Assembly (NCBI RefSeq): GCF_022436675.1
Contig: NZ_JAKUJZ010000005.1
Location: 372,001-436,000, forward strand
Origin: Rheinheimera hassiensis
GTDB taxonomy: Bacteria; Pseudomonadota; Gammaproteobacteria; Enterobacterales; Alteromonadaceae
Direction of reading: 5' to 3'
DNA: 64,000 bases
Under the pieces are notes generated by a model that was not told the origin of the DNA, did not search any database, and saw nothing but the letters and a program-made list of their open reading frames with translations. Shown here piece by piece: positions 1 through 64,000 of the stretch (its first letter is position 1; each line of letters starts with the position of its first letter). Made by a program: the position numbers and the translations under genes.

Positions 1-1
1 A

Positions 2-988
2 GTGATGTTTGACAGCCTGGAGCAGCTAAAACAAGCCCATACCACGCTGGTAAAAGATAAAATTGTGTTCATTAATAAAAGTATGGGTAAAGACAAACTG
101 GGTACCTTTTATGGCTCAGTGGTTGGCGCGCGCGCTCAGGGTGCGGTAGAAGCAGCAAAATTGGGCGCCAAAGCTATTATTATCCGCTCGGTAGGCACCA
201 GTATTAACCGTTTTGCCCATACAGGTATTATGCGTTACAACGATGAAGTAGCACGGATCCCGGCAGCAGCTGTCTCGGTACCCGACGCCATGCAGCTGGC
301 TAAAATGCTCAGCCGCCAGCCTGAGCTGACACTGCACTTACAAATGCAAAACAAATTACCCGGCGAAGTGGTAAGCCATAACGTTATTGCCGAGATCACC
401 GGCAGTAAATACCCGGATGAAATTGTATTGATAAGCGCCCACATTGATTCGTGGGATGAAGGTACAGGCGCACTGGACGACGGTGCAGGTGTAGGCATTG
501 TTATGGCCACCGGCGCTTTGCTAAAACAACAAGGCCGGCCAGAACGCACGGTACGGGTAGTGTTATTTGGCAATGAAGAAGGTGGCTTATTCGGTGCGCG
601 TGCTTATGCTGCCAAACACGCAGCAAACCTTAACAAGCACGTATTTGCTTCAGAGTCTGACTTCGGTGCTGGACGGATCTGGCGGCTGGATACCGGCTTT
701 GGTGAAAAAGCACTGGCCTTTGGTAAAACACTGCAGCAAAAACTGGCGCCGCTTGGCATAGAAATGGGTGATAATACTGCCTCTGGTGGCCCGGATGTGT
801 CTGTTTTAAAAGCGCAAGGTGTACCGGTTGCCAGTTTACAGCAAGACGGTACAGATTATTTTGACTACCACCATACCCCTAACGATACACTGGATAAAAT
901 TGATCCGGCCGCGATGCAGCAAAACCTGGAAGCCTGGTTAATTACCACTAAAACTATCGCAAACAGCCGTATTGATTTAAGGCAGTAA
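2..988 (+). CDS. M28 family metallopeptidase, CPQ-like (5' end outside window)
   Basis: The C-terminal ~328 residues of a zinc aminopeptidase/carboxypeptidase of family M28, resembling plasma glutamate carboxypeptidase (CPQ). The first ~120 residues look like the end of a PA (protease-associated) insert. The peptidase core follows with the expected metal ligands in order: His in SAHIDSWD, Asp in LDDGAG, the Glu pair in GNEEGG, an Asp in SESDFGAG, and the last His in DYHHTPNDTLD. Family members usually have ~450-480 residues and a signal peptide, so the true start lies upstream of the window; the GTG/ATG at positions 2 and 5 are internal codons. It ends 1 bp before the stop of the convergent membrane-protein gene. 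Role: peptide hydrolysis, probably exported. No link to the NRPS locus is evident. Confidence 0.88.
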   Translation: MMFDSLEQLKQAHTTLVKDKIVFINKSMGKDKLGTFYGSVVGARAQGAVEAAKLGAKAIIIRSVGTSINRFAHTGIMRYNDEVARIPAAAVSVPDAMQLAKMLSRQPELTLHLQMQNKLPGEVVSHNVIAEITGSKYPDEIVLISAHIDSWDEGTGALDDGAGVGIVMATGALLKQQGRPERTVRVVLFGNEEGGLFGARAYAAKHAANLNKHVFASESDFGAGRIWRLDTGFGEKALAFGKTLQQKLAPLGIEMGDNTASGGPDVSVLKAQGVPVASLQQDGTDYFDYHHTPNDTLDKIDPAAMQQNLEAWLITTKTIANSRIDLRQ

Positions 989-989
989 G

Positions 990-1394
990 CTAACCGCGTA
1001 AACGCAGCGGTCTGGCTTTAACCGGCACAGGCCGCTGGTGTTTACGATAACTACTGCGCAATAGCCATAACTGTATACCCACTACCAGCATGATCATCGC
1101 TGAAGGATAAAAGTATACATTGTCACTGCCGGTAAACAGCAATAATGCCACCATGCTGTAGTTAAAAGGCAGCATCTCGTAAAACCAGAACGGTAGTGCC
1201 CCGCCGTACTTATTTCTGGCATCTTTAATGTCTGTGCGACGGTTATCTGAGCGCAATACCCAGATAACTGCACCGGCAAACACGATAAGTAAGCCGGAAA
1301 CAACGGCCAGCCACGAGTTTATTCCCAGTAAAATTGCACTTCCGATAGCAATATAAGAATAAGGTATCGTTTCATATAATTTTGCAGGCAACAT
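990..1394 (-). CDS. Small four-helix membrane protein with internal duplication
   Basis: A 134-residue protein that I cannot assign to a named family. It has four hydrophobic segments in two halves that repeat each other. The first half begins YETIPYSYIAIG and ends VIWVLRSDNRR; the second begins YEMLPFNYSMVA and ends QLWLLRSSYRK. Each half therefore reads 'YE-hPa-Y', two helices, then W-LRS and a basic tail. The basic C-terminus (KARPLRLRG) suggests a cytoplasmic tail. The ATG start is well supported by a strong Shine-Dalgarno sequence, AAGGAGG, 10 bases upstream (complement of 1405-1411). It is convergent with the M28 peptidase gene with a single base between the stops. Confidence 0.8.
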   Translation of the reverse strand: MLPAKLYETIPYSYIAIGSAILLGINSWLAVVSGLLIVFAGAVIWVLRSDNRRTDIKDARNKYGGALPFWFYEMLPFNYSMVALLLFTGSDNVYFYPSAMIMLVVGIQLWLLRSSYRKHQRPVPVKARPLRLRG

Positions 1395-1579
1395 CAGTGA
1401 ACCCCCTCCTTGTTCAGCTGGAATTAAGTGTAGAACAAGTTTTGACTTATGTATGACATCGCCATTACAGCCATTAATTAAACTAATCTGAAAACAGCAA
1501 AATTCCTCAGTTGAGTAACACTACACTGCACAGCATAATGCGCACAAATTATAGTCAGCCAGATACGCAGGAAAACGTT

Positions 1580-1864
1580 ATGGAAAACATTATGTTCGAT
1601 ATCATCAGCTGGGTTGGCTTAACAATCTGTATTGGCGCGTTTTTTATTAAAGATGTGTTCTGGTTACGTTTAGCAACACTAATTGGTTGCAGCCTGTTGT
1701 TTGTCTACTACAGCCATATTGCCATTCCACAGGGTGTTATCTCTAATTTATTAGTATTATTAATTAATGCTTACTACCTGTTGCGCTTTGCCAAAGCCCG
1801 TAAAGCCGAGAAAGCCGTCCAGCAAAATCCGGCTGCTGCGCCACTTGCAGCTCAGGCCGAATAA
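1580..1864 (+). CDS. Small inner-membrane protein, YgjV-like topology
   Basis: A 94-residue hydrophobic protein with three predicted membrane segments (about residues 4-24, 28-46 and 50-70) and a charged, Ala/Gln-rich cytoplasmic tail. The layout (helix, short loop with Lys/Asp before the next helix, helix ending in a basic KARKAEK stretch) resembles small YgjV-type membrane proteins of unknown function. The reading frame is open further upstream to a TTG at 1511. The ATG at 1580 is preferred because a CAGGA motif lies about 7 bases upstream and because hydrophobicity begins right after it. Function unknown. Confidence 0.7.
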   Translation: MENIMFDIISWVGLTICIGAFFIKDVFWLRLATLIGCSLLFVYYSHIAIPQGVISNLLVLLINAYYLLRFAKARKAEKAVQQNPAAAPLAAQAE

Positions 1865-1875
1865 CAACACACTAC

Positions 1876-1904
1876 TTTTGTCTGGCGGCAGTGCGGGCTA
1901 TAAT
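1876..1904 (+). promoter_or_regulatory. Probable sigma70 promoter of smrA
   Basis: A perfect TATAAT at 1899-1904 is preceded by a TTTTGT/TTGTCT stretch at 1876-1883, giving a 15-17 bp spacer. Transcription would start near 1911, just before the Shine-Dalgarno AGGAG (1921-1925) of smrA. An 8-bp palindrome GACCGGTC (1909-1916) sits at the expected start site. The -10 box is strong and the -35 box is weak. Confidence 0.5.
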
Positions 1905-1933
1905 TGCCGACCGGTCAGACAGGAGTACCCGCT

Positions 1934-2524
1934 ATGCAAAACGATGAATCAGACTTGTTTCTGCAGGAGATGTCTGGTGTAACGCCATTATCTCAGGACG
2001 CCGTATTGCTTGAGAACGGCGAGTTCAGCCCTACGTTGGCACAACAAGCAAGGCGTAAAGCGGCTGAACAGGAAATGGAGTACGATGCTAACTATCTCAG
2101 CATGGAATATGTTGATCTGGTAAAGCCGGACGAGCCTTTCACTTACAAAAAAGATGGCGTTCAGGATGGCGTATACCGCAATTTGCGCTTAGGCAAATAT
2201 CAGCTGGACGCCACATTAAACCTGCTGGGCAAAAGCCTGAGTGATGCCCGCCGCGAGCTGTTTTTCTTTCTTGAAGATTGCCATAAGCGTGGCATACGCA
2301 CTTTGCTTATTCAACACGGCATGGGCCGCAATAGTAAACCGCACCCGGCAATATTGCGTAGCTACGTGTTTAAATGGTTACCGCAAATAGCAACAGTGCT
2401 GGCCTGTAATACCGCACAAAAGCAACACGGTGGTTATTCAGCAACTTATGTTTTACTGCAAAAGAATGCTGAACAAAAGCGTGAAAACAGAGAGTTACAT
2501 AGCAAACGCGGTGCACAGAAATAA
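1934..2524 (+). CDS. smrA: Smr-domain protein, SmrA-type DNA endonuclease
   Basis: A 196-residue protein with a charged N-terminal extension and a C-terminal Smr domain (about residues 95-180). Visible Smr hallmarks are the LDATLNLLGKSLSDAR entry strand/helix (usually LDLHG), the HGMGRNSK loop corresponding to the family HGKG motif, and the LPQ..VLACNTAQKQHGGYSATYVLL end that corresponds to the conserved H-GG-G-tYVLL region. The domain nicks DNA or structured nucleic acid in characterised relatives; the cellular role of SmrA is not settled. The start is decided by AGGAG (1921-1925) with an 8-base spacer before ATG 1934; an in-frame TTG at 1904 lies inside the promoter and is rejected. A strong hairpin follows the stop. 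Confidence 0.88.
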   Translation: MQNDESDLFLQEMSGVTPLSQDAVLLENGEFSPTLAQQARRKAAEQEMEYDANYLSMEYVDLVKPDEPFTYKKDGVQDGVYRNLRLGKYQLDATLNLLGKSLSDARRELFFFLEDCHKRGIRTLLIQHGMGRNSKPHPAILRSYVFKWLPQIATVLACNTAQKQHGGYSATYVLLQKNAEQKRENRELHSKRGAQK

Positions 2525-2526
2525 CT

Positions 2527-2548
2527 AACCCCCGGCAAGCCGGGGGTT
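2527..2548. terminator. Rho-independent terminator, probably bidirectional
   Basis: A perfect inverted repeat, AACCCCCGGC and GCCGGGGGTT with a two-base apparent loop, begins three bases after the smrA stop. The top strand continues TGATTTAG and the bottom strand continues AGTTATTT, so the T-tracts are modest. It lies between smrA and the opposing small ORF at 2585-2704 and could serve both. Confidence 0.75.
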
Positions 2549-2584
2549 GATTTAGTCAATCCTTATGACTGTATTCGATTCCTG

Positions 2585-2704
2585 CTATCCGCCACACAAC
2601 AGACAGACAGCTTCGGCTTTGGTCAAAAATGCCGATAACGCCATTAAACACACCACAATGGCGATTGCGGTAAAGCCAAAACCCCGACTGGACGCTTTAC
2701 TCAT
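2585..2704 (-). CDS. 39-residue small membrane or secreted peptide
   Basis: A short ORF reading MSKASSRGFGFTAIAIVVC, then a hydrophobic run through LMALSAFLTKAEA, ending VCLLCGG. The polar basic N-terminus plus one hydrophobic segment fits a single-span membrane peptide or a signal peptide with an AEA-like cleavage site, leaving a tiny Cys-containing remnant. Support for translation is a GAGG Shine-Dalgarno about 6 bases before the ATG (complement around 2710-2714) and the downstream bidirectional hairpin. No family recognised. It occupies most of the otherwise empty 290-bp gap between smrA and the GNAT gene. Confidence 0.5.
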   Translation of the reverse strand: MSKASSRGFGFTAIAIVVCLMALSAFLTKAEAVCLLCGG

Positions 2705-2786
2705 AACTAACCTCGGTAACGCATTTTATTATTTTAATTAGTAACTTGGCCTAAGTTTCCTTAAACCGTCACTGAGTGTAGTTAAG

Positions 2787-2803
2787 TTGTAACAAAGTTA
2801 CAA
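2787..2803. repeat. Short perfect inverted repeat
   Basis: TTGTAAC-AAA-GTTACAA, 7-bp arms, sits 12 bp beyond the GNAT stop and about 80 bp upstream of the 39-residue ORF. It has no T-run on either side, so it is a poor terminator. It could be an operator for the small ORF or incidental. Confidence 0.35.
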
Positions 2804-2814
2804 TAACTGTGTAT

Positions 2815-3396
2815 TTAACCAGCCTTTTCAACGTGATGCGCTAACGCTGAATAGACAAAATCTGCCGCCAGCAAACGGCTGTCATTCAGCTGTGGTAAAG
2901 CTTCTGTACTGTGTTCAATATGGGTAATAACAAAACCGGCTTGCTGATAATTTTTCAGCGCTGACGGGTGATCAGCACTGCAGGTATGCAGCCATATTTT
3001 ACTGGCCTGCCACTGTGCCGCCTGCACTATAGCGGCTTGTGCCAGCTTTAGCCCCAGGCCCTGGCCAATAAACTGCGGTAACAAACCAAAAAACTTAATT
3101 TCCACACTGTGATCTGCGTGCTTTAGTAGCTCAATATAGCCTGCCGGGGTGCCTTTCACCCACAGCAGCCAGGTACGTACCTGCTGTTGTGTCAGATAAT
3201 CCAGCCACTGCTGATAATTCCAGCTTAAGCGGCTAAACCAGCGCCAGGGCCCACCCACTGTTCTGAACATAAACTGGCTTAGCTCGGGGCTGGTAACCTC
3301 AGCCTCGGCCAACTGTACGCCATCCGGCCATTTTGGTGGCTGTGGTGCTGGCGCATCAAATTGCAAAAACCAGGTGGTAATGTCTGTGGTGTGCAT
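2815..3396 (-). CDS. GNAT family N-acetyltransferase
   Basis: A 193-residue acetyltransferase of the GNAT fold. The acetyl-CoA binding motif A is visible as the strand KFFGLLP followed by QFIGQGLGLKLAQAA (Q-x-x-G-x-G pattern). The motif B region is seen in the SALKNYQQAGFV segment typical of this fold. The substrate cannot be read from the sequence. The frame is open to a TTG at 3414 that would overlap the ghrA stop. The ATG at 3396 is chosen because AGGGG lies 8 bases upstream and because it leaves just one base after the ghrA TAA, a standard tight operon junction. It is therefore cotranscribed with, and downstream of, the ghrA-like gene. Confidence 0.87.
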   Translation of the reverse strand: MHTTDITTWFLQFDAPAPQPPKWPDGVQLAEAEVTSPELSQFMFRTVGGPWRWFSRLSWNYQQWLDYLTQQQVRTWLLWVKGTPAGYIELLKHADHSVEIKFFGLLPQFIGQGLGLKLAQAAIVQAAQWQASKIWLHTCSADHPSALKNYQQAGFVITHIEHSTEALPQLNDSRLLAADFVYSALAHHVEKAG

Positions 3397-3397
3397 T

Positions 3398-4318
3398 TTA
3401 ATATCCCCTGCCAATATCTACCGGATTTAGCAAAGCCTCACCGCGCTGGCTACGCCGGTAATTCTCAGCAATTTGTTCAACCACAGTACTAACATCTGTT
3501 ACCGCTGAAACATGCGGTGTAATAAGCACAGCCGGATGGCTCCACAATGGATGTTCTGCCGGTAACGGCTCCTGGCAAAATACATCCAGGCAGGCAGCCT
3601 GCAACCTGCCGTTGTCCAGCGCGGCCAATAATGCGGTTTCATCAACAATGTCGCCGCGCGCCACATTAATAAAAATGGCACCAGGCTTTAAACTGCTGAA
3701 GAAATCCTCTGAGAGCATCTGCTGCGTTGCCGGCGTTAGCGGCAGTAAGCAAATCACAATATCAGCATCAGCTACAGCCATAGTAAGACCTTCTGCAGCA
3801 TAAAAGCAGCTGATATGCTCAAGCTGCTTCGGCGTTCTGGCCCAGCCATTCACGCTATAACCCTGGCGGGCAAAATGCGTGGCGGCAGCAGCTCCCAGCT
3901 CACCCAGCCCAAGCACAGCAATATGCGCAATGCGTCTTGGGCTTTTCGGCTTCCACTGTTTTTGTTGCTGCTGCGCGCTGAACACATCTAAGCGCAAGCG
4001 GTAGTAACTGACCACACCATCAAGATAGCGCACCATGGTATCTGTTAGCGTAGGGTCAACAATACGGGCTATAGGTAAGGCGGGCAAAGTGGGGTCAGCC
4101 AGTATGGCATCAACCCCGGCGCCAAAACACTGCACAGCTTGTAAAGCAGGCAGGCTGGCCAGGCTGCCATGCGGTTGTTTCCATACCACAGCAAATTCAA
4201 CAGCTGCCGGGTTACGGATCTGCGGCCAGATTTCAATATCAGTATCAGGCAAAGCCTGTGCTAAGCGTTGTTGCAAATCGTCAAGTTTACGATCGGGAAT
4301 AATCAGGGCTAGGGTCAT
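3398..4318 (-). CDS. ghrA: Glyoxylate/hydroxypyruvate reductase A (GhrA type)
   Basis: A 306-residue D-isomer-specific 2-hydroxyacid dehydrogenase; E. coli GhrA has about 312. It would reduce glyoxylate to glycolate and hydroxypyruvate to glycerate with NADPH in the cytoplasm. The Rossmann glycine motif appears as AVLGLGELGAAAATHFARQG, followed by an Arg/Thr/Lys stretch (WARTPK) that favours NADP. The catalytic triad is visible: Arg in NVARGDIVDE, Glu in CQEPLP and His in TPHVSAVT. A TAAGG Shine-Dalgarno precedes the ATG. It is the first gene of a minus-strand pair with the GNAT gene and is divergent from the SGNH gene across a short gap. Confidence 0.9.
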   Translation of the reverse strand: MTLALIIPDRKLDDLQQRLAQALPDTDIEIWPQIRNPAAVEFAVVWKQPHGSLASLPALQAVQCFGAGVDAILADPTLPALPIARIVDPTLTDTMVRYLDGVVSYYRLRLDVFSAQQQQKQWKPKSPRRIAHIAVLGLGELGAAAATHFARQGYSVNGWARTPKQLEHISCFYAAEGLTMAVADADIVICLLPLTPATQQMLSEDFFSSLKPGAIFINVARGDIVDETALLAALDNGRLQAACLDVFCQEPLPAEHPLWSHPAVLITPHVSAVTDVSTVVEQIAENYRRSQRGEALLNPVDIGRGY

Positions 4319-4413
4319 AATTTACCTTAGGTTTTAATTACTGCTTTATGCTTGTGGCTAACACGCAATGAAGTTAACATTTGCATCACCTTATAAAAAC
4401 ATCGTTATCTAAA

Positions 4414-5217
4414 ATGCCAAAAAATATCTTTTTGCCTGTACTGTGGCTAACCATGCTGCTTTACGTTATCAGCGCCGCAGGCATGTCAAATGCGGCTGTG
4501 CCTGCTACACCACAGCAAACTGCTAAGGCATTATCGCAGGAGACACCTGATAGTATGTCAGCCCATTTTAATTTGCTCTTTATGGGCAATAGTCACACTT
4601 CGAGTCACAACCTGCCGCAGTTAGTAGCTCAACTGCTTCAGTCCGGCATACCAGGTGCAAAAGTCGAAACCCGGCTAGCATCTGGTTACCATTTTTTGGA
4701 TGAACGCCTGCAGCATCAAGCCAGTACTACACTACTAAGTGACGGCAACTGGAGCCATGTGATCCTGCAGGCACAAAAATACAGCACAACAGGACGCTAT
4801 TTCTACCCCACTGATGCCGCAGAAGAGTGGATAAGACGTATTAATGCCAAAAATGCCCGCGCTATAATGTTTCCGGAGTGGCCCAGACGAGGTAACAAAG
4901 AAGAGGGCCAACGCATACATCAGTTGCATCAAAATATTGCCAAAGCTGAGCCTGCCTGTGTTGCTCCTATCGGCTTAGCATGGGAACAAGCCCTACAACA
5001 TAACCCCAGGTTAAAACTCCATTCCAGTGATGGTAATCATGCCGCTTTTGAAGGTGCATTTTTGACGGCTCTGGTGTTGTATGGAACTATTAGTACACAA
5101 GATCCCGCTGAATTAGACGAAATCAGAGGTATTAAGCTCAACCGGGATACCCAGGCTGAACTCAGACAGGCGGCTTCAGCCACATTACGCCAGCACGCGC
5201 CATGCGTTAACAAATGA
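4414..5217 (+). CDS. Exported SGNH-hydrolase-like protein
   Basis: About 267 residues from ATG 4414, beginning with a signal peptide (MPKNIF, hydrophobic core LPVLWLTMLLYVISAAG, small residues before the mature part), so the protein probably acts in the periplasm. The SGNH/GDSL blocks are recognisable: nucleophile block I as LLFMGNSHTSSHN (Ser within GNS), and block V near the C-terminus as SSDGNHAAFEGAFL with the catalytic Asp-x-x-His. The substrate is unknown; relatives act as esterases or acyl hydrolases. A TTG at 4381 would give a longer N-terminus with a less typical signal peptide. The last codon overlaps the PPTase start (ATGA at 5214-5217), so the two genes are translationally coupled. 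Its place beside the NRPS genes could mean a role in maturing the peptide, but this is only positional. Confidence 0.72.
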   Translation: MPKNIFLPVLWLTMLLYVISAAGMSNAAVPATPQQTAKALSQETPDSMSAHFNLLFMGNSHTSSHNLPQLVAQLLQSGIPGAKVETRLASGYHFLDERLQHQASTTLLSDGNWSHVILQAQKYSTTGRYFYPTDAAEEWIRRINAKNARAIMFPEWPRRGNKEEGQRIHQLHQNIAKAEPACVAPIGLAWEQALQHNPRLKLHSSDGNHAAFEGAFLTALVLYGTISTQDPAELDEIRGIKLNRDTQAELRQAASATLRQHAPCVNK

Positions 5218-5942
5218 TATCCGCGCAACAAATTGCTGGCGATGTTTTCGGACCTGTGACGCCTGTGAGATTTAAACTGCAACAGGAATCGCTGATTGTC
5301 CACTGTCAGTTCGATGTCAGCCACTATGATGATGCGCTATTTGGTCACTATGGTATTAGTATGCCAAGTCAGCTGTGGCAGGCGGTGCCTAAACGCCGCT
5401 GCGAGTATCTGGCCGGCAGAGTGCTGTTTCTGCAATTATTACATCACTACCAGTTGCCTTCTTGCCAACTACTCAATACCTTATCCGGCGCACCAAGCTG
5501 GCCTGCGGGTTATATTGGTTCAATCAGTCATGCTGATGGCAACGCTATTTGCTGCATGATGCCGGATAAAATATACCAGGCGATAGGAATAGACATTGAA
5601 ACGATACTTGGCGCCAACAGCGGCACTGAGCTTGCATCGCACATTGTTCAACCAAAAGAGCAACACTTATTACTCGGGACCGCTGCTGTTACTTATGCTG
5701 AAGCGTTAACCATTGCTTTTTCTGCCAAAGAGAGTCTGTATAAGGCGCTATACCCTAAGGTACAACGTTTCTTTGGTTTTGAAGACGCTGAATTAATTAA
5801 GATACTGACAGACAAACAACAATTTACCCTACGATTAACCACTGACCTAACCCCGCAGCTCACGATGGGCATGTTATTTCATGGACATTACTGTTTTGTT
5901 GAACAGCAAGTAATCAGCCTGATAGCACTGCCTTCGTGTTAG
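5214..5942 (+). CDS. 4'-phosphopantetheinyl transferase, Sfp/EntD type
   Basis: A 242-residue PPTase that would convert the 16 apo-carrier (T) domains of the locus to the holo form by transferring phosphopantetheine from CoA to the Ser of each GGHS/GGDS motif. Visible signature elements: the basic RRCEYLAGR segment (about residues 60-70), GSISHADG (about 103-110), the Mg-binding GIDIE motif with Asp and Glu (about 125-130), and FSAKESLYKALYP (about 168-180), matching the family FSxKES-x-x-K. It overlaps the upstream SGNH gene by ATGA and its 3' end overlaps the opposing thioesterase gene by 29 bp. The location inside the cluster indicates a dedicated activating enzyme. Confidence 0.92.
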   Translation: MISAQQIAGDVFGPVTPVRFKLQQESLIVHCQFDVSHYDDALFGHYGISMPSQLWQAVPKRRCEYLAGRVLFLQLLHHYQLPSCQLLNTLSGAPSWPAGYIGSISHADGNAICCMMPDKIYQAIGIDIETILGANSGTELASHIVQPKEQHLLLGTAAVTYAEALTIAFSAKESLYKALYPKVQRFFGFEDAELIKILTDKQQFTLRLTTDLTPQLTMGMLFHGHYCFVEQQVISLIALPSC

Positions 5943-6699
5943 CTATTGTGGCTTTCGCCTGTTGACAGTGCGGCAACAGCGCAAGCTCAATAACATGTGC
6001 CATTTTAGTTAAGTGTGTATTTATAAAGAAATGATCGCCATCAATGATATGGTGCTGGCAACTACCTGTAAACAGCTGCTGCCATGCCAGCACATTTTCT
6101 GCTGGTACATCTTTGTCAAAACGCCCTGCCATACTGGTCAGATCTATTGCGGGGGGATTAACTGGCGGACATTGATAGTCGTAGCCCAGTTTAAAATCAG
6201 CCCGTAATGTGGGTAACATCAGTTCCATCAATTCATCATAAGCCAGCAGCTCCTGTGGTGTACCACCAAGCAAAGCCAACTCTTGCCGGAATTGCTGATC
6301 AGCCAGTAAATGTATAGGCTCACGTTGTATACCCAGCTGCGGCGCAGAACGTGCAGCCATAAACACATGCCGTACATCTGCCTGCTGCAGGCGATGAGCA
6401 ACCTCATATGCTTGCAGGCAACCATTACTGTAGCCGAGCAGGGCAAAAGGTTTATCAGCGCAGGCCTGGATCTGCGGCGCCACCGCCTTGGCAATATCTT
6501 GCGCCGAGGTCAGTGCAGGCTCAAACATTCGGTTACCCCTGCCGGGTAACTGCACCGCTACCAGCTCAATTTGCTCTGACAGCAATCTGGCTAACGGAAA
6601 ATAAATCGCGGCCTGGCCGCCGGCATACGGAAAACAGAACAACCTTAATTTTGCTGCTGGTTTAGCTTTCGGCACTATAAACCATTCATTTTTATACAT
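5914..6699 (-). CDS. Type II (stand-alone) thioesterase
   Basis: A 261-residue alpha/beta-hydrolase of the external thioesterase type found with NRPS genes. The nucleophile elbow is GYSNG (Ser near residue 91). The N-terminal FCFPYAGGQAAIYF and QLPGRGNR segments are typical of the family, the acidic residue lies in GRFDKDVP and the catalytic His in DGDHFF. The usual task is hydrolysing wrong or stalled acyl groups from carrier domains. Because no NRPS here carries an integrated TE, it may also be a candidate for product release. The ATG at 6699 has GGAG 6 bases upstream; the in-frame GTG at 6717 does not. It begins 23 bp after the giant NRPS stop and is presumably in the same transcript. Confidence 0.92.
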   Translation of the reverse strand: MYKNEWFIVPKAKPAAKLRLFCFPYAGGQAAIYFPLARLLSEQIELVAVQLPGRGNRMFEPALTSAQDIAKAVAPQIQACADKPFALLGYSNGCLQAYEVAHRLQQADVRHVFMAARSAPQLGIQREPIHLLADQQFRQELALLGGTPQELLAYDELMELMLPTLRADFKLGYDYQCPPVNPPAIDLTSMAGRFDKDVPAENVLAWQQLFTGSCQHHIIDGDHFFINTHLTKMAHVIELALLPHCQQAKATIANTKAVLSG

Positions 6700-6722
6700 A
6701 TTGCACTCCATCTGCACAGCGG

Positions 6723-9700
6723 CTATAGCCAGCCGCTCTCCACTACAGGTGCGGCATGTTCGTCAATATAAACGGCCAGTTGCTGCACATTACTATGTTC
6801 GAACAGTACACGGACGCTAAGCTCCAGCCCCATGCGGCTGTTCAATTCGGTGATCAACCGCATGGCCAGCAATGAGTGACCACCCAGCGCAAAGAAGTCG
6901 CTGCTGGCACTGACCTGCTGCAGTTGCAATACCTCACACCACAACGCTGCCAACTGCTGCTCTGTTTCTGTCGCCGGTGCAACATAATCACTGCTTTGCA
7001 CCGCCTCATCCGGCAAGGCCAGCAGCGCCCGTTTATCCAGCTTGCCATTTGCCGTCAACGGCAGTGCTGTCAGCAACACATAACGCCCCGGCATCATATA
7101 GGCCGGTAATTGCCCTGCGGCTGCGCTAAACACCTCGCCTAATGCGCCCTCATCTGCCATCACCAGGTAAGCCACCAACTGCTGCTCTTCCTGCGTCTGT
7201 CCGCTTACCAGCACTACCGCATCGCTTACCGCTGCGTGCGACAGCAAAACCCGGCTGATTTCCGACAGCTCTATCCTGAAGCCCCTGAGCTTAACCTGCT
7301 CATCCAGTCGACCATAAAAAACATACTCGCCGTCTTCTCTTTGTCGCACCAGGTCGCCACTGCGGTAATAGCGCTCATCGCTGTCAACATCACGCATAAA
7401 GGCCGTATCGGCCTGCGCATTATTATGATACCCCTGCGCCAAGCCACAGCCACTGATACACAACTCACCAATAAATCCGGCCGGCAATACTGCGCCTGCC
7501 CGGTTGCGTACACTTAGCCCCGTGCCCCACACCGCCTGCCCTATCGGCAGACGGTGCGTGACATCGAAGCCTCGCGGCACGGCGTAACAGGTTGTCATCA
7601 CGCTGTTTTCTGTCGGACCATACGCATTCACCAGTTGTACCTGACTATTGTGCTGATACAACACGGCCGCTGCCTGGTTCGGGAACACATCGCCCCCTAC
7701 CAGCACGTGACGCAGCGCATTGTTGGCAATACCCTCACCCTGCTTCATCCACTGCTCGAACAGCGCCGGCGTCATCAGCGCCGTGCTGATGTGCTCGCGG
7801 TTGATAAGCTCCCCAAGTGCGCTGGCATCAATAAAGCTATCCGGATACAACACTAACGCACCGCCGTTGACCAGCGGCCCCCATATTTCGAACACCGCAC
7901 CGTCAAACGCCATCGATAACAGCTGTACACTGCGACTGCCCGGCATAAAACCAAACAGCGACTGATTATGCCGTAACAGACGCATTATCGCCTGATGACT
8001 CACCGCCACGCCCTTGGGCTTGCCTGTCGTGCCGGAGGTGTAAATCAGATAAGCCAGCTCATCGGCCCTCCCCGTTTCAGCGATATCCGCAGGCCAGTGA
8101 TAGCCGCTGTCATCCAGCGTGCTAAGCTCCGTGCTGGCAGCGGCACAGTCTACGTCTTGCAGTTGAGCACTATGCTGACATAATACATGGCTTACCCCGG
8201 CATCCTGCAGGATGTAACTTATCCGGGCGGGCGGATAATTCGCCGCCACAGGCACATACACCGCGCCCAGTTTCAACACGGCCAACAGGGCACTGATAAG
8301 CTCGACAGAGCGCTCGGCGACCACGGCAACTTTATCCAGCCGTTTAACCCCCTGCGCAGCTAAATACCCGGCCAGGCGTGATGCGCGCTTATCCAGTTCA
8401 CGATAGCTTAAACGCTGTTCGCCATAACACAGCGCTTCTTGCTCCGGCGTCCGCGCTACCCAGTGTGCAAAGCCCTGCTCTAAACGCTCGGCCGGCGCAC
8501 TCAGTAACGCGACGTTTTGCTCAGCCGTGCAAAGCCTATAATGACTCAGCTTCTTAGCTGGCTGGGCCGCGATTTGCTCCAGCAACTGCATAAAGGCAGC
8601 CGCTACGGTGCGGATACTGCGCTCACTGAACAAGTCCGTGCAATAACCCCAACTAAAGTACAGCCCGTCAGTGTCGGTTATTGCCGTCAGCGTCAGGTCG
8701 AATTTGACGCTGCTCTGCCGGTCCCGCTGGTAAGGCGTAATCGCCAGCTCCGGCAACTCCAGGGCAACCTGCTCGTTGTTCTGCAACACAAACAGTACCT
8801 GGAATAACGGGCTATGGGCTAAGCTGCGCTCAGGTTTTACCGCCTCAACCACCAACTCAAACGGCACATCCTGATTACTCTGCGCCGCCAGGTGCATACC
8901 CCGGTTACGCTGCAATAATTCACTGAAGCTCGGGTCATCGCTTAAATCCGTTCGCAGCACCAGGGTATTAACGAAGAAGCCTATCAGCGCTTCGGTCTGC
9001 TGCTGGGTACGGTTTGCTACTACCGTGCCCATCACAATGTCCTGCTCATTGCTCCAACTGCCCAGCAAGGCCGCAAAGGCACTTTGTAATGTCATAAACA
9101 AGGTGGCGCTGTGAGCCTGGCCAATTTGCTGCAACCGGTTCAGAACATCCAACGACACTTCACTGCCAATAAAGTGGCCGCGCAGGCTTTGTACCGCCGG
9201 ACGCACTTTATCGGTGGGCAGGTTATGCCGCTGTGGTGCCCCCGCCAGTTGCTGCTGCCAATAACCCAGCTGGCGGTCAAACTCCTGCTCAGCCAGTTGC
9301 TGTCGCTGCCAGCGCGCATAGTCACTGTATTGAATAGCCAGCGCCGCAGGCACCAGTGCATGCCCTTCATAACGCTGACGGTAAGCAGTAATCAGCTCGC
9401 GCAGCCACAGCCCCATCGACCAGCCATCACTGGCAATATGGTGCATTAACACCAGCAGTAAATGTTTATCATCCGCCAACTTAGCCACATACAGCCGGCA
9501 CAAGACATCCTGTTGTAAATTAAAGTGATACTGGCTGGCCTGCTTCAGCCAGGCATTTGCCGCCTCAACCTGGGCCTCTCCACTTAGCAGACTCAAGTCT
9601 GTCAGTTCCAGGTTGAAGCCGTCGCTGCTCATCAGCTGCTGCATCTGCCCCTGCGCTGTCTCAACAAAGCAGGTGCGCAAACTGTGGTGCCGCTCAATAA

Positions 9701-9879
9701 TATGCCGCGCCGCCTCATGCATCAGTGTCAGATTAAGCTGGCCTTCCAGTGCATAACAATACGGCATGTTATACAGCGCAGGCGCATTCTCCAGATGACT
9801 GACAAACAGAATGCGCTGCTGGGCATAAGACACCGGCTGTAACTGCTGGTAGTCTTCTGCCGGTATAATACTGCCCAGC
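6723..9879 (-). other. NRPS module 10 (C-A-T), substrate unclear
   Basis: Residues ~8959-10010. C motif HHIASDGWS. Specificity residues DGFLLGAVMK suggest a hydrophobic side chain without a clear match. The protein stops about 60 residues after the carrier Ser, with no thioesterase or obvious structured docking domain. Confidence 0.72.
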
Positions 9880-12800
9880 GTACTGCCTTGCGCTTGCAAT
9901 AAGCGCTGCGCCATCTCGCTCAGCACCGGGGCCTCAAACACCAATCGTACCGGTAACTCCAGCGCCAGTTGCTGCCGGATTGCCGCTATCAACCGCATGG
10001 CCAACAAGGAATGACCACCCAGCGCAAAGAACTGTGCCTGGCGTGACACCTTGTCCAGCTTCAGCACCTGACACCAGATCTGGGCCAGGGCTTGCTCCAT
10101 TGGCGTCTGCGGCGCGGCATAGTCTTCAGTCGCTGTCAGTTGGGGCAGTGGCAGGGCCTTGCGGTCTACCTTGCCACTGACCGACAGGGCAAACTGCCCG
10201 ACTTCGATAATATGTTGGGGCAGCAAGTATTGCGGCAGCGCGCTCACCAACTGACGCTGTAGCGCCTCAGCACGCCCTGCACACCCAACTGCCGGCACAA
10301 TATAAGCCACCAGCACCTGGCTGCCCGCGCGATCCTCCTTCACCGCCGCCACGGCTTGCGCCACATCATCCAGCTGCAGCAAGGCCGCTTCGAGCTCACC
10401 CAGCTCTATCCGGTAACCGCGCAGTTTAACCTGGTGATCACCCCGCCCCAGAAACAGCAAGCTGCCATCACTGAGCCAACGCACTAAATCGCCGGTACGG
10501 TACATCCGGCTGCCTGTCTGGGCATCACCCCACTCCGCGCTGAAGCGCTCTGCCGTTTGCTCCGCCCGGTTCAGATAACCGGCGGCCACACCCGCACCGG
10601 CAACATACAGCTCACCGATAGCGCCCACAGGACTGAGCTGCTGTGTGCTGTCCAGCACATAGAAGCGGGTGTTGCTTATCGGTTTACCAATAGCAATGCT
10701 GCTACCCTGAGGGGTTTCTGATAAGGGGTTCACACTACAGCCGATGGTCGTTTCGGTCGGGCCGTAATGGTTAAAGATACTCGCCGCAGGCATCTGCTCG
10801 CGCATTTGCTGATACAGGCTGGTCTTAAATTCCTCACCGCCCAGCATCAGGCTATGCGCGGCGCTGACCGGGCCTTCCAGCTCTGCCAGCAACGCCTGCA
10901 TCTGCGTGGGGGTCACTTTAATATATAACCGCTTACTGCCAGACAGGTGTAGCGCAGCACTGCGGTACAAGTTGTCTTCATCGGCAATGTACAAACAACC
11001 ACCGGTGAGTAACGGTAAATACAGATTCGGGATAGTGCCATCGAAGCTAAAAGAACTCAGCAGAATCGCACCCGCCAGCGAAGCATCATAATAATGCGCT
11101 TTGGCATGCTGCAGATAATTGCTCAGGTTGCCATGAGTAATGGCTACACCTTTAGGCTGCCCCGTTGACCCTGAGGTATAAATTACATACGCCAGTTGCG
11201 CCGCACTAATCTGCGGCCAGCGCATAGCGCTAAGCCCTGTAAGCCCGGCAAGCTCAGCCTGCACCTCTGCCGTATCCAACGCAACCAGGGCTACGCCCTC
11301 AGGTAAGCGCTGCGCCACCGCCTGATGGCCCAGCACCAGTACAGCGCCGGAGTCCGACAACACATAGTGCAATCGCTCATCCGGGTAGGTCACATCTACC
11401 GGCAGATAGGCCGCGCCGGCACGCAGCACCGCCAGCATCGATACCACCAAATCAATCGACTTCTCCAGACAAATCGCAACCACATCATTGGCCACCACAC
11501 CACGCTTAAGCAACAGCGCAGCTAACTGATCGACCCTGGCCGTTAACTGCTGATAGCTCAACTGGCCTTCACGGCTATTGACCGCAAGTGCAGTCGGTAC
11601 CGCGGCCATTGCATCACTGAGCAACTGGTTAACCAACGCCGGGCCAAACTCATGGCCGGTGGCATTCCACTGACTAAGTAAACTGCGGTCCTGTGCGGTC
11701 AGTAAATCATAACCTGCCAGCGACAATTGTGGCTGCGCCACCAATTGGCTTAACAACTGCTGGTAACTGCCGGCCAAACGCTCAATGCTCTGGCGCAGGA
11801 ACAAGTCGGTGTTGTATTCAAAGCTCAGGTGCAACTCGCCGTCAAACTCTACCGCCGACAGCTTTAAATCAAACTTGGCGCTGTCACGGCTTTGTGCCAC
11901 ACCGCTGACGCTAAGGCCACTAAACTCAACATCCGTCTGCTCGTTGTTCTGCAAGGTAAACAACACCTGGAACACCGGGCTGTAGCTTAAGCTACGCTCC
12001 GGCTGCAACTGCTCAACCAGCAGCTCAAACGGCAACTCCTGATGCTCAAACGCATTGAGTACCATGTCGCGGCTGTGACTTAACTGCTCGGTGAAACTGC
12101 GCTGCCAGTCCAGCTGATGGCGCAGTACCAGGGTATTAACAAAGAAGCCAATCAGCGGCTCTACCTCTTTCACCGTTCGTCCCGCCACTGGTGTGCCAAT
12201 GACAATATCGGTTTCATTACTGTAGCGGCTGAGCACCAGGGCAAAGGCGGTATGCAACAGCATAAACAACGACGACTGTTGCTGCTGCGCCAGTTGCGTT
12301 ACTTCATTGAGCATCGCGGCATCCAGCGCCAGGTTAACCCGGCTGCCGCGGAAGCGCTGCACCGCAGGGCGCGGCTTATCCAGCGGCAGGTTATGCACTT
12401 GCGGCAAGCCTTGCAGTTGCTTATGCCAGTATTGTGTTAACCGCGTAAAGGCCTCTCCCTGCAGTTGCTCACTCTGCCAGCGGGCAAAGTCGCTGTACTG
12501 CACACTCAACGCGCTCAGTTGCACAGTCTGACCACTTGCCAGCGCGTTGTAGCTCTGGGCTAACTCCCGCTCCAGTATGCCAAACGACCAACCGTCACAG
12601 GCAATATGGTGCAGGCACAGCGACAAAATATGCCGCTGCGGTGCAAGGCGAATAACACAACCGCGTAGCATCAGCGCTGAACTTAGCGCAAACGGCATCG
12701 CCGTATCACGGGCCAGCGACTGCTCCAATGCCTGCTGCTGCTCTGCCTCTGCCAGCGCCGATAAATCCAGTCGGGATAAACTAAATTCGGCATCGCTCAG

Positions 12801-15800
12801 CACATGCTGATACGGCCCGTCACCGTCATCACCGAACACCGTACGTAACGTATGGTGCCGTGCTACCAGTAATTGCAGGGCCTGCTCCAGCGCATCAACA
12901 TCCAGCTCACCATCAAACTGGTAGCGGGCCGGCACGTTGTAATTAGCGCTGCCTTGCTCCAGCTGATCAATAAACCACAACCGCTGCTGCGAGAACGACA
13001 ACGCAACCTTATCACCTACCGTCGTGCTGGCACTCAGGGCATGACTGCTCACCTGGCGGCCCTTCGTTACCAGCTGTGCCATCGCACTTAATACCGGCGC
13101 TTCAAACACCTGCCGGATACTGAACTCCACAGTAAACTGCGTACGCACCGCCGTTACCAACCGCATGGCCAGCAATGAGTGACCGCCCAGTGCAAAGAAG
13201 TCACTGTGGCGCAGTACCACCGCACCTGGCAACAACGACTGCCACAACTGCGCTAACTCAATTTCGGTATCGCTCTGCGCTTGTTCACCTTCGATCTCTG
13301 TGTGCCACACTATGGCTGGCAACGCACCTTTGTTGACTTTGCCATTGCCGGTGAGTGGGATTGCGCTTAACTGCATCCAACCTTTGGGCCACATATAGTC
13401 CGGCAATTTACCGGTCAGATGCTGCTGTAACAGCGCGGGGTCAATGGCTTCATTTGCCGCACTGACAAAATACGCCACCAGGTGCTCGCCATTGGCAGAG
13501 CTCTGCAACAATACCGTCGCATCACTGATCTGCGGATAACTCAAAATACAGTGTTCTATTTCACCCGGCTCGACCCGGAAGCCGCGGATTTTCAGCTGCT
13601 GATCAGCACGCCCCAGATAGTCATACTGGCCCTGATGATTTAGCCGCACTAAATCGCCGCTACGATACCAACGCGCTGTGTGGCCATTCAGTTGCAACTG
13701 CACAAAGCGCTCAGCCGTTAGTTCAGCGGCACCGACATAGCCAATGGCCAGGCAATCGCCGCCCAGATACAACTCGCCTACAGCACCCGCTGGCACCGGC
13801 TGTTGATGCTGATCCAGCACACAGATACTGGTGCCGGTAACTGCCGCACCAATGGGCGGCAATAATGGCCACTCAGCTGCTGCTGAACTAAGCACACATT
13901 CAGTTGTGACATGCGTTTCTGACGGGCCATAGTGATTTACCAGCCATGCCAGGGGATGCTGTTGGAATAATTGACGGATCTCAGGTGTTATACGCAGTTG
14001 CTCTCCGGCCGTAACCAGTACCTGCAAGTCACTGAGTTGGCTGTTACTGCTAAGTACCGCATGCGCCAATACCTGTAGCACCGCATAAGGCATAAAGATC
14101 CGGCCGATATGGTGCTGCTGCAACAGGCTGATCAACCTGGGCATATCCAGACGGCTCTCTTCATCTGCCAGCACCAGCGCACTGCCGGTGGTTAATGCTG
14201 TCACCATTTCCTGCACCGACACATCAAATTGCAATGACGAGAACATCAAAGTGGGCATAGCTGCAGCCAACCGGGCCGCGCCCTGCTGCTGGTGAGCCAA
14301 CAGTGCCAATAAGGTACGGTGCGGCACCAGCACGCCTTTTGGCGTGCCGGTAGAACCGGAGGTGTGGATCAAGTAGGCGGCTTGCTCCGCACTATGGTGG
14401 ACATCATGTAAAGCACCGGATGCAAATGCCTGCAACTGGCTGATACTGAAGCTGAGCTGTTGTACATTACTAATGTCAGGCTGGCTAAGCTCAGGCCGCT
14501 GCAGTTCTGCCGTAGTGAGTAAGCATTTTATGCCGGCATTGCCAATAATGTGCTGTAAACGCTCTGACGGAGCTTTAGCATCAAGCGGCGTGTAGACTGC
14601 GCCAAGCTTTAACAGTGCTACGAATACCAGCACCACCTCAGCGCTGCGTGGCAACATAACGCCGACATGATCTGCTGAACTAACACCCTGCTGTCGTAAC
14701 CAGCGCGCCAGTTGATTCGACAGGTGATCCAATTCCAGGTAATTGTATTGCTGTTGCCCGGCAATCAGTGCTGTGGCAGTTGGCGTACGTCTAACCTGCT
14801 GCTCTATCCACTGGCTGATACTGTCGATACCCGCAGGCAATGCCGAAGGCGCTTGCTCGACCAACACGTCGTTGGCCAGCACCAGCCTTGATACTGCGCA
14901 GGCCGGGTTCTCAATAATGCTGTGCAACAAGTGCATGAAACAGCGGCTAAAACGGGTGATACTTTGCCCGGCAAATAAGTCGGTGTTGTATTCCCAGTTA
15001 AACTGCAGGCCGGTATCTGTTTCTGTAGCGATCAACGTAAGGTCAAATTTGGCCAGTGCTGCCCGGCTACGCTGGGCTTCAATATCCAGCTGTTGCGAGT
15101 CGGCCTCGACCTGCTGGTTATTGTGTAACACAAACATCAGTTGAAATAACGGGCTGTAGCTCATGCTACGTTGCGGATTCAGCTGTTCCACCAGCAGTTC
15201 AAACGGCACATCCTGATTGCTTTGTGCATTCAGATGCGTCTGACGCGCCTGTTGCAGAGCGCTGCTGAACGTCGGATCTGCCGCAAAGTCATTCCGCAGC
15301 ACCAGCGTGTTAACAAAGAAGCCCACCAGATGGTTCAGCTCATCCCGCCGCCGGTTAGCTACCGGGCTTGCCATCACAATATCAGTTTCATTACTTAACC
15401 GGCTCACCAAAACGGCAAACGCGGTTTGCAACAGCATAAATAAGGTCACATCATGCTGCTGTGCCAGTTGCTTTAACTGCTCAGTAGTCGCCAGATCCAG
15501 GCTGGCATCGAGCCAGGCTCCGTTGTAAGTCTGGCTGACGGGCCGGGCATTGTCTAACGGCAGATTATGCACCGCCGGCGCCCCTGCCAGTGCCTGACGC
15601 CAGAAATTTACCTGTTGTTGCAGCATGTCGCCAGCCAACCATTCACGCTGCCAGACAGCAAAATCAGCATATTGTACCGGCAGCGCCGCTAACGGGTTGG
15701 CCATGCCCTGACTAAAGGCGTCATACAACCGGACAAACTCTTCTGCCAGTAAGCCCATCGACCAGCCATCGGCAACGATATGGTGTACTGTCATCAGCAA

Positions 15801-18800
15801 TAGATGCTCGTCATCAGCTATTTTCAGCAGTTTTACCCTGAGCATCAGGTCGCGCTGCAAATCAAAGGCCGTATTCGCTTCAGCCAGCGCAAGCTGTTGT
15901 TGCTGTTGTTGCCGCTCTGCCTCAGGCAGACCGGTTAAATCCGTTACCGCCAAGACAAAATCAGCATCCGGCTGCAGCCATTGCAGCGGTACGCCATCCT
16001 GCTCAATAAAGCGGGTGCGTAAAGTGGCATGCCGGGCAAAAATTGTGCTGAATACCTGTTGCAGACAGTTGTAATCCAGTGCACCGCGCAGCTGATACAC
16101 CATCGGAATATTATAGTTACCACTGGCGCCATCCAGCTGATGCATAAACCACATCCGCTGTTGGGCGTAGGATAACACCGCCTTATTGTCCGGGTGCTGC
16201 AGTGCTCGCAGCACCGCTTGTTGCTGTGCAGGTTGCGTCTGTTCAATGGCAATAGCGAGCAAGGCCACTGTATTGGCTTCAAAGATGGTTTTAACCGTCA
16301 GTTCTGTAGTAAATTCGGCAAAAATCGCATTAACCAAACGGGTCGCCAGCAAGGAATGACCACCAATGCGGAAGAAATTATCGTCCCGGCCAACTTGTTC
16401 TACGCGCAGTAACCGCGCCCATATCGTCGCCAGCCGCTGCTCTGTGTCGCCCTGCGGCGCCTGATAAGCATAGCTTTGCTGCCAATTCACCCCTGGTAAC
16501 TGGTGGCGGTCAACTTTACCGTTTGGTCGCAAGGCAAACTGCGCCATACAGTGGTAATACACCGGCTGCATATAGTCGGGCAGTTGCTGCGATAACTGCT
16601 GGCGTAACCGCACTATCAACTGTTCCTGCTCGGCACTGTCGGTTAACAGATAAGCGAGAAGCTGTTTATCCTCAGCATCGCCAACCACTTTCACTACAGC
16701 GTTTCTTACACCGTCGTCCTGCAGTAATTGCGCTTCAATTTCGCCAAGCTCTATGCGGTAGCCACGGATTTTTATTTGATCATCCATCCGGCCCAGACAG
16801 TGCAACTGCCCCTGCCAATCGAACCGGCCCAAATCACCGGTACGGTATACCCGGCCCACCGGCGTCTGGATAAACTTTTCTGCCGTTTGCTCCGGCTGTG
16901 CCAGATAGCCCAGCGCCAGATTGCTGCCGCTGACCACAATTTCACCTATAGCCCCATCAGCCACCGGTTGTTGTTGTTGATCCAGCAACAGTAGCTGAGT
17001 ATTACTGATGGCCTGTCCTATAGGGACATACATGCTGTCAGCGGTGCCACGGCGACTGACATTGTAATAACTGATATCTGACATAACTTCAGTAGAGCCG
17101 TACAAGTTAATCAGCTCTGCCGGTGCTAAATCGGCAATGGCCTGGCTGGCCAGTGAAACCGGCAGCGGTTCACCACTGACAAACCAGTAACGCAGTGCGT
17201 TCAGCGTCAGGCCTTTTTGTTGTTGATACTCCAACATACTGCGCAGTAACGATGGCGCCGTGACCAGACGGGAGATCTGCTGTTGTTGCAAATGGGCAAA
17301 TAGTGCTGCCGGCTCTTTGACGTCAGCGCGGTCAATCAGGTGCAGTGTCTGGCCACACAACAGTGGCAGCCACAGCTCCCACACGGCACGGGTAAACGCC
17401 ATAGAAGTGATGTGGCAACATTGCTCGTCCTGGCCAAACGGATAGAGCCCGCTCATCCACAACACGCGGTTAAGAGTAGCAACATGCGTCCCCGCAACCC
17501 CCTTGGGCTGGCCGGTTGAACCCGAAGTAAAAATAACATGTGCTGCGCTATGCGAAGTAATTTGGCTGTAATCCGGCATTTGGGTGTCGCACTGCGTCAC
17601 GGCCTGAATAAAATCAGCGTTATCAGTAATTAATTGCGGCACCTGCGCCGGCCACTGGTAGGCCGTGGCCAGTGCTGAGCTGCTCAGCACCAAACTGACA
17701 TCAGCCGCCTGCGCCATATAGTTAACGCGGGCAGCCGGTAATTCAGTCGACAACGGCACGTAGGCGGCGCCACATTTCAGCACTGCCAGAATGGCCACTA
17801 TGCGCTGCAGATCACGCGGCATCGCTATTGCCACCCTGCAACCAGCGCTTAGCGCATAATGTTGCTGCAGGTATGCTGCCCACTGGTTACTTAGCTGTTC
17901 AAGCGCCGCGTAGCTCATTTGCTGGCCACCGTGTTGCAAGGCGGTGCGCTGGGCGTTTTGCCGGGCAATAACACTGAATAACGCAGGTATTGACGATACC
18001 GGTAACGGCTGCACGGTTTCAGGCTGCGGCCAAGGGGTACCCCAACTGTGAGACAATACCGGCGTTTCCGGCGCTTGCTGGACCTGGTTCAGTAAATAAC
18101 CAAACTGGGTCGCTGCCAGCTGTATCGAGGAAGCTTCAAACAAATTCGCATCATATACCCAATTTAAAATCAGCTCACCGCTACTGTCATCGGCGTACAG
18201 GGTAAGGTCGTACTTGTTTTGCACTTCGCCCAGGCTGAGCATTTCTACCTCAGTTTGATACAAACTGAACGGTTGTTGCTCATTATTGTTGTAGTTCAAC
18301 ATGATCTGAAACAGCGGCGTATGGGTCAGGCTGCGCTGTGGATTCAGTATTTCTACCAGCTTTTCAAATGGCATAGCGGCATGCTGATGCGCATCAAGTT
18401 GCACCGTTTTAACCTGCTGCAGTAGCTGCACCAGGCTTGGGTTAGCAGACAAATCAAGCCGCAGCACCAACGTATTAAGAAACACGCCCATTAACCGGCT
18501 TAATTCCGGTTGATTGCGTTGTGCCAGCGGCGTACCTATTACCACGTCGCTGTCGTTGCCAAGCCGTGCCAGCAATACACTGAATACGGCATGCAGCAGC
18601 ATAAAATCAGATACCTGGTATCGTCTGGCCAGCTGCTTTAATAAACTCAGTTCCGCCACAGGGATCACCTGTGACCAAACACCACCACGGTAGTTATGTT
18701 GCGCCGAGCGGGGCCTGTCCAGTGGTAAACTGTGTACCGCAGGAATACCCTGCAGCTGCTGACGCCAATACTGCTGCGTCTGTTGCAGTTGCACAGCTGC

Positions 18801-21800
18801 ATTCCGCCGTTGCCAACTGGCATAGTCACGGTACTGCACTTGATAAGACTCAAGGGTTAGCGTCTGTTGCTGACAAGCGGCCTGATAAAGTTGCTGCAGA
18901 TCCTGCAGGAAAATACCCAGCGACGCGCCGTCAGTCGCAATATGATGCATGCACAGCAACAACACATGATCGGTTGCCCCAAGCGATAACAGCTCTGCGC
19001 GCAGTAATATATCGGTATCTAACGCAAAGGGCTTAGCCGCCAGTTGATCGATCGCGTGCGTAATCGCCTGGGCGTGATCTGGCGCCAACTCAGTGTAGTC
19101 GCGCAGCACCAGGGTAATAGTTTTGCCCGGCATCACTTGCTGCCAGACCTGGCCGTCTTGCTCCAGGTAGCGGGTGCGCAATGACTGGTGCCGTTGCAGT
19201 AAGGTGTCAAGCGCCTGCTGCAAAGCTGTCAGTTGCAACGGGCCGCGAATACGCATTGCCAGCGGCATATTGTACTGACTGGCCTGCGGCGACATTTGCT
19301 GCATAAACCAAAGACGTTCCTGAGCAAAGGACAGCTCAACCAACTGCTGCTCTTCGGTACAGACGGTCAGAGCAGGTAGCGCAGTTTCTGGCTGGCTTTG
19401 GCCAATAACGCGCGCCAATTGCCTGATGCTGTCATGCTCAAACACTGTGCGCAGCGCCAGTTCAATGCCAAAGGCACGCTGGATCAGCATCAGCAACCGG
19501 GTAGCCAGTAACGAATGCCCGCCCAGGGCAAAAAAGCTGCTGTCCACGCTAATTTGCTCTGCTGGCAGTTTTAACAACTCTGCCCACAGTTGCTGCAATT
19601 GCAGCTCAATATCACCTTCTGCGGCGACAGTGTCTGTGCTGTGTTGGGTAAACTGCGGTAACGGTAACGCACGTTTATCGACTTTGCCGTTAGCGGTTAA
19701 CGGTAATGCCGGCAACGGCATAAAGGCAGCCGGGATCATATACGCCGGTAGCGAGGTTTTCAGCTGTACCCGCAGGTTGCTGGCAGAGTCTGCATGCCAC
19801 GCACTATCAGCTGCCAGTACCAGATAGGCCACTAACTGCTGATGCTGTGCCGCATCCGGCAGGCAAATAACACAAGCTTGCTCCACTTGCGGTAGTTGGT
19901 TTAGCGCAACAGTGACATCAGATAGCTCAACGCGGAAACCGCGGATTTTTACCTGGTCGTCACTACGCCCCAAATACTGCAATTTGTTGTCGCCACGCCA
20001 ACGCACTAAATCGCCTGTTTTATAAAATATGTCGGCATGGTCAGCAAGACGGACAAAACGTTCGGCACTCAACTGGGGTAAATTAAGATAACCACGCGCC
20101 ACACCTGGCCCGGCGACATACAGCTCGCCTACAGCTCCGCGCGGCAGTAATTGTTGCCGTTCATCCAGGATCAGACAGTGGCTCTGACCCACCGGTAAAC
20201 CGATAGCAGCATATTGGCCGGCGTGCAGTTGGCTTACCCGCTCGGCAGTGACCACATGGGTTTCTGTCGGACCATAATGGTTCCATAACTGACAGCTGGC
20301 ATGCTGCTGCATGAAAAGGCTGATGGCCTCATTGATAAACAAGGCTTCACCGGCAACGATAACCTGTTGCAGTGCCGCTAATGGTAATTGCTGGCTAAGT
20401 GCCTGCTCAGCCAGCAGGGCAAATACCGCTGGCGGGCAAAACAGCCGTTCAATATCAAGCTGTTGCACCAATTTCGCCAGCTGCACCAAATCACTTTTCT
20501 GTTCAGCGCTTATTAGTTGTAAACAGCTGCCGGTCGCCCAGGCGGTTGCCAGCTCTTGCGCCGATACATCAAAGGTAAGTGGGGTAAACTGCAGCGTATT
20601 CAGCGCCTGTGCCTGGCCCAGTTGTTTTTGCGCCTGTACCAGATGCAATAAGGTGCCTTGCGTTTGACACACCCCTTTAGGCTGGCCGGTGGTACCTGAA
20701 GTGTACAGAATATAGGCCAGATCAGTTGTGGCAATGGCGCGGTTAAGCTGTGGTGGTGTCGACAGCTGGGCGGCAATCTGCGCCTGCACGCTACTGTCGT
20801 CCAGTAACTGCATGGCGGTATCCACTCTGAAGCGGTGGCTAAACTGTTGTTCAGTTAACAGCAAGGCCGGTTTAGCATCTTGTAATATGTACGCCAGCCG
20901 CTCTGGAGGTAATTCTGCATCCAATGGCAAATAGGCGGCGCCAAGCTTTAACACTGCCAGCACAGTCAGTATCTGGCTGATACTGCGGTCCAGACATAAG
21001 GCAACGATATCACCCTGCGCCACGCCTTGCTGTGCCAGCCAGTGGGCATAGCGGTTGGCCCACTGTTCCAGTTCACGGTAACTCAGCTGCTCCGCGCCCA
21101 TTCGCAGCGCAACCTGTTCAGGCCGCTGTAGTACCTGTTGCCGTACCAGGGCGGCAATATCGGCGCTAACGTCCGTCGGCATGCCCTGAGCCAGTTGCAA
21201 CAACTGCTGTTGCTGCTCGTCGCCCAGCAGTGGTATCTGTGGCAGTAACTGCATACTGTGCTGTGTTACCTGCTGCAGTAGATACAGCAAACTGTCAGCC
21301 CAGGCTGCAATAGTTGCGGGGGCAAAAATATCGCTGTTGTATTCCCAAATAATGTCTAAGCCATCGGCGTGTTCTGCAACCGACAGCAGCAAATCAAACT
21401 TGCTGTGCGATAACAGCTGTTCCTGCTCGCTTAGTTGCAGCCCGGCTAACTGCCAGTCGCCATGCTGCTGGTGATGTAATACCAGCATGATCTGGAATAA
21501 TGGCGCATAAGCGGCGCTGCGTTCTTTTTGCAGTTGTGCTACCAGTTGATCAAACGGCAATTGCTGGTGCTGATACGCGTCCAGCGCCACCTGCCGACTG
21601 TGTTGCAGTAACTGGCTAAAATTCATAGTGCTGTCGCAGTTCAACCGCATCACCAACGTATTGGCAAAGAACCCCAGCATCTGTTCGAGTTCAGGCTGCT
21701 CACGATTCGCTACTGGCGTGCCGATAACGATATCACTTTGCTGACTCAACCTGGCCAGTAATAAAGCCAGTGCCGCCTGTAACCCCATATACAAACTGGC

Positions 21801-24800
21801 GCCATGCTGCTGGCATAGCATATTAAAGCGCTGCAGCTCAGTGGCAACCAAACGACGTTGACAGCTGTCTCCGGCAAATGACGATTTTTCCGGCCGGTTA
21901 TAATCGAGCGGTAAACTGTGCAGTTGTGGCATCGCGTCGAGCTGTGTCAGCCAGTATTGTTGCTGCTCCTGCAACCGATCCGGCGTCAGCCATCGTTGCT
22001 CCCAATGAGCAAAATCTGCATATTGCAGCGCAGTACTATCCGCTAACTCGGCCGTGCCGTGACAATACTGCAGATACAAATTGGCCAGTTGCTGCTGTAA
22101 CAGACCAACCGACCAGCCGTCAGCGGCAATATGGTGCAGCGTAAACGCCAGTACATGCGACTCATCTGCCAGTTGGATAATGCCGCTGCGCAGCAGATAA
22201 TCTGAGCCCAGATTAAAAGGTGAGTTGGCATAACGTTCAAGAATATGCTTCAAGCGGGCATCCACGTCAGGAACCCGGCTCAAGTCGATAACTTCAGTCT
22301 GATAATGCTCTGCACTAAAACGGCGTTGCAGCGGTCCTGCTGCCGTCTTTATTATGCTGGTGCGCAAAATGGCATGCTGCTCTACCAGTTGCATGAACGC
22401 GGCTTGTAGCGCGGTAATGTTCAGCTTGCCCTGCAGGCGGTAAGCAAAAGGCATATTGTAGTGCGCACTGCTGCCCTCCAGCTGATCGACCAGCCACAAG
22501 CGCTGCTGGGCGTAAGACAAGGGCACTAATGCCTCTGCCGGTTGGCGCTGTATCGCTGTTATTGCAGCCGTTTTTGGCAAACGCTCAACGATAGCGGCCA
22601 GATCGGATAACAGCGGGGTTTTAAATACTTGCGCGACGCTGAGCTGACAACCGACATGCCGGCTGATAGCCGCGACCATTCTGGCAGCCAGTAACGAATG
22701 CCCGCCTAAGCGGAAGAAGTTCGCCGTCCGGCTGATACTCCCCGCCTCACGCTGCAGCAACTGCGACCACAGCTGCACCAGGTACTGCTCTACGTCCCCT
22801 TCGGCTGCACTATACTCTTCTACGTCGGCCTGCTCCGGTAATGGCAGCGACTTACGGTCAACTTTACCGTTCACATTCACCGGTAAACTGTCCAGTACCA
22901 GCACATGCGACGGCACCATATATTCCGGTAACACCTGCAGCAACGCTGTACGCAGCGCCATGGCGTCGATTGCCGCTGCGCTGACAATATATCCCACCAA
23001 CACCTGCTGATGCACCAGCACCAGCGCCTGCTGCACGCCCGCCGCTTTACACAGCTGCGCTTCAATCTCGGCCGGCTCTATCCGGTAGCCTCGTACCTTG
23101 ACCTGGTCATCACGACGCTGTAAATACTCCAACTCCCCTATGCTGCTGTAACGCACCATATCGCCGCTCTTATACAACATCCCTGCGCCAAACGGGTTGG
23201 CAATAAAACTCGCGGCACTAAGCTCAGGCTGATCCAGATACCCCTGGCCTACACCCGCGCCACCTATATACAATTCGCCCCGCGCACCCACCGGCACCGG
23301 TTGCAGTACATCGTCCAGCACATATAAGCTGACGCCGCTTAGCGCCCCTCCCAACTGCGGCCGCTCGCCCGCTATCAGGCAGGCGCTGCTGTTAACCGTA
23401 CATTCGGTTGGGCCATACAGGTTATACGCCACCCGGTTATGCCGGCTATTATGTGCCACCAGATTACGCCACAGCTCGGCGCGAATGGCTTCACCCCCTA
23501 TCAGTTGATTCGGCAATGCCTGGCCCACGGCACATTGCTCCAGCAACACTTCGCTCAGCGAAGGGGTGGTATCCACCCAGTCTATCTGCTCGGCGGCGAA
23601 GTAGGACAACATCTGCTGCGGGTCTTTACGTTGCTCATCCGTCAGCACATGCAGGCAGATACCCTCGCCCAGCAATGCCAGTGCCTGCACCGACGCATCA
23701 AACACTACCGGCGCACGCCAGGCAAACCGGCTGCCAGCCAGCGGGTACGCTGACAGTAACTCTGCCATACCATCACACAGATGACTCAGGTTACCCTGGC
23801 TGATAACCACGCCTTTGGGCTCACCCGTCGAGCCTGAGGTAAACAAGACATACGCTGCCTGCTCTGCCACCAGCGTCGGTAAATGCACCGCGGTATTACC
23901 TTCGCCTGTCAGGGCCAGTAAGGTCACACCGTCAAGCTCCACCCTGGTGTCGGTCAGTAAAAAGCCGACCTTGGCCTGGCGCACTATCTGCGCTACCCGG
24001 CCAACCGGTGTACTCTCGTCAAACGGCAGGTAAGCTCCGCCAGCCTGCTGGATTGCCAGCAAATTAACCACCAGCCCCGCATCCCGTTTTTGCCACACGC
24101 CAACAATATCGCCCGGTTTAACCCCCTGCTCCACCAGGTAACGTGCCCGACTGGTCACCGCGTCAACCAGTTGCTTATAGCTCAGCCGCTGCCCGCCGCT
24201 TACCAACGCCAGCGCGTCGCCTTGCTGCGCGGCATACGCCGATAACCTCGATGTCAGGCTGTGATAAGCACGTTCAGGCTGCTCACTGTTCTGATCTTCT
24301 GCTTTGCTTTTTACTACTGATTGCCGGGCCCATAGCTGTTGCACACTTTGCGTTGGCTGTTGCAATAATCCTTCGGTATAACGGCAGAAACATTGCAGTA
24401 TCCCGGCAACACTTTGCTGACGCAGCAGCGCCGTATCGTATTCTAACTCCAGTAACAAGGCGCCATTGGCTTGCTCTGCCACCGTCAGCGATAAATCAAA
24501 CTTCGCCACCAGTTCGTCACTGTGCCTGACACTAACCTTATTTTGCGGCAGCGTTAATGCGGGTTCAGCCCAGTTTTTATCCAGATAATTAAACATGATC
24601 TGAAACAGCGGATGGTAACTCAGGCTACGCTCTGGGTTGAGCACCTCAACCAGCTGTTCAAACGGTAAATTCTGTCTCGCAAAAGACTGCTCTGCCTGCT
24701 GCTGTTGCTGTTGTAATAACGTCGTCAGCGCGACAGAACTATCAATACGGGTTCGTAGCAGTAAGGAGTTAACAAACAACCCCAGCATCTGCTCTGTTTC

Positions 24801-27800
24801 CGGCCGCTGCCGGTTAGCAACCGGACTGCCGATGACAATATCGGTTTCTGCACTAAGACGGGCCAGTGTTAAGGCAAATATGGTTTGCAGTACCACGAAA
24901 GGCGTAGTGCGCTGCTGGCGGGCAAATTGCTGCAAAGTGCCGTTTAGTTCTGGCGTCAGTTCACTTTGCACGGCACTGCCGGCAAATTGCTGTTCAGCCG
25001 GCCGGGTATAATCCAGCGGCAGGTTGTGTACCTGCGGTAAGTCCTGTAGCAGCTGGCGCCAATACTGTTGCTCTGCACCCAGTTTCTGTTGTTGTTCAGG
25101 CTGTTGCAAATAGCAGGTGTAGTCCAGATATTGCAATGTCTGCTGCTTTTGTTCTGGCTGCTGGCCCTGCAGCAATTGCTGATACAGTTCAGACAATTCG
25201 GCAAAAAGCAGGTCCATTGACCAGCCATCAGCGGCAATATGATGCAGACACAACAGCAACTGATATTGCTCTGGCGCCAATTGCACCAATTCAGCCCGCA
25301 GCATCAGATCAGCACTCAGATCAAAGGCTTTGGCGGCGTTATCCCGGGTAATGCTCTGCAACTGCGTCTGACGCTCGCTTAGGGCCACAGCACTCAAATC
25401 GGTATACCGACAAACACCTGCAGTAGCTGCACTGATATGCATATACAGCTCGCTGTTATCGTCCTGACGATACTGGCTGCGCAAAATCTCATGTCGTTCA
25501 ACCAGCAGATCGATAGCCTGACATAGCAGCACCGGCACTAACTGACCCTGAATATCAAATTGTGCCGGGATTAGATAACTGCCCCCAGCCTGCGCAAACT
25601 GGCAGACAAACCACAGCCGCTTTTGAGCAGGTGACACCGGGTTACGTTGATAACGCTGTGCACTGACTATTGCTGCGTGATGTCGCACAGGTTTGGCATC
25701 AATCAAAGCTGCCAGTTGTCGGATACTGCTATGCTCAAACAAGTCTCGCAGGGTCAGTGACTGTTGCCATTGTTGACTGATACGGCCGAGCAATTTACCC
25801 GCCAACAATGAATGCCCACCCAGGGCAAAGAAATTGGTCTCAACACACAGCTCAGCGCAGTCTAACTGTAACGCGTCTGCCCAAAGCAGTTGCAGCTGTT
25901 GTTCTGTCACAGTAGCTGGCATCAGCGCCGCTATAGCCGTTTCGACGACAACAGGCAAAGCTCGACGATCTGTTTTACCGTTCGCAGTGAGCGGCAACTG
26001 CTCGAGCAATATAAAATGTGCTGGCACCATATACGACGGCACCCTAGCCGCCAGACCGGTACGAATTTTTGCCAGATCCGGCGTAGCGCTATTACACACC
26101 AGATAAGCCACCAGCTCTTTTTGCTGCAGCCGGTTAACGCGGCTCAGCACTACTGCCTGCACCACGTCGGCACAGTGCAGCAGTTGTTGTTCAATTTCGC
26201 CGGTCTCAATGCGAAAGCCACGGATCTTCAGTTGCTGATCATCACGACCAACAAAATGCAGTAAACCGGCGTTACAGCGGTAAACCAAATCGCCGGTGCG
26301 GTACCAGCGACCAGCAAGCGCGGCACTGTCTAGCTGGACGAACCTCTCTGTGGTTAATGCTTCCTGCCGCCAGTAGCCTTGCGCCAAACCCAGACCCCGG
26401 CAGTACAACTCACCGATAGCACCTACTGGCTGCACGTTGCCGTATTGATCCACTACGATAATTTCATCGCCCGGCACTGGCCAGCCCAGCGGCACCGTGG
26501 TGGCATTGAACTGGCGCGGGATCGGATAACATAGGGTAAAGGTCGTGTTTTCGGTAGGACCATAGCAATTGATAATACTCAGCTCAGGTTGACGCCGATA
26601 CATTGCCGCTACCGCTTGCGCCGACACCACATCACCACCGGTAAGCAAATAACGCAGCGTCGGTAACGGCTGAGCGCAGTGCAACGCAAAATGTTCAAAC
26701 ACCGCGGCAGTAAGCCACAGGCTGTTAACCTGATAGGTCGCGACCGCCTGCTCAATGCCGCTTGCCGATATTATCGTGTCCGGATACAGCACCAAAGTGC
26801 CACCATTGAGTAATGGCCCCCATATTTCCAGCGTCGCAGCATCAAAAGCAACCGAGCCTGCCTGCAGAAACACCGTTTGCTGATTCAGCGGCATATAATC
26901 AGCCAGCTTCACCAGCCGCAGTATTGCTTGCTGCGGTACTGCCACCCCTTTGGGTTGGCCGGTAGAACCCGAGGTATACATGATATACGCCAGATCGTCG
27001 GCTTGACGTTTAACTGCAGTAAAGGCACTTTCGGCTGCTGGCAGTTGATCCAGCAGCAATACCGGCGGGCTAATGTCGGGCAACTGCTGCATCAGAATAT
27101 GGTTGCTTAACAGCACACTGGCCTGGCTATCCTGCAGAATAAAGCTGTTACGAGACGCAGGGGCATCGGGGTCTAATGGCACATAGACCGCACCCGCTTT
27201 GTTAATTGCCAACAGTGCAATAATCAGATCAACAGAACGCGGTAACAATAACGCTACCCGGTCCGCCACAGACACGCCAGCCTGTTGTAACTGCGCCGCC
27301 AGCAGCTCGGCAGCCTGCGCCAGAGCAGCGTAACTCAATTGCTGCTGTTGATAACGCAGGGCAATCTTGTCCGGGGTATGTTGCAGCCAATAAGCAAAAC
27401 TCTGGTGCAGACTTTGCTGGCATAGTGCCAGCTGTTCAGCTGACACGTTGCGGCTTATAGGGTCTGCTGTATCCAGGTGAATACCGCTTTGTGCCGCCTG
27501 GGGCTGTTGCAATAAGGTGGTTAGCGCCCGCTGGTAGCTATTTAGTATGCGCTCCGCTGTGGCAGCACTAAACAGATCGGTAGCATATTCAAGCTCCAGC
27601 AGAACGCTGCCGTCAGTTTGTTCTGCCACGGTTAGCGACAAATCAAACTTGGCTTTATTAAGCTCAGCTTCCTGCAACTGTACATCCAGTTGCTGCCAGT
27701 GTTCCGTCGCCTGCAAATCGGCGCCAACATAGTTAAACATCAGCTGGAATAACGGATGGTGGCTAAGGCTGCGTAGCGGATTGATCAGCTCCACTAACTG

Positions 27801-30800
27801 CTCAAAACTGATGCTGTGGCTGAGCAACTGTGATAACTGCTGCTGGCACTGCTGCATTTGTGTAATAAAACTGGCTGACAAATCTATGTCATGCGCTACC
27901 ACCAGCGTGTTAACGAAGAAACCGATCATGTCGTCCAACCCGGCTTGCTCGCGGTTGGCCAGCGCGACTGCCGTCACGACCCGGCGCTCGTTACTCAAAC
28001 GGGCAATCAATGCAGCAAATACTGAGTGGTATAAATTGAAGCTGCTGCACTGAGCATCATTGGCTAATTGCTGCAACGACGTTGCAAGCTGCGACGTCAG
28101 CCACAGACGGCATACCGCACCGTTATAGCTTGGCGTCGCCGGACGGGGGAAATCCAGCGGCAAGCTGTGCAGTGCAGGCGCATCCTGCAATTGCTGCAAC
28201 CAGAAGGCACTCTGCGGTTCTGTATCGGCGCTTTGCTGTGCCACGGCATAATCGCGGTACTGCAAGGCATCATCCGCTGCCATTGCCAGCGTTTGCCCCT
28301 GACATACGGCGTTATAGCTGGCAGCCAGTTGTTGCAACAGCAACTTAATTGACCAGCCATCGCCCGCGATATGGTGCAGGTTCAGCAACAAGCAATGTTG
28401 CTGGGCAGATAACCGTATCAGTTGCAGTTTCAGCATTAAATCGTTAGTTAAATCAAATTGATAGCTGGCATGCTGTTGTTGCAACCTGGTCATTGCCTGT
28501 TGTTGTTCTGCGCCAGCCAGCGCAGACAGATCGGTGCTATGCCATAAAGCTGCTGGTACCGCAGTCAATTGCTGGTATACACCGGTATCATTTTGACGAT
28601 AAACAGTACGCAGAATATGCTGACGCTGAAACAGCGCGGTTACTGCTGCATTAAAAGCCGCATAGTCCAGCTCACCAGTTATTGTCAGCTGTAGCGGCAT
28701 ATTATAGATACTGCTGTCTTGTTGGATTTGACATTGATGCCAGATACTGGCCTGTGCCGCTGACAGCGGATAATAGTCAGCCGCTTCAGCCTTAACCAGC
28801 AGCTGCGGTACGGCGTTGGCCTGTTGTTGCGTAATCAGCTGAGCCAGTTGCTGCAGCTGTGAAAACTCAAATACATGTTTTAATTTCAGCGCTGTCTGTA
28901 GCGTCTGATTTATCGCTGCGACCATTCTGGCGGCCAGTAACGAATGCCCGCCTAAGCGGAAGAAGTTCGCCGTCCGGCTGATACTCCCCGCCTCACGCTG
29001 CAGCAACTGCGACCACAGCTGCACCAGGTACTGCTCTACGTCCCCTTCGGCTGCACTATACTCTTCTACGTCGGCCTGCTCCGGTAATGGCAGCGACTTA
29101 CGGTCAACTTTACCGTTCACATTCACCGGTAAACTGTCCAGTACCAGCACATGCGACGGCACCATATATTCCGGTAACACCTGCAGCAACGCTGTACGCA
29201 GCGCCATGGCGTCGATTGCCGCTGCGCTGACAATATATCCCACCAACACCTGCTGATGCACCAGCACCAGCGCCTGCTGCACGCCCGCCGCTTTACACAG
29301 CTGCGCTTCAATCTCGGCCGGCTCTATCCGGTAGCCTCGTACCTTGACCTGGTCATCACGACGCTGTAAATACTCCAACTCCCCTATGCTGCTGTAACGC
29401 ACCATATCGCCGCTCTTATACAACATCCCTGCGCCAAACGGGTTGGCAATAAAACTCGCGGCACTAAGCTCAGGCTGATCCAGATACCCCTGGCCTACAC
29501 CCGCGCCACCTATATACAATTCGCCCCGCGCACCCACCGGCACCGGTTGCAGTACATCGTCCAGCACATATAAGCTGACGCCGCTTAGCGCCCCTCCCAA
29601 CTGCGGCCGCTCGCCCGCTATCAGGCAGGCGCTGCTGTTAACCGTACATTCGGTTGGGCCATACAGGTTATACGCCACCCGGTTATGCCGGCTATTATGT
29701 GCCACCAGATTACGCCACAGCTCGGCGCGAATGGCTTCACCCCCTATCAGTTGATTCGGCAATGCCTGGCCCACGGCACATTGCTCCAGCAACACTTCGC
29801 TCAGCGAAGGGGTGGTATCCACCCAGTCTATCTGCTCGGCGGCGAAGTAGGACAACATCTGCTGCGGGTCTTTACGTTGCTCATCCGTCAGCACATGCAG
29901 GCAGATACCCTCGCCCAGCAATGCCAGTGCCTGCACCGACGCATCAAACACTACCGGCGCACGCCAGGCAAACCGGCTGCCAGCCAGCGGGTACGCTGAC
30001 AGTAACTCTGCCATACCATCACACAGATGACTCAGGTTACCCTGGCTGATAACCACGCCTTTGGGCTCACCCGTCGAGCCTGAGGTAAACAAGACATACG
30101 CTGCCTGCTCTGCCACCAGCGTCGGTAAATGCACCGCGGTATTACCTTCGCCTGTCAGGGCCAGTAAGGTCACACCGTCAAGCTCCACCCTGGTGTCGGT
30201 CAGTAAAAAGCCGACCTTGGCCTGGCGCACTATCTGCGCTACCCGGCCAACCGGTGTACTCTCGTCAAACGGCAGGTAAGCTCCGCCAGCCTGCTGGATT
30301 GCCAGCAAATTAACCACCAGCCCCGCATCCCGTTTTTGCCACACGCCAACAATATCGCCCGGTTTAACCCCCTGCTCCACCAGGTAACGTGCCCGACTGG
30401 TCACCGCGTCAACCAGTTGCTTATAGCTCAGCCGCTGCCCGCCGCTTACCAACGCCAGCGCGTCGCCTTGCTGCGCGGCATACGCCGATAACCTCGATGT
30501 CAGGCTGTGATAAGGACGGCCAGAGGTCTGCTTTGTATAGGGTTGAGTGCTAATGTCAGCCAACTGAAGCGAGGCCAGAGTATGCTGAGGTTTTTCTGCC
30601 AGTTGTTGCAACAGTACATGAAATGCCTGACTAAACTGCGCAATAGTGGCCGGGCGAAATAGCGCACTGTCAAACTCCCAATTCAACTGCAGCCAGTCGT
30701 CGTGCTGCACCGCATCCAGCGTCAGATCAAATTTGGCAATGCCCGGCGGACTGTCTTGCAAAGCACACTCCAGCTGGTTAAAGCATAGGCCAGAGCCGGT

Positions 30801-33800
30801 TTGCTGGCGGAAACTAAACATGATTTGAAACAGCGGATGGTAGCTCAGACTGCGTTCTGGATTGAGCATCTCGACCAGTTGTTCAAACGGATACTGCTGG
30901 TTCGCCAGCATAGCAGCGTGTTGCTGTTTATCCTCAGCCAATTGCTCAATAAAACTGCGGGATAAATCAACATGGCTACGCACAACTACCGTATTAACCA
31001 GATAACCCACCAGCGCTTGTTGCCACTCTTCTGCGCGGTTTGCTACCGGCGAGCCGATAACGATATCGCTGTGCTGACTATAGCGCGCCAGCAAAATAGC
31101 AAAACTGCTTTGCAGTAGCTGATACAAAGTAGTGTGTTGCTCTGCCGCCAGCTTGCTCAGCGCTGACAGTAACGAGGAGCCAAGCTGCGAGTGCAGCAGA
31201 TCGCCACGATACTGCTGCTGGGCCGGCCGGATAAAATCGGTGGGCACTTGGTGCAAAACGGGTAGCTCTGCCAACTGCTGCTGCCAGTATATACCTTGCG
31301 GTTGCATAACGGTGACCACGTCTTCCTGTTGCAGCCACGCGGTATACTGGCCGTAGTTGATAGCCGCCGGTTCAAGGCTGGCACCATTATACAGCGCCGC
31401 CAGTTCGTCAAGCAGCAAACTGACGGCATGGCCATCGGCCGCAATATGATGCAGACATAAAAGCAATTGATAACGCTGAGGGCCGACACGCAGGACTTTA
31501 GCTCTAAGCGGATAATCTGCTGCCAAATCAAAAGGCGCCAGCGCCATAGTGTTAACTTCTGTCGCCAACCATGTCGTCGCATCCTGCTCTGCGCCGGGTT
31601 CGCTGTACTGCAGCAGTGTTGTCGGTACCGGCAATGTCACCACAGCCAATTGTTCCTGTTGTTGCCGGTACACAGTACGTAAAATATCATGCCGCTCAAT
31701 TAATTGTATTAAAGCACTGTCAAGCTTGGCGCTATCTAACTCACCGTTAAACTCGATAGTCAGCGGGATATGGTAAGCTGCAGCCTGTTGATCTAATTGA
31801 CATAGCAGCCACATCTGTCGTTGTGCGGCTGAGGCCACACCGGCGGCAGTTAGTAACGTCGGCGAAGCGAATACAGTAGTGCTGCGGTGCTGATCCAGCC
31901 AGGCAGACAACTGTCTGATAGTGGGGTGTTCAAACACCTGACGAATACTGCACTGCCCGTAGCCTTGTTGCACTATGGCGCTAACGACTCGGGCTGCCAG
32001 CAATGAATGCCCGCCCAACGCGAAAAAATTAGCGTCTACGGAGGTTTGCTCAATATTCAGCTGCAAAAACTCAGCCCAGATTTTCTGCACACAGCACTCA
32101 GTTGCCGTTGTCGCTGGCTTAAACACCGCATCAGTCAGCTGCCAGTCTGGTAGCGGCAAAGCTTGACGATCAAGCTTACCATTGACGCTACGGGGTAACG
32201 ATGACATTGCAATAAAGTGTGCTGGCACCATAAAGGCTGGCAATTGTGCTGCCAATGCCTCACGCAGCTGCTGCGCTGTTACTGCCATGTCTGCTGTACC
32301 AGTGTCTTGTTGCACATAATATGCAACCAGTGCCGGTTGTGCCGCTTTGTCCTGTTGCAACAGCACTGCCGCTTCACGAATTTGTGGCAACCTGCTAAGA
32401 CAGGCTTCAATTTCTCCCAGCTCTACCCGGTAACCCCGTAGTTTTATCTGATGATCTCTGCGGCCAATAAACTGATGTTCCAGCTGCGGCGTCAGGCGCA
32501 CCAAATCGCCGGTTTTATACAAACGTTCACTGGCATTAAATGGACTGTTTATAAAGCTCTGTGCGGTTAGCTCTGGCCGGTTCAGGTAACCCCGGCCGAC
32601 TGCCAGCCCCCCGATATACAGCTCGCCCACTGCGCCTACAGGTAAAGGTTGCAAGGCGTCATCCAGCACATATAGCCGGGCAGTCGGTAATACTTGCCCC
32701 AACGTAATACGCTGCTGCGGCAAAATTGGTCCTAAAGTTACGGCGATAGTACATTCAGACGGGCCATAAGCATTAAACAACGCATACCGCTCAGCCCAGC
32801 GCCACGCCTGTTGTTCATTGCAGGCCTCACCCGCCACCATCAACGCCTGCAGTGCGTAGTCGTCACGGCAATTTAAATGCGCCAGCAGTGCAGGCGGCAA
32901 CACCGCATGGGTAATATGTTCTTGCAACAGTTTTTGTTCCAGCGCCAGCATATCCAAACGCTGGGTTTCGTCACACACATGCAGCGATGCGCCGCTGCAA
33001 AATGCCATAATCCACTCGAAAGTGGCGGCATCAAAACTGACAGTGGCATATTGCAGCACGCGTGATAGCGGGCTCAGTTGCAGCGGAGACTGCAGCGACA
33101 ACGCCAGTTCCAGCAAAGCACCACGCTGTAACAACGTCCCCTTGGGTTTACCGGTAGAGCCTGAGGTGTAGATCACATAGGCCAGTTGCTCTGGCTGCAG
33201 CACTATATCCGGCAGGGTATGCGGATAATCTGCTAAACAAATGTGCTCCAGCACGATTACTGCATTATGGTTGTGTAATCTGGACAACAGTTTTTGCTGC
33301 GTCAGCACTAACTGACAACCGCTGTCACTGAGCATATGCCCGATGCGCTCATCCGGATAGGCCGGGTCGACCGGCAAGTATGCAGCGCCAGTTTTAAGCA
33401 CCGCTAAAATAGCAATCAGACTGCTCGCAGATCGTTCAGTACACACAGCGATAATTTGCTCTGGCAACACTCCCTGAGCTAACAAATAATGTGCCAGCTG
33501 AGACGACTGCTGGTCCAGCTCGCGGTAACTGAGCTGTTCAGTGTTAAATTGTAATGCCAACTTGTCGGCATATTTTTCCACAACCCTTGCCAGCTGTTGA
33601 CCCAGTTCAGTGCCGTTGGCGACCTGCCCTAATAGGCCCAGCTCCGCCAAGCTTTCACTTGATGTCAATGCTAACTCTGCCAGGGGCCGGTGTAATTGCT
33701 CGGTTAAGGTTTTCAGTAGATAGCAATAACTGTCAGCCAGTGCCTGTATGGTTGCCGTGTCAAAAAGCGCTGTTGCGTAGATCCAATTGCACTGGAAGCC

Positions 33801-36755
33801 TGCAGGAGTAGACACAACTTCCAATGTCAGATCGAATTTTGCTTCTACACTGGCACTTTCGGCCAGCGTGGCGTTCACGCCATTGAACAGGGTCAACTCA
33901 CCACTAAAGCCAGCATCACGGAAACTAAACATCAGTTGGAACAACGGATGATAGCTTAAGCTGCGTTCTGGCTTTATCAGATCTACAATGTCGTCAAAGG
34001 GTAAATCCTGATGATCCTGCACGGCGAGTATATATTGTTTGGCCCGCTGTAAGGTATCCGCTAAGCTTTGCTGCATTGACAACGGTAACCGCAGAGGCAG
34101 GCTGTTGACGAAAAATCCGGCTATACCTTCAAACTCAGGTAGACGACGGTTTGCCACCGGCGTGCCCAGTACCACATCATCGGTGGCACTGAATCTGGCA
34201 ATCAAGACGGTAAACAGGGTTTGTAGCAGGCTAAAGGAACTGGCGTGCAGTTCATGACACAGTTGCCGGACGGTCTCTGACACCTCGCCAGGCAACACTA
34301 TCTGCAGCTGACTGCCAGCAAAACTCTGGCGCTGTGGCCGGGCATAATCGGTAGTTAAACTATGTAGTGACGGGGCACCTTGTAATTGCTGTTGCCAAAA
34401 CTTGCGCTGACGCTCAGCCGCGTCGGACTGCAGCCACTGATGCTGCCACTGTACATAATTCGCGTAGTGCCAGCTTGTGTCTAACGCAGCTTTAGCGCCA
34501 CCACTATACTGGTTATAAAACGCCGCCAGTTGCTCCAACAGCAAATCCATACTCCAACCATCAGTAATAATGTGATGGCAGGTCAGGATCAATACCCGCT
34601 GCTTTGGCAAACAAACCAGCTCGGCATCAAACAGAATGTCAGCTGCAAGATCAAAACCCCGGCGGCTTTTTGTCAGTATGTAATCATTTAGCTGCGCGCT
34701 GGCACTCTCAGTTGTAGACCAGTCCTGCAGACTCAGTATGCCCGCTGGCGCAGGCAGCGTTTCCTGCCATAAATTATTGCTTACAGCGTCCATAATAAAA
34801 CGGGTGCGTAATTGAGGCTGTATCTGAACTAAGTTAGTAAGCGCTTGTTGCAACGCCGTGACTTGCAATGAGTCACTAAAATAGATCACCGACTGCACAG
34901 TATTCGTTTCTTGTTGCGAAGACAAACTGTTGCTCAGCCACATCCGTTGCTGACCCGCCGATGGTGCAAACCGCTGAGGTAGCGCCATAGGCTGTAATAC
35001 ATCTGGCCGTTTTTGCTGATGCTGCGCTAACCAGATGGCAAGTTTACGCACACTGCTATGTTCGGCAAACTGCGCAAAACTCAGCTCAACACCATACAGT
35101 TGCGCCAAGCGCGCTAACATCCGCGTTAACTGAATAGAATGTCCACCCAACTCGGTAAAACTATGCACAACACTGACCGGACCAGAGTTTAGTATGTCCC
35201 GCCATAACTGTGCCAACTCACTTTCCAGAGCCGTAGCTGCAAAATGTTGTTCAGCCTGCACAGGCGCTGACAGCTTAGTAGCCAACAGCTGCCGACGATC
35301 CACTTTACCACTGCTTAATAACGGCAAGCTATCTAACCAGCCGCCATTTGAAGGCACCATAAAACGGGGTAACTTCGACGTTAACCAATCACTAAGCTCA
35401 GACCATTCAGGCCTCAAATTACCAGCCGCCCGCATAAAAGTGACCAGGCTATCCTGTTCAGCCAGTTTAACAACCACCGCCTCGGCAACCGCAGGATGTG
35501 CATTGAGCTGATTTTCAATCTCACTGAGTTCAACCCTGAATCCACGCACTTTTACCTGCTGGTCACGCCGACAGACAAATCGCAGCAGTCCGGACGCATC
35601 GCGGGTTACAATGTCTCCGGTGCGATACCAACGCCCCTGCTCGTTCTGATAAAAAGCTTCAGCAGTTTGTTGTAGATTGTTGATATACCCTTCGGCCAGA
35701 CAGCTACCACCGATATGCAATTCACCTTCGTGCGCAGCAAACCCCTCTACCGGCTCAACTTTATACAACCGCGGGGCGAGCACTTTGCCGATTGCCACAG
35801 ACGTTCCCTGTAAATCTGCGACACTCAAGAGATGATAGCAGGCCGAGATCACCGTTTCTGTCGGACCATAGGCGTTAAATAATCGGCAACGACCAAATAA
35901 CTTGTATTCCTGCCACCGCTCGATGACCTGCCGCGGTAACACATCGCCACCAACAACCACCGTATGTAGCGTACTGTTATGCCAATACGTTTTAGCTGTA
36001 GTCCCCTCAAGTAACAGCATCAGATAAGCAGGCGGTACATCTGTTGCCGTGATCTGGTGCTTGAGGGTATAGCGATAAAACTCAGAAATGCTGAGCTGCT
36101 TAATTTGTTTCAAATGTAAACAACAACCATGCATCAAGCTAAGCCACAGCAGTTCCAGCGCTGCATCAAACGTAAAAGCATTAATATGCAACAGGATATC
36201 GGTGGCAGATAACGAAAAATGGGTAGACACTTGTTTCAGGTGAGCTGCCAGCGCTTGGTTAGTTACCAGCACCCCTTTTGGTTGCCCTGTACTACCTGAG
36301 GTGTAAATAATATAGCCTTCAACAACATAATTTTTATAATTTACATTAAAATCAAAAAGATATGGATCATCAAGCAGGTTAGTACAACTGACACTAAAGA
36401 GTTCCGCATACTGTTTCACCGCGTCGGTCACCAGTAATACCAGGCCAGTATCTTCGACCATATAGCGGGTGCGCTCAGTAGGTGCTTGGGGATCTAACGG
36501 AACAAATATCGCGTTTAACTTACACACCGCCAGATAAACAGTTAAGTACCGAACCGATTTTTCCAATAGCACGCCAACGGCATCCCCCGGCTTGACGCCG
36601 AATCTGGCAAGTTGCACGGCACAAAAATCAACCTCTTTAGTTAATTCTTCGTAACTTACCATTTCTGTTTCAGATACAACTGCGGTACTCGTCGGGAAGG
36701 TAGCTGAAGATGCCAAAAATGCAGAGTAAATAGCTGATTTTGTTTCATTAATCAC
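6723..36755 (-). CDS. Giant ten-module NRPS, A-T-(C-A-T)x9, no thioesterase
   Basis: A single uninterrupted ORF of 10,010 residues (about 1.1 MDa). Domain reading gives A-T as module 1 followed by nine C-A-T modules: 10 A, 9 C and 10 T domains, no E, TE or tailoring domain. All nine C domains carry intact HHxxxDG motifs (for example HHIITDG, HHIAADG, HHIACDG). All ten A domains have TSGS/TTGxPKG and a Lys in the last core motif. All T domains have GGHS. The absence of a first C domain marks it as the chain-initiating protein. The C domains begin in the LSxAQxRLW style of LCL domains, so an all-L chain is expected. The start is GTG (36753-36755) with AAAGGAT 7 bases upstream. The end is a T domain plus a short tail (APVVESGWL), so the chain must pass to another protein, most likely the plus-strand NRPS at 37075. 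The linkers are unusually Gln-rich. Modules are listed separately; their borders are approximate. Confidence 0.97.
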   Translation of the reverse strand: MINETKSAIYSAFLASSATFPTSTAVVSETEMVSYEELTKEVDFCAVQLARFGVKPGDAVGVLLEKSVRYLTVYLAVCKLNAIFVPLDPQAPTERTRYMVEDTGLVLLVTDAVKQYAELFSVSCTNLLDDPYLFDFNVNYKNYVVEGYIIYTSGSTGQPKGVLVTNQALAAHLKQVSTHFSLSATDILLHINAFTFDAALELLWLSLMHGCCLHLKQIKQLSISEFYRYTLKHQITATDVPPAYLMLLLEGTTAKTYWHNSTLHTVVVGGDVLPRQVIERWQEYKLFGRCRLFNAYGPTETVISACYHLLSVADLQGTSVAIGKVLAPRLYKVEPVEGFAAHEGELHIGGSCLAEGYINNLQQTAEAFYQNEQGRWYRTGDIVTRDASGLLRFVCRRDQQVKVRGFRVELSEIENQLNAHPAVAEAVVVKLAEQDSLVTFMRAAGNLRPEWSELSDWLTSKLPRFMVPSNGGWLDSLPLLSSGKVDRRQLLATKLSAPVQAEQHFAATALESELAQLWRDILNSGPVSVVHSFTELGGHSIQLTRMLARLAQLYGVELSFAQFAEHSSVRKLAIWLAQHQQKRPDVLQPMALPQRFAPSAGQQRMWLSNSLSSQQETNTVQSVIYFSDSLQVTALQQALTNLVQIQPQLRTRFIMDAVSNNLWQETLPAPAGILSLQDWSTTESASAQLNDYILTKSRRGFDLAADILFDAELVCLPKQRVLILTCHHIITDGWSMDLLLEQLAAFYNQYSGGAKAALDTSWHYANYVQWQHQWLQSDAAERQRKFWQQQLQGAPSLHSLTTDYARPQRQSFAGSQLQIVLPGEVSETVRQLCHELHASSFSLLQTLFTVLIARFSATDDVVLGTPVANRRLPEFEGIAGFFVNSLPLRLPLSMQQSLADTLQRAKQYILAVQDHQDLPFDDIVDLIKPERSLSYHPLFQLMFSFRDAGFSGELTLFNGVNATLAESASVEAKFDLTLEVVSTPAGFQCNWIYATALFDTATIQALADSYCYLLKTLTEQLHRPLAELALTSSESLAELGLLGQVANGTELGQQLARVVEKYADKLALQFNTEQLSYRELDQQSSQLAHYLLAQGVLPEQIIAVCTERSASSLIAILAVLKTGAAYLPVDPAYPDERIGHMLSDSGCQLVLTQQKLLSRLHNHNAVIVLEHICLADYPHTLPDIVLQPEQLAYVIYTSGSTGKPKGTLLQRGALLELALSLQSPLQLSPLSRVLQYATVSFDAATFEWIMAFCSGASLHVCDETQRLDMLALEQKLLQEHITHAVLPPALLAHLNCRDDYALQALMVAGEACNEQQAWRWAERYALFNAYGPSECTIAVTLGPILPQQRITLGQVLPTARLYVLDDALQPLPVGAVGELYIGGLAVGRGYLNRPELTAQSFINSPFNASERLYKTGDLVRLTPQLEHQFIGRRDHQIKLRGYRVELGEIEACLSRLPQIREAAVLLQQDKAAQPALVAYYVQQDTGTADMAVTAQQLREALAAQLPAFMVPAHFIAMSSLPRSVNGKLDRQALPLPDWQLTDAVFKPATTATECCVQKIWAEFLQLNIEQTSVDANFFALGGHSLLAARVVSAIVQQGYGQCSIRQVFEHPTIRQLSAWLDQHRSTTVFASPTLLTAAGVASAAQRQMWLLCQLDQQAAAYHIPLTIEFNGELDSAKLDSALIQLIERHDILRTVYRQQQEQLAVVTLPVPTTLLQYSEPGAEQDATTWLATEVNTMALAPFDLAADYPLRAKVLRVGPQRYQLLLCLHHIAADGHAVSLLLDELAALYNGASLEPAAINYGQYTAWLQQEDVVTVMQPQGIYWQQQLAELPVLHQVPTDFIRPAQQQYRGDLLHSQLGSSLLSALSKLAAEQHTTLYQLLQSSFAILLARYSQHSDIVIGSPVANRAEEWQQALVGYLVNTVVVRSHVDLSRSFIEQLAEDKQQHAAMLANQQYPFEQLVEMLNPERSLSYHPLFQIMFSFRQQTGSGLCFNQLECALQDSPPGIAKFDLTLDAVQHDDWLQLNWEFDSALFRPATIAQFSQAFHVLLQQLAEKPQHTLASLQLADISTQPYTKQTSGRPYHSLTSRLSAYAAQQGDALALVSGGQRLSYKQLVDAVTSRARYLVEQGVKPGDIVGVWQKRDAGLVVNLLAIQQAGGAYLPFDESTPVGRVAQIVRQAKVGFLLTDTRVELDGVTLLALTGEGNTAVHLPTLVAEQAAYVLFTSGSTGEPKGVVISQGNLSHLCDGMAELLSAYPLAGSRFAWRAPVVFDASVQALALLGEGICLHVLTDEQRKDPQQMLSYFAAEQIDWVDTTPSLSEVLLEQCAVGQALPNQLIGGEAIRAELWRNLVAHNSRHNRVAYNLYGPTECTVNSSACLIAGERPQLGGALSGVSLYVLDDVLQPVPVGARGELYIGGAGVGQGYLDQPELSAASFIANPFGAGMLYKSGDMVRYSSIGELEYLQRRDDQVKVRGYRIEPAEIEAQLCKAAGVQQALVLVHQQVLVGYIVSAAAIDAMALRTALLQVLPEYMVPSHVLVLDSLPVNVNGKVDRKSLPLPEQADVEEYSAAEGDVEQYLVQLWSQLLQREAGSISRTANFFRLGGHSLLAARMVAAINQTLQTALKLKHVFEFSQLQQLAQLITQQQANAVPQLLVKAEAADYYPLSAAQASIWHQCQIQQDSSIYNMPLQLTITGELDYAAFNAAVTALFQRQHILRTVYRQNDTGVYQQLTAVPAALWHSTDLSALAGAEQQQAMTRLQQQHASYQFDLTNDLMLKLQLIRLSAQQHCLLLNLHHIAGDGWSIKLLLQQLAASYNAVCQGQTLAMAADDALQYRDYAVAQQSADTEPQSAFWLQQLQDAPALHSLPLDFPRPATPSYNGAVCRLWLTSQLATSLQQLANDAQCSSFNLYHSVFAALIARLSNERRVVTAVALANREQAGLDDMIGFFVNTLVVAHDIDLSASFITQMQQCQQQLSQLLSHSISFEQLVELINPLRSLSHHPLFQLMFNYVGADLQATEHWQQLDVQLQEAELNKAKFDLSLTVAEQTDGSVLLELEYATDLFSAATAERILNSYQRALTTLLQQPQAAQSGIHLDTADPISRNVSAEQLALCQQSLHQSFAYWLQHTPDKIALRYQQQQLSYAALAQAAELLAAQLQQAGVSVADRVALLLPRSVDLIIALLAINKAGAVYVPLDPDAPASRNSFILQDSQASVLLSNHILMQQLPDISPPVLLLDQLPAAESAFTAVKRQADDLAYIMYTSGSTGQPKGVAVPQQAILRLVKLADYMPLNQQTVFLQAGSVAFDAATLEIWGPLLNGGTLVLYPDTIISASGIEQAVATYQVNSLWLTAAVFEHFALHCAQPLPTLRYLLTGGDVVSAQAVAAMYRRQPELSIINCYGPTENTTFTLCYPIPRQFNATTVPLGWPVPGDEIIVVDQYGNVQPVGAIGELYCRGLGLAQGYWRQEALTTERFVQLDSAALAGRWYRTGDLVYRCNAGLLHFVGRDDQQLKIRGFRIETGEIEQQLLHCADVVQAVVLSRVNRLQQKELVAYLVCNSATPDLAKIRTGLAARVPSYMVPAHFILLEQLPLTANGKTDRRALPVVVETAIAALMPATVTEQQLQLLWADALQLDCAELCVETNFFALGGHSLLAGKLLGRISQQWQQSLTLRDLFEHSSIRQLAALIDAKPVRHHAAIVSAQRYQRNPVSPAQKRLWFVCQFAQAGGSYLIPAQFDIQGQLVPVLLCQAIDLLVERHEILRSQYRQDDNSELYMHISAATAGVCRYTDLSAVALSERQTQLQSITRDNAAKAFDLSADLMLRAELVQLAPEQYQLLLCLHHIAADGWSMDLLFAELSELYQQLLQGQQPEQKQQTLQYLDYTCYLQQPEQQQKLGAEQQYWRQLLQDLPQVHNLPLDYTRPAEQQFAGSAVQSELTPELNGTLQQFARQQRTTPFVVLQTIFALTLARLSAETDIVIGSPVANRQRPETEQMLGLFVNSLLLRTRIDSSVALTTLLQQQQQQAEQSFARQNLPFEQLVEVLNPERSLSYHPLFQIMFNYLDKNWAEPALTLPQNKVSVRHSDELVAKFDLSLTVAEQANGALLLELEYDTALLRQQSVAGILQCFCRYTEGLLQQPTQSVQQLWARQSVVKSKAEDQNSEQPERAYHSLTSRLSAYAAQQGDALALVSGGQRLSYKQLVDAVTSRARYLVEQGVKPGDIVGVWQKRDAGLVVNLLAIQQAGGAYLPFDESTPVGRVAQIVRQAKVGFLLTDTRVELDGVTLLALTGEGNTAVHLPTLVAEQAAYVLFTSGSTGEPKGVVISQGNLSHLCDGMAELLSAYPLAGSRFAWRAPVVFDASVQALALLGEGICLHVLTDEQRKDPQQMLSYFAAEQIDWVDTTPSLSEVLLEQCAVGQALPNQLIGGEAIRAELWRNLVAHNSRHNRVAYNLYGPTECTVNSSACLIAGERPQLGGALSGVSLYVLDDVLQPVPVGARGELYIGGAGVGQGYLDQPELSAASFIANPFGAGMLYKSGDMVRYSSIGELEYLQRRDDQVKVRGYRIEPAEIEAQLCKAAGVQQALVLVHQQVLVGYIVSAAAIDAMALRTALLQVLPEYMVPSHVLVLDSLPVNVNGKVDRKSLPLPEQADVEEYSAAEGDVEQYLVQLWSQLLQREAGSISRTANFFRLGGHSLLAARMVAAISRHVGCQLSVAQVFKTPLLSDLAAIVERLPKTAAITAIQRQPAEALVPLSYAQQRLWLVDQLEGSSAHYNMPFAYRLQGKLNITALQAAFMQLVEQHAILRTSIIKTAAGPLQRRFSAEHYQTEVIDLSRVPDVDARLKHILERYANSPFNLGSDYLLRSGIIQLADESHVLAFTLHHIAADGWSVGLLQQQLANLYLQYCHGTAELADSTALQYADFAHWEQRWLTPDRLQEQQQYWLTQLDAMPQLHSLPLDYNRPEKSSFAGDSCQRRLVATELQRFNMLCQQHGASLYMGLQAALALLLARLSQQSDIVIGTPVANREQPELEQMLGFFANTLVMRLNCDSTMNFSQLLQHSRQVALDAYQHQQLPFDQLVAQLQKERSAAYAPLFQIMLVLHHQQHGDWQLAGLQLSEQEQLLSHSKFDLLLSVAEHADGLDIIWEYNSDIFAPATIAAWADSLLYLLQQVTQHSMQLLPQIPLLGDEQQQQLLQLAQGMPTDVSADIAALVRQQVLQRPEQVALRMGAEQLSYRELEQWANRYAHWLAQQGVAQGDIVALCLDRSISQILTVLAVLKLGAAYLPLDAELPPERLAYILQDAKPALLLTEQQFSHRFRVDTAMQLLDDSSVQAQIAAQLSTPPQLNRAIATTDLAYILYTSGTTGQPKGVCQTQGTLLHLVQAQKQLGQAQALNTLQFTPLTFDVSAQELATAWATGSCLQLISAEQKSDLVQLAKLVQQLDIERLFCPPAVFALLAEQALSQQLPLAALQQVIVAGEALFINEAISLFMQQHASCQLWNHYGPTETHVVTAERVSQLHAGQYAAIGLPVGQSHCLILDERQQLLPRGAVGELYVAGPGVARGYLNLPQLSAERFVRLADHADIFYKTGDLVRWRGDNKLQYLGRSDDQVKIRGFRVELSDVTVALNQLPQVEQACVICLPDAAQHQQLVAYLVLAADSAWHADSASNLRVQLKTSLPAYMIPAAFMPLPALPLTANGKVDKRALPLPQFTQHSTDTVAAEGDIELQLQQLWAELLKLPAEQISVDSSFFALGGHSLLATRLLMLIQRAFGIELALRTVFEHDSIRQLARVIGQSQPETALPALTVCTEEQQLVELSFAQERLWFMQQMSPQASQYNMPLAMRIRGPLQLTALQQALDTLLQRHQSLRTRYLEQDGQVWQQVMPGKTITLVLRDYTELAPDHAQAITHAIDQLAAKPFALDTDILLRAELLSLGATDHVLLLCMHHIATDGASLGIFLQDLQQLYQAACQQQTLTLESYQVQYRDYASWQRRNAAVQLQQTQQYWRQQLQGIPAVHSLPLDRPRSAQHNYRGGVWSQVIPVAELSLLKQLARRYQVSDFMLLHAVFSVLLARLGNDSDVVIGTPLAQRNQPELSRLMGVFLNTLVLRLDLSANPSLVQLLQQVKTVQLDAHQHAAMPFEKLVEILNPQRSLTHTPLFQIMLNYNNNEQQPFSLYQTEVEMLSLGEVQNKYDLTLYADDSSGELILNWVYDANLFEASSIQLAATQFGYLLNQVQQAPETPVLSHSWGTPWPQPETVQPLPVSSIPALFSVIARQNAQRTALQHGGQQMSYAALEQLSNQWAAYLQQHYALSAGCRVAIAMPRDLQRIVAILAVLKCGAAYVPLSTELPAARVNYMAQAADVSLVLSSSALATAYQWPAQVPQLITDNADFIQAVTQCDTQMPDYSQITSHSAAHVIFTSGSTGQPKGVAGTHVATLNRVLWMSGLYPFGQDEQCCHITSMAFTRAVWELWLPLLCGQTLHLIDRADVKEPAALFAHLQQQQISRLVTAPSLLRSMLEYQQQKGLTLNALRYWFVSGEPLPVSLASQAIADLAPAELINLYGSTEVMSDISYYNVSRRGTADSMYVPIGQAISNTQLLLLDQQQQPVADGAIGEIVVSGSNLALGYLAQPEQTAEKFIQTPVGRVYRTGDLGRFDWQGQLHCLGRMDDQIKIRGYRIELGEIEAQLLQDDGVRNAVVKVVGDAEDKQLLAYLLTDSAEQEQLIVRLRQQLSQQLPDYMQPVYYHCMAQFALRPNGKVDRHQLPGVNWQQSYAYQAPQGDTEQRLATIWARLLRVEQVGRDDNFFRIGGHSLLATRLVNAIFAEFTTELTVKTIFEANTVALLAIAIEQTQPAQQQAVLRALQHPDNKAVLSYAQQRMWFMHQLDGASGNYNIPMVYQLRGALDYNCLQQVFSTIFARHATLRTRFIEQDGVPLQWLQPDADFVLAVTDLTGLPEAERQQQQQQLALAEANTAFDLQRDLMLRVKLLKIADDEHLLLMTVHHIVADGWSMGLLAEEFVRLYDAFSQGMANPLAALPVQYADFAVWQREWLAGDMLQQQVNFWRQALAGAPAVHNLPLDNARPVSQTYNGAWLDASLDLATTEQLKQLAQQHDVTLFMLLQTAFAVLVSRLSNETDIVMASPVANRRRDELNHLVGFFVNTLVLRNDFAADPTFSSALQQARQTHLNAQSNQDVPFELLVEQLNPQRSMSYSPLFQLMFVLHNNQQVEADSQQLDIEAQRSRAALAKFDLTLIATETDTGLQFNWEYNTDLFAGQSITRFSRCFMHLLHSIIENPACAVSRLVLANDVLVEQAPSALPAGIDSISQWIEQQVRRTPTATALIAGQQQYNYLELDHLSNQLARWLRQQGVSSADHVGVMLPRSAEVVLVFVALLKLGAVYTPLDAKAPSERLQHIIGNAGIKCLLTTAELQRPELSQPDISNVQQLSFSISQLQAFASGALHDVHHSAEQAAYLIHTSGSTGTPKGVLVPHRTLLALLAHQQQGAARLAAAMPTLMFSSLQFDVSVQEMVTALTTGSALVLADEESRLDMPRLISLLQQHHIGRIFMPYAVLQVLAHAVLSSNSQLSDLQVLVTAGEQLRITPEIRQLFQQHPLAWLVNHYGPSETHVTTECVLSSAAAEWPLLPPIGAAVTGTSICVLDQHQQPVPAGAVGELYLGGDCLAIGYVGAAELTAERFVQLQLNGHTARWYRSGDLVRLNHQGQYDYLGRADQQLKIRGFRVEPGEIEHCILSYPQISDATVLLQSSANGEHLVAYFVSAANEAIDPALLQQHLTGKLPDYMWPKGWMQLSAIPLTGNGKVNKGALPAIVWHTEIEGEQAQSDTEIELAQLWQSLLPGAVVLRHSDFFALGGHSLLAMRLVTAVRTQFTVEFSIRQVFEAPVLSAMAQLVTKGRQVSSHALSASTTVGDKVALSFSQQRLWFIDQLEQGSANYNVPARYQFDGELDVDALEQALQLLVARHHTLRTVFGDDGDGPYQHVLSDAEFSLSRLDLSALAEAEQQQALEQSLARDTAMPFALSSALMLRGCVIRLAPQRHILSLCLHHIACDGWSFGILERELAQSYNALASGQTVQLSALSVQYSDFARWQSEQLQGEAFTRLTQYWHKQLQGLPQVHNLPLDKPRPAVQRFRGSRVNLALDAAMLNEVTQLAQQQQSSLFMLLHTAFALVLSRYSNETDIVIGTPVAGRTVKEVEPLIGFFVNTLVLRHQLDWQRSFTEQLSHSRDMVLNAFEHQELPFELLVEQLQPERSLSYSPVFQVLFTLQNNEQTDVEFSGLSVSGVAQSRDSAKFDLKLSAVEFDGELHLSFEYNTDLFLRQSIERLAGSYQQLLSQLVAQPQLSLAGYDLLTAQDRSLLSQWNATGHEFGPALVNQLLSDAMAAVPTALAVNSREGQLSYQQLTARVDQLAALLLKRGVVANDVVAICLEKSIDLVVSMLAVLRAGAAYLPVDVTYPDERLHYVLSDSGAVLVLGHQAVAQRLPEGVALVALDTAEVQAELAGLTGLSAMRWPQISAAQLAYVIYTSGSTGQPKGVAITHGNLSNYLQHAKAHYYDASLAGAILLSSFSFDGTIPNLYLPLLTGGCLYIADEDNLYRSAALHLSGSKRLYIKVTPTQMQALLAELEGPVSAAHSLMLGGEEFKTSLYQQMREQMPAASIFNHYGPTETTIGCSVNPLSETPQGSSIAIGKPISNTRFYVLDSTQQLSPVGAIGELYVAGAGVAAGYLNRAEQTAERFSAEWGDAQTGSRMYRTGDLVRWLSDGSLLFLGRGDHQVKLRGYRIELGELEAALLQLDDVAQAVAAVKEDRAGSQVLVAYIVPAVGCAGRAEALQRQLVSALPQYLLPQHIIEVGQFALSVSGKVDRKALPLPQLTATEDYAAPQTPMEQALAQIWCQVLKLDKVSRQAQFFALGGHSLLAMRLIAAIRQQLALELPVRLVFEAPVLSEMAQRLLQAQGSTLGSIIPAEDYQQLQPVSYAQQRILFVSHLENAPALYNMPYCYALEGQLNLTLMHEAARHIIERHHSLRTCFVETAQGQMQQLMSSDGFNLELTDLSLLSGEAQVEAANAWLKQASQYHFNLQQDVLCRLYVAKLADDKHLLLVLMHHIASDGWSMGLWLRELITAYRQRYEGHALVPAALAIQYSDYARWQRQQLAEQEFDRQLGYWQQQLAGAPQRHNLPTDKVRPAVQSLRGHFIGSEVSLDVLNRLQQIGQAHSATLFMTLQSAFAALLGSWSNEQDIVMGTVVANRTQQQTEALIGFFVNTLVLRTDLSDDPSFSELLQRNRGMHLAAQSNQDVPFELVVEAVKPERSLAHSPLFQVLFVLQNNEQVALELPELAITPYQRDRQSSVKFDLTLTAITDTDGLYFSWGYCTDLFSERSIRTVAAAFMQLLEQIAAQPAKKLSHYRLCTAEQNVALLSAPAERLEQGFAHWVARTPEQEALCYGEQRLSYRELDKRASRLAGYLAAQGVKRLDKVAVVAERSVELISALLAVLKLGAVYVPVAANYPPARISYILQDAGVSHVLCQHSAQLQDVDCAAASTELSTLDDSGYHWPADIAETGRADELAYLIYTSGTTGKPKGVAVSHQAIMRLLRHNQSLFGFMPGSRSVQLLSMAFDGAVFEIWGPLVNGGALVLYPDSFIDASALGELINREHISTALMTPALFEQWMKQGEGIANNALRHVLVGGDVFPNQAAAVLYQHNSQVQLVNAYGPTENSVMTTCYAVPRGFDVTHRLPIGQAVWGTGLSVRNRAGAVLPAGFIGELCISGCGLAQGYHNNAQADTAFMRDVDSDERYYRSGDLVRQREDGEYVFYGRLDEQVKLRGFRIELSEISRVLLSHAAVSDAVVLVSGQTQEEQQLVAYLVMADEGALGEVFSAAAGQLPAYMMPGRYVLLTALPLTANGKLDKRALLALPDEAVQSSDYVAPATETEQQLAALWCEVLQLQQVSASSDFFALGGHSLLAMRLITELNSRMGLELSVRVLFEHSNVQQLAVYIDEHAAPVVESGWL
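9880..13049 (-). other. NRPS module 9 (C-A-T), Asp/Asn-like
   Basis: Residues ~7902-8959. C motif HHIACDGWS. Specificity residues DGPKMGHIGK share Asp235, Lys278, Gly301, His322, Ile330 and Gly331 with the Asp code DLTKVGHIGK, so Asp or Asn is likely. Pro at 239 is unusual. Confidence 0.7.
13050..16219 (-). other. NRPS module 8 (C-A-T), Pro
   Basis: Residues ~6845-7902. C motif HHIVADGWS. Specificity residues DVQFVAHVTK, a close Pro code, again with the NHYGPSETHV segment. The last core motif reads NGKVNKGALP rather than the usual NGKVDR, with the catalytic Lys retained. Confidence 0.8.
16220..19389 (-). other. NRPS module 7 (C-A-T), beta-amino-acid-like A domain
   Basis: Residues ~5789-6845. 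C motif HHIATDGAS. Where other A domains read FDxxxxE this one reads AFTRAVWELW, so Asp235, which holds the alpha-amino group, is Thr. Specificity residues TRWVFSLSDK share Trp239, Val278, Ser301, Leu322, Asp331 and Lys517 with the beta-Ala code VDWVISLADK. beta-Ala or a related beta-amino acid is inferred. Confidence 0.7.
19390..22569 (-). other. NRPS module 6 (C-A-T), Pro
   Basis: Residues ~4729-5788. C motif HHIAADGWS. Specificity residues DVQFIAHVVK, essentially the textbook Pro code (DVQ[LF]IAHVVK). The surrounding NHYGPTETHVVT segment is characteristic of Pro-activating A domains. Confidence 0.85.
22570..25679 (-). other. NRPS module 5 (C-A-T), Gln/Glu-like, copy of module 3 A-T
   Basis: Residues ~3692-4729. 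The C domain (HHIAADGWS) is distinct from that of module 3, but the A domain and the first half of the T domain are identical at DNA level to module 3, so it must have the same specificity (DAQDLGLVNK). The T-domain helix after the Ser region diverges again. Confidence 0.78.
22687..24268. repeat. Direct repeat copy 2: A-T region of module 5
   Basis: Identical by eye, base for base, to 28933-30514 (constant offset 6246). In the protein it runs from the C-A linker (YHSLTSRL, residue ~4163) to three codons after the carrier Ser (residue ~4687). The flanking mismatch at 22686 versus 28932 is synonymous (GCT/GCC), and homology fades within 20 bases on both sides. Confidence 0.92.
25680..28799 (-). 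other. NRPS module 4 (C-A-T), Val-like
   Basis: Residues ~2653-3692. C motif HHIAGDGWS. Specificity residues DALWLGCTFK, close to the Val signature DAFWIGGTFK apart from Cys at position 322. A branched aliphatic residue is the best guess. Confidence 0.72.
28800..31869 (-). other. NRPS module 3 (C-A-T), Gln/Glu-like; A-T duplicated in module 5
   Basis: Residues ~1629-2652. C motif HHIAADGHA. Specificity residues DAQDLGLVNK, near the Gln signature DAQDLGVVDK of lipopeptide synthetases. From the C-A linker (YHSLTSRL) to the T-domain Ser region the sequence is identical to module 5. Confidence 0.75.
28933..30514. repeat. Direct repeat copy 1: A-T region of module 3
   Basis: Partner of 22687-24268, 1,582 bp with no mismatch found. 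Within the same 10,010-residue gene no other A-T pair approaches this identity, so the copies must be recent or kept identical by recombination. Confidence 0.92.
31870..35000 (-). other. NRPS module 2 (C-A-T), substrate unclear
   Basis: Residues ~586-1628. C motif HHIITDGWS. Specificity residues DAFVMAAIAK, with Asp235 and Lys517 present and an otherwise hydrophobic pocket. I do not recognise a close textbook code; an aliphatic or aromatic residue is likely. Confidence 0.75.
35001..36755 (-). other. NRPS module 1 (A-T), loading module
   Basis: Residues ~1-585. The A domain starts directly at the N-terminus with no C or starter-C domain, so no fatty-acyl start is expected. The specificity residues read by alignment to GrsA are DAEDVGAISK. 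Glu239 and Asp278 suggest a basic side chain (Lys/Arg/Orn class); this is inference. The carrier motif is LGGHSIQL. Confidence 0.75.
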
Positions 36756-37074
36756 AAAGAAATCCTTTTGTAATACTATTTTATAGTTGTTGTTATCGTC
36801 ACATCATCAGCTAATACAGCAATTTTTTCAATCTACAAGTTAAATGCAAGAGAACACAAAAACCGTAAAGCACCACTTACAGTAACAAAAAGTTAAATTT
36901 AATGTACCGATTAACATTTGTTGACTATGTAATTATTTTAGTTAAAGTCTCAAACCTAAAATATAAAAACAAATACAAATTAGAGCAACAACTCACTTTT
37001 TGTTTCTATTTTGACACAAAATCATCAGCAGACAGGGAGCACACAGTACATAAGTACTGCAGTAAGTGATTACT
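36756..37074. promoter_or_regulatory. Divergent control region between the two NRPS transcription units
   Basis: A 319-bp AT-rich gap with no credible ORF separates the GTG of the giant NRPS from the first plus-strand NRPS. It must hold the promoters of both units. Plus-strand candidates are TTGACT (36921-36926) with TAAAGT 16 bp on (36943-36948), and a perfect TTGACA at 37011-37016 without a convincing -10 box. On the minus strand TATAAAAT lies shortly before the giant gene's Shine-Dalgarno. No regulator gene is present in the window. Confidence 0.6.
37044..37074 (+). promoter_or_regulatory. Nested palindromes directly before the first plus-strand NRPS start
   Basis: CAGTAC-ATAA-GTACTG (37044-37059) is followed by AGTAA-GTGA-TTACT (37061-37074), which abuts ATG 37075. 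The two are bridged by a third perfect palindrome, TACTGCAGTA (37055-37064). The stretch covers the ribosome-binding region, where no ordinary AGGAG is seen (the nearest, GGGAG, is about 35 bases upstream). It could be an operator or an RNA structure controlling translation. Confidence 0.45.
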
Positions 37075-40000
37075 ATGAATATTGAGCATCTGATCGGCAA
37101 AGCAGAACAGCATGATATTGAATTGTTTCTGGAAAATGGAAAATTGGGTTACCGGGCTTACCAATCACAACCCAACAGGGGGCTTTTGGATCAGTTATCG
37201 GAGCACAAGGATGCGATTCTTCACTATCTGCAGCAGCAGGCTGCAAATATGCCGGATTACTGCAAGCCCCTGCCAGTATCAACTAGTCAGCAGCGTATAT
37301 GGACCATTGATCAGTTGGAACATGGCAGTACTGAGTTTCATATCCCTGTCGCACTGTTGCTGCCGCGTTCAGTAGATCTGTTAACTTTGACTGAACGGCT
37401 AAAAACAATGGTCGAACGGCACTATGTGCTGCGTTGTGTCTTTACAGAGAAAGAAGGTCAGCTGTATCAGAGAGTAGATAGCCCTGATAAATTAAAGCTG
37501 AGTGTTGAAGATTTGACATATCTGCCTTACCAAAACGCCATCGCTCAGGCTCAAGCCAGAATAGCGCTGGATAATCAACAGACATTCAATCTGGCCGAAG
37601 ATCTGCCACTGCGGGCTATCCTGTTCCGTTTGCCGCAACAGCATGCCGTTATTTACCTTAATATTCACCACATTGCTGTAGATGAAAGTTCGGTGACCCA
37701 GTTACTTGAAGAGTTATTGGCCGAAAACAACGTACTGCAAAGCGCAGCGCCGGTGCAATACGCTGATTATGTATATTGGCAGCAGGCGTATTTACGTTCC
37801 TATGCATTTAAGCAACATCTGGCTGCCTATGTGCAATTACTTACCGACGCTCCTGCGCTGCACAGTCTGCCACTGGATTTTCCCTATAGCCCACTTACCA
37901 GTAATGCAGCAGCTCAATATAGAATCGATTTGGAGCCCGATTTAGCAGTCGCTGCTTTTACATTATGCCAACAACAGCAATTGACACCTTTTATGCTATT
38001 TCAGGGGGCACTGTCTGCTTTTCTCAGCATCTGGACTCGTAGTGATGACATAGTACTCGGCACACCAAGTATTTTGCGGCCTCAAGACAAGTTTAAACAG
38101 GTGGTTGGCTGTTTCCTTAACCTGTCCGTATTGCGCAGCCAGTTTACTGCCGGTATGACGGGATTAGATGTGATGAAACAAGCTCGTCAGCTCAGCCTGA
38201 ATTTACTCGACTGGCAGTCTGTGCCGTTTGAAACCCTGTTAGAGAAGCTAAAACCTGAACGCAGCCCACTGTATAGCCCTTTGTTTCAAATATTATTTTC
38301 GATGCATATGCAGGGGCAACAGAATACGGATAGCAAGCAAGACAGTGTAACCGCGCTAGCAATTAGCAGAAATACAACCAAGTATGATCTGACGGTTCAC
38401 GCCAGTGTCAGCAAGCAGCATATTGCATTTAATTTTGACTACAAAACAGATTTATTTCTGCCCAGTAGCATCGAACAACTGGCTCAGGCATTCTGCCAGT
38501 TTCTGCATACTTTTATTTTGGCACCAGCAACTGATCTGACTCAAATCAGCCTTGTTACTGAGCGGGACTCTGCCCGGCTAAAGCAGTACAACGCGACAAT
38601 TTTCGACTATCCGAAAAGTCTGCGTTTAGATCAACTTATTACTCAACAAGCCGAAGCGACACCTGACAATATTGCCATAGAAGCAGAACAGTGCCTGACT
38701 TATCGTCAATTGGAACTGTATAGCGAGCGTATAGCAATATCATTAGCTCATCACGGAGTGAAATCAGGAGATCACGTCGGCATTATGCTTGAACGCTCTG
38801 CACTGATGGTCTGTACTATGCTGGCGTTAATGAAACTTGAAGCGGCCTATGTCCCCCTTGATCCAGCGTACCCGCTGCAGCGGTTAAAATATATTTATCA
38901 GCAGGCTAATTGCACGTTGTTAATTAGTGACACTATCGAATCAGCAACAGAATTAGGCGCCAAACATAGCTTTTCGCCTGAAACCTTATTGCAGCGTGCA
39001 CAAACGTCAAGACCAGCAGCCACCCATTTAGGCTCAGCAGCAACGGCTTATCTGATTTTCACCTCAGGCTCTACCGGTCAACCGAAAGGCATAGCAATAC
39101 AACACTGTAATGTTGTGAATTTCCTACTGTCGATGCAAACACAGCCCGGCATTACCAGCCAGGATAAACTGCTTGCAGTAACTCCGATTTCGTTTGATAT
39201 CTCAGTTCTGGAGCTCTTTTTACCACTGATTAGCGGCGCTTGTCTGGTAATTGCAGCCCAGAAACAAAGAGACGGCTTTAGTTTGTGCCAACGGTTGGAA
39301 CAAGGAGATATCAGTCTGATGCAGGCCACACCTGCTGGCTGGCAAAGTGTGCTTGATGCAGGCTGGAAAGGTCAGCCTGGCTTGAAGGCGCTAAGTGGGG
39401 GTGAAATGTTGCCAGCACAATTGGCTAACCAACTGAAACAAAAAACAGCCGCACTGTGGAATATGTATGGGCCAACCGAAACCACCGTATGGTCTAGCAT
39501 GGCTGCAGTAAATAACACGGCACAAAACAAGATCACTATTGGCCGGCCGATCGCTAATACTGAGATCTACGTACTCACACCGAACCACCAACTATGTGCA
39601 TTTGGCCAAACTGGCGAGATCGCGATTGCAGGAGATGGAGTCAGTTCAGGCTACTACGGTCAACCCGAATTAACACTAAGCCGTTTTATCAGTATTAAAA
39701 CGGCTGAGGGTGAAAAACGGGTATATCTTACCGGCGATTTAGGCCGCCTTACTTCTGATGGCCAGTTGCAGTGCCTCGGCCGTACTGATGAGCAAATCAA
39801 ACTACGTGGTTTTAGAATAGAGCTGACAGAAATCGACGCTGTAATGCTGACTCTGTCGAATATTAAACAAGTTGCAACAGTGCTACATAAACACAACACA
39901 GGTTCCACACTGGTTAGCTATTACTGCTCAAAACAGCCCGATACTCAGGACAACGAACTGCAATTACTGTTACAGCTCAGGCAGCAACTACCAGCTTATA

Positions 40001-40455
40001 TGCTGCCAGAGCGCTTGGTCATTTTGCCGCAATTGCCATTGACACCAAGCGGGAAGATTGATCGAAAAGCCTTAGCAGCATTAGCGTTGAAGCAACACCG
40101 TCATAGTCATGTAGCACCTAAAACTGACCTGCAATGTCAGTTGGTTGAGTTGTGGCACAAACTTACCGGCCAAACCGATATTGGTATTACGGACAATTTT
40201 TTTGCCCTCGGAGGAGATTCTATTTCCGCAGTCAAAATTGTGCGTTTCTTGCGTGAACAAGGCTATGACATGAACAACAAACTGTTATTTAGCCATCAGA
40301 CTATTGAAGATCTGACGACTCACTTACCCCAGCTCCTTACACCTTTGACTGGAAACGTCACTGAAATACAAGTCGACGGTATCGACATGTTGCTGACGGG
40401 AGATGGCGACAACAACGACCTGACAGCCATATTAAAAGAGTTTTCAGCCCGTTGA
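37075..40455 (+). CDS. Single-module NRPS with TubC-like N-terminal docking domain (C-A-T), Gly
   Basis: About 1,126 residues. Residues 1-55 (MNIEHLIGKAEQHDIELFLE ... LSEHKDAILHYL) resemble the TubC-type N-terminal docking domain, so it receives its chain from another protein, plausibly the giant NRPS. The C domain follows (~65-500); its active-site motif is HHIAVDESS, with the Gly of HHxxxDG replaced by Glu but His and Asp kept. The A domain (~520-1000) has specificity residues DILQLGMVWK, near the Gly code DILQLGLIWK. The T domain carries GGDS (~1046) and the tail is acidic (TGDGDNNDLTAIL). A GTG at 37066 is in frame, but ATG 37075 starts the docking domain directly. Shine-Dalgarno is weak. 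First gene of the plus-strand operon. Confidence 0.93.
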   Translation: MNIEHLIGKAEQHDIELFLENGKLGYRAYQSQPNRGLLDQLSEHKDAILHYLQQQAANMPDYCKPLPVSTSQQRIWTIDQLEHGSTEFHIPVALLLPRSVDLLTLTERLKTMVERHYVLRCVFTEKEGQLYQRVDSPDKLKLSVEDLTYLPYQNAIAQAQARIALDNQQTFNLAEDLPLRAILFRLPQQHAVIYLNIHHIAVDESSVTQLLEELLAENNVLQSAAPVQYADYVYWQQAYLRSYAFKQHLAAYVQLLTDAPALHSLPLDFPYSPLTSNAAAQYRIDLEPDLAVAAFTLCQQQQLTPFMLFQGALSAFLSIWTRSDDIVLGTPSILRPQDKFKQVVGCFLNLSVLRSQFTAGMTGLDVMKQARQLSLNLLDWQSVPFETLLEKLKPERSPLYSPLFQILFSMHMQGQQNTDSKQDSVTALAISRNTTKYDLTVHASVSKQHIAFNFDYKTDLFLPSSIEQLAQAFCQFLHTFILAPATDLTQISLVTERDSARLKQYNATIFDYPKSLRLDQLITQQAEATPDNIAIEAEQCLTYRQLELYSERIAISLAHHGVKSGDHVGIMLERSALMVCTMLALMKLEAAYVPLDPAYPLQRLKYIYQQANCTLLISDTIESATELGAKHSFSPETLLQRAQTSRPAATHLGSAATAYLIFTSGSTGQPKGIAIQHCNVVNFLLSMQTQPGITSQDKLLAVTPISFDISVLELFLPLISGACLVIAAQKQRDGFSLCQRLEQGDISLMQATPAGWQSVLDAGWKGQPGLKALSGGEMLPAQLANQLKQKTAALWNMYGPTETTVWSSMAAVNNTAQNKITIGRPIANTEIYVLTPNHQLCAFGQTGEIAIAGDGVSSGYYGQPELTLSRFISIKTAEGEKRVYLTGDLGRLTSDGQLQCLGRTDEQIKLRGFRIELTEIDAVMLTLSNIKQVATVLHKHNTGSTLVSYYCSKQPDTQDNELQLLLQLRQQLPAYMLPERLVILPQLPLTPSGKIDRKALAALALKQHRHSHVAPKTDLQCQLVELWHKLTGQTDIGITDNFFALGGDSISAVKIVRFLREQGYDMNNKLLFSHQTIEDLTTHLPQLLTPLTGNVTEIQVDGIDMLLTGDGDNNDLTAILKEFSAR

Positions 40456-40489
40456 TATAAGAATAAAAATAATAACCAGGACCAATGAC

Positions 40490-43400
40490 ATGAAGTCTAC
40501 AGAAAACATCGCGGCTATTTATCCTTTGTCACCGACCCAGTCAGGATTGCTGTTTTATTTGCTAAATGCAAACAAAGGTGACCTGAGTTACCGTGAGCAG
40601 CTGAAATTTACTGTCGATAAAACCTTGTGTTTAGCCAATCTAAAACAAGCATGGCAACATGTCGTCAATCGTCACCCGGTGTTACGGTCAATATACAGCT
40701 GGCAGGACAAATCCCAGCCGTTTCAGATCGTTCTCAAGCATGCACCTCTGTACTGGCAAGAGCACGATCTTAGTCATCTGAATTACGACGATTGCCGTCA
40801 ATGTATCAAAGAGTTGTCATTGCGTGCCCGGCAATATGAACTCCAACTCGACCAGCAACCACCGTTGCAAATAGATTATTTTAAACTGCCAGATGGCAGC
40901 GCTGAGCTAGTCTTCAGTTTTACTCATCTGCAACTTGATGGCTGGTCGATGGCGCTGATCAGCAATGAGGTTGAAGCGATTTTACATCAGCTATTAACTG
41001 CAGACCCTCTGGCTCTGCCACCAGCCGGTGACTACAAAGAATACGTGAAATGGCTGCTGGCACGCGATCATGCCGCCTCTTTGCAATACTGGCAACAGCA
41101 GTTGCAAGACTGTGATCCGACACCACCATTACATTTAAAACAGCAAGCTGTCCAAAGCAACAGCAATAACCATGAACAAACGGTATTGCGTCAGCAGATT
41201 AATGTCGAAAATAGCCAAAAAATACAGCTGTTCTGCCGCCAAAATGGCATGACGTTAAACGCTTTTATGCTAGGGGTGTTTGGCTATCTGAACAACCTTG
41301 CGAGTAACCAGACACATAGCATTATTGGCGCAGTGGTATCAGGCCGGTCGGCAGAAATTGACAGTATCGAGCGTACTGCCGGATTCTTTAGCAATGCAGT
41401 GCCAACTGCGATTAAATCGGTACCCGGCTTAAGTTTTATTCACTGGTTACAGCAGCTGCAACAGCAATTGGCAGAAGGGCGTGAGCATGCATTTGTTTCG
41501 CTTGAGCAAATCAAAGCAGGTATAAACATTGCTGTTACTGAACCTTTGTTCTCCACCTTGTTTATATTTCAGAACTATCCGAAAAAAATAATCACCGGTG
41601 ATAACAACCGCTCTGTGGTTATGCAACAACAGCAAGGTGTTGAACAAAGCCACTATCCTTTAACGCTGTATATCAGTGTCAAAGACTCCATCAGTATCTG
41701 GGCCAGCTACGACAACCTGCATTATGATCAAACTGAGGTGCAGCTATTACTGGATTATTACCACGAATTAATGTTGCTGTGTATGACACAGGCAAAAACA
41801 CCACTGTCGGAACTGAATTTACTCACGGACGCCCGGCGCGAACAGCTGGAGCGGATTGCCAAAGGCCCACGCAAGCCAGAGTTAATCCAGCAACATTTGT
41901 CATCACAGCTATACCAATTAATAACCGCCTCAGATCGGTTGGCGCTTATCGATGGCAAACGGCAGTTTAGCTATTTGCAGTTGGCCCGGCATGTCGAAAC
42001 ACTGCGAAAAAACTTACAGGCTCAGAATATTGGCCCGGGGCAACGTGTAGCGTTGCGGTTAACCCGCTCAGCTGAGTTTGTTATTGCCAGTCTGGCTTGC
42101 CTACAAGCTGGCGCCAGCTACGTCCCCATTGATCCTGCCATGCCACTGGAACGGCAACAATTTATTTTACAAGATGCCGCTGTGGTATTAATTATCAGTG
42201 AAAGCAGCACCGAGGCAGATCAAGTGCCGGTTTGGTCAACAGATTCTCTGCTAGATGGGCCACTAAGCGCGGCCCCCAGCTCAGAGCATATTTTTGACAA
42301 TCAACTTGAAGCCTATGTGATCTATACATCCGGGTCTACCGGCACGCCAAAAGGTGTTGCAGTATCACGCGGTGCTTTATGTCACTACGCCTTATCTGCA
42401 GCTCAGTATTACCATCTACAGCCTGGCGATCATGCGCTGCAGTTTGCCTCGGTTAGCTTTGATACGGCTATTGAAGAAATTTATCCGACATTATTCAGTC
42501 AGGCCAGTCTGGTGATAAGAGATGATAACGTTCTTGGCTCGGCGGCCAGTTTTAACCAATTTTTACAGCAACAGCAGATCTCCATACTGAACCTGCCTAC
42601 CGCCTACTGGATGCATTTAGTGACCATGCTCGAAGAAGAACAGGTGAAGCTGAGCCCGCAGATCAGAAGCGTTATTATCGGCGGTGAAGAAGCATTGCCC
42701 GGCGTCCTCAAAAAGTGGCAACAATATTGTCTGCAGTATCAGCTAAATCCGGCGTTGCACAACACTTACGGCCCCACTGAAACCACTGTGATTACCAGCC
42801 GTACCGAATTAAGTCAGTACCGGATAAAAAATACCGCCTTACCTATCGGTCGTGCTATTGATAACAGCGCCTTGTATATCGTCAATGAACATTTGCAATT
42901 ACTTAGCCCTGGCTGTGTTGGCGAAATAGCAATAAGTGGTCCGGGATTGGCACTTGGCTATCTGAATCAGATAGCGTTGACAGCAGAAAAATTCGTCCAA
43001 TTGCCGCAAGCGGGCAAAGCCTACCTCAGCGGCGATTTGGGTTACTACCAGGACGATCAGCTGTATTATCTGGGACGTAAAGATTTTCAAGTGAAGATCC
43101 GCGGCTATCGGGTCGAACTGGGTGAAATTGAGCAACTGCTGTCTACTCATCCGGACATCAGTGAATGCGTTGTGGCAAGTTTTACCAATGAAGACAACAC
43201 CAGACAGCTGGCAGCATACTATGTCGCAGCCGTGCCATTATCACATCTGCAGATCAGACAGTTTCTGGCAGCAGTATTGCCCGACTACATGCTGCCGTCA
43301 GCATCAGTACAACTGAATCAACTGCCGAAAACTCTGACAGGAAAGTATGATCGCAAACACTTACCCATTCCTCAGTTCGAACTGACACAGGTTAGCTGTT

Positions 43401-46400
43401 TCTCTGACCCTTATCAGGATTTACTGGCACAAATCTGGTTAAAACTGCTGGGTGACCAGCCACTGACAACAGAAAGCCACTTCTTCCGCCTTGGCGGACA
43501 TTCCATTCTGGTAACAAAGCTGATTGCTGAAGTAAGAAAAAACCTACAACTGAACCTGAGTTTTACAGAAGTATTTCAGCAGCCGGAATTGGCTAAACTG
43601 GCCGCTTTACTACAACAAAAGCAAGCTCAGGAGCAGCAGGCGTTTACCCTACCGGCAATCAAACCCTACCCACCACAGCGTGATATCCCGCTGTCATTCC
43701 AACAGGAACGGGTGTGGTTTTTACAACAACTGCAGCCAGGAAATACAGCCTATAATTTTCAGTTAACTTTCTGGTTAAAAGGTCCTTTACAGCCCGAAAT
43801 TCTGGCACAGAGCTTAACGGAAATCGTTGCCAGACAGCATTTGTGGCACACCAGTTTCCATCAGCAAGACGGCATCCCTTTTCAACGGATTGGCAAGCCT
43901 TTCGACGTCGAGTTACAACTAGAATCCTTGATGCATTTAAATGCCCAGGATAAAAAAACCTATGCACAAAGCTTACTTGATGAACTTAGCCAAACTGCTT
44001 TTGATGTCAGTCAGCTGCCACTGATTAGGTGGAAATTGCTGCAACTGGACACCGACTACTATCAACTTATTCAGGTTGAACATCATTTGGTGCACGATGG
44101 TTGGTCAGTGGGTTTATTTTTAAAAGAACTGCAAAGTATTTATCAGGCCAAACTGGCCGGCACTGCCCATGCCTTACCGGCGCTACACATAAACTATGCC
44201 GATTTCTGTTTGTGGCAACGGGAAGTCTTAGCGGGACCTTATTTTAACCAGATGGAGCAGTATTGGTTAACGCAGCTGGCCGATTGCCCAACCCAATTGG
44301 CGCTCCCGTACGATTATGCCCGCCCTGCTGTACCAAGCTTCCGCGGTGATTCAGAAATGTTTCATCTGCCAGACGCACTTTACAGCCAGTTACGTCAATT
44401 CAGTAAGCAACAAGGTTACACCTTGTATATGACGATGCTGGCTGCCTATTACGTGATGTTGTCCCGCTACTCGCAGCAGACGGATATTTGCGTCGGCGCT
44501 GGCGCCGCATCACGCAGTTTGCCAGAGCTGCAACCCATTATTGGCATGATGGTTAACAGCATAGTGCTGCGTACTGATCTGAGCGGCAACCCTAACTTTT
44601 TGCAGTTACTCGACAGAGTTAAAACCACCTGCCTTGGAGGCTACTCACATCAGGATATGCCATTTGAGCAGTTAGTGAAAAAGCTCTGCCCCAGCCGCAC
44701 CGGGCATGCAAACCCATTATTTCAAACTATGTTCAGCTTCCATGATGCAGAAGTGCCTGATCTTAACTTCGGCGGACTGGAAGTCACGGCTCAGGTAAAA
44801 ACCAATAAATCGGCCAAGCTTGATTTAAACATCATTGTTGCACCACAGGCAGAACAGCGGGTTGGTAAAGTAAGCACCCGCCCTGCCTATGCCGTAGTCA
44901 CCTGGGAGTACAGCACTGAACTGTTTAACCGTAAAACCATTCTGGATATGATTGATACCTATCTGCAACTGCTGGACAATCTGACCAAGCAGCCGGAGCA
45001 ACCAATTAATCAGCTCAGTGCCGTAAGCCCTGAGTCGATGCAGGAGCAGTTATTTGCGCTAAATAATACTGCCCAGCCACTGTCGGACGCTTCAATACCT
45101 GGATTATTTGATCAACAAGTCTTACAGCATTCAGATCGTGTTGCCGTAGTTTGCCCTGCTGCAGGCAATATAACGTATCTGCAATTGCAGCAACGCTCAC
45201 TGCAACTGGCAACTTACTTACAACAGCAAAATGTCGAGCAAGGGCAGATTGTCGGTTTGGCCTTGCCCGCCGGTATGGAATTGTATGCCGCTATGCTGGC
45301 GTGTTTACGTCTGGGCGCCAGTTACATGCCGCTGGATTTGACGGCAGGTGAGCACCGTCTTGGCGCAATGTACAACGACTTGCAATTGCAAAGCCAGCCG
45401 ATAATTCTGGCACAGCAACCATTATTAGCGCACTGCCCTGCCAGTATCCGCGTACTGCCGTTACCGGCCCCAACAGCACAGGCAATTGCCTGCTTTGACC
45501 ATTCCCGCGCACTGCAACAGGCTTATGTACTTTATACGTCTGGCACCACCGGCCGTCCGAAAGGTGTGTGCGTGCCGCAGCAGGCTGTGATTCGGTTGGT
45601 TAAAAATAATCAGTTCCTGACAATCACCGAACAAGATTGCCTGTTACAACACTCTTCAGTCTACTTTGATGCTTCAGTGCTGGAAATATGGGGTGCCTTT
45701 TTAAACGGTGCCTGCCTGATTGTTCCTGCCCAAACCAAGCTAACGCTGGACGCGCTGGAGCACACTCTGGAGCAACATCGCATCAGTATCCTCTGGCTGA
45801 CAGCCGGTTTATTCCATGCATTTGCTGATTACTTTACAGGGCGACCATTGCATAACCTGCATACGCTATTAGCAGGCGGCGATGTGCTATCGATGGAAAA
45901 AGTATGTACTGTGCTGCAGCACTACCCGCACTTAACGCTTATCAATGGCTACGGCCCGACCGAAAACACCACGTTTTCCTATTGTTACCCGATGCGCGCC
46001 CACACGCTGTCACATTGGCAGCACTTAGCCTCGGTGCCACTTGGCTATGCCATCAGTAACAGCCGCGGTTATATTCTGGATCAACAAAAACAGTTACTAC
46101 CTTATGGCGCCACTGGCGAACTCTATCTGGCAGGTCTGGGGCTAGCGACAGAGTATCTGGGGCTTGACGGGCCAACGGCAGACAGTTTTATTGAACTGAC
46201 ATTGGGTGAGGGTGACTTTAAACGCACTGAGCGCTTATATCGTACCGGTGACTTAGTACGTTACAGCCAGGACGGTTTACTATGCTTTGTCGGCAGACGT
46301 GACAGCCAGATTAAAATTCGCGGCTTTCGGGTTGAAATACTGGAAATAGAAGAGATCCTGCGTCAGCATCCGCAAGTTCAGCAGGCTGCCGTCGTTGTTG

Positions 46401-46972
46401 ATGATGATCCGCAACTGGGTAAGACCCTGTTTGCTTTTGTCAGTACTGACGGCAATATCAGCACTGCAGAACTAATGCGCTATTGTCAGCAGACCTTACA
46501 GCCTTTCCAGCAACCCGCCAGTATCAGCTTGCTACCACAGCTCCCCTTAACAGCTGTGGGGAAAGTCGATAAAACAGCCTTGCTGAACCAGCGCACCACC
46601 GAGCTGCCGGTTAGTGAGGCACAGTTGCCCGTGACAGATACCGAGATCCGTCTGCAGCAGATCTGGAGTCAGGTGCTGGGCAAAACTAATATCACCGTAC
46701 AGCAGAACTTCTTCAGTTTAGGTGGCCATTCTCTGGTTGCAGTGAAGGTTATCGCTGACATTCATCAGCAATTTGGTGTGCGTCTGAGTTTACTCGATTT
46801 CTTCCATCGCCCCACTATCGCAGCCTTGGCGGTGTTAATAGAACAACAGCCCTTAGCAACCACTGAACTAATTAGCCCATTGCCGACGACAAGCTCGAAC
46901 GCTGAGGAGTTAGATAACTTATCTGACGAAGAGCTTGACGCTATGCTCGCCGTGCTGGCAGAGCAGGACTGA
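40490..46972 (+). CDS. Two-module NRPS (C-A-T-C-A-T)
   Basis: 2,160 residues. The first C domain opens with IYPLSPTQSGLLFYLL, the style of DCL or E-type domains, and its active-site motif is THLQLDGWS: the first His of HHxxxDG is Thr while the catalytic second His is kept. A1 has specificity residues DTENIGTVIK (Glu239; basic-like but not a known code), and T1 is LGGHS (~1002). The second C has HHLVHDGWS. A2 has DALWLGGTFK, a Val-like code, and T2 is LGGHS (~2078). The C-terminus ends in an acidic helix, LDNLSDEELDAMLAVLAEQD, a likely docking element for the next protein. ATG 40490 has AGGA 8 bases upstream and lies 34 bp after the previous stop. Confidence 0.94.
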   Translation: MKSTENIAAIYPLSPTQSGLLFYLLNANKGDLSYREQLKFTVDKTLCLANLKQAWQHVVNRHPVLRSIYSWQDKSQPFQIVLKHAPLYWQEHDLSHLNYDDCRQCIKELSLRARQYELQLDQQPPLQIDYFKLPDGSAELVFSFTHLQLDGWSMALISNEVEAILHQLLTADPLALPPAGDYKEYVKWLLARDHAASLQYWQQQLQDCDPTPPLHLKQQAVQSNSNNHEQTVLRQQINVENSQKIQLFCRQNGMTLNAFMLGVFGYLNNLASNQTHSIIGAVVSGRSAEIDSIERTAGFFSNAVPTAIKSVPGLSFIHWLQQLQQQLAEGREHAFVSLEQIKAGINIAVTEPLFSTLFIFQNYPKKIITGDNNRSVVMQQQQGVEQSHYPLTLYISVKDSISIWASYDNLHYDQTEVQLLLDYYHELMLLCMTQAKTPLSELNLLTDARREQLERIAKGPRKPELIQQHLSSQLYQLITASDRLALIDGKRQFSYLQLARHVETLRKNLQAQNIGPGQRVALRLTRSAEFVIASLACLQAGASYVPIDPAMPLERQQFILQDAAVVLIISESSTEADQVPVWSTDSLLDGPLSAAPSSEHIFDNQLEAYVIYTSGSTGTPKGVAVSRGALCHYALSAAQYYHLQPGDHALQFASVSFDTAIEEIYPTLFSQASLVIRDDNVLGSAASFNQFLQQQQISILNLPTAYWMHLVTMLEEEQVKLSPQIRSVIIGGEEALPGVLKKWQQYCLQYQLNPALHNTYGPTETTVITSRTELSQYRIKNTALPIGRAIDNSALYIVNEHLQLLSPGCVGEIAISGPGLALGYLNQIALTAEKFVQLPQAGKAYLSGDLGYYQDDQLYYLGRKDFQVKIRGYRVELGEIEQLLSTHPDISECVVASFTNEDNTRQLAAYYVAAVPLSHLQIRQFLAAVLPDYMLPSASVQLNQLPKTLTGKYDRKHLPIPQFELTQVSCFSDPYQDLLAQIWLKLLGDQPLTTESHFFRLGGHSILVTKLIAEVRKNLQLNLSFTEVFQQPELAKLAALLQQKQAQEQQAFTLPAIKPYPPQRDIPLSFQQERVWFLQQLQPGNTAYNFQLTFWLKGPLQPEILAQSLTEIVARQHLWHTSFHQQDGIPFQRIGKPFDVELQLESLMHLNAQDKKTYAQSLLDELSQTAFDVSQLPLIRWKLLQLDTDYYQLIQVEHHLVHDGWSVGLFLKELQSIYQAKLAGTAHALPALHINYADFCLWQREVLAGPYFNQMEQYWLTQLADCPTQLALPYDYARPAVPSFRGDSEMFHLPDALYSQLRQFSKQQGYTLYMTMLAAYYVMLSRYSQQTDICVGAGAASRSLPELQPIIGMMVNSIVLRTDLSGNPNFLQLLDRVKTTCLGGYSHQDMPFEQLVKKLCPSRTGHANPLFQTMFSFHDAEVPDLNFGGLEVTAQVKTNKSAKLDLNIIVAPQAEQRVGKVSTRPAYAVVTWEYSTELFNRKTILDMIDTYLQLLDNLTKQPEQPINQLSAVSPESMQEQLFALNNTAQPLSDASIPGLFDQQVLQHSDRVAVVCPAAGNITYLQLQQRSLQLATYLQQQNVEQGQIVGLALPAGMELYAAMLACLRLGASYMPLDLTAGEHRLGAMYNDLQLQSQPIILAQQPLLAHCPASIRVLPLPAPTAQAIACFDHSRALQQAYVLYTSGTTGRPKGVCVPQQAVIRLVKNNQFLTITEQDCLLQHSSVYFDASVLEIWGAFLNGACLIVPAQTKLTLDALEHTLEQHRISILWLTAGLFHAFADYFTGRPLHNLHTLLAGGDVLSMEKVCTVLQHYPHLTLINGYGPTENTTFSYCYPMRAHTLSHWQHLASVPLGYAISNSRGYILDQQKQLLPYGATGELYLAGLGLATEYLGLDGPTADSFIELTLGEGDFKRTERLYRTGDLVRYSQDGLLCFVGRRDSQIKIRGFRVEILEIEEILRQHPQVQQAAVVVDDDPQLGKTLFAFVSTDGNISTAELMRYCQQTLQPFQQPASISLLPQLPLTAVGKVDKTALLNQRTTELPVSEAQLPVTDTEIRLQQIWSQVLGKTNITVQQNFFSLGGHSLVAVKVIADIHQQFGVRLSLLDFFHRPTIAALAVLIEQQPLATTELISPLPTTSSNAEELDNLSDEELDAMLAVLAEQD

Positions 46973-46975
46973 ATC

Positions 46976-49900
46976 ATGACGGCGACAATGACCCGTGCAG
47001 AGAAACTGCAAAAGCTGGCCCAGGCCAAACAACAGCTGGGAGCATTGCTGCCATTGTCAGCGGCTCAGCAACGATTCTGGTTTATTGAGCAACTAGAGCA
47101 CAGCAGCGGCCTGAACAATATTTTTAAAGCGCTGCTGATTACTGAGCCGCTGGACCAAGCGGCTTTGCAGCAGGCGCTTTACACTGTGACGCAGCGCCAC
47201 CCAACGATGTGCAGCCGCTTTATCAACACCCGTAATGGCCCAAGGCAACACACCGTGCCTGCGACAACACCACTGATCGCAGTGACTGACGTGACAACTT
47301 TAGCCGAAGCCAAAGCGCTGGCCAGCGCCGATGCACAACGAGGTTTTACTTTATCAGCAGAATTGCCATTTCGCTGCACGCTGTACCAGATGTCACAACA
47401 GCAGTTTCTGTTAACACTGTGCATTCATCACATTGTTGCCGATGGTTATGCGTTAAACCTGATCCTGGCAGAGTTACACACGCTTTACCGTCAGTTACTG
47501 GGACACGCTGTACCAGCATTAGCGCTGCCGGCTATAGATATGCAGCAGTACCTACAGCAACAGCAACTGGCAGAGCTTGTACAGTTACAACAGTTCTGGC
47601 AAAACACGCTGCAAGATTGCGAACCGCAATTACAGTTGAGCCGTAAAACTGCAGCTCTGAGCAACGACGGCGATTATTATTATTTCAGTTTACCGGCTGA
47701 TGTCTCTGCGCAAATCAGCCAGTTTTGCCAGCAACAACACATCACCCCTTTTAACCTGCTACTGGCTGTGTTTAATATTTTGTTACATAAGCTCAGCGAC
47801 CAACGCAATTTCATTGTTGCCACTCCGGTGTTAAATCGGGATCAACCGCAGCTAAAGCATTTTGTTGCCGCGGTGGCGAATACGTTATTGCTGCCAGCCG
47901 CTATAGACAGCAAGACCGCCGCCGGGCAGTACGTGCAGCAGTTACGACAGCAGTTTTATCAATGCCTGGCACATCAGCAACTGGGTTACTCACAGATCCT
48001 GGACTTGTTACAACCAGAGCGCGATATTAATCGTAATCCTCTGTTTCAGGTGATGTTTTCGTATAACGCACTGCAAGATGCCATAGCGGCACCCGACAAC
48101 AACTGGCAAAGCTGTGCGATACAACGACACTATGCCAAGCTGGATCTGACGCTGGAGCTGACATATCAGCACAGTGGTTTCCATGCCTATTTTGAATATA
48201 ACAAAGCCTCATTCAACGAAGGTGATATCAGTCGTTATGCCGAATTTTATGTCGAATTGGTGCAACAGGTTATTCAGCAACCAGAACGCCCATTGGCACA
48301 AATTGCACTAACAACTTTGGCTCAACAACAACAGCTGCTAGGCCATGCGCCAATCGCTGGTTCGGCAGAACAAGATATTTTGTCGGCGCTGCTAAAGACG
48401 GTTAATCGGATACCGCAACAAAGCGCGCTAACACAAACCAATGCCGCTCAGCAATTGAACTACAGTCAGCTGTGGCAGCTGGTAAAGCACTATAATGCCC
48501 TATTGCAGCAACATGGCATGGAACCCGGTCAGGTGGTAGCTATTAGTTGCGAGCACAGATTAACCGCCATTGTTGCCATGCTGTCAGTGCTGGCAGCTGG
48601 CGGCTGTTTTGTGATTATCGACCATGATATCAACGTCGATCGTAAGCAGTTTTTATATCAGGATAGTCAGGCATGTCTGACTATGACTGACCAGCCAGAC
48701 GTTGGCGCTATTGAGATAACATTAACGCCTGAGCTACTGCAACAATCAGCTGCAGTAGAAATCCAGTCCACCCAACCGGCTTATCTGGTGTATACCTCAG
48801 GCACTACCGGCACACCTAAGGGCGTAGTTGTTAGCCGGCAAGCACTGAGCAACCACGCCAGCAGCATGGCGCAACATTATCAGCTCAGCCAGTGTCGCAC
48901 CAGTTTACAAAGCTCTGCATTATCTTTTGATTTGGCACTGGAAGAAATTTTCCCGCCATTAATTGCCGGTTGCCACCTGCTGTTGCCCGCTCAGCAACAG
49001 ACGCTAACCTTCGACGAGCTGCGACAGTTGGTTACCCAGTACCAGATTGAACATCTGAGTCTATCGACTGCCTACTGGCAAAGTTGGATTAGCAGCTTGC
49101 TGCAGGCACAGCAGCCGCTGCCAGGCTGCATCCGTCAAATTGTTATCGGCACAGAACAATTAACCGGTACAGCCGTAAAAAGTTGGTTCAGCTTAACACC
49201 ACCACCTCAGGTCGTATTGTTTAATGCCTATGGCCCCAGTGAAGCCACCATCAGCTGTAGCTTACACCGGGTAACACCGCAGGATCAGTCGCTGCCTGAA
49301 GTACCGATAGGCAAAGCAATATTACCGAACCGGCTTTACGTGCTGGATGCAGATTTGATGCCTGTTCCCGTTGATGTTACCGGCCAACTATATATTGCCG
49401 GTGATAATCTGGCACTGGGCTATCACAATCAGCCTGAACTTAGCGCCAGCAAATTTATTTATCATCCATCAAGCGGTGAGCGACTGTATGCCACTGGCGA
49501 TCGTGTCTACTTCAGAGGCGACGGTAACATCTGCTTTGCCGGTCGTAACGATCAACAAATTAAGCTACGTGGCTATCGTATTGAGCTTGAAGGTATTCGC
49601 CAGCAAATACTGCAATACGGTGCTGTCGCTCAGTGCTATGTCACGGTCGTCGAGCCACAACAGCTAGTCGCTTATCTGGTGGCTGCCGACAATACTCTGC
49701 AACTGACTGGGCTGCGCCAGTATTTGCAGTCGCAGTTAGCCGAATATATGCTGCCACAGCATTTAATCTTGCTGGATGCCTTACCTCTTAACAACAGAGG
49801 CAAAGTTGATCAGACCAAACTGCCACGTCCGGATACAACCTTCAGTTCAGCTGCAGAGCAAACTAGCGACGATGTTATAGAACTTGCTTTGCTGGAAATT

Positions 49901-52900
49901 TGGCAACAGCTTTTACCCGACAAGCCGCTGCAGATGACACAAAACTTTTTTAGTGCCGGAGGTCATTCACTGTTGGCGCTGTCTATGTTAGCGCGGATTA
50001 AAGACAGCCTGCACAGTACTATCAGCCTGCGGCAGTTTTTTCAGCAGCCTACTATCCGGGCGCTGGCGCAGTTGGTACGTCAGCAAACCGGTGTGCAACC
50101 TGCTATCCCATTGTTACGCCAGCCAGAGCAAAACCTGTTTCCGCTGACAGCAAGCCAGCAACAAATGTGGGTGTTGCATCAGTTAGACAGCAGTGGTGCA
50201 GCCTACAACATGCCGATGCTGCTGCTACTGAACGGCGAATTAGATACGGTCAGTTTGCGCCATGTGTTGCAGCAAATAGCGCAGCAACAGGGCGCATTTC
50301 ACACCACTTATGTTGAAGATAACGGCACGGTGTTTCAGCGTCTGCATCGCAATACTGAACTACAGTTTAGCGAGCGTGATCTCTGCACTGCAGCCAATAC
50401 CCTGCCACAGTGCTTTGCCGCTGATGCCAACGTGCCCTTTGATCTGACAACCACGCCAGCATACCGGTTTGTGTTGTATAAGCTGGCACCACAGCGTCAT
50501 GCGCTGGGCGTAGTGATGCACCATATTAATGCCGATGGCAGCAGCTTCCAGTTACTGTTGCGTCAGCTTGCTTACGGCTATCGGCAGTTGCTGCAGCAAC
50601 AGCCCTGGCAAGCAGCACAACCCCAATTGCAAATGGCAGACCTGGCATTGTGGCAACAGCATGCTGATTATCAACAATGGCAACAACAGCAACTGGCTTA
50701 CTGGCAGCAACAGTTAAAAGATGTACCTCAACTGCTGGAACTAGCTACAGACTTTCCTCGTCCGTCGCAGCCGAGCTTCCGCGGTGGCCGCTGCCGTTTT
50801 CAGCTTACTGCAGATTGCGTCAACGCCTTAAAACAACAAGCCGAACAACGTGGTGCATCGCTGTACATGCTCAGCTTCGCCATTTGTGCTCAGCTATTAC
50901 ATGAGTTTTCCCGCCAGGACGATTTTGTTATTGGTATCCCGGTATCCGGACGCGACAACACGCAATACAGTGAACTGATGGGGCTGCTGCTGAACACCTT
51001 ACCTATCCGACTGCAATGGCAACCGGACATGACCTGCAGCCAATTGATTGCGCAGGCAAAGCAGCAAATTTTATCAGGCTTCGAGCATCAACAGTTGCAG
51101 TTACCGCAACTGCTGCAACGGCTGAATATTACGCGCAGCACCAGCCATAATCCGTTATTTCAGGTACTGTTTAACTTCAACCACAGTACTGCTGCCAGCA
51201 ATAGTGAACAGGCCATTACAGAACAGCTGTCGCTGGCTATGCCTGATAGTGATAACCACAGCGCCCGCTTTGATTTAAGTTTCAGTCTGACCTTACAAGG
51301 CGATAACTTAAGTGGCTTTATTGAGTACAGCGAAGATTTATTTTTGCCTGCCTCAGTTGAGCTGATGGTAACGCGGCTACAACAGTTATTTTGCCAGTTT
51401 GCTGAAAATACGGCCAGGCCACTGGCGACGCTGGAGCAAGAGCAACAAGCGGCGTTTATGGCGCAGTTACCTGAAACCAGCTGCAATAGTGTGCCCGCAT
51501 TTGACAACCTGAGCTGTTGGTTTGCAGATACCGCGTCACGCTTCGCCGATAACCAGGCACTGATAAGTGCTGATCGTCAGCTGAGCTACCGGCAACTGCA
51601 GGTTGAAGTTGACACCTTAGCAGCTCAGCTTTATCAGGCGGGTATCCGCCCTGGCGATTTGATCGGCGTTTGTTTACCCAGAGACAGTCAGTTGATCATC
51701 ACGCTACTGGCTATTTTCCGCTGCCAGGCGGCTTACCTGCCACTGGATCCTGAGTATCCTAAAGACCGCCTGCAGTATATTGTCACTGACGCTGCAGTGC
51801 GCGCCATTATCAGTAGCGATGAATTGCAAAGCGTACTGGCGTTACAAGACGCACCAGTCTGGCTGCTACCACAGCTGCAGCAGATGTCAGCAGAACCACT
51901 ACCCGAGTTATCCGGTCAACCACAACAACTGGCATACTGTATCTATACATCAGGTAGTACGGGTCGGCCTAAAGGGGTGGAGATAGGCCAGCACAGCATG
52001 CTGAACTTCCTGCAGGCCATGGCAACCGAACCCGGTATCACTGCCACCGATAAATTACTGGCAGTGACGCCAGTCTCATTTGATATTTCAGTATTAGAAC
52101 TGTTTCTACCCTTGCTACATGGCGCCTGCCTGGTGTTATTGCCACATCAGCAAAACCGCGACGGGCATAGTATTTCCCGCCAGTTACATCAACATCAGAT
52201 CAGTATTATGCAGGCAACGCCAGCTGGCTGGCGCTTGTTGCTGGAATCAGGCTGGACCGGACAAGCTAACTTAACCATGCTGACAGGCGGTGAAGCACTG
52301 CCAAAAGTACTGGCACAACGGCTGCTGGGTAAAGGCCGGCAGTTGTGGAATATGTATGGCCCAACCGAAGCCACGGTATGGGTATCATGTCAGCAAATAA
52401 CCGCGGATAACCTGAATTTAATCAGTACCGGTCTGGCAATCAGCAACAACCGGCTGTATGTCATGAATGCCGATGCCGAACTGGCCACAATTGGCAGCAA
52501 AGGCGAGTTATATATTGCCGGTGACAACCTGGCACTGGGCTATCGGGGCAAAGCCGAACTGACTGCTGAACGTTTTATTACCAAACAGTGGCACAACGGT
52601 AAACAGGAACGTCTATATCGTACCGGCGATTTAGTAAAACAATTGGCAGATGGCCGCTTGCTGTATCTGCAACGGCTTGATGAGCAAGTCAAACTGCATG
52701 GTTATCGTATTGAGCTGACAGAAATAGAAGCTGTCGCTGAACGTTATGCCGACGTTACCGCCTGCGCTGTGGTGCTGAGCCAGGCCAGTAATGGCGAGCC
52801 ATTACTGGTGGCGTTTTTTACCGCGCCACGACAATTAGATACCAGTAGTTTGGCAGCATACGCCTCCAGTTGGTTACCTTCTTATATGGTGCCCACATTA

Positions 52901-53287
52901 TGGCAGCAGTTGGACACCCTGCCTACAACCCCAAGCGGCAAGGTTGACAAGAAGCAACTGCGCCAGCGCGAACTTACTGAACAACTGCCGCAACAAGCTC
53001 TGGTAACAAGCACTGAACAACAATTAGCAACGTTGTGGCAAAAACTGCTGGGTATTGATGTGACCAGCCGTAACAGTAACTTTTTCCGTCTGGGCGGCAA
53101 CTCAGTGCTGGCGATGAAACAGCTGGCGTTAATCCGTCGTCAGTTCGGCGAGCATCTGCCGCTGGCGCTCGGTGATTTATTTGCCCATCAGCGGTTGGAC
53201 CAATTAGCAAACCGGCTGGACGAGCTGCAGTTACAAACGGTAGATGAAGATGAACTGTTAGCCATGATGGCTGAGATAACCGGATAA
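46976..53287 (+). CDS. Two-module NRPS (C-A-T-C-A-T), second module Gly
   Basis: 2,103 residues, starting 3 bp after the preceding stop with AGGA inside the upstream gene's end. A short N-terminal helix (TRAEKLQKLAQAKQQLG) precedes the first C domain (HHIVADGYA). A1 (TSGTTGTPKG at ~606) has specificity residues DLESVGAISK, whose last six match module 1 of the giant protein; a basic residue is possible. T1 is AGGHS (~995). The second C has HHINADGSS. A2 has DILQLGMVWK, a Gly-type code. T2 reads LGGNS (~2040) instead of the usual GGHS/GGDS. The tail (VDEDELLAMMAEITG) resembles that of the previous NRPS and is probably a docking helix. Confidence 0.93.
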   Translation: MTATMTRAEKLQKLAQAKQQLGALLPLSAAQQRFWFIEQLEHSSGLNNIFKALLITEPLDQAALQQALYTVTQRHPTMCSRFINTRNGPRQHTVPATTPLIAVTDVTTLAEAKALASADAQRGFTLSAELPFRCTLYQMSQQQFLLTLCIHHIVADGYALNLILAELHTLYRQLLGHAVPALALPAIDMQQYLQQQQLAELVQLQQFWQNTLQDCEPQLQLSRKTAALSNDGDYYYFSLPADVSAQISQFCQQQHITPFNLLLAVFNILLHKLSDQRNFIVATPVLNRDQPQLKHFVAAVANTLLLPAAIDSKTAAGQYVQQLRQQFYQCLAHQQLGYSQILDLLQPERDINRNPLFQVMFSYNALQDAIAAPDNNWQSCAIQRHYAKLDLTLELTYQHSGFHAYFEYNKASFNEGDISRYAEFYVELVQQVIQQPERPLAQIALTTLAQQQQLLGHAPIAGSAEQDILSALLKTVNRIPQQSALTQTNAAQQLNYSQLWQLVKHYNALLQQHGMEPGQVVAISCEHRLTAIVAMLSVLAAGGCFVIIDHDINVDRKQFLYQDSQACLTMTDQPDVGAIEITLTPELLQQSAAVEIQSTQPAYLVYTSGTTGTPKGVVVSRQALSNHASSMAQHYQLSQCRTSLQSSALSFDLALEEIFPPLIAGCHLLLPAQQQTLTFDELRQLVTQYQIEHLSLSTAYWQSWISSLLQAQQPLPGCIRQIVIGTEQLTGTAVKSWFSLTPPPQVVLFNAYGPSEATISCSLHRVTPQDQSLPEVPIGKAILPNRLYVLDADLMPVPVDVTGQLYIAGDNLALGYHNQPELSASKFIYHPSSGERLYATGDRVYFRGDGNICFAGRNDQQIKLRGYRIELEGIRQQILQYGAVAQCYVTVVEPQQLVAYLVAADNTLQLTGLRQYLQSQLAEYMLPQHLILLDALPLNNRGKVDQTKLPRPDTTFSSAAEQTSDDVIELALLEIWQQLLPDKPLQMTQNFFSAGGHSLLALSMLARIKDSLHSTISLRQFFQQPTIRALAQLVRQQTGVQPAIPLLRQPEQNLFPLTASQQQMWVLHQLDSSGAAYNMPMLLLLNGELDTVSLRHVLQQIAQQQGAFHTTYVEDNGTVFQRLHRNTELQFSERDLCTAANTLPQCFAADANVPFDLTTTPAYRFVLYKLAPQRHALGVVMHHINADGSSFQLLLRQLAYGYRQLLQQQPWQAAQPQLQMADLALWQQHADYQQWQQQQLAYWQQQLKDVPQLLELATDFPRPSQPSFRGGRCRFQLTADCVNALKQQAEQRGASLYMLSFAICAQLLHEFSRQDDFVIGIPVSGRDNTQYSELMGLLLNTLPIRLQWQPDMTCSQLIAQAKQQILSGFEHQQLQLPQLLQRLNITRSTSHNPLFQVLFNFNHSTAASNSEQAITEQLSLAMPDSDNHSARFDLSFSLTLQGDNLSGFIEYSEDLFLPASVELMVTRLQQLFCQFAENTARPLATLEQEQQAAFMAQLPETSCNSVPAFDNLSCWFADTASRFADNQALISADRQLSYRQLQVEVDTLAAQLYQAGIRPGDLIGVCLPRDSQLIITLLAIFRCQAAYLPLDPEYPKDRLQYIVTDAAVRAIISSDELQSVLALQDAPVWLLPQLQQMSAEPLPELSGQPQQLAYCIYTSGSTGRPKGVEIGQHSMLNFLQAMATEPGITATDKLLAVTPVSFDISVLELFLPLLHGACLVLLPHQQNRDGHSISRQLHQHQISIMQATPAGWRLLLESGWTGQANLTMLTGGEALPKVLAQRLLGKGRQLWNMYGPTEATVWVSCQQITADNLNLISTGLAISNNRLYVMNADAELATIGSKGELYIAGDNLALGYRGKAELTAERFITKQWHNGKQERLYRTGDLVKQLADGRLLYLQRLDEQVKLHGYRIELTEIEAVAERYADVTACAVVLSQASNGEPLLVAFFTAPRQLDTSSLAAYASSWLPSYMVPTLWQQLDTLPTTPSGKVDKKQLRQRELTEQLPQQALVTSTEQQLATLWQKLLGIDVTSRNSNFFRLGGNSVLAMKQLALIRRQFGEHLPLALGDLFAHQRLDQLANRLDELQLQTVDEDELLAMMAEITG

Positions 53288-53298
53288 ATATAACAATA

Positions 53299-56200
53299 AT
53301 GGATATCCCGATGGACATAGAAGAAAAGCTTAAGGCACTGTCACCCGAGCAAAAAGCGCTACTAATGCAGCGTCTGGCACAACGCCAGGGCAGCTCACCC
53401 GCTACGGCCTCATTGCTACCCAAAGCCGGGCTTGCGGCACATTACCCTCTGTCCCATGAACAGCAGCGCATCTGGTTTATGTCACAGTTCGATCCGGCGA
53501 GTCCGGAGTACAATATACCGATGGTTTATGCGGTAAAAGGCGCGGTGGACACAGCACGACTGACGAAAGCCGTGCTCCAGACGCTGGAATTTCACCCAAT
53601 CCTGCGCAGTCAATATCGCGAAGTGGATGGCACAGCTCGGCAGAATATTCTTAGTCTGGCAGATTTTATCAGCAATAAAGCCCACACCATTCTGCCCGTA
53701 GTCGACTTAACCGAACGGGGTGAGGAACAAGCCAAAAGTGACGCGCTACGCGAAATTAAAGAAGATGGCCATACGCCGTTCGATCTGCAGCATGACGGTG
53801 TCTTCCGCAGCCGTTTGTTCCATATCAGCCACGAGCACTATCTGTGGTATATCAATGTGCATCATATTGCCTTTGACGCCTGGTCACACGCCTTACTGAT
53901 ACAGCAAATTTTCCAATGCTACGACCAACTGGCCGATACTCAGCCTACAAGCGGTATTACCGACTATAGCTATATCGATTATGCCTGCTGGCAGCGCTCT
54001 GATGCTCAGGAAAAACTGCTTCTGAACAAACTGACTTACTGGAAAGATAAGCTGGCCGACGTTGCTCCGCTGGAACTGTATACCGACAGACCAAGGCCGT
54101 CAGAGCGCACCTATAATGGCAACTCCGTCGCTATCAACATTGCACCAGAGCTAAGCAGTCGATTAAGACAACTCAGCTACAACACCGGTGCGACTCCTTT
54201 TACCCTGATGCTTGCCACACTGCGCATACTGCTACACAAGTATAGCCGTCAGGATGACTTTGCCATTGGCACGTTAATCGCTAACCGCAACCGTACCGAA
54301 CTGGAAAATGTTATTGGATTCTTTACCAATACACTGGCATTTCGAACCTACGTCGATCCGCAACTCAACTTTATGCAACAGCTTGAGCAGGAAAAGACCA
54401 CTGTTTTTAATGCGTTCGCCAATCAGGATGTATCGTTTGAAAAGTTGGTAGAAGAGCTGAACCCGCCACGCGACATGAGCCGGGCCGCTATTTTTCAGGT
54501 GATGTTGATCCTCAACAATACGCAGAACCAGACCGATAACGAGCAAGCGACTAGAGCACCGGTAAACCAGGCATTGCAGCTACAAGCACTCACCACCGAA
54601 AATCAAACAGCCAAATATGACCTGACGTTTTATTTAAATGATACCGGCGAACTGAATGGCTTTATTGAATACAACACCGATTTATTTAACCACGATACGA
54701 TAATCAGGATGGCGGAACACCTGACCCTGTTGCTGCAACGGTTGCTTGCCCAGCCCCAGCAAAAGCTGGCCGATGTCAGTCTGCTCAGTGAACAGGAAAA
54801 ACAACAGATTTTGCAGCAGTGGAGTGTGGGTGACGAGCAGCCTGTTAATCAGGATACTTTAGACCAAATGGTGCAACGCCAAGCGCAAAAGACACCGGAT
54901 CTTGCCGCGGTAATTAGCCGCGAAACCACCTTAAGCTACCAGCAACTGGATACTCTAAGTACGGTGCTGGCGCAACACCTGCTGGCGCAAGGTGTTGGTT
55001 GCGGCAGCTATGTTGCCATTGCAACAGAACGCAATGCCGCCATGATTGTTGCCATGCTTGGTACGCTGAAAGCTGGTGCCGCTTATATTCCGGTTGACCT
55101 CAGCTACCCGCAGGACAGGGTGCAGTATATGTTTGACACCGCCAGCATCGCGGCAGTGATTACACAACCCAGTCTGGTTGCCAAGGTACCTGTCGGTAAC
55201 TGGCCTGCATTGCAACTTAACGCTGACGGCAAGCTACAACATGGTAGCGACCTGCCCGTTTTTGTACAGGTTGCTAAGGCGCAGCCAACCGATCAGGCCT
55301 ATGTCATTTTCACTTCAGGCTCAACCGGTTTACCCAAGGGCGTGATGATCCGCCATCAGACCGTGGCGAACTTTTTACAGGCGATGAGTCTTGCCCCCGG
55401 CGTAAAAGCTGGTGAGAAGCTGCTCGCCGTTACCACTATCAGCTTTGATATCGCCGTATTAGAGATTTTCCTGCCGCTGATTAATGGCGGCACTGTGGTA
55501 CTGGCTGACAAAGAACAGTTGCAGGATGCCAATTGCATTTTGCAGTTGATACAACAACATAATATCAGTGTTATGCAAGCTACACCGTCTATGTGGCGTA
55601 TGCTGTTAGACATGGGCTGGCAGGGTAAACGTGATATGCGCATACTCTGCGGCGGCGAAGCTTTACCGCCTGAACTGGCAGAAACGTTACTGCTACGTTC
55701 ATCGTCATTCTGGAACCTGTATGGCCCTACCGAGGCAACGGTTTGGTGCAGCCGGCATCGTATTGAAAGTGGGGATGGCGAAAACGGCGCAGTCACCATT
55801 GGCAAACCGATTGAAAACTCCCGGATGTATCTGCTGGATGAGCAAATGCAGCCGGTTCCTGTTGGCGTACCCGGTGAAATTTTTATTGGCGGCCACTGTT
55901 TAGCCGACGGCTATATGGCAAGGCCAGACCTCACCGCCGATGCGTTTGTTGCTGACCCGATCACAGGCCAAGGTGTGCTTTACCGCACCAGGGATTTAGC
56001 CCGCTACAACAGCGCAGGTAATATTATTTTTCTCGGTCGGGCAGATTCGCAGGTAAAAGTACGCGGTTTCCGGATTGAGCTGGGCGAAATTGATACCACA
56101 CTAAACAAACACCCTCAGGTACAGCAAGCCGTATCGGTGGTGCATGAAATCAAACCTGGTGATAAACGCATTATCTGTTATTTTACTGCCAGCGTGGCCA

Positions 56201-57951
56201 CCTTGGGGCATGACACTTTACGGCTCTATCTGAAAAAACATATTCCAGAATATATGGTTCCCGCCATTTTTATTCAGTTGGAAAAACTACCGCAGACACC
56301 AAACGGTAAAATTAACCGCCGCTCGCTGCCAAAGCCTTCAGCAGACCTGATCCAAAGTGGTGTGCCTTATGTTGCGCCGACAAACGATATAGAAACGGCA
56401 TTATGTCAGTTGTATCAGCAAATTCTGCGAACTGAACGCGTTGGCATTGAAGATGATTTTTTCAGCATGGGTGGCGATTCCTTACTGGTTATCCAGTTAG
56501 TGTCAAAGGCCAAGTTATGTCATATCAGCCTGACTGCGCGGCAAGTGTTTCAGCATAAAACGCCGCGTTTATTGGCACAGGCATCATTAACAACACAAAT
56601 ACTGCGCCAGCTAACCCCTGTTGAAGGCCCGGTAGCTATGACACCGGCTCAACGTCATTTTCTCAGCCTGCAGCATACTAACCCGCAGTTTCATACACTT
56701 GGGGTTTATCTGCAACCACGTGACAACGACTTTGACCTGGACGCCATTGAACGTGCATTGCAGCATGTATTAACCCGGCATGATAGCCTGCGAATGCGCC
56801 TGTCTGATGCAGACTCAAACCCACCCAGCCTGATTTGTGACAGTCCTCCAGACAAGGTGAAGCTAAACCAGGTTATCCTGGATGCTGAAGATCAAGCTGA
56901 CTATGAACGCCAATTAGGCAGACGGATCTATTACAGTGTTACCGCGCTGGACTTACAGCAAGGGCCATTATTTCAAGCCTGTTTATATCGTTGTAACCTG
57001 GACCTAAAGCCGACTCTGTTTTTGTTTGGTCATTTTATGCTGGCTGATATCGGCTCCTGGCACATCATTATCGACGATTTTGAGACCTGCTATCGCCAAT
57101 ACAGCCGTAATGAGCCGTTACAGCTGCCAGAAAAAGGCACCTCCTTTAAGCAGTGGGTCGAAAAATTGTCAGCCTGGGGCTACAGCGATGAAATGAAAAA
57201 CCAGCGACCATACTGGCTGTTGCCGGAGCGGAAATATGCCGCTGAACTGAGCAAGGATTTTCCTGCTGGCGAAAACCTGATGTCCAGCTCGCAGAGCGTC
57301 TATGTCCAGTTAGATCAACAACAAACCACTATATTGCTCGATGAAGTCCCCAAGATAACCGGCGCCAAAATTGATGCCATCTTACTGACTAGCATTGTTT
57401 ATGCCTTCAAACAAAGCTGTAGATCAAACAGTCTGATGATAGATCTGTTGGGGCATGGTAAAGAAGCGCTGTTTGACGATGTTGATTTGTCCCGCACAGT
57501 TGGCTGGTTTAACACGATTTACCCTGCCTTCCTCGACTATGGCAATAACAGCAATCCTGTGGCCGCTATTAAAGCTATCAACGAGCAGCTGCGAGCTATT
57601 CCTAACGGCGGCATTGGCTATGGTGTACTGCGCTATTTGAACCAGGATCAGGAATTAATTGAACATTTTAACCAAACCCCTGAGCCACAGGTGTTTTTCA
57701 ATTATTTTGGCCATGATAATCAAGCCGACTTACGCGTGTTACGCAAGGTCGATGGCTTTGGCGGCTATGGTTTGGATCACCAGACTAAACGGCTAAGACC
57801 TTTGGCGGTAGGGGTGTACATCAAAGAAGGGGTTATGGCTATTCGTTGGGAGTTTAGCAACACCATTTATCGTGTCGAACGAATTGAACAGCTGGCTGCA
57901 GACTGCAAGCAATGCATATTAGAAATATTAAATAATTACAACAAGTTATAA
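53299..57951 (+). CDS. Terminal NRPS (C-A-T-E), Gly module with degenerate epimerization domain
   Basis: 1,550 residues. The N-terminal helix (EEKLKALSPEQKALLMQRLA) is a typical docking-like segment. C domain with HHIAFDAWS (Gly to Ala in HHxxxDG). The A domain has specificity residues DILQLGLVWK, almost the textbook Gly code; its A7 motif reads YRTRD where YRTGD is expected. T domain MGGDS (~1060). The last ~450 residues are an E-type domain (RTVGWFN, IPNGGIGYGVLRY, PQVFFNYFG), but GHFMLADIGSW replaces HHxxxDGxSW and LGHGKE replaces EGHGRE. No TE follows. ATG 53299 has no clear Shine-Dalgarno; ATG 53311 (MDIEEKL) is an alternative start. Last NRPS of the operon, 13 bp before the MFS gene. 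Confidence 0.92.
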   Translation: MDIPMDIEEKLKALSPEQKALLMQRLAQRQGSSPATASLLPKAGLAAHYPLSHEQQRIWFMSQFDPASPEYNIPMVYAVKGAVDTARLTKAVLQTLEFHPILRSQYREVDGTARQNILSLADFISNKAHTILPVVDLTERGEEQAKSDALREIKEDGHTPFDLQHDGVFRSRLFHISHEHYLWYINVHHIAFDAWSHALLIQQIFQCYDQLADTQPTSGITDYSYIDYACWQRSDAQEKLLLNKLTYWKDKLADVAPLELYTDRPRPSERTYNGNSVAINIAPELSSRLRQLSYNTGATPFTLMLATLRILLHKYSRQDDFAIGTLIANRNRTELENVIGFFTNTLAFRTYVDPQLNFMQQLEQEKTTVFNAFANQDVSFEKLVEELNPPRDMSRAAIFQVMLILNNTQNQTDNEQATRAPVNQALQLQALTTENQTAKYDLTFYLNDTGELNGFIEYNTDLFNHDTIIRMAEHLTLLLQRLLAQPQQKLADVSLLSEQEKQQILQQWSVGDEQPVNQDTLDQMVQRQAQKTPDLAAVISRETTLSYQQLDTLSTVLAQHLLAQGVGCGSYVAIATERNAAMIVAMLGTLKAGAAYIPVDLSYPQDRVQYMFDTASIAAVITQPSLVAKVPVGNWPALQLNADGKLQHGSDLPVFVQVAKAQPTDQAYVIFTSGSTGLPKGVMIRHQTVANFLQAMSLAPGVKAGEKLLAVTTISFDIAVLEIFLPLINGGTVVLADKEQLQDANCILQLIQQHNISVMQATPSMWRMLLDMGWQGKRDMRILCGGEALPPELAETLLLRSSSFWNLYGPTEATVWCSRHRIESGDGENGAVTIGKPIENSRMYLLDEQMQPVPVGVPGEIFIGGHCLADGYMARPDLTADAFVADPITGQGVLYRTRDLARYNSAGNIIFLGRADSQVKVRGFRIELGEIDTTLNKHPQVQQAVSVVHEIKPGDKRIICYFTASVATLGHDTLRLYLKKHIPEYMVPAIFIQLEKLPQTPNGKINRRSLPKPSADLIQSGVPYVAPTNDIETALCQLYQQILRTERVGIEDDFFSMGGDSLLVIQLVSKAKLCHISLTARQVFQHKTPRLLAQASLTTQILRQLTPVEGPVAMTPAQRHFLSLQHTNPQFHTLGVYLQPRDNDFDLDAIERALQHVLTRHDSLRMRLSDADSNPPSLICDSPPDKVKLNQVILDAEDQADYERQLGRRIYYSVTALDLQQGPLFQACLYRCNLDLKPTLFLFGHFMLADIGSWHIIIDDFETCYRQYSRNEPLQLPEKGTSFKQWVEKLSAWGYSDEMKNQRPYWLLPERKYAAELSKDFPAGENLMSSSQSVYVQLDQQQTTILLDEVPKITGAKIDAILLTSIVYAFKQSCRSNSLMIDLLGHGKEALFDDVDLSRTVGWFNTIYPAFLDYGNNSNPVAAIKAINEQLRAIPNGGIGYGVLRYLNQDQELIEHFNQTPEPQVFFNYFGHDNQADLRVLRKVDGFGGYGLDHQTKRLRPLAVGVYIKEGVMAIRWEFSNTIYRVERIEQLAADCKQCILEILNNYNKL
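56590..57948 (+). other. Degenerate epimerization (E) domain at NRPS C-terminus
   Basis: Residues ~1098-1550 of the terminal NRPS. The His corresponding to GrsA His753 is at residue 1245 (GHF). Exactly 139 residues later, the spacing between His753 and the catalytic Glu892 in GrsA, residue 1384 is Leu (LGHGKE). The other E motifs are preserved, so the fold should be intact while epimerase chemistry is doubtful. Confidence 0.8.
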
Positions 57952-57964
57952 GAGGATAATTTCA

Positions 57965-59326
57965 ATGTTACTGCAATTTAAGGGCGCCAGCGATGGCATG
58001 AAAAAATACCAGTTGATGTGGACTGGTCAGCTGTTTTCTATCCTCGGTTCTGGCTTAACCAGCTTTGCACTGGGGCTGTGGATCCTGGGGCAAACCGATT
58101 CTGTTACCTCTTTTACCATGATAGCGGTGATTGCGGGTTTACCCGCGGTGCTGCTGGCGCCCTGGATAGGGGCCATTGTTGATCGCTATGACCGAAAATT
58201 GATCCTGATTCTTACCGACACTATTTCGGCACTGGTAACACTTTACATTGCAATCCAGTACATGAACGATAATTTAGTGTTCTGGCATATCTATGTCTGT
58301 GTACTTATCAGTTCAGTTGCTACTGCGTTTCAGGCTCCAGCCAACATTGCTGCTATCACCTCACTGGTAGAGCGTAAAGATTATGGCCGGGTCTCAGGCT
58401 TGATGCAATTTGCTGACTCCAGCAGCATGATCATCGCACCATTAGCTGCGGGGGCCTTACTAGCTTTTACTGACCTGACAACTATTTTACTGATTGACCT
58501 TGGTACTTATGCCATCGCCATGGTTACGTTAATTCTGGTTAAAATTCCTAAAGCCAAAGCCTTCAAGGGTGACAAGAAAGGCTCCAGTATGTGGCAGGAG
58601 TTTAAACTGGGCTGGGCTTATCTGTTTCAACACAAAGATCTGGTTTATTTACTGGTATTTTTCTGCCTGATCAACTTCGTTGTCAGTATGGGTACGATCT
58701 CAGTACTGCCGATGCTGCATTTCTTCGCCGATAAGTCTGAAATTGGTATGGTGTTGTCGGTCGGTGGTATCGGTATGTTATTGGGTTCTTTTTATCTGGC
58801 GTCAACCGGAGGCCCCGACAAAAAGATCCACGGTATCTTGGGTAGCGGCTTTTTAATGGGTTTTTGCTTGCTGTTACTGGGTATTTACCCGTCAATCTGG
58901 CTGATCATGCTCGGCTTATTCTGCTTCAAATTCTTATTACCGATGATTAATGGCTGCAGTCAGGCAATCTGGCAAGGTCGCATTCCTCCGGGTGTACAGG
59001 GGCGGGTGTTTGCCCTGCGCCGTATGTTTGCTCAGTTTACCATTCCACTTGGCGATTTCCTCGCCGGCCCGTTGGCAGACTTTGTGTTTGAGCCAGTAAT
59101 GCGTGGTAACAATATCGTTTCCAGCACGGTTGGACCAATAATTGGCACTGGACCGGGCCGGGGTATCGCCCTGATGTTAATTTGTTTATCTATATTGCCA
59201 ATGCTGTTTGCTTTGTGGGGTTACAGCAATAAACAAATCCGCCATATCAGCGATGAACCAGATCCAGAGCATGAAGACGCTGATAGTCAAGATCAGACAG
59301 GCACTACTGCGGCAACAAACAGCTAA
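57965..59326 (+). CDS. MFS exporter, EntS-like
   Basis: A 453-residue major facilitator with about 12 hydrophobic segments and the cytoplasmic loop motif DRYDRK between helices 2 and 3 (residues ~75-80). The long stretch PGVQGRVFALRRMFAQFTIP near helix 10 is typical of MFS exporters associated with siderophore and peptide synthetases (EntS type). It presumably moves the finished peptide, or a precursor, across the inner membrane by proton antiport. The C-terminus is a hydrophilic, acidic tail rich in Glu, Asp and Gln. The start has AGAGGAT about 8 bases upstream and follows the last NRPS by 13 bp, so it is cotranscribed. Substrate assignment comes from context only. Confidence 0.88.
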   Translation: MLLQFKGASDGMKKYQLMWTGQLFSILGSGLTSFALGLWILGQTDSVTSFTMIAVIAGLPAVLLAPWIGAIVDRYDRKLILILTDTISALVTLYIAIQYMNDNLVFWHIYVCVLISSVATAFQAPANIAAITSLVERKDYGRVSGLMQFADSSSMIIAPLAAGALLAFTDLTTILLIDLGTYAIAMVTLILVKIPKAKAFKGDKKGSSMWQEFKLGWAYLFQHKDLVYLLVFFCLINFVVSMGTISVLPMLHFFADKSEIGMVLSVGGIGMLLGSFYLASTGGPDKKIHGILGSGFLMGFCLLLLGIYPSIWLIMLGLFCFKFLLPMINGCSQAIWQGRIPPGVQGRVFALRRMFAQFTIPLGDFLAGPLADFVFEPVMRGNNIVSSTVGPIIGTGPGRGIALMLICLSILPMLFALWGYSNKQIRHISDEPDPEHEDADSQDQTGTTAATNS

Positions 59327-59363
59327 TTATGTCTGTTCAATTTCAAACTTACAGGAGCCGTAT

Positions 59364-60617
59364 ATGGACGTGGTAAAACAAAAATCTGCCCACGCCAACT
59401 ATAAACAAAAAGCGATGTTGCTGTTTTGCATAGTCCTGGTGATTGTTGTCGCCATCCTGCTGATGGGAAAAGAGTCTCATCGGCAGATCAACCGCAACCA
59501 GTTGGTGTTAAGTACGGTAAAACAAGGAGATCTGCGTGTACAAGTACAGGGCTATGGCGTGCTCAGGTCGCACAGGCAGAAGCTGTTAACCTCCCTCACG
59601 TCTGCCACCGTAGAAGAAATCATCCTGCGTCCTGGGGCGCAGGTTACGCCCGATAGCATCATAATGAAGCTGAATAACCCTGAGCTGCACGAAGAAACGG
59701 AACGCGCCAGAATGCAGCTAAATCAGGAGAAAGCTAATTTGCGCAAATTGGAGCTGAACAATCAGCGTGAGTTGTTAGCGGAGGAGTCTAATCTGGCGGA
59801 GATGGTGGCGAAGTTCAACATGGTTAAATTGCGTCGAGAAGCAGAACAAGAGCTGGTTGATAAAGGTGTGGTATCTCAACTTACCTATAAAACTACAGTA
59901 CTGGAGCAAGAGCAACTGCATGACAGCATGCGCATCCAGCAAAATCGCATAGCGCAATTAAAGTTGGTTAATCAGGAAGCGCTGAATATTCAGCAAGAGC
60001 AGATTAACCAAGCCGAAGCACTATACTTCACTGTCAAAAACCGCGTTGATGCTTTGGCTGTTAAAGCTGGTATTAACGGTATATTACAAAGGCTCCCGGT
60101 AGAGTTAGGCCAAAGTATTGCTGCAGGACAAGAGTTGGCATTGGTAGGTAGCGAACAAGACCTGCTTGCACTAATCCGTGTACCTCAAGCTCAGGCAGAA
60201 AGAATTAGTGTAGGTCAACTGGCTGAAGTGACGACCCGCAGGGATCTGCTGCCTGGCAAAGTCAGCCGCATTACCCCTGAAGTACAAGAAGGCACGGTAA
60301 CGATAGAAATCCAGTTCACAGCAGCACACTTACCTGCATCGGCAAGACCTGAACTGAGCGTTGATGCGGTTATTTACACTGCTGAGCTTAAAAACACCCT
60401 GTACATAGACCGGCCGGTAAATGTGCGGGTTAATTCCAGCAACAGTCTGTACAAACTGGATCAGACACGACAACTGGCGGAGTACTCGGAGGTTCGCTAC
60501 GGCGAAGACGCCGGAAAATATATCCAGTTGCTTGAAGGTGCCGCTGTCAATGACACCTTTATTGTGTCGGATATGACAGGCTTTACTGACAGCAAACGCA
60601 TAAGTATTACAAACTAA
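59364..60617 (+). CDS. HlyD/MacA-family periplasmic adaptor subunit
   Basis: A 417-residue membrane-fusion protein. It has one N-terminal membrane anchor (~residues 16-34, LLFCIVLVIVVAILLMG), a first lipoyl/barrel part, a long charged helical hairpin (~105-215, rich in Glu, Gln, Leu and Arg), then the second half-lipoyl segment (INGILQRLPVELGQSIAAG) and beta-barrel domains. It would bridge the ABC permease to an outer-membrane TolC-type channel, which is not encoded here. The ATG at 59364 is chosen because AGGAG lies 6 bases upstream; the frame is open further into the MFS gene but that extension would overlap it. First gene of the ABC export set. Confidence 0.9.
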   Translation: MDVVKQKSAHANYKQKAMLLFCIVLVIVVAILLMGKESHRQINRNQLVLSTVKQGDLRVQVQGYGVLRSHRQKLLTSLTSATVEEIILRPGAQVTPDSIIMKLNNPELHEETERARMQLNQEKANLRKLELNNQRELLAEESNLAEMVAKFNMVKLRREAEQELVDKGVVSQLTYKTTVLEQEQLHDSMRIQQNRIAQLKLVNQEALNIQQEQINQAEALYFTVKNRVDALAVKAGINGILQRLPVELGQSIAAGQELALVGSEQDLLALIRVPQAQAERISVGQLAEVTTRRDLLPGKVSRITPEVQEGTVTIEIQFTAAHLPASARPELSVDAVIYTAELKNTLYIDRPVNVRVNSSNSLYKLDQTRQLAEYSEVRYGEDAGKYIQLLEGAAVNDTFIVSDMTGFTDSKRISITN

Positions 60618-60634
60618 ATGAAAAGGAAACGGTT

Positions 60635-61342
60635 ATGCGCGAATTAAAAATTAAAATGGCTGGAATTACCAAAATTTTCAGCACTGATGAAATGGATACT
60701 CATGCTCTCAGAGGAATAGATCTGGAGATTTACAGTGGCGATTTTGTCTCCATTTGTGGCCCGTCTGGTTGTGGTAAATCTACTCTGCTGTCTATTCTGG
60801 GGTTACTCGATATGCCCAGCAATGGTCAGTATCTGATTGAAGATAAAGATGTCAGCCGCCTTTCGCTCACAGAGGCGGCAGAAATCCGTAACGCCAAAAT
60901 TGGTTTTATCTTTCAGTCCTTTAATCTGATAGATGAACTAAGCGTATTTGATAACGTTGCCCTGCCATTACGCTATGCACAGCAAGCGCCGAAGCAGGAC
61001 GAAATTGAGAAACGAGTGATGCAATGTCTGGAAAAGGTTGATATGGCGCACCGCGCCAAACATAAACCTAACCAGTTATCTGGTGGGCAGCAACAGCGAG
61101 TAGCAATCGCCAGAGCACTGATCGCCAACCCTGCCATTTTGTTGGTTGACGAACCCACCGGTAACCTTGATTCAAAAAATGGTGATGCCGTTATGGCTAT
61201 GCTGATGCAACTCAATAAAGAGGGGACAACTTTGTGCATGGTGACACATGATCCTCGTTACGCAGAGATGGCGAACCGTAAACTACATCTGCTGGATGGC
61301 CAAATAACCGATAAAGCCGGTATATTAGCGGAGGCTAGTTAA
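60635..61342 (+). CDS. ABC transporter ATP-binding protein, MacB/LolD type
   Basis: A 235-residue ATPase of the MacB/LolD class. Walker A GPSGCGKST (~42-50), Q-loop in FQSFNL, signature LSGGQQQR (~148), Walker B LLVDEPTGNLD and the switch His in MVTHD are all intact. It powers the adjacent FtsX-type permease; unlike MacB itself, ATPase and permease are separate proteins. The start has AAGGA 7 bases upstream and lies 17 bp after the adaptor gene; the stop is one base before the permease ATG. Confidence 0.95.
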   Translation: MRELKIKMAGITKIFSTDEMDTHALRGIDLEIYSGDFVSICGPSGCGKSTLLSILGLLDMPSNGQYLIEDKDVSRLSLTEAAEIRNAKIGFIFQSFNLIDELSVFDNVALPLRYAQQAPKQDEIEKRVMQCLEKVDMAHRAKHKPNQLSGGQQQRVAIARALIANPAILLVDEPTGNLDSKNGDAVMAMLMQLNKEGTTLCMVTHDPRYAEMANRKLHLLDGQITDKAGILAEAS

Positions 61343-61343
61343 T

Positions 61344-63776
61344 ATGTTCAGCTACTTTATCAGAACGGCTGCTAATAGTTTAAAACATGTGCCCGGTTAT
61401 GTGTTGACGATAGTCCTGACTTTTGGTCTGACGCTCGGCGCTCTGGTTTGCATGTTTAATCTAAACTATTTACTACTGTATAAACCGCTCCCCTATCCTG
61501 ATCAACAACAGCTGTATGTCACAAACTGGACACACCACGACGATGGCCGCCTCAGATTCAATAATGCCCAGAACTACCCAGGTCTAATGGAGTTATATCA
61601 ACAGACTGATCAGTTCGAACAGCGTGCTTTTATAAAATATAGTGAAGCAGTACTGACAAATGATGACGCCAAACCGAAATTAAAAGCTAATTTTATCACG
61701 CCTGATTATTTCTCAATGTTAGGCACGCAGTATGTGCTGGGGCGCGGATTCTCAGCAGAAGAAGGTTTGCACTCCAAGGTGCCAGTTGCCGTAATAAGTT
61801 ATCAGCTATGGCAGGATTTATACAAAGGCAAGCCAGATATCCTGTCCGAAAAAATGATGTTCAACGGCACCAGTTTCAATATTGTTGGCGTTACAGCAAG
61901 AAACTTTGTCGAGCCACAACTACATGAAACAGGCCGCAATACTCAGGTATGGTTGCCATGGGACTTTAACCCACTTCCACCTGGAGACGATACTGCCTGG
62001 GGTATGTTTTTTATTGAGATTTATCTGGTTGCTAAACTGAACGAAGGTCAGTCTGTCAGCCAAACAGAACATAACCTTTCTACACTGATTAATAAAAGAT
62101 TCCGTGAAGAAGTAACTGGTGTGCCTTATTTTGATAGCCGGAAAATCGCTGTTAGTTTGCGTAGCTTTGAAAACGTTATTATGGGTGACTCTCGCTCCAG
62201 AGCCTTACTGATGTTCGCAGGAGTATTGGTACTGGTATTAATAGCAGCAGTCAATATCATCAATCTTATTCTGGCTCGCGCAGCAAATAATCACCGTAAA
62301 ATCGTGATCCAGATTGCCCTGGGAGCAAAACGTCAGCATATCTTCGGCGTAATTTTTGCCGAAATTCTGATGCTAATGCTAGCTGCCAGCACACTGGCGA
62401 TTGTGATCGCTCACCTTGGTAATACCCTGCTGATATCCGTAGCGCAAACACAGTTGCCCAGAGTAGCAGAATTATCGCTGAATTTGCCTACTGTGTTATT
62501 CTCCTGGACCATAGGTATCGTGCTGGCAGCTATTTTCTCTCTGATCACTACCAGCCAGCTCAACTATCGAGAACTAAATAAAACATTACAGGCCAGCGGT
62601 AAAGGTGCAGGTTTACAAATATCCTCTCGCATCCGTAATCTCCTGATTATCAGCCAGGTTACTCTGTGTGGTGTACTCATCAGCTGTAACCTTCAAGTAT
62701 TCAGCTCTGCTGTCAAAGCAATACAAGCCCCCTTGGGTTTTACTACTGAATCGAAAACATTTCTTGATTTTGACCTCGGTGAGCTGGTGATGGCGCCGGC
62801 AGAAGAGCGGCGCAACTACATTGAGGCAATAGCAAGACAGCTGGAGCAACACAATGCGATAGAAAAAGTCAGCCTTGCGAGTAATGCCCCAATGGCCAGA
62901 ACAGTAAATATTGAGTGGACCACCGCAGTTACATCAGAGCTTGGTGGTGGCATATCTATAGGTCCCGGCATCGGAACTATAGATGAAAACTATATGCCAT
63001 TAGTGGGACTATCTTTTATTGCAGGTCGTAATGTTACAGCTGAAGAAGTTACTGCACGTGACAAAGTAGCGGTGATTAATGAAACGATGGCACAAATGTT
63101 GTCGCCAGACAGCTCTGCCCTTGGCAAACCGTTTTATTTCAACAATCAGTCCGTGCCTTACCACGTGGTAGGTATCGTAAAAGATTTAACTATCCCAAAC
63201 CAGCTTAATATGCCACGCATCTATGTACCTATGCTGCGTGGCGCAACCTATCTGGTGTCTTATAAACCTAATCAGCAGTTGTCTGCCGCACAGTTAAATC
63301 AGTTGGCAGCTCAGGTCAGCTCACAAATTTACCTGTACGATATGTATTCGATGAATGATGTTCATCAGCTGAAGATATCTATGGACAAAATATCTGCCTG
63401 GGTGACGGCGATACTGGGTTTATTATCCCTGTTTTTAGCAGCAGTGGGAGTATACGGTGTATTAAGTTACAGCATGACCTTGCGTAAATTTGAGTTGGGT
63501 ATTCGTCTGGCCATTGGCGCCACACCAAAACGGATCATGACATTGGTTTGCAAGGACACTATGGTACCCGTTTTAATAGGGTTAACCTGCAGCACCGCCC
63601 TATTACTAGCGCTATTAAGTTACGTGAAGAACAAACCCTGGTTCACTGTATCAGTTGAACTGTCATCGTTTATTATTCCTGTTGGGCTAATCTGTACTAT
63701 CGCCATCGCAACTGCCATTTTGGCAGTTTGGGGCGTTGCCAGTAAACCTGCAATTCACTCTCTGCGTAGCAACTAA
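61344..63776 (+). CDS. ABC transporter permease, MacB/FtsX type, duplicated
   Basis: An 810-residue permease with two FtsX halves. Each half starts with a membrane helix followed by a large periplasmic MacB_PCD-like domain and ends with three helices, giving eight spans (about 20-45, 288-312, 333-360, 380-402, 432-453, 686-710, then two near the C-terminus). Permeases of this size usually work mechanically with a HlyD-type adaptor and a LolD-like ATPase to drive periplasmic substrates through TolC. Here they may export the NRPS product. The ATG sits one base after the ATPase stop, with GGAGG 9 bases upstream inside the ATPase gene. A strong hairpin after the stop marks the operon end. Confidence 0.92.
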   Translation: MFSYFIRTAANSLKHVPGYVLTIVLTFGLTLGALVCMFNLNYLLLYKPLPYPDQQQLYVTNWTHHDDGRLRFNNAQNYPGLMELYQQTDQFEQRAFIKYSEAVLTNDDAKPKLKANFITPDYFSMLGTQYVLGRGFSAEEGLHSKVPVAVISYQLWQDLYKGKPDILSEKMMFNGTSFNIVGVTARNFVEPQLHETGRNTQVWLPWDFNPLPPGDDTAWGMFFIEIYLVAKLNEGQSVSQTEHNLSTLINKRFREEVTGVPYFDSRKIAVSLRSFENVIMGDSRSRALLMFAGVLVLVLIAAVNIINLILARAANNHRKIVIQIALGAKRQHIFGVIFAEILMLMLAASTLAIVIAHLGNTLLISVAQTQLPRVAELSLNLPTVLFSWTIGIVLAAIFSLITTSQLNYRELNKTLQASGKGAGLQISSRIRNLLIISQVTLCGVLISCNLQVFSSAVKAIQAPLGFTTESKTFLDFDLGELVMAPAEERRNYIEAIARQLEQHNAIEKVSLASNAPMARTVNIEWTTAVTSELGGGISIGPGIGTIDENYMPLVGLSFIAGRNVTAEEVTARDKVAVINETMAQMLSPDSSALGKPFYFNNQSVPYHVVGIVKDLTIPNQLNMPRIYVPMLRGATYLVSYKPNQQLSAAQLNQLAAQVSSQIYLYDMYSMNDVHQLKISMDKISAWVTAILGLLSLFLAAVGVYGVLSYSMTLRKFELGIRLAIGATPKRIMTLVCKDTMVPVLIGLTCSTALLLALLSYVKNKPWFTVSVELSSFIIPVGLICTIAIATAILAVWGVASKPAIHSLRSN

Positions 63777-63783
63777 TCCGGCA

Positions 63784-63812
63784 GCGGATGAAAGCAAACT
63801 GCTTTCATCCGC
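63784..63812 (+). terminator. Hairpin at the end of the NRPS/export operon
   Basis: A perfect 12-bp stem, GCGGATGAAAGC and GCTTTCATCCGC with loop AAACT, begins 8 bases after the permease stop. The sequence after it (GCTGTTATTACC) lacks a good T-run, so termination may be partial or the hairpin may protect the transcript 3' end. Confidence 0.65.
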
Positions 63813-63917
63813 GCTGTTATTACCATACCAAATCATCAAAGCTTCATAAATTAGTCATATCGCTGACACAGCCCGCGCTGATGCTGGCAGCGTCTAAAGA
63901 TAACATGGTACAGACTG

Positions 63918-64000
63918 ATGCTGAACTGCCGCACTATCTTTTTATCTGACGTTCATCTGGGTTGCAAAGACTGCCAGGCAGATTATCTGCTGAGCTTTCT
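63918..64000 (+). CDS. Metallophosphoesterase, UDP-2,3-diacylglucosamine hydrolase-like (3' end outside window)
   Basis: The first 27 residues of a calcineurin-like phosphoesterase, MLNCRTIFLSDVHLGCKDCQ followed by ADYLLSF. The SDVHLG metal-binding motif and the CQADYLL continuation are typical of the YbbF/LpxH-like UDP-2,3-diacylglucosamine diphosphatase group in lipid A synthesis. An in-frame stop lies upstream at 63879 and ATG 63918 is the only good start. It belongs to the right flank, outside the peptide operon. Confidence 0.7.
   Translation, partial: MLNCRTIFLSDVHLGCKDCQADYLLSF

Follow-up and report, generated by a model that had tools for sequence, protein, structure and literature searches.

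A conserved epimerization-type domain without its catalytic pair at the end of a nonribosomal peptide assembly line in Rheinheimera hassiensis

How nonribosomal peptide synthetase (NRPS) assembly lines without a terminal thioesterase (TE) free their product is often unclear, and the case described here bears on that question. The window, a stretch of 64,000 nucleotides from Rheinheimera hassiensis, houses a 16-module NRPS made up of the proteins N10, A1, A2, A3 and A4 (Table 1). A4 ends in a domain of the epimerization (E) type, here called E-star. The original prediction held that this domain has lost its catalytic Glu, that it follows a module for Gly, which has no stereocentre, and that it is either a relic or a domain turned to another use, chain release or docking for instance. 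What, then, is an epimerase fold doing at this place?

Table 1. Position and strand of the NRPS proteins, of the domains and residues of A4, and of other cluster genes in the window
Feature	Position	Strand	Remark
Phosphopantetheinyl transferase (EntD-like)	5214..5942	+	
Stand-alone thioesterase (PF00975)	5914..6717	-	after N10
N10, ten-module NRPS	6723..36755	-	starts A-T; 16 residues past last T
A1, TubC_N docking domain + C-A-T	37066..40455	+	Gly-like code; GGDSI carrier
A2, C-A-T-C-A-T	40490..46972	+	
A3, C-A-T-C-A-T	46976..53287	+	
A4, terminal module C-A-T-E-star	53299..57951	+	1550 aa
A4 condensation domain	53434..54804	+	PF00668
A4 adenylation domain (model envelope)	54931..56412	+	code DILQLGLVWK, Gly-like
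A4 carrier (T) domain	56371..56577	+	GGDSL motif
E-star, epimerization-type domain	56590..57948	+	neither catalytic residue; C-terminal end of protein
His1120	56656..56658	+	12/12 E-star; canonical Trp 109/138
His1126	56674..56676	+	12/12 E-star; 6/139 canonical
His1132	56692..56694	+	12/12 E-star; 0/140 canonical
His1245	57031..57033	+	first of His pair, kept
Phe1246	57034..57036	+	site of catalytic second His
Leu1384	57448..57450	+	site of catalytic Glu
Asn1405	57511..57513	+	motif E5; canonical Thr 142/142
Asn1428	57580..57582	+	before E6; canonical Lys 131/142
MFS exporter	57965..59326	+	directly after A4
Periplasmic adaptor, ABC ATPase, ADOP-type permease	59208..63776	+	downstream of MFS exporter

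The terminal domain and its lost catalytic pair

The domain lies where it had been placed, at the end of a C-A-T-E protein. It matches solved E domains over its full length (HMMER E-values 1e-43 to 9e-61); residue-by-residue alignments were obtained for PvdL (9lcq, 9e-61) and BacC (9rde, 3e-56), and the E domains of GrsA (5isw), TycA (2xhg) and TycB also match in the same search. Against TIGR01720 it scores 82.2 bits, above the cut-off of 74.2, and it is the only one of the five matches in the genome to do so. Most E motifs are kept, as had been stated: E5 (RTVGWF), E6 (GIGYG) and E7 (FNYxG) are all present.

The Glu is indeed gone, the canonical xEGHGRE reading LLGHGKE in E-star, with Leu1384 aligned to the Glu. 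The His motif likewise reads GHFMLADIGSW against the canonical HHLxxDGVSW, but the claim that the active His is kept did not hold: in HHxxxD the first His is matched by His1245 and the second by Phe1246 (PvdL and BacC alignments, MAFFT). It is the second His, together with the Glu, that we take to be catalytic, as established for GrsA and TycA. The His-Glu spacing of 139 residues had been counted from the first His, and from Phe1246 to Leu1384 it is 138. The missing Glu was therefore correctly noted but understated the loss, which takes in both residues of the catalytic pair.

In phylogenies E-star falls among E domains, not among condensation (C) domains. It forms one clade inside E (support 100) in each of two trees with nine E-star rows, the second of which includes three rows found later. 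The MAFFT alignment of E domains had been reduced from 182 matches to 86 by score and length; the first tree used 45 of 62 diverse canonical rows, and the second left out seven E rows (L171, L170, L059, L010, L046, L051 and L006) and 8 of 15 C rows. Its neighbours are E domains from Acidobacteriota, a placement that is weakly supported (92, some forks being unresolved, in the first tree and 65 in the second), and it stands apart from the canonical Rheinheimera and Pseudoalteromonas E domains, a group with support 97 in the first tree. Kinship was considered with five cyanobacterial E domains whose Glu motif is changed (to EGN in four and EGR in one) and of which some read DVGSW like E-star, and was rejected: they keep His and Glu and are not grouped with it. 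Of the marks of an active epimerase, E-star thus has the profile, the place in the E clade and motifs E5 to E7, and lacks the second His and the Glu; judged by profile and tree, it is an E-type domain with both acid/base residues lost.

This double loss was confined to E-star among 165 unique E domains from 199 loci (matches below 120 bits or 350 model positions omitted; identical sequences merged, 184 to 165). At five examined positions 142 of them show H, H, D, E, H, and nine, all of the E-star family, show H, F, D, L, H; the remaining 14 all keep the second His, with Glu in 10, Cys in three and Gln in one. All 156 domains outside the clade have the second His and 152 of them have the Glu, counts that are biased and not natural frequencies because the set was gathered by likeness to E-star.

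The code of the A4 adenylation (A) domain is Gly-like, as claimed. The pocket regions of its two best solved-structure matches read DILQLGVVW (AB3403, 4zxh/4zxi) and DILQLGLIW (DhbF, 5u89), and both of these A domains presumably take Gly. The code is Gly-like in all 11 readable E-star modules, that of the genome G1337 being unreadable. A code starting DILQ lies upstream in eight of eight readable cases in the clade, against none of the 121 readable among the 156 E domains outside it. E-star might still epimerize, or exchange at the alpha carbon, by means of different residues, its substrate being chiral should the code have been misread; motifs E5 to E7 are kept, and three His residues new to the family, described below, could replace the base. 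Against this stand the pocket matches and the Gly-like code in every readable module, and we regard such residual activity as very improbable.

Distribution, conservation and a private signature

Matches at E-star level occur in at least 12 genomes, all in one clade, from Rheinheimera, Pseudoalteromonas and Acidobacteriota. They were found in at least 4 of 31 Rheinheimera genomes; in at least 4 of 108 Pseudoalteromonas genomes (975-982 bits, next match 336; best 14 candidates per genome scored); and in at least 4 of 148 genomes of the class of Holophagales UBA5704 (536-839 bits, next 382; best 10 candidates per genome scored). Among the best four candidates per genome, a class sample of 369 genomes gave the window genome (G000) alone and an order sample of 394 gave only the three Rheinheimera drawn; among the best three, a sample of 396 genomes of G429's phylum gave G429 alone. 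The closest named relative among the matches listed is Rheinheimera sp. EpRS3, whose domain is 100% identical. Five lineages can be told apart (Rheinheimera, Pseudoalteromonas, UBA5704, G1337 and G1352/G1353), with small motif changes between them, RTVGWL in G1337 and GMGYG in G1352 and G1353. The simple reading is that E-star may have spread by transfer between phyla, to which the tree gives no direction.

Wherever the upstream genes were read, namely in the window, R. pacifica, P. rubra, XMcav2-N, G855, Holophagales UBA5704, G1352 and G1353, the E-star gene closes the run of NRPS genes; these eight are the E-star genomes other than G024, G029, G847 and G1337. Gene order in P. rubra is that of the window, as it is in XMcav2-N and G855 as far as read. 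The last six module codes of G1353 and G1352 are alike in kind with the window's, running Gly-like, DTENIGTV, Gly-like, D(L,V)E(S,D,N)(V,I,L)GA(I,V)S, Gly-like and Gly-like with E-star, the first of them having been read in two pieces in G1352. Only the third differs, being DALWLGGTF in the window, which we take to be a Val code. The five-module line of Holophagales UBA5704 ends in DVENVGAIT, followed by a second code that is presumably Ser-like and then by a Gly-like code with E-star.

Two observations concern N10. The code of its module 7, TRWVFSLSDK, is without the Asp to which the alpha-amino group is usually bound, and the matching site of P. rubra reads IRWVFSLSDK, which suggests an unusual substrate. 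Its modules 3 and 5 have the same codes and identical short stretches round the A3 and T motifs, and are likely to reflect internal module duplication.

Within A4, identity to R. pacifica is 87.5% for C, 87.4% for A, 91.3% for T and 91.2% for E-star; to P. rubra it is 52.1, 61.0, 63.8 and 63.9%, and to Holophagales 40.5, 45.6, 52.2 and 40.8%, respectively. E-star therefore equals T as the most conserved domain in the two closer comparisons, and in the third it equals C and falls below A and T. The dN/dS values against R. pacifica (E-star 0.023, T 0.025, C 0.057, A 0.070) are rough, dS being above 1 and saturated. By these measures E-star is under purifying selection.

Twelve E-star rows from the five lineages were compared with 142 canonical E domains. 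A1117, H1120, H1126, H1132, F1246, G1252, L1384, N1405, N1428 and D1473 are present in all 12. The same residue occurs in 1 of 138, 4 of 138, 6 of 139 and 0 of 140 canonical rows at the first four of these positions, and in none of 142 at each of the other six. Some of the new invariant residues belong to the E1 region, others to motifs E5 to E7 or their flanks. On a motif alignment, which is not a structural one, H1120 would fall where C domains carry the Arg of their C1 motif. According to PMC8097023, the tunnel that leads to the active site in the C3 domain of FscG is lined and gated by an Arg, R2577, which is connected with helix 1; a gate Arg of this type is common in LCL domains, and a small residue is found in DCL domains. 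We infer that H1120 may be the equivalent of FscG R2577.

Decay of E domains does occur in this family. The GGDS carrier motif is of the type found before E domains, and the window's A1 ends in such a carrier alone. Its counterparts in G1353 (L223:12530-18793(-)) and G1352 (L224:530-2887(+)) end in a second degenerate E domain, which follows a Gly-like module, reads AHPLALDDGSW and has no EGHGRE. This second domain changes much faster than E-star: between these two genomes, a single pair, it is 59% identical (259/437), against 89% (415/464) for E-star. It is not a copy of E-star, having kept Trp at the 1120 position (AQRWLL) and falling outside the E-star clade, on long branches that leave its place unsure. 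An inactive E domain after PCP2 is also described for the linear gramicidin synthetase LgrA in PMC8150014, and E-star could be a structural remnant of this kind, kept after a Gly module for folding, gating or behaviour, as may hold for LgrA. Such a remnant would sit poorly with conservation level with T in the two closer comparisons, with a private signature in 12 of 12 rows, and with the contrast between 89% and 59% in the same genome pair, and we consider it improbable. The suggestion of a relic is disfavoured because the domain is under selection (dN/dS about 0.02, dS saturated) and has a private signature in two phyla. E-star is very probably a non-epimerizing, selected terminal domain.

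Docking, release or recruitment of a partner

Docking to a downstream protein is unlikely because the features that would serve it are missing. Among 81 E domains that end a protein, 67 have a tail of 20-34 residues, all with Glu, and 14 have a tail of 0-3 residues (nine E-star, three with Cys, one with Gln and one canonical, L075). The tail of E-star measures 0-1 residues in nine rows and 0-4 in the three later ones, and by eye it also lacks the acidic stretch with which most upstream subunits end.

Some of the other short-tailed proteins merit a separate mention. L200 (G063), L202 (G423) and L203 (G047) are single-module C-A-T-E synthetases of 1517-1530 aa from three families of the order, in which Glu is replaced by Cys (CGHGR), the His pair is kept and the docking tail is absent; the stretches read held no other NRPS gene. 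The terminal protein L204:9557-15898(-) (G046) has, by eye, a PLP-decarboxylase-like stretch in its A region and a terminal E-type domain with Glu replaced by Gln, and its neighbours are a TE homologue (41%) and an MFS-like gene.

Nor does the line end in a fused TE. A Pfam scan found no TE domain in A4, A1 or A2, and N10 and A3, with 16 and 25 residues past the last T and no inner gap above 43, have no space for one; over N10 and A1-A4 as a whole, 1-46 residues follow the last domain and inner gaps reach 43. A separate TE is present in the gammaproteobacterial E-star clusters, that of the window being presumably type II by its N-terminal motif. With the window TE as sole query, no homologue was found in the stretches (8-100 kb) of Holophagales, G1352, G1353 and G1337.

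Recruitment for something else, such as chain release, is accordingly the part of the original prediction that fits best, because of the terminal place and the absence of a fused TE; release itself we infer from these two features. A terminal module that has no docking peptide, no fused TE and no epimerization would have termination as its natural job, and E-star can be pictured as a pseudo-epimerase that has taken on a new task in the final step of the assembly line. Its fold would still receive the finished peptidyl-glycyl-phosphopantetheine through an E-type tunnel, E5 to E7 being kept, and could not abstract the alpha proton, the acid/base pair being gone. The tunnel would have been rebuilt by His1120, which replaces a Trp where C domains have their gate Arg, together with His1126 and His1132, so as to hold the thioester and admit a nucleophile, whether water, an amine or one of the peptide's own. 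Alternatively, E-star would present the thioester to a partner in trans, for example the separate TE of the gammaproteobacterial clusters. A role in release, by catalysis or by such presentation, is a serious candidate to which we would give a little under an even chance. In its strongest form, which seems rather doubtful, E-star would be an undescribed TE-independent release catalyst of epimerase ancestry, in which three His of the E1 region form a centre at the gate of the tunnel and, as general base or with a metal, cleave or transfer the terminal glycyl thioester.

Several points count against release. The positions of the three His in the fold are those suggested by alignment. The residue used by C-type release domains, the second His of HHxxxDG, is gone, and in the gammaproteobacterial clusters the separate TE could be enough for release. 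E-star is less conserved than A and T against Holophagales (40.8 versus 45.6 and 52.2%). The inactive E domain of LgrA lies mid-line, so inactivity need not mean release, and all E-star domains have one origin, so their association with a terminal place and with Gly counts once.

A further possibility is that E-star is a non-catalytic recruitment platform, much as the X domain serves P450s, binding a partner (a separate TE, an exporter or a tailoring enzyme) and presenting the peptidyl carrier to it. Replacement of the catalytic pair by hydrophobic residues, the TE of the gammaproteobacterial clusters, and the MFS homologue that follows the E-star gene in 12 of 12 genomes would all suit this reading. 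Identity of these MFS proteins to the window's is 90-99% in Rheinheimera, 63-64% in Pseudoalteromonas, 50% in G1337 and 44% in each of UBA5704, G1352 and G1353; similar genes (33-35%) lie near some cyanobacterial NRPS, and the gene is not private to E-star. Yet no P450 or other oxygenase was found among the window genes scanned, the Acidobacteriota stretches read have no homologue of the window TE, so that no soluble partner shared by every cluster came to light, and some newly fixed positions belong to core motifs or adjoin them (N1405 within E5, N1428 before E6). LgrA speaks against a platform as well as against release, since its mid-line domain shows that inactive E domains can be kept for different reasons. 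A platform of this kind is possible and, on balance, unlikely.

Beyond the MFS gene, UBA5704, G1337 and G1353 have what is by eye an outer-membrane-like protein, those of the other two being 58% and 63% identical to G1353's. Farther on in G1353 (L222:7638-10510(-)) follow genes that are by eye radical-SAM-like and methyltransferase-like, and G1352 has genes with similar starts in matching order.

Finally, the order of the line might be non-colinear, with A4 passing its chain to the C domain at the start of A2. In G1353, however, the A1 counterpart that comes before the A2 counterpart has kept an E-type domain and tail at its end. That first C domain of A2 (40511-41842) is itself atypical, reading THLQLDGW with the first His lost and having the longest tree branch (2.55); its counterparts also score low against the C model.

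Relation to known systems

Inactive E domains are mentioned in general and as a hypothesis in PMC9431178 and PMC3940840. A literature search found no description of an E-type domain with the E-star signature at the end of a line, subscription journals being mostly outside its reach, so that this is no proof of absence; a search with the Gly code strings found no paper. For an inactive E domain behind a module that presumably takes Gly there is a precedent in LgrA; what we have not seen described is the terminal place, the loss of both residues and the signature of new His. Here, then, an E-fold domain without catalytic residues is under selection at the ends of lines without fused TE in two phyla. 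Its signature would let genome-mining tools stop predicting a D-residue at this place, and the three named His are targets for one-by-one mutation in what may be an epimerase fold turned termination domain.

With the canonical E domains of GrsA, TycA, PvdL and BacC, E-star shares the whole-domain match, TIGR01720 and motifs E5 to E7; it differs in its Phe/Leu pair, its three-His E1 region, the missing docking tail, the Gly-like module and its place at the end of the line. LgrA, whose module 2 we take to use Gly, resembles it, by description, in the inactive E domain after PCP2, but three more synthetase proteins follow there, so that this domain is not terminal. Recruitment by a domain is familiar from the interface domain of siderophore synthetases, which brings a beta-hydroxylase to an Asp module. 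The X domain of glycopeptide synthetases, located in the last module, has like E-star a C/E-type fold without the active pair. X domains have the motif HRxxxDD and recruit P450s, as set out in PMC11546977; E-star is not one of them, for it lies inside the E clade, reads HFxxxDxGSW, is not followed by a TE and has no P450 among the window genes scanned. PMC11546977 also describes the CT domains of fungal NRPS and of IvoA, which have a C-fold, end a line and release the chain. E-star too ends a line, but has no HHxxxDG and is by tree E, not C, and so is not a CT domain. It may nonetheless work like an X or a CT domain while being neither.
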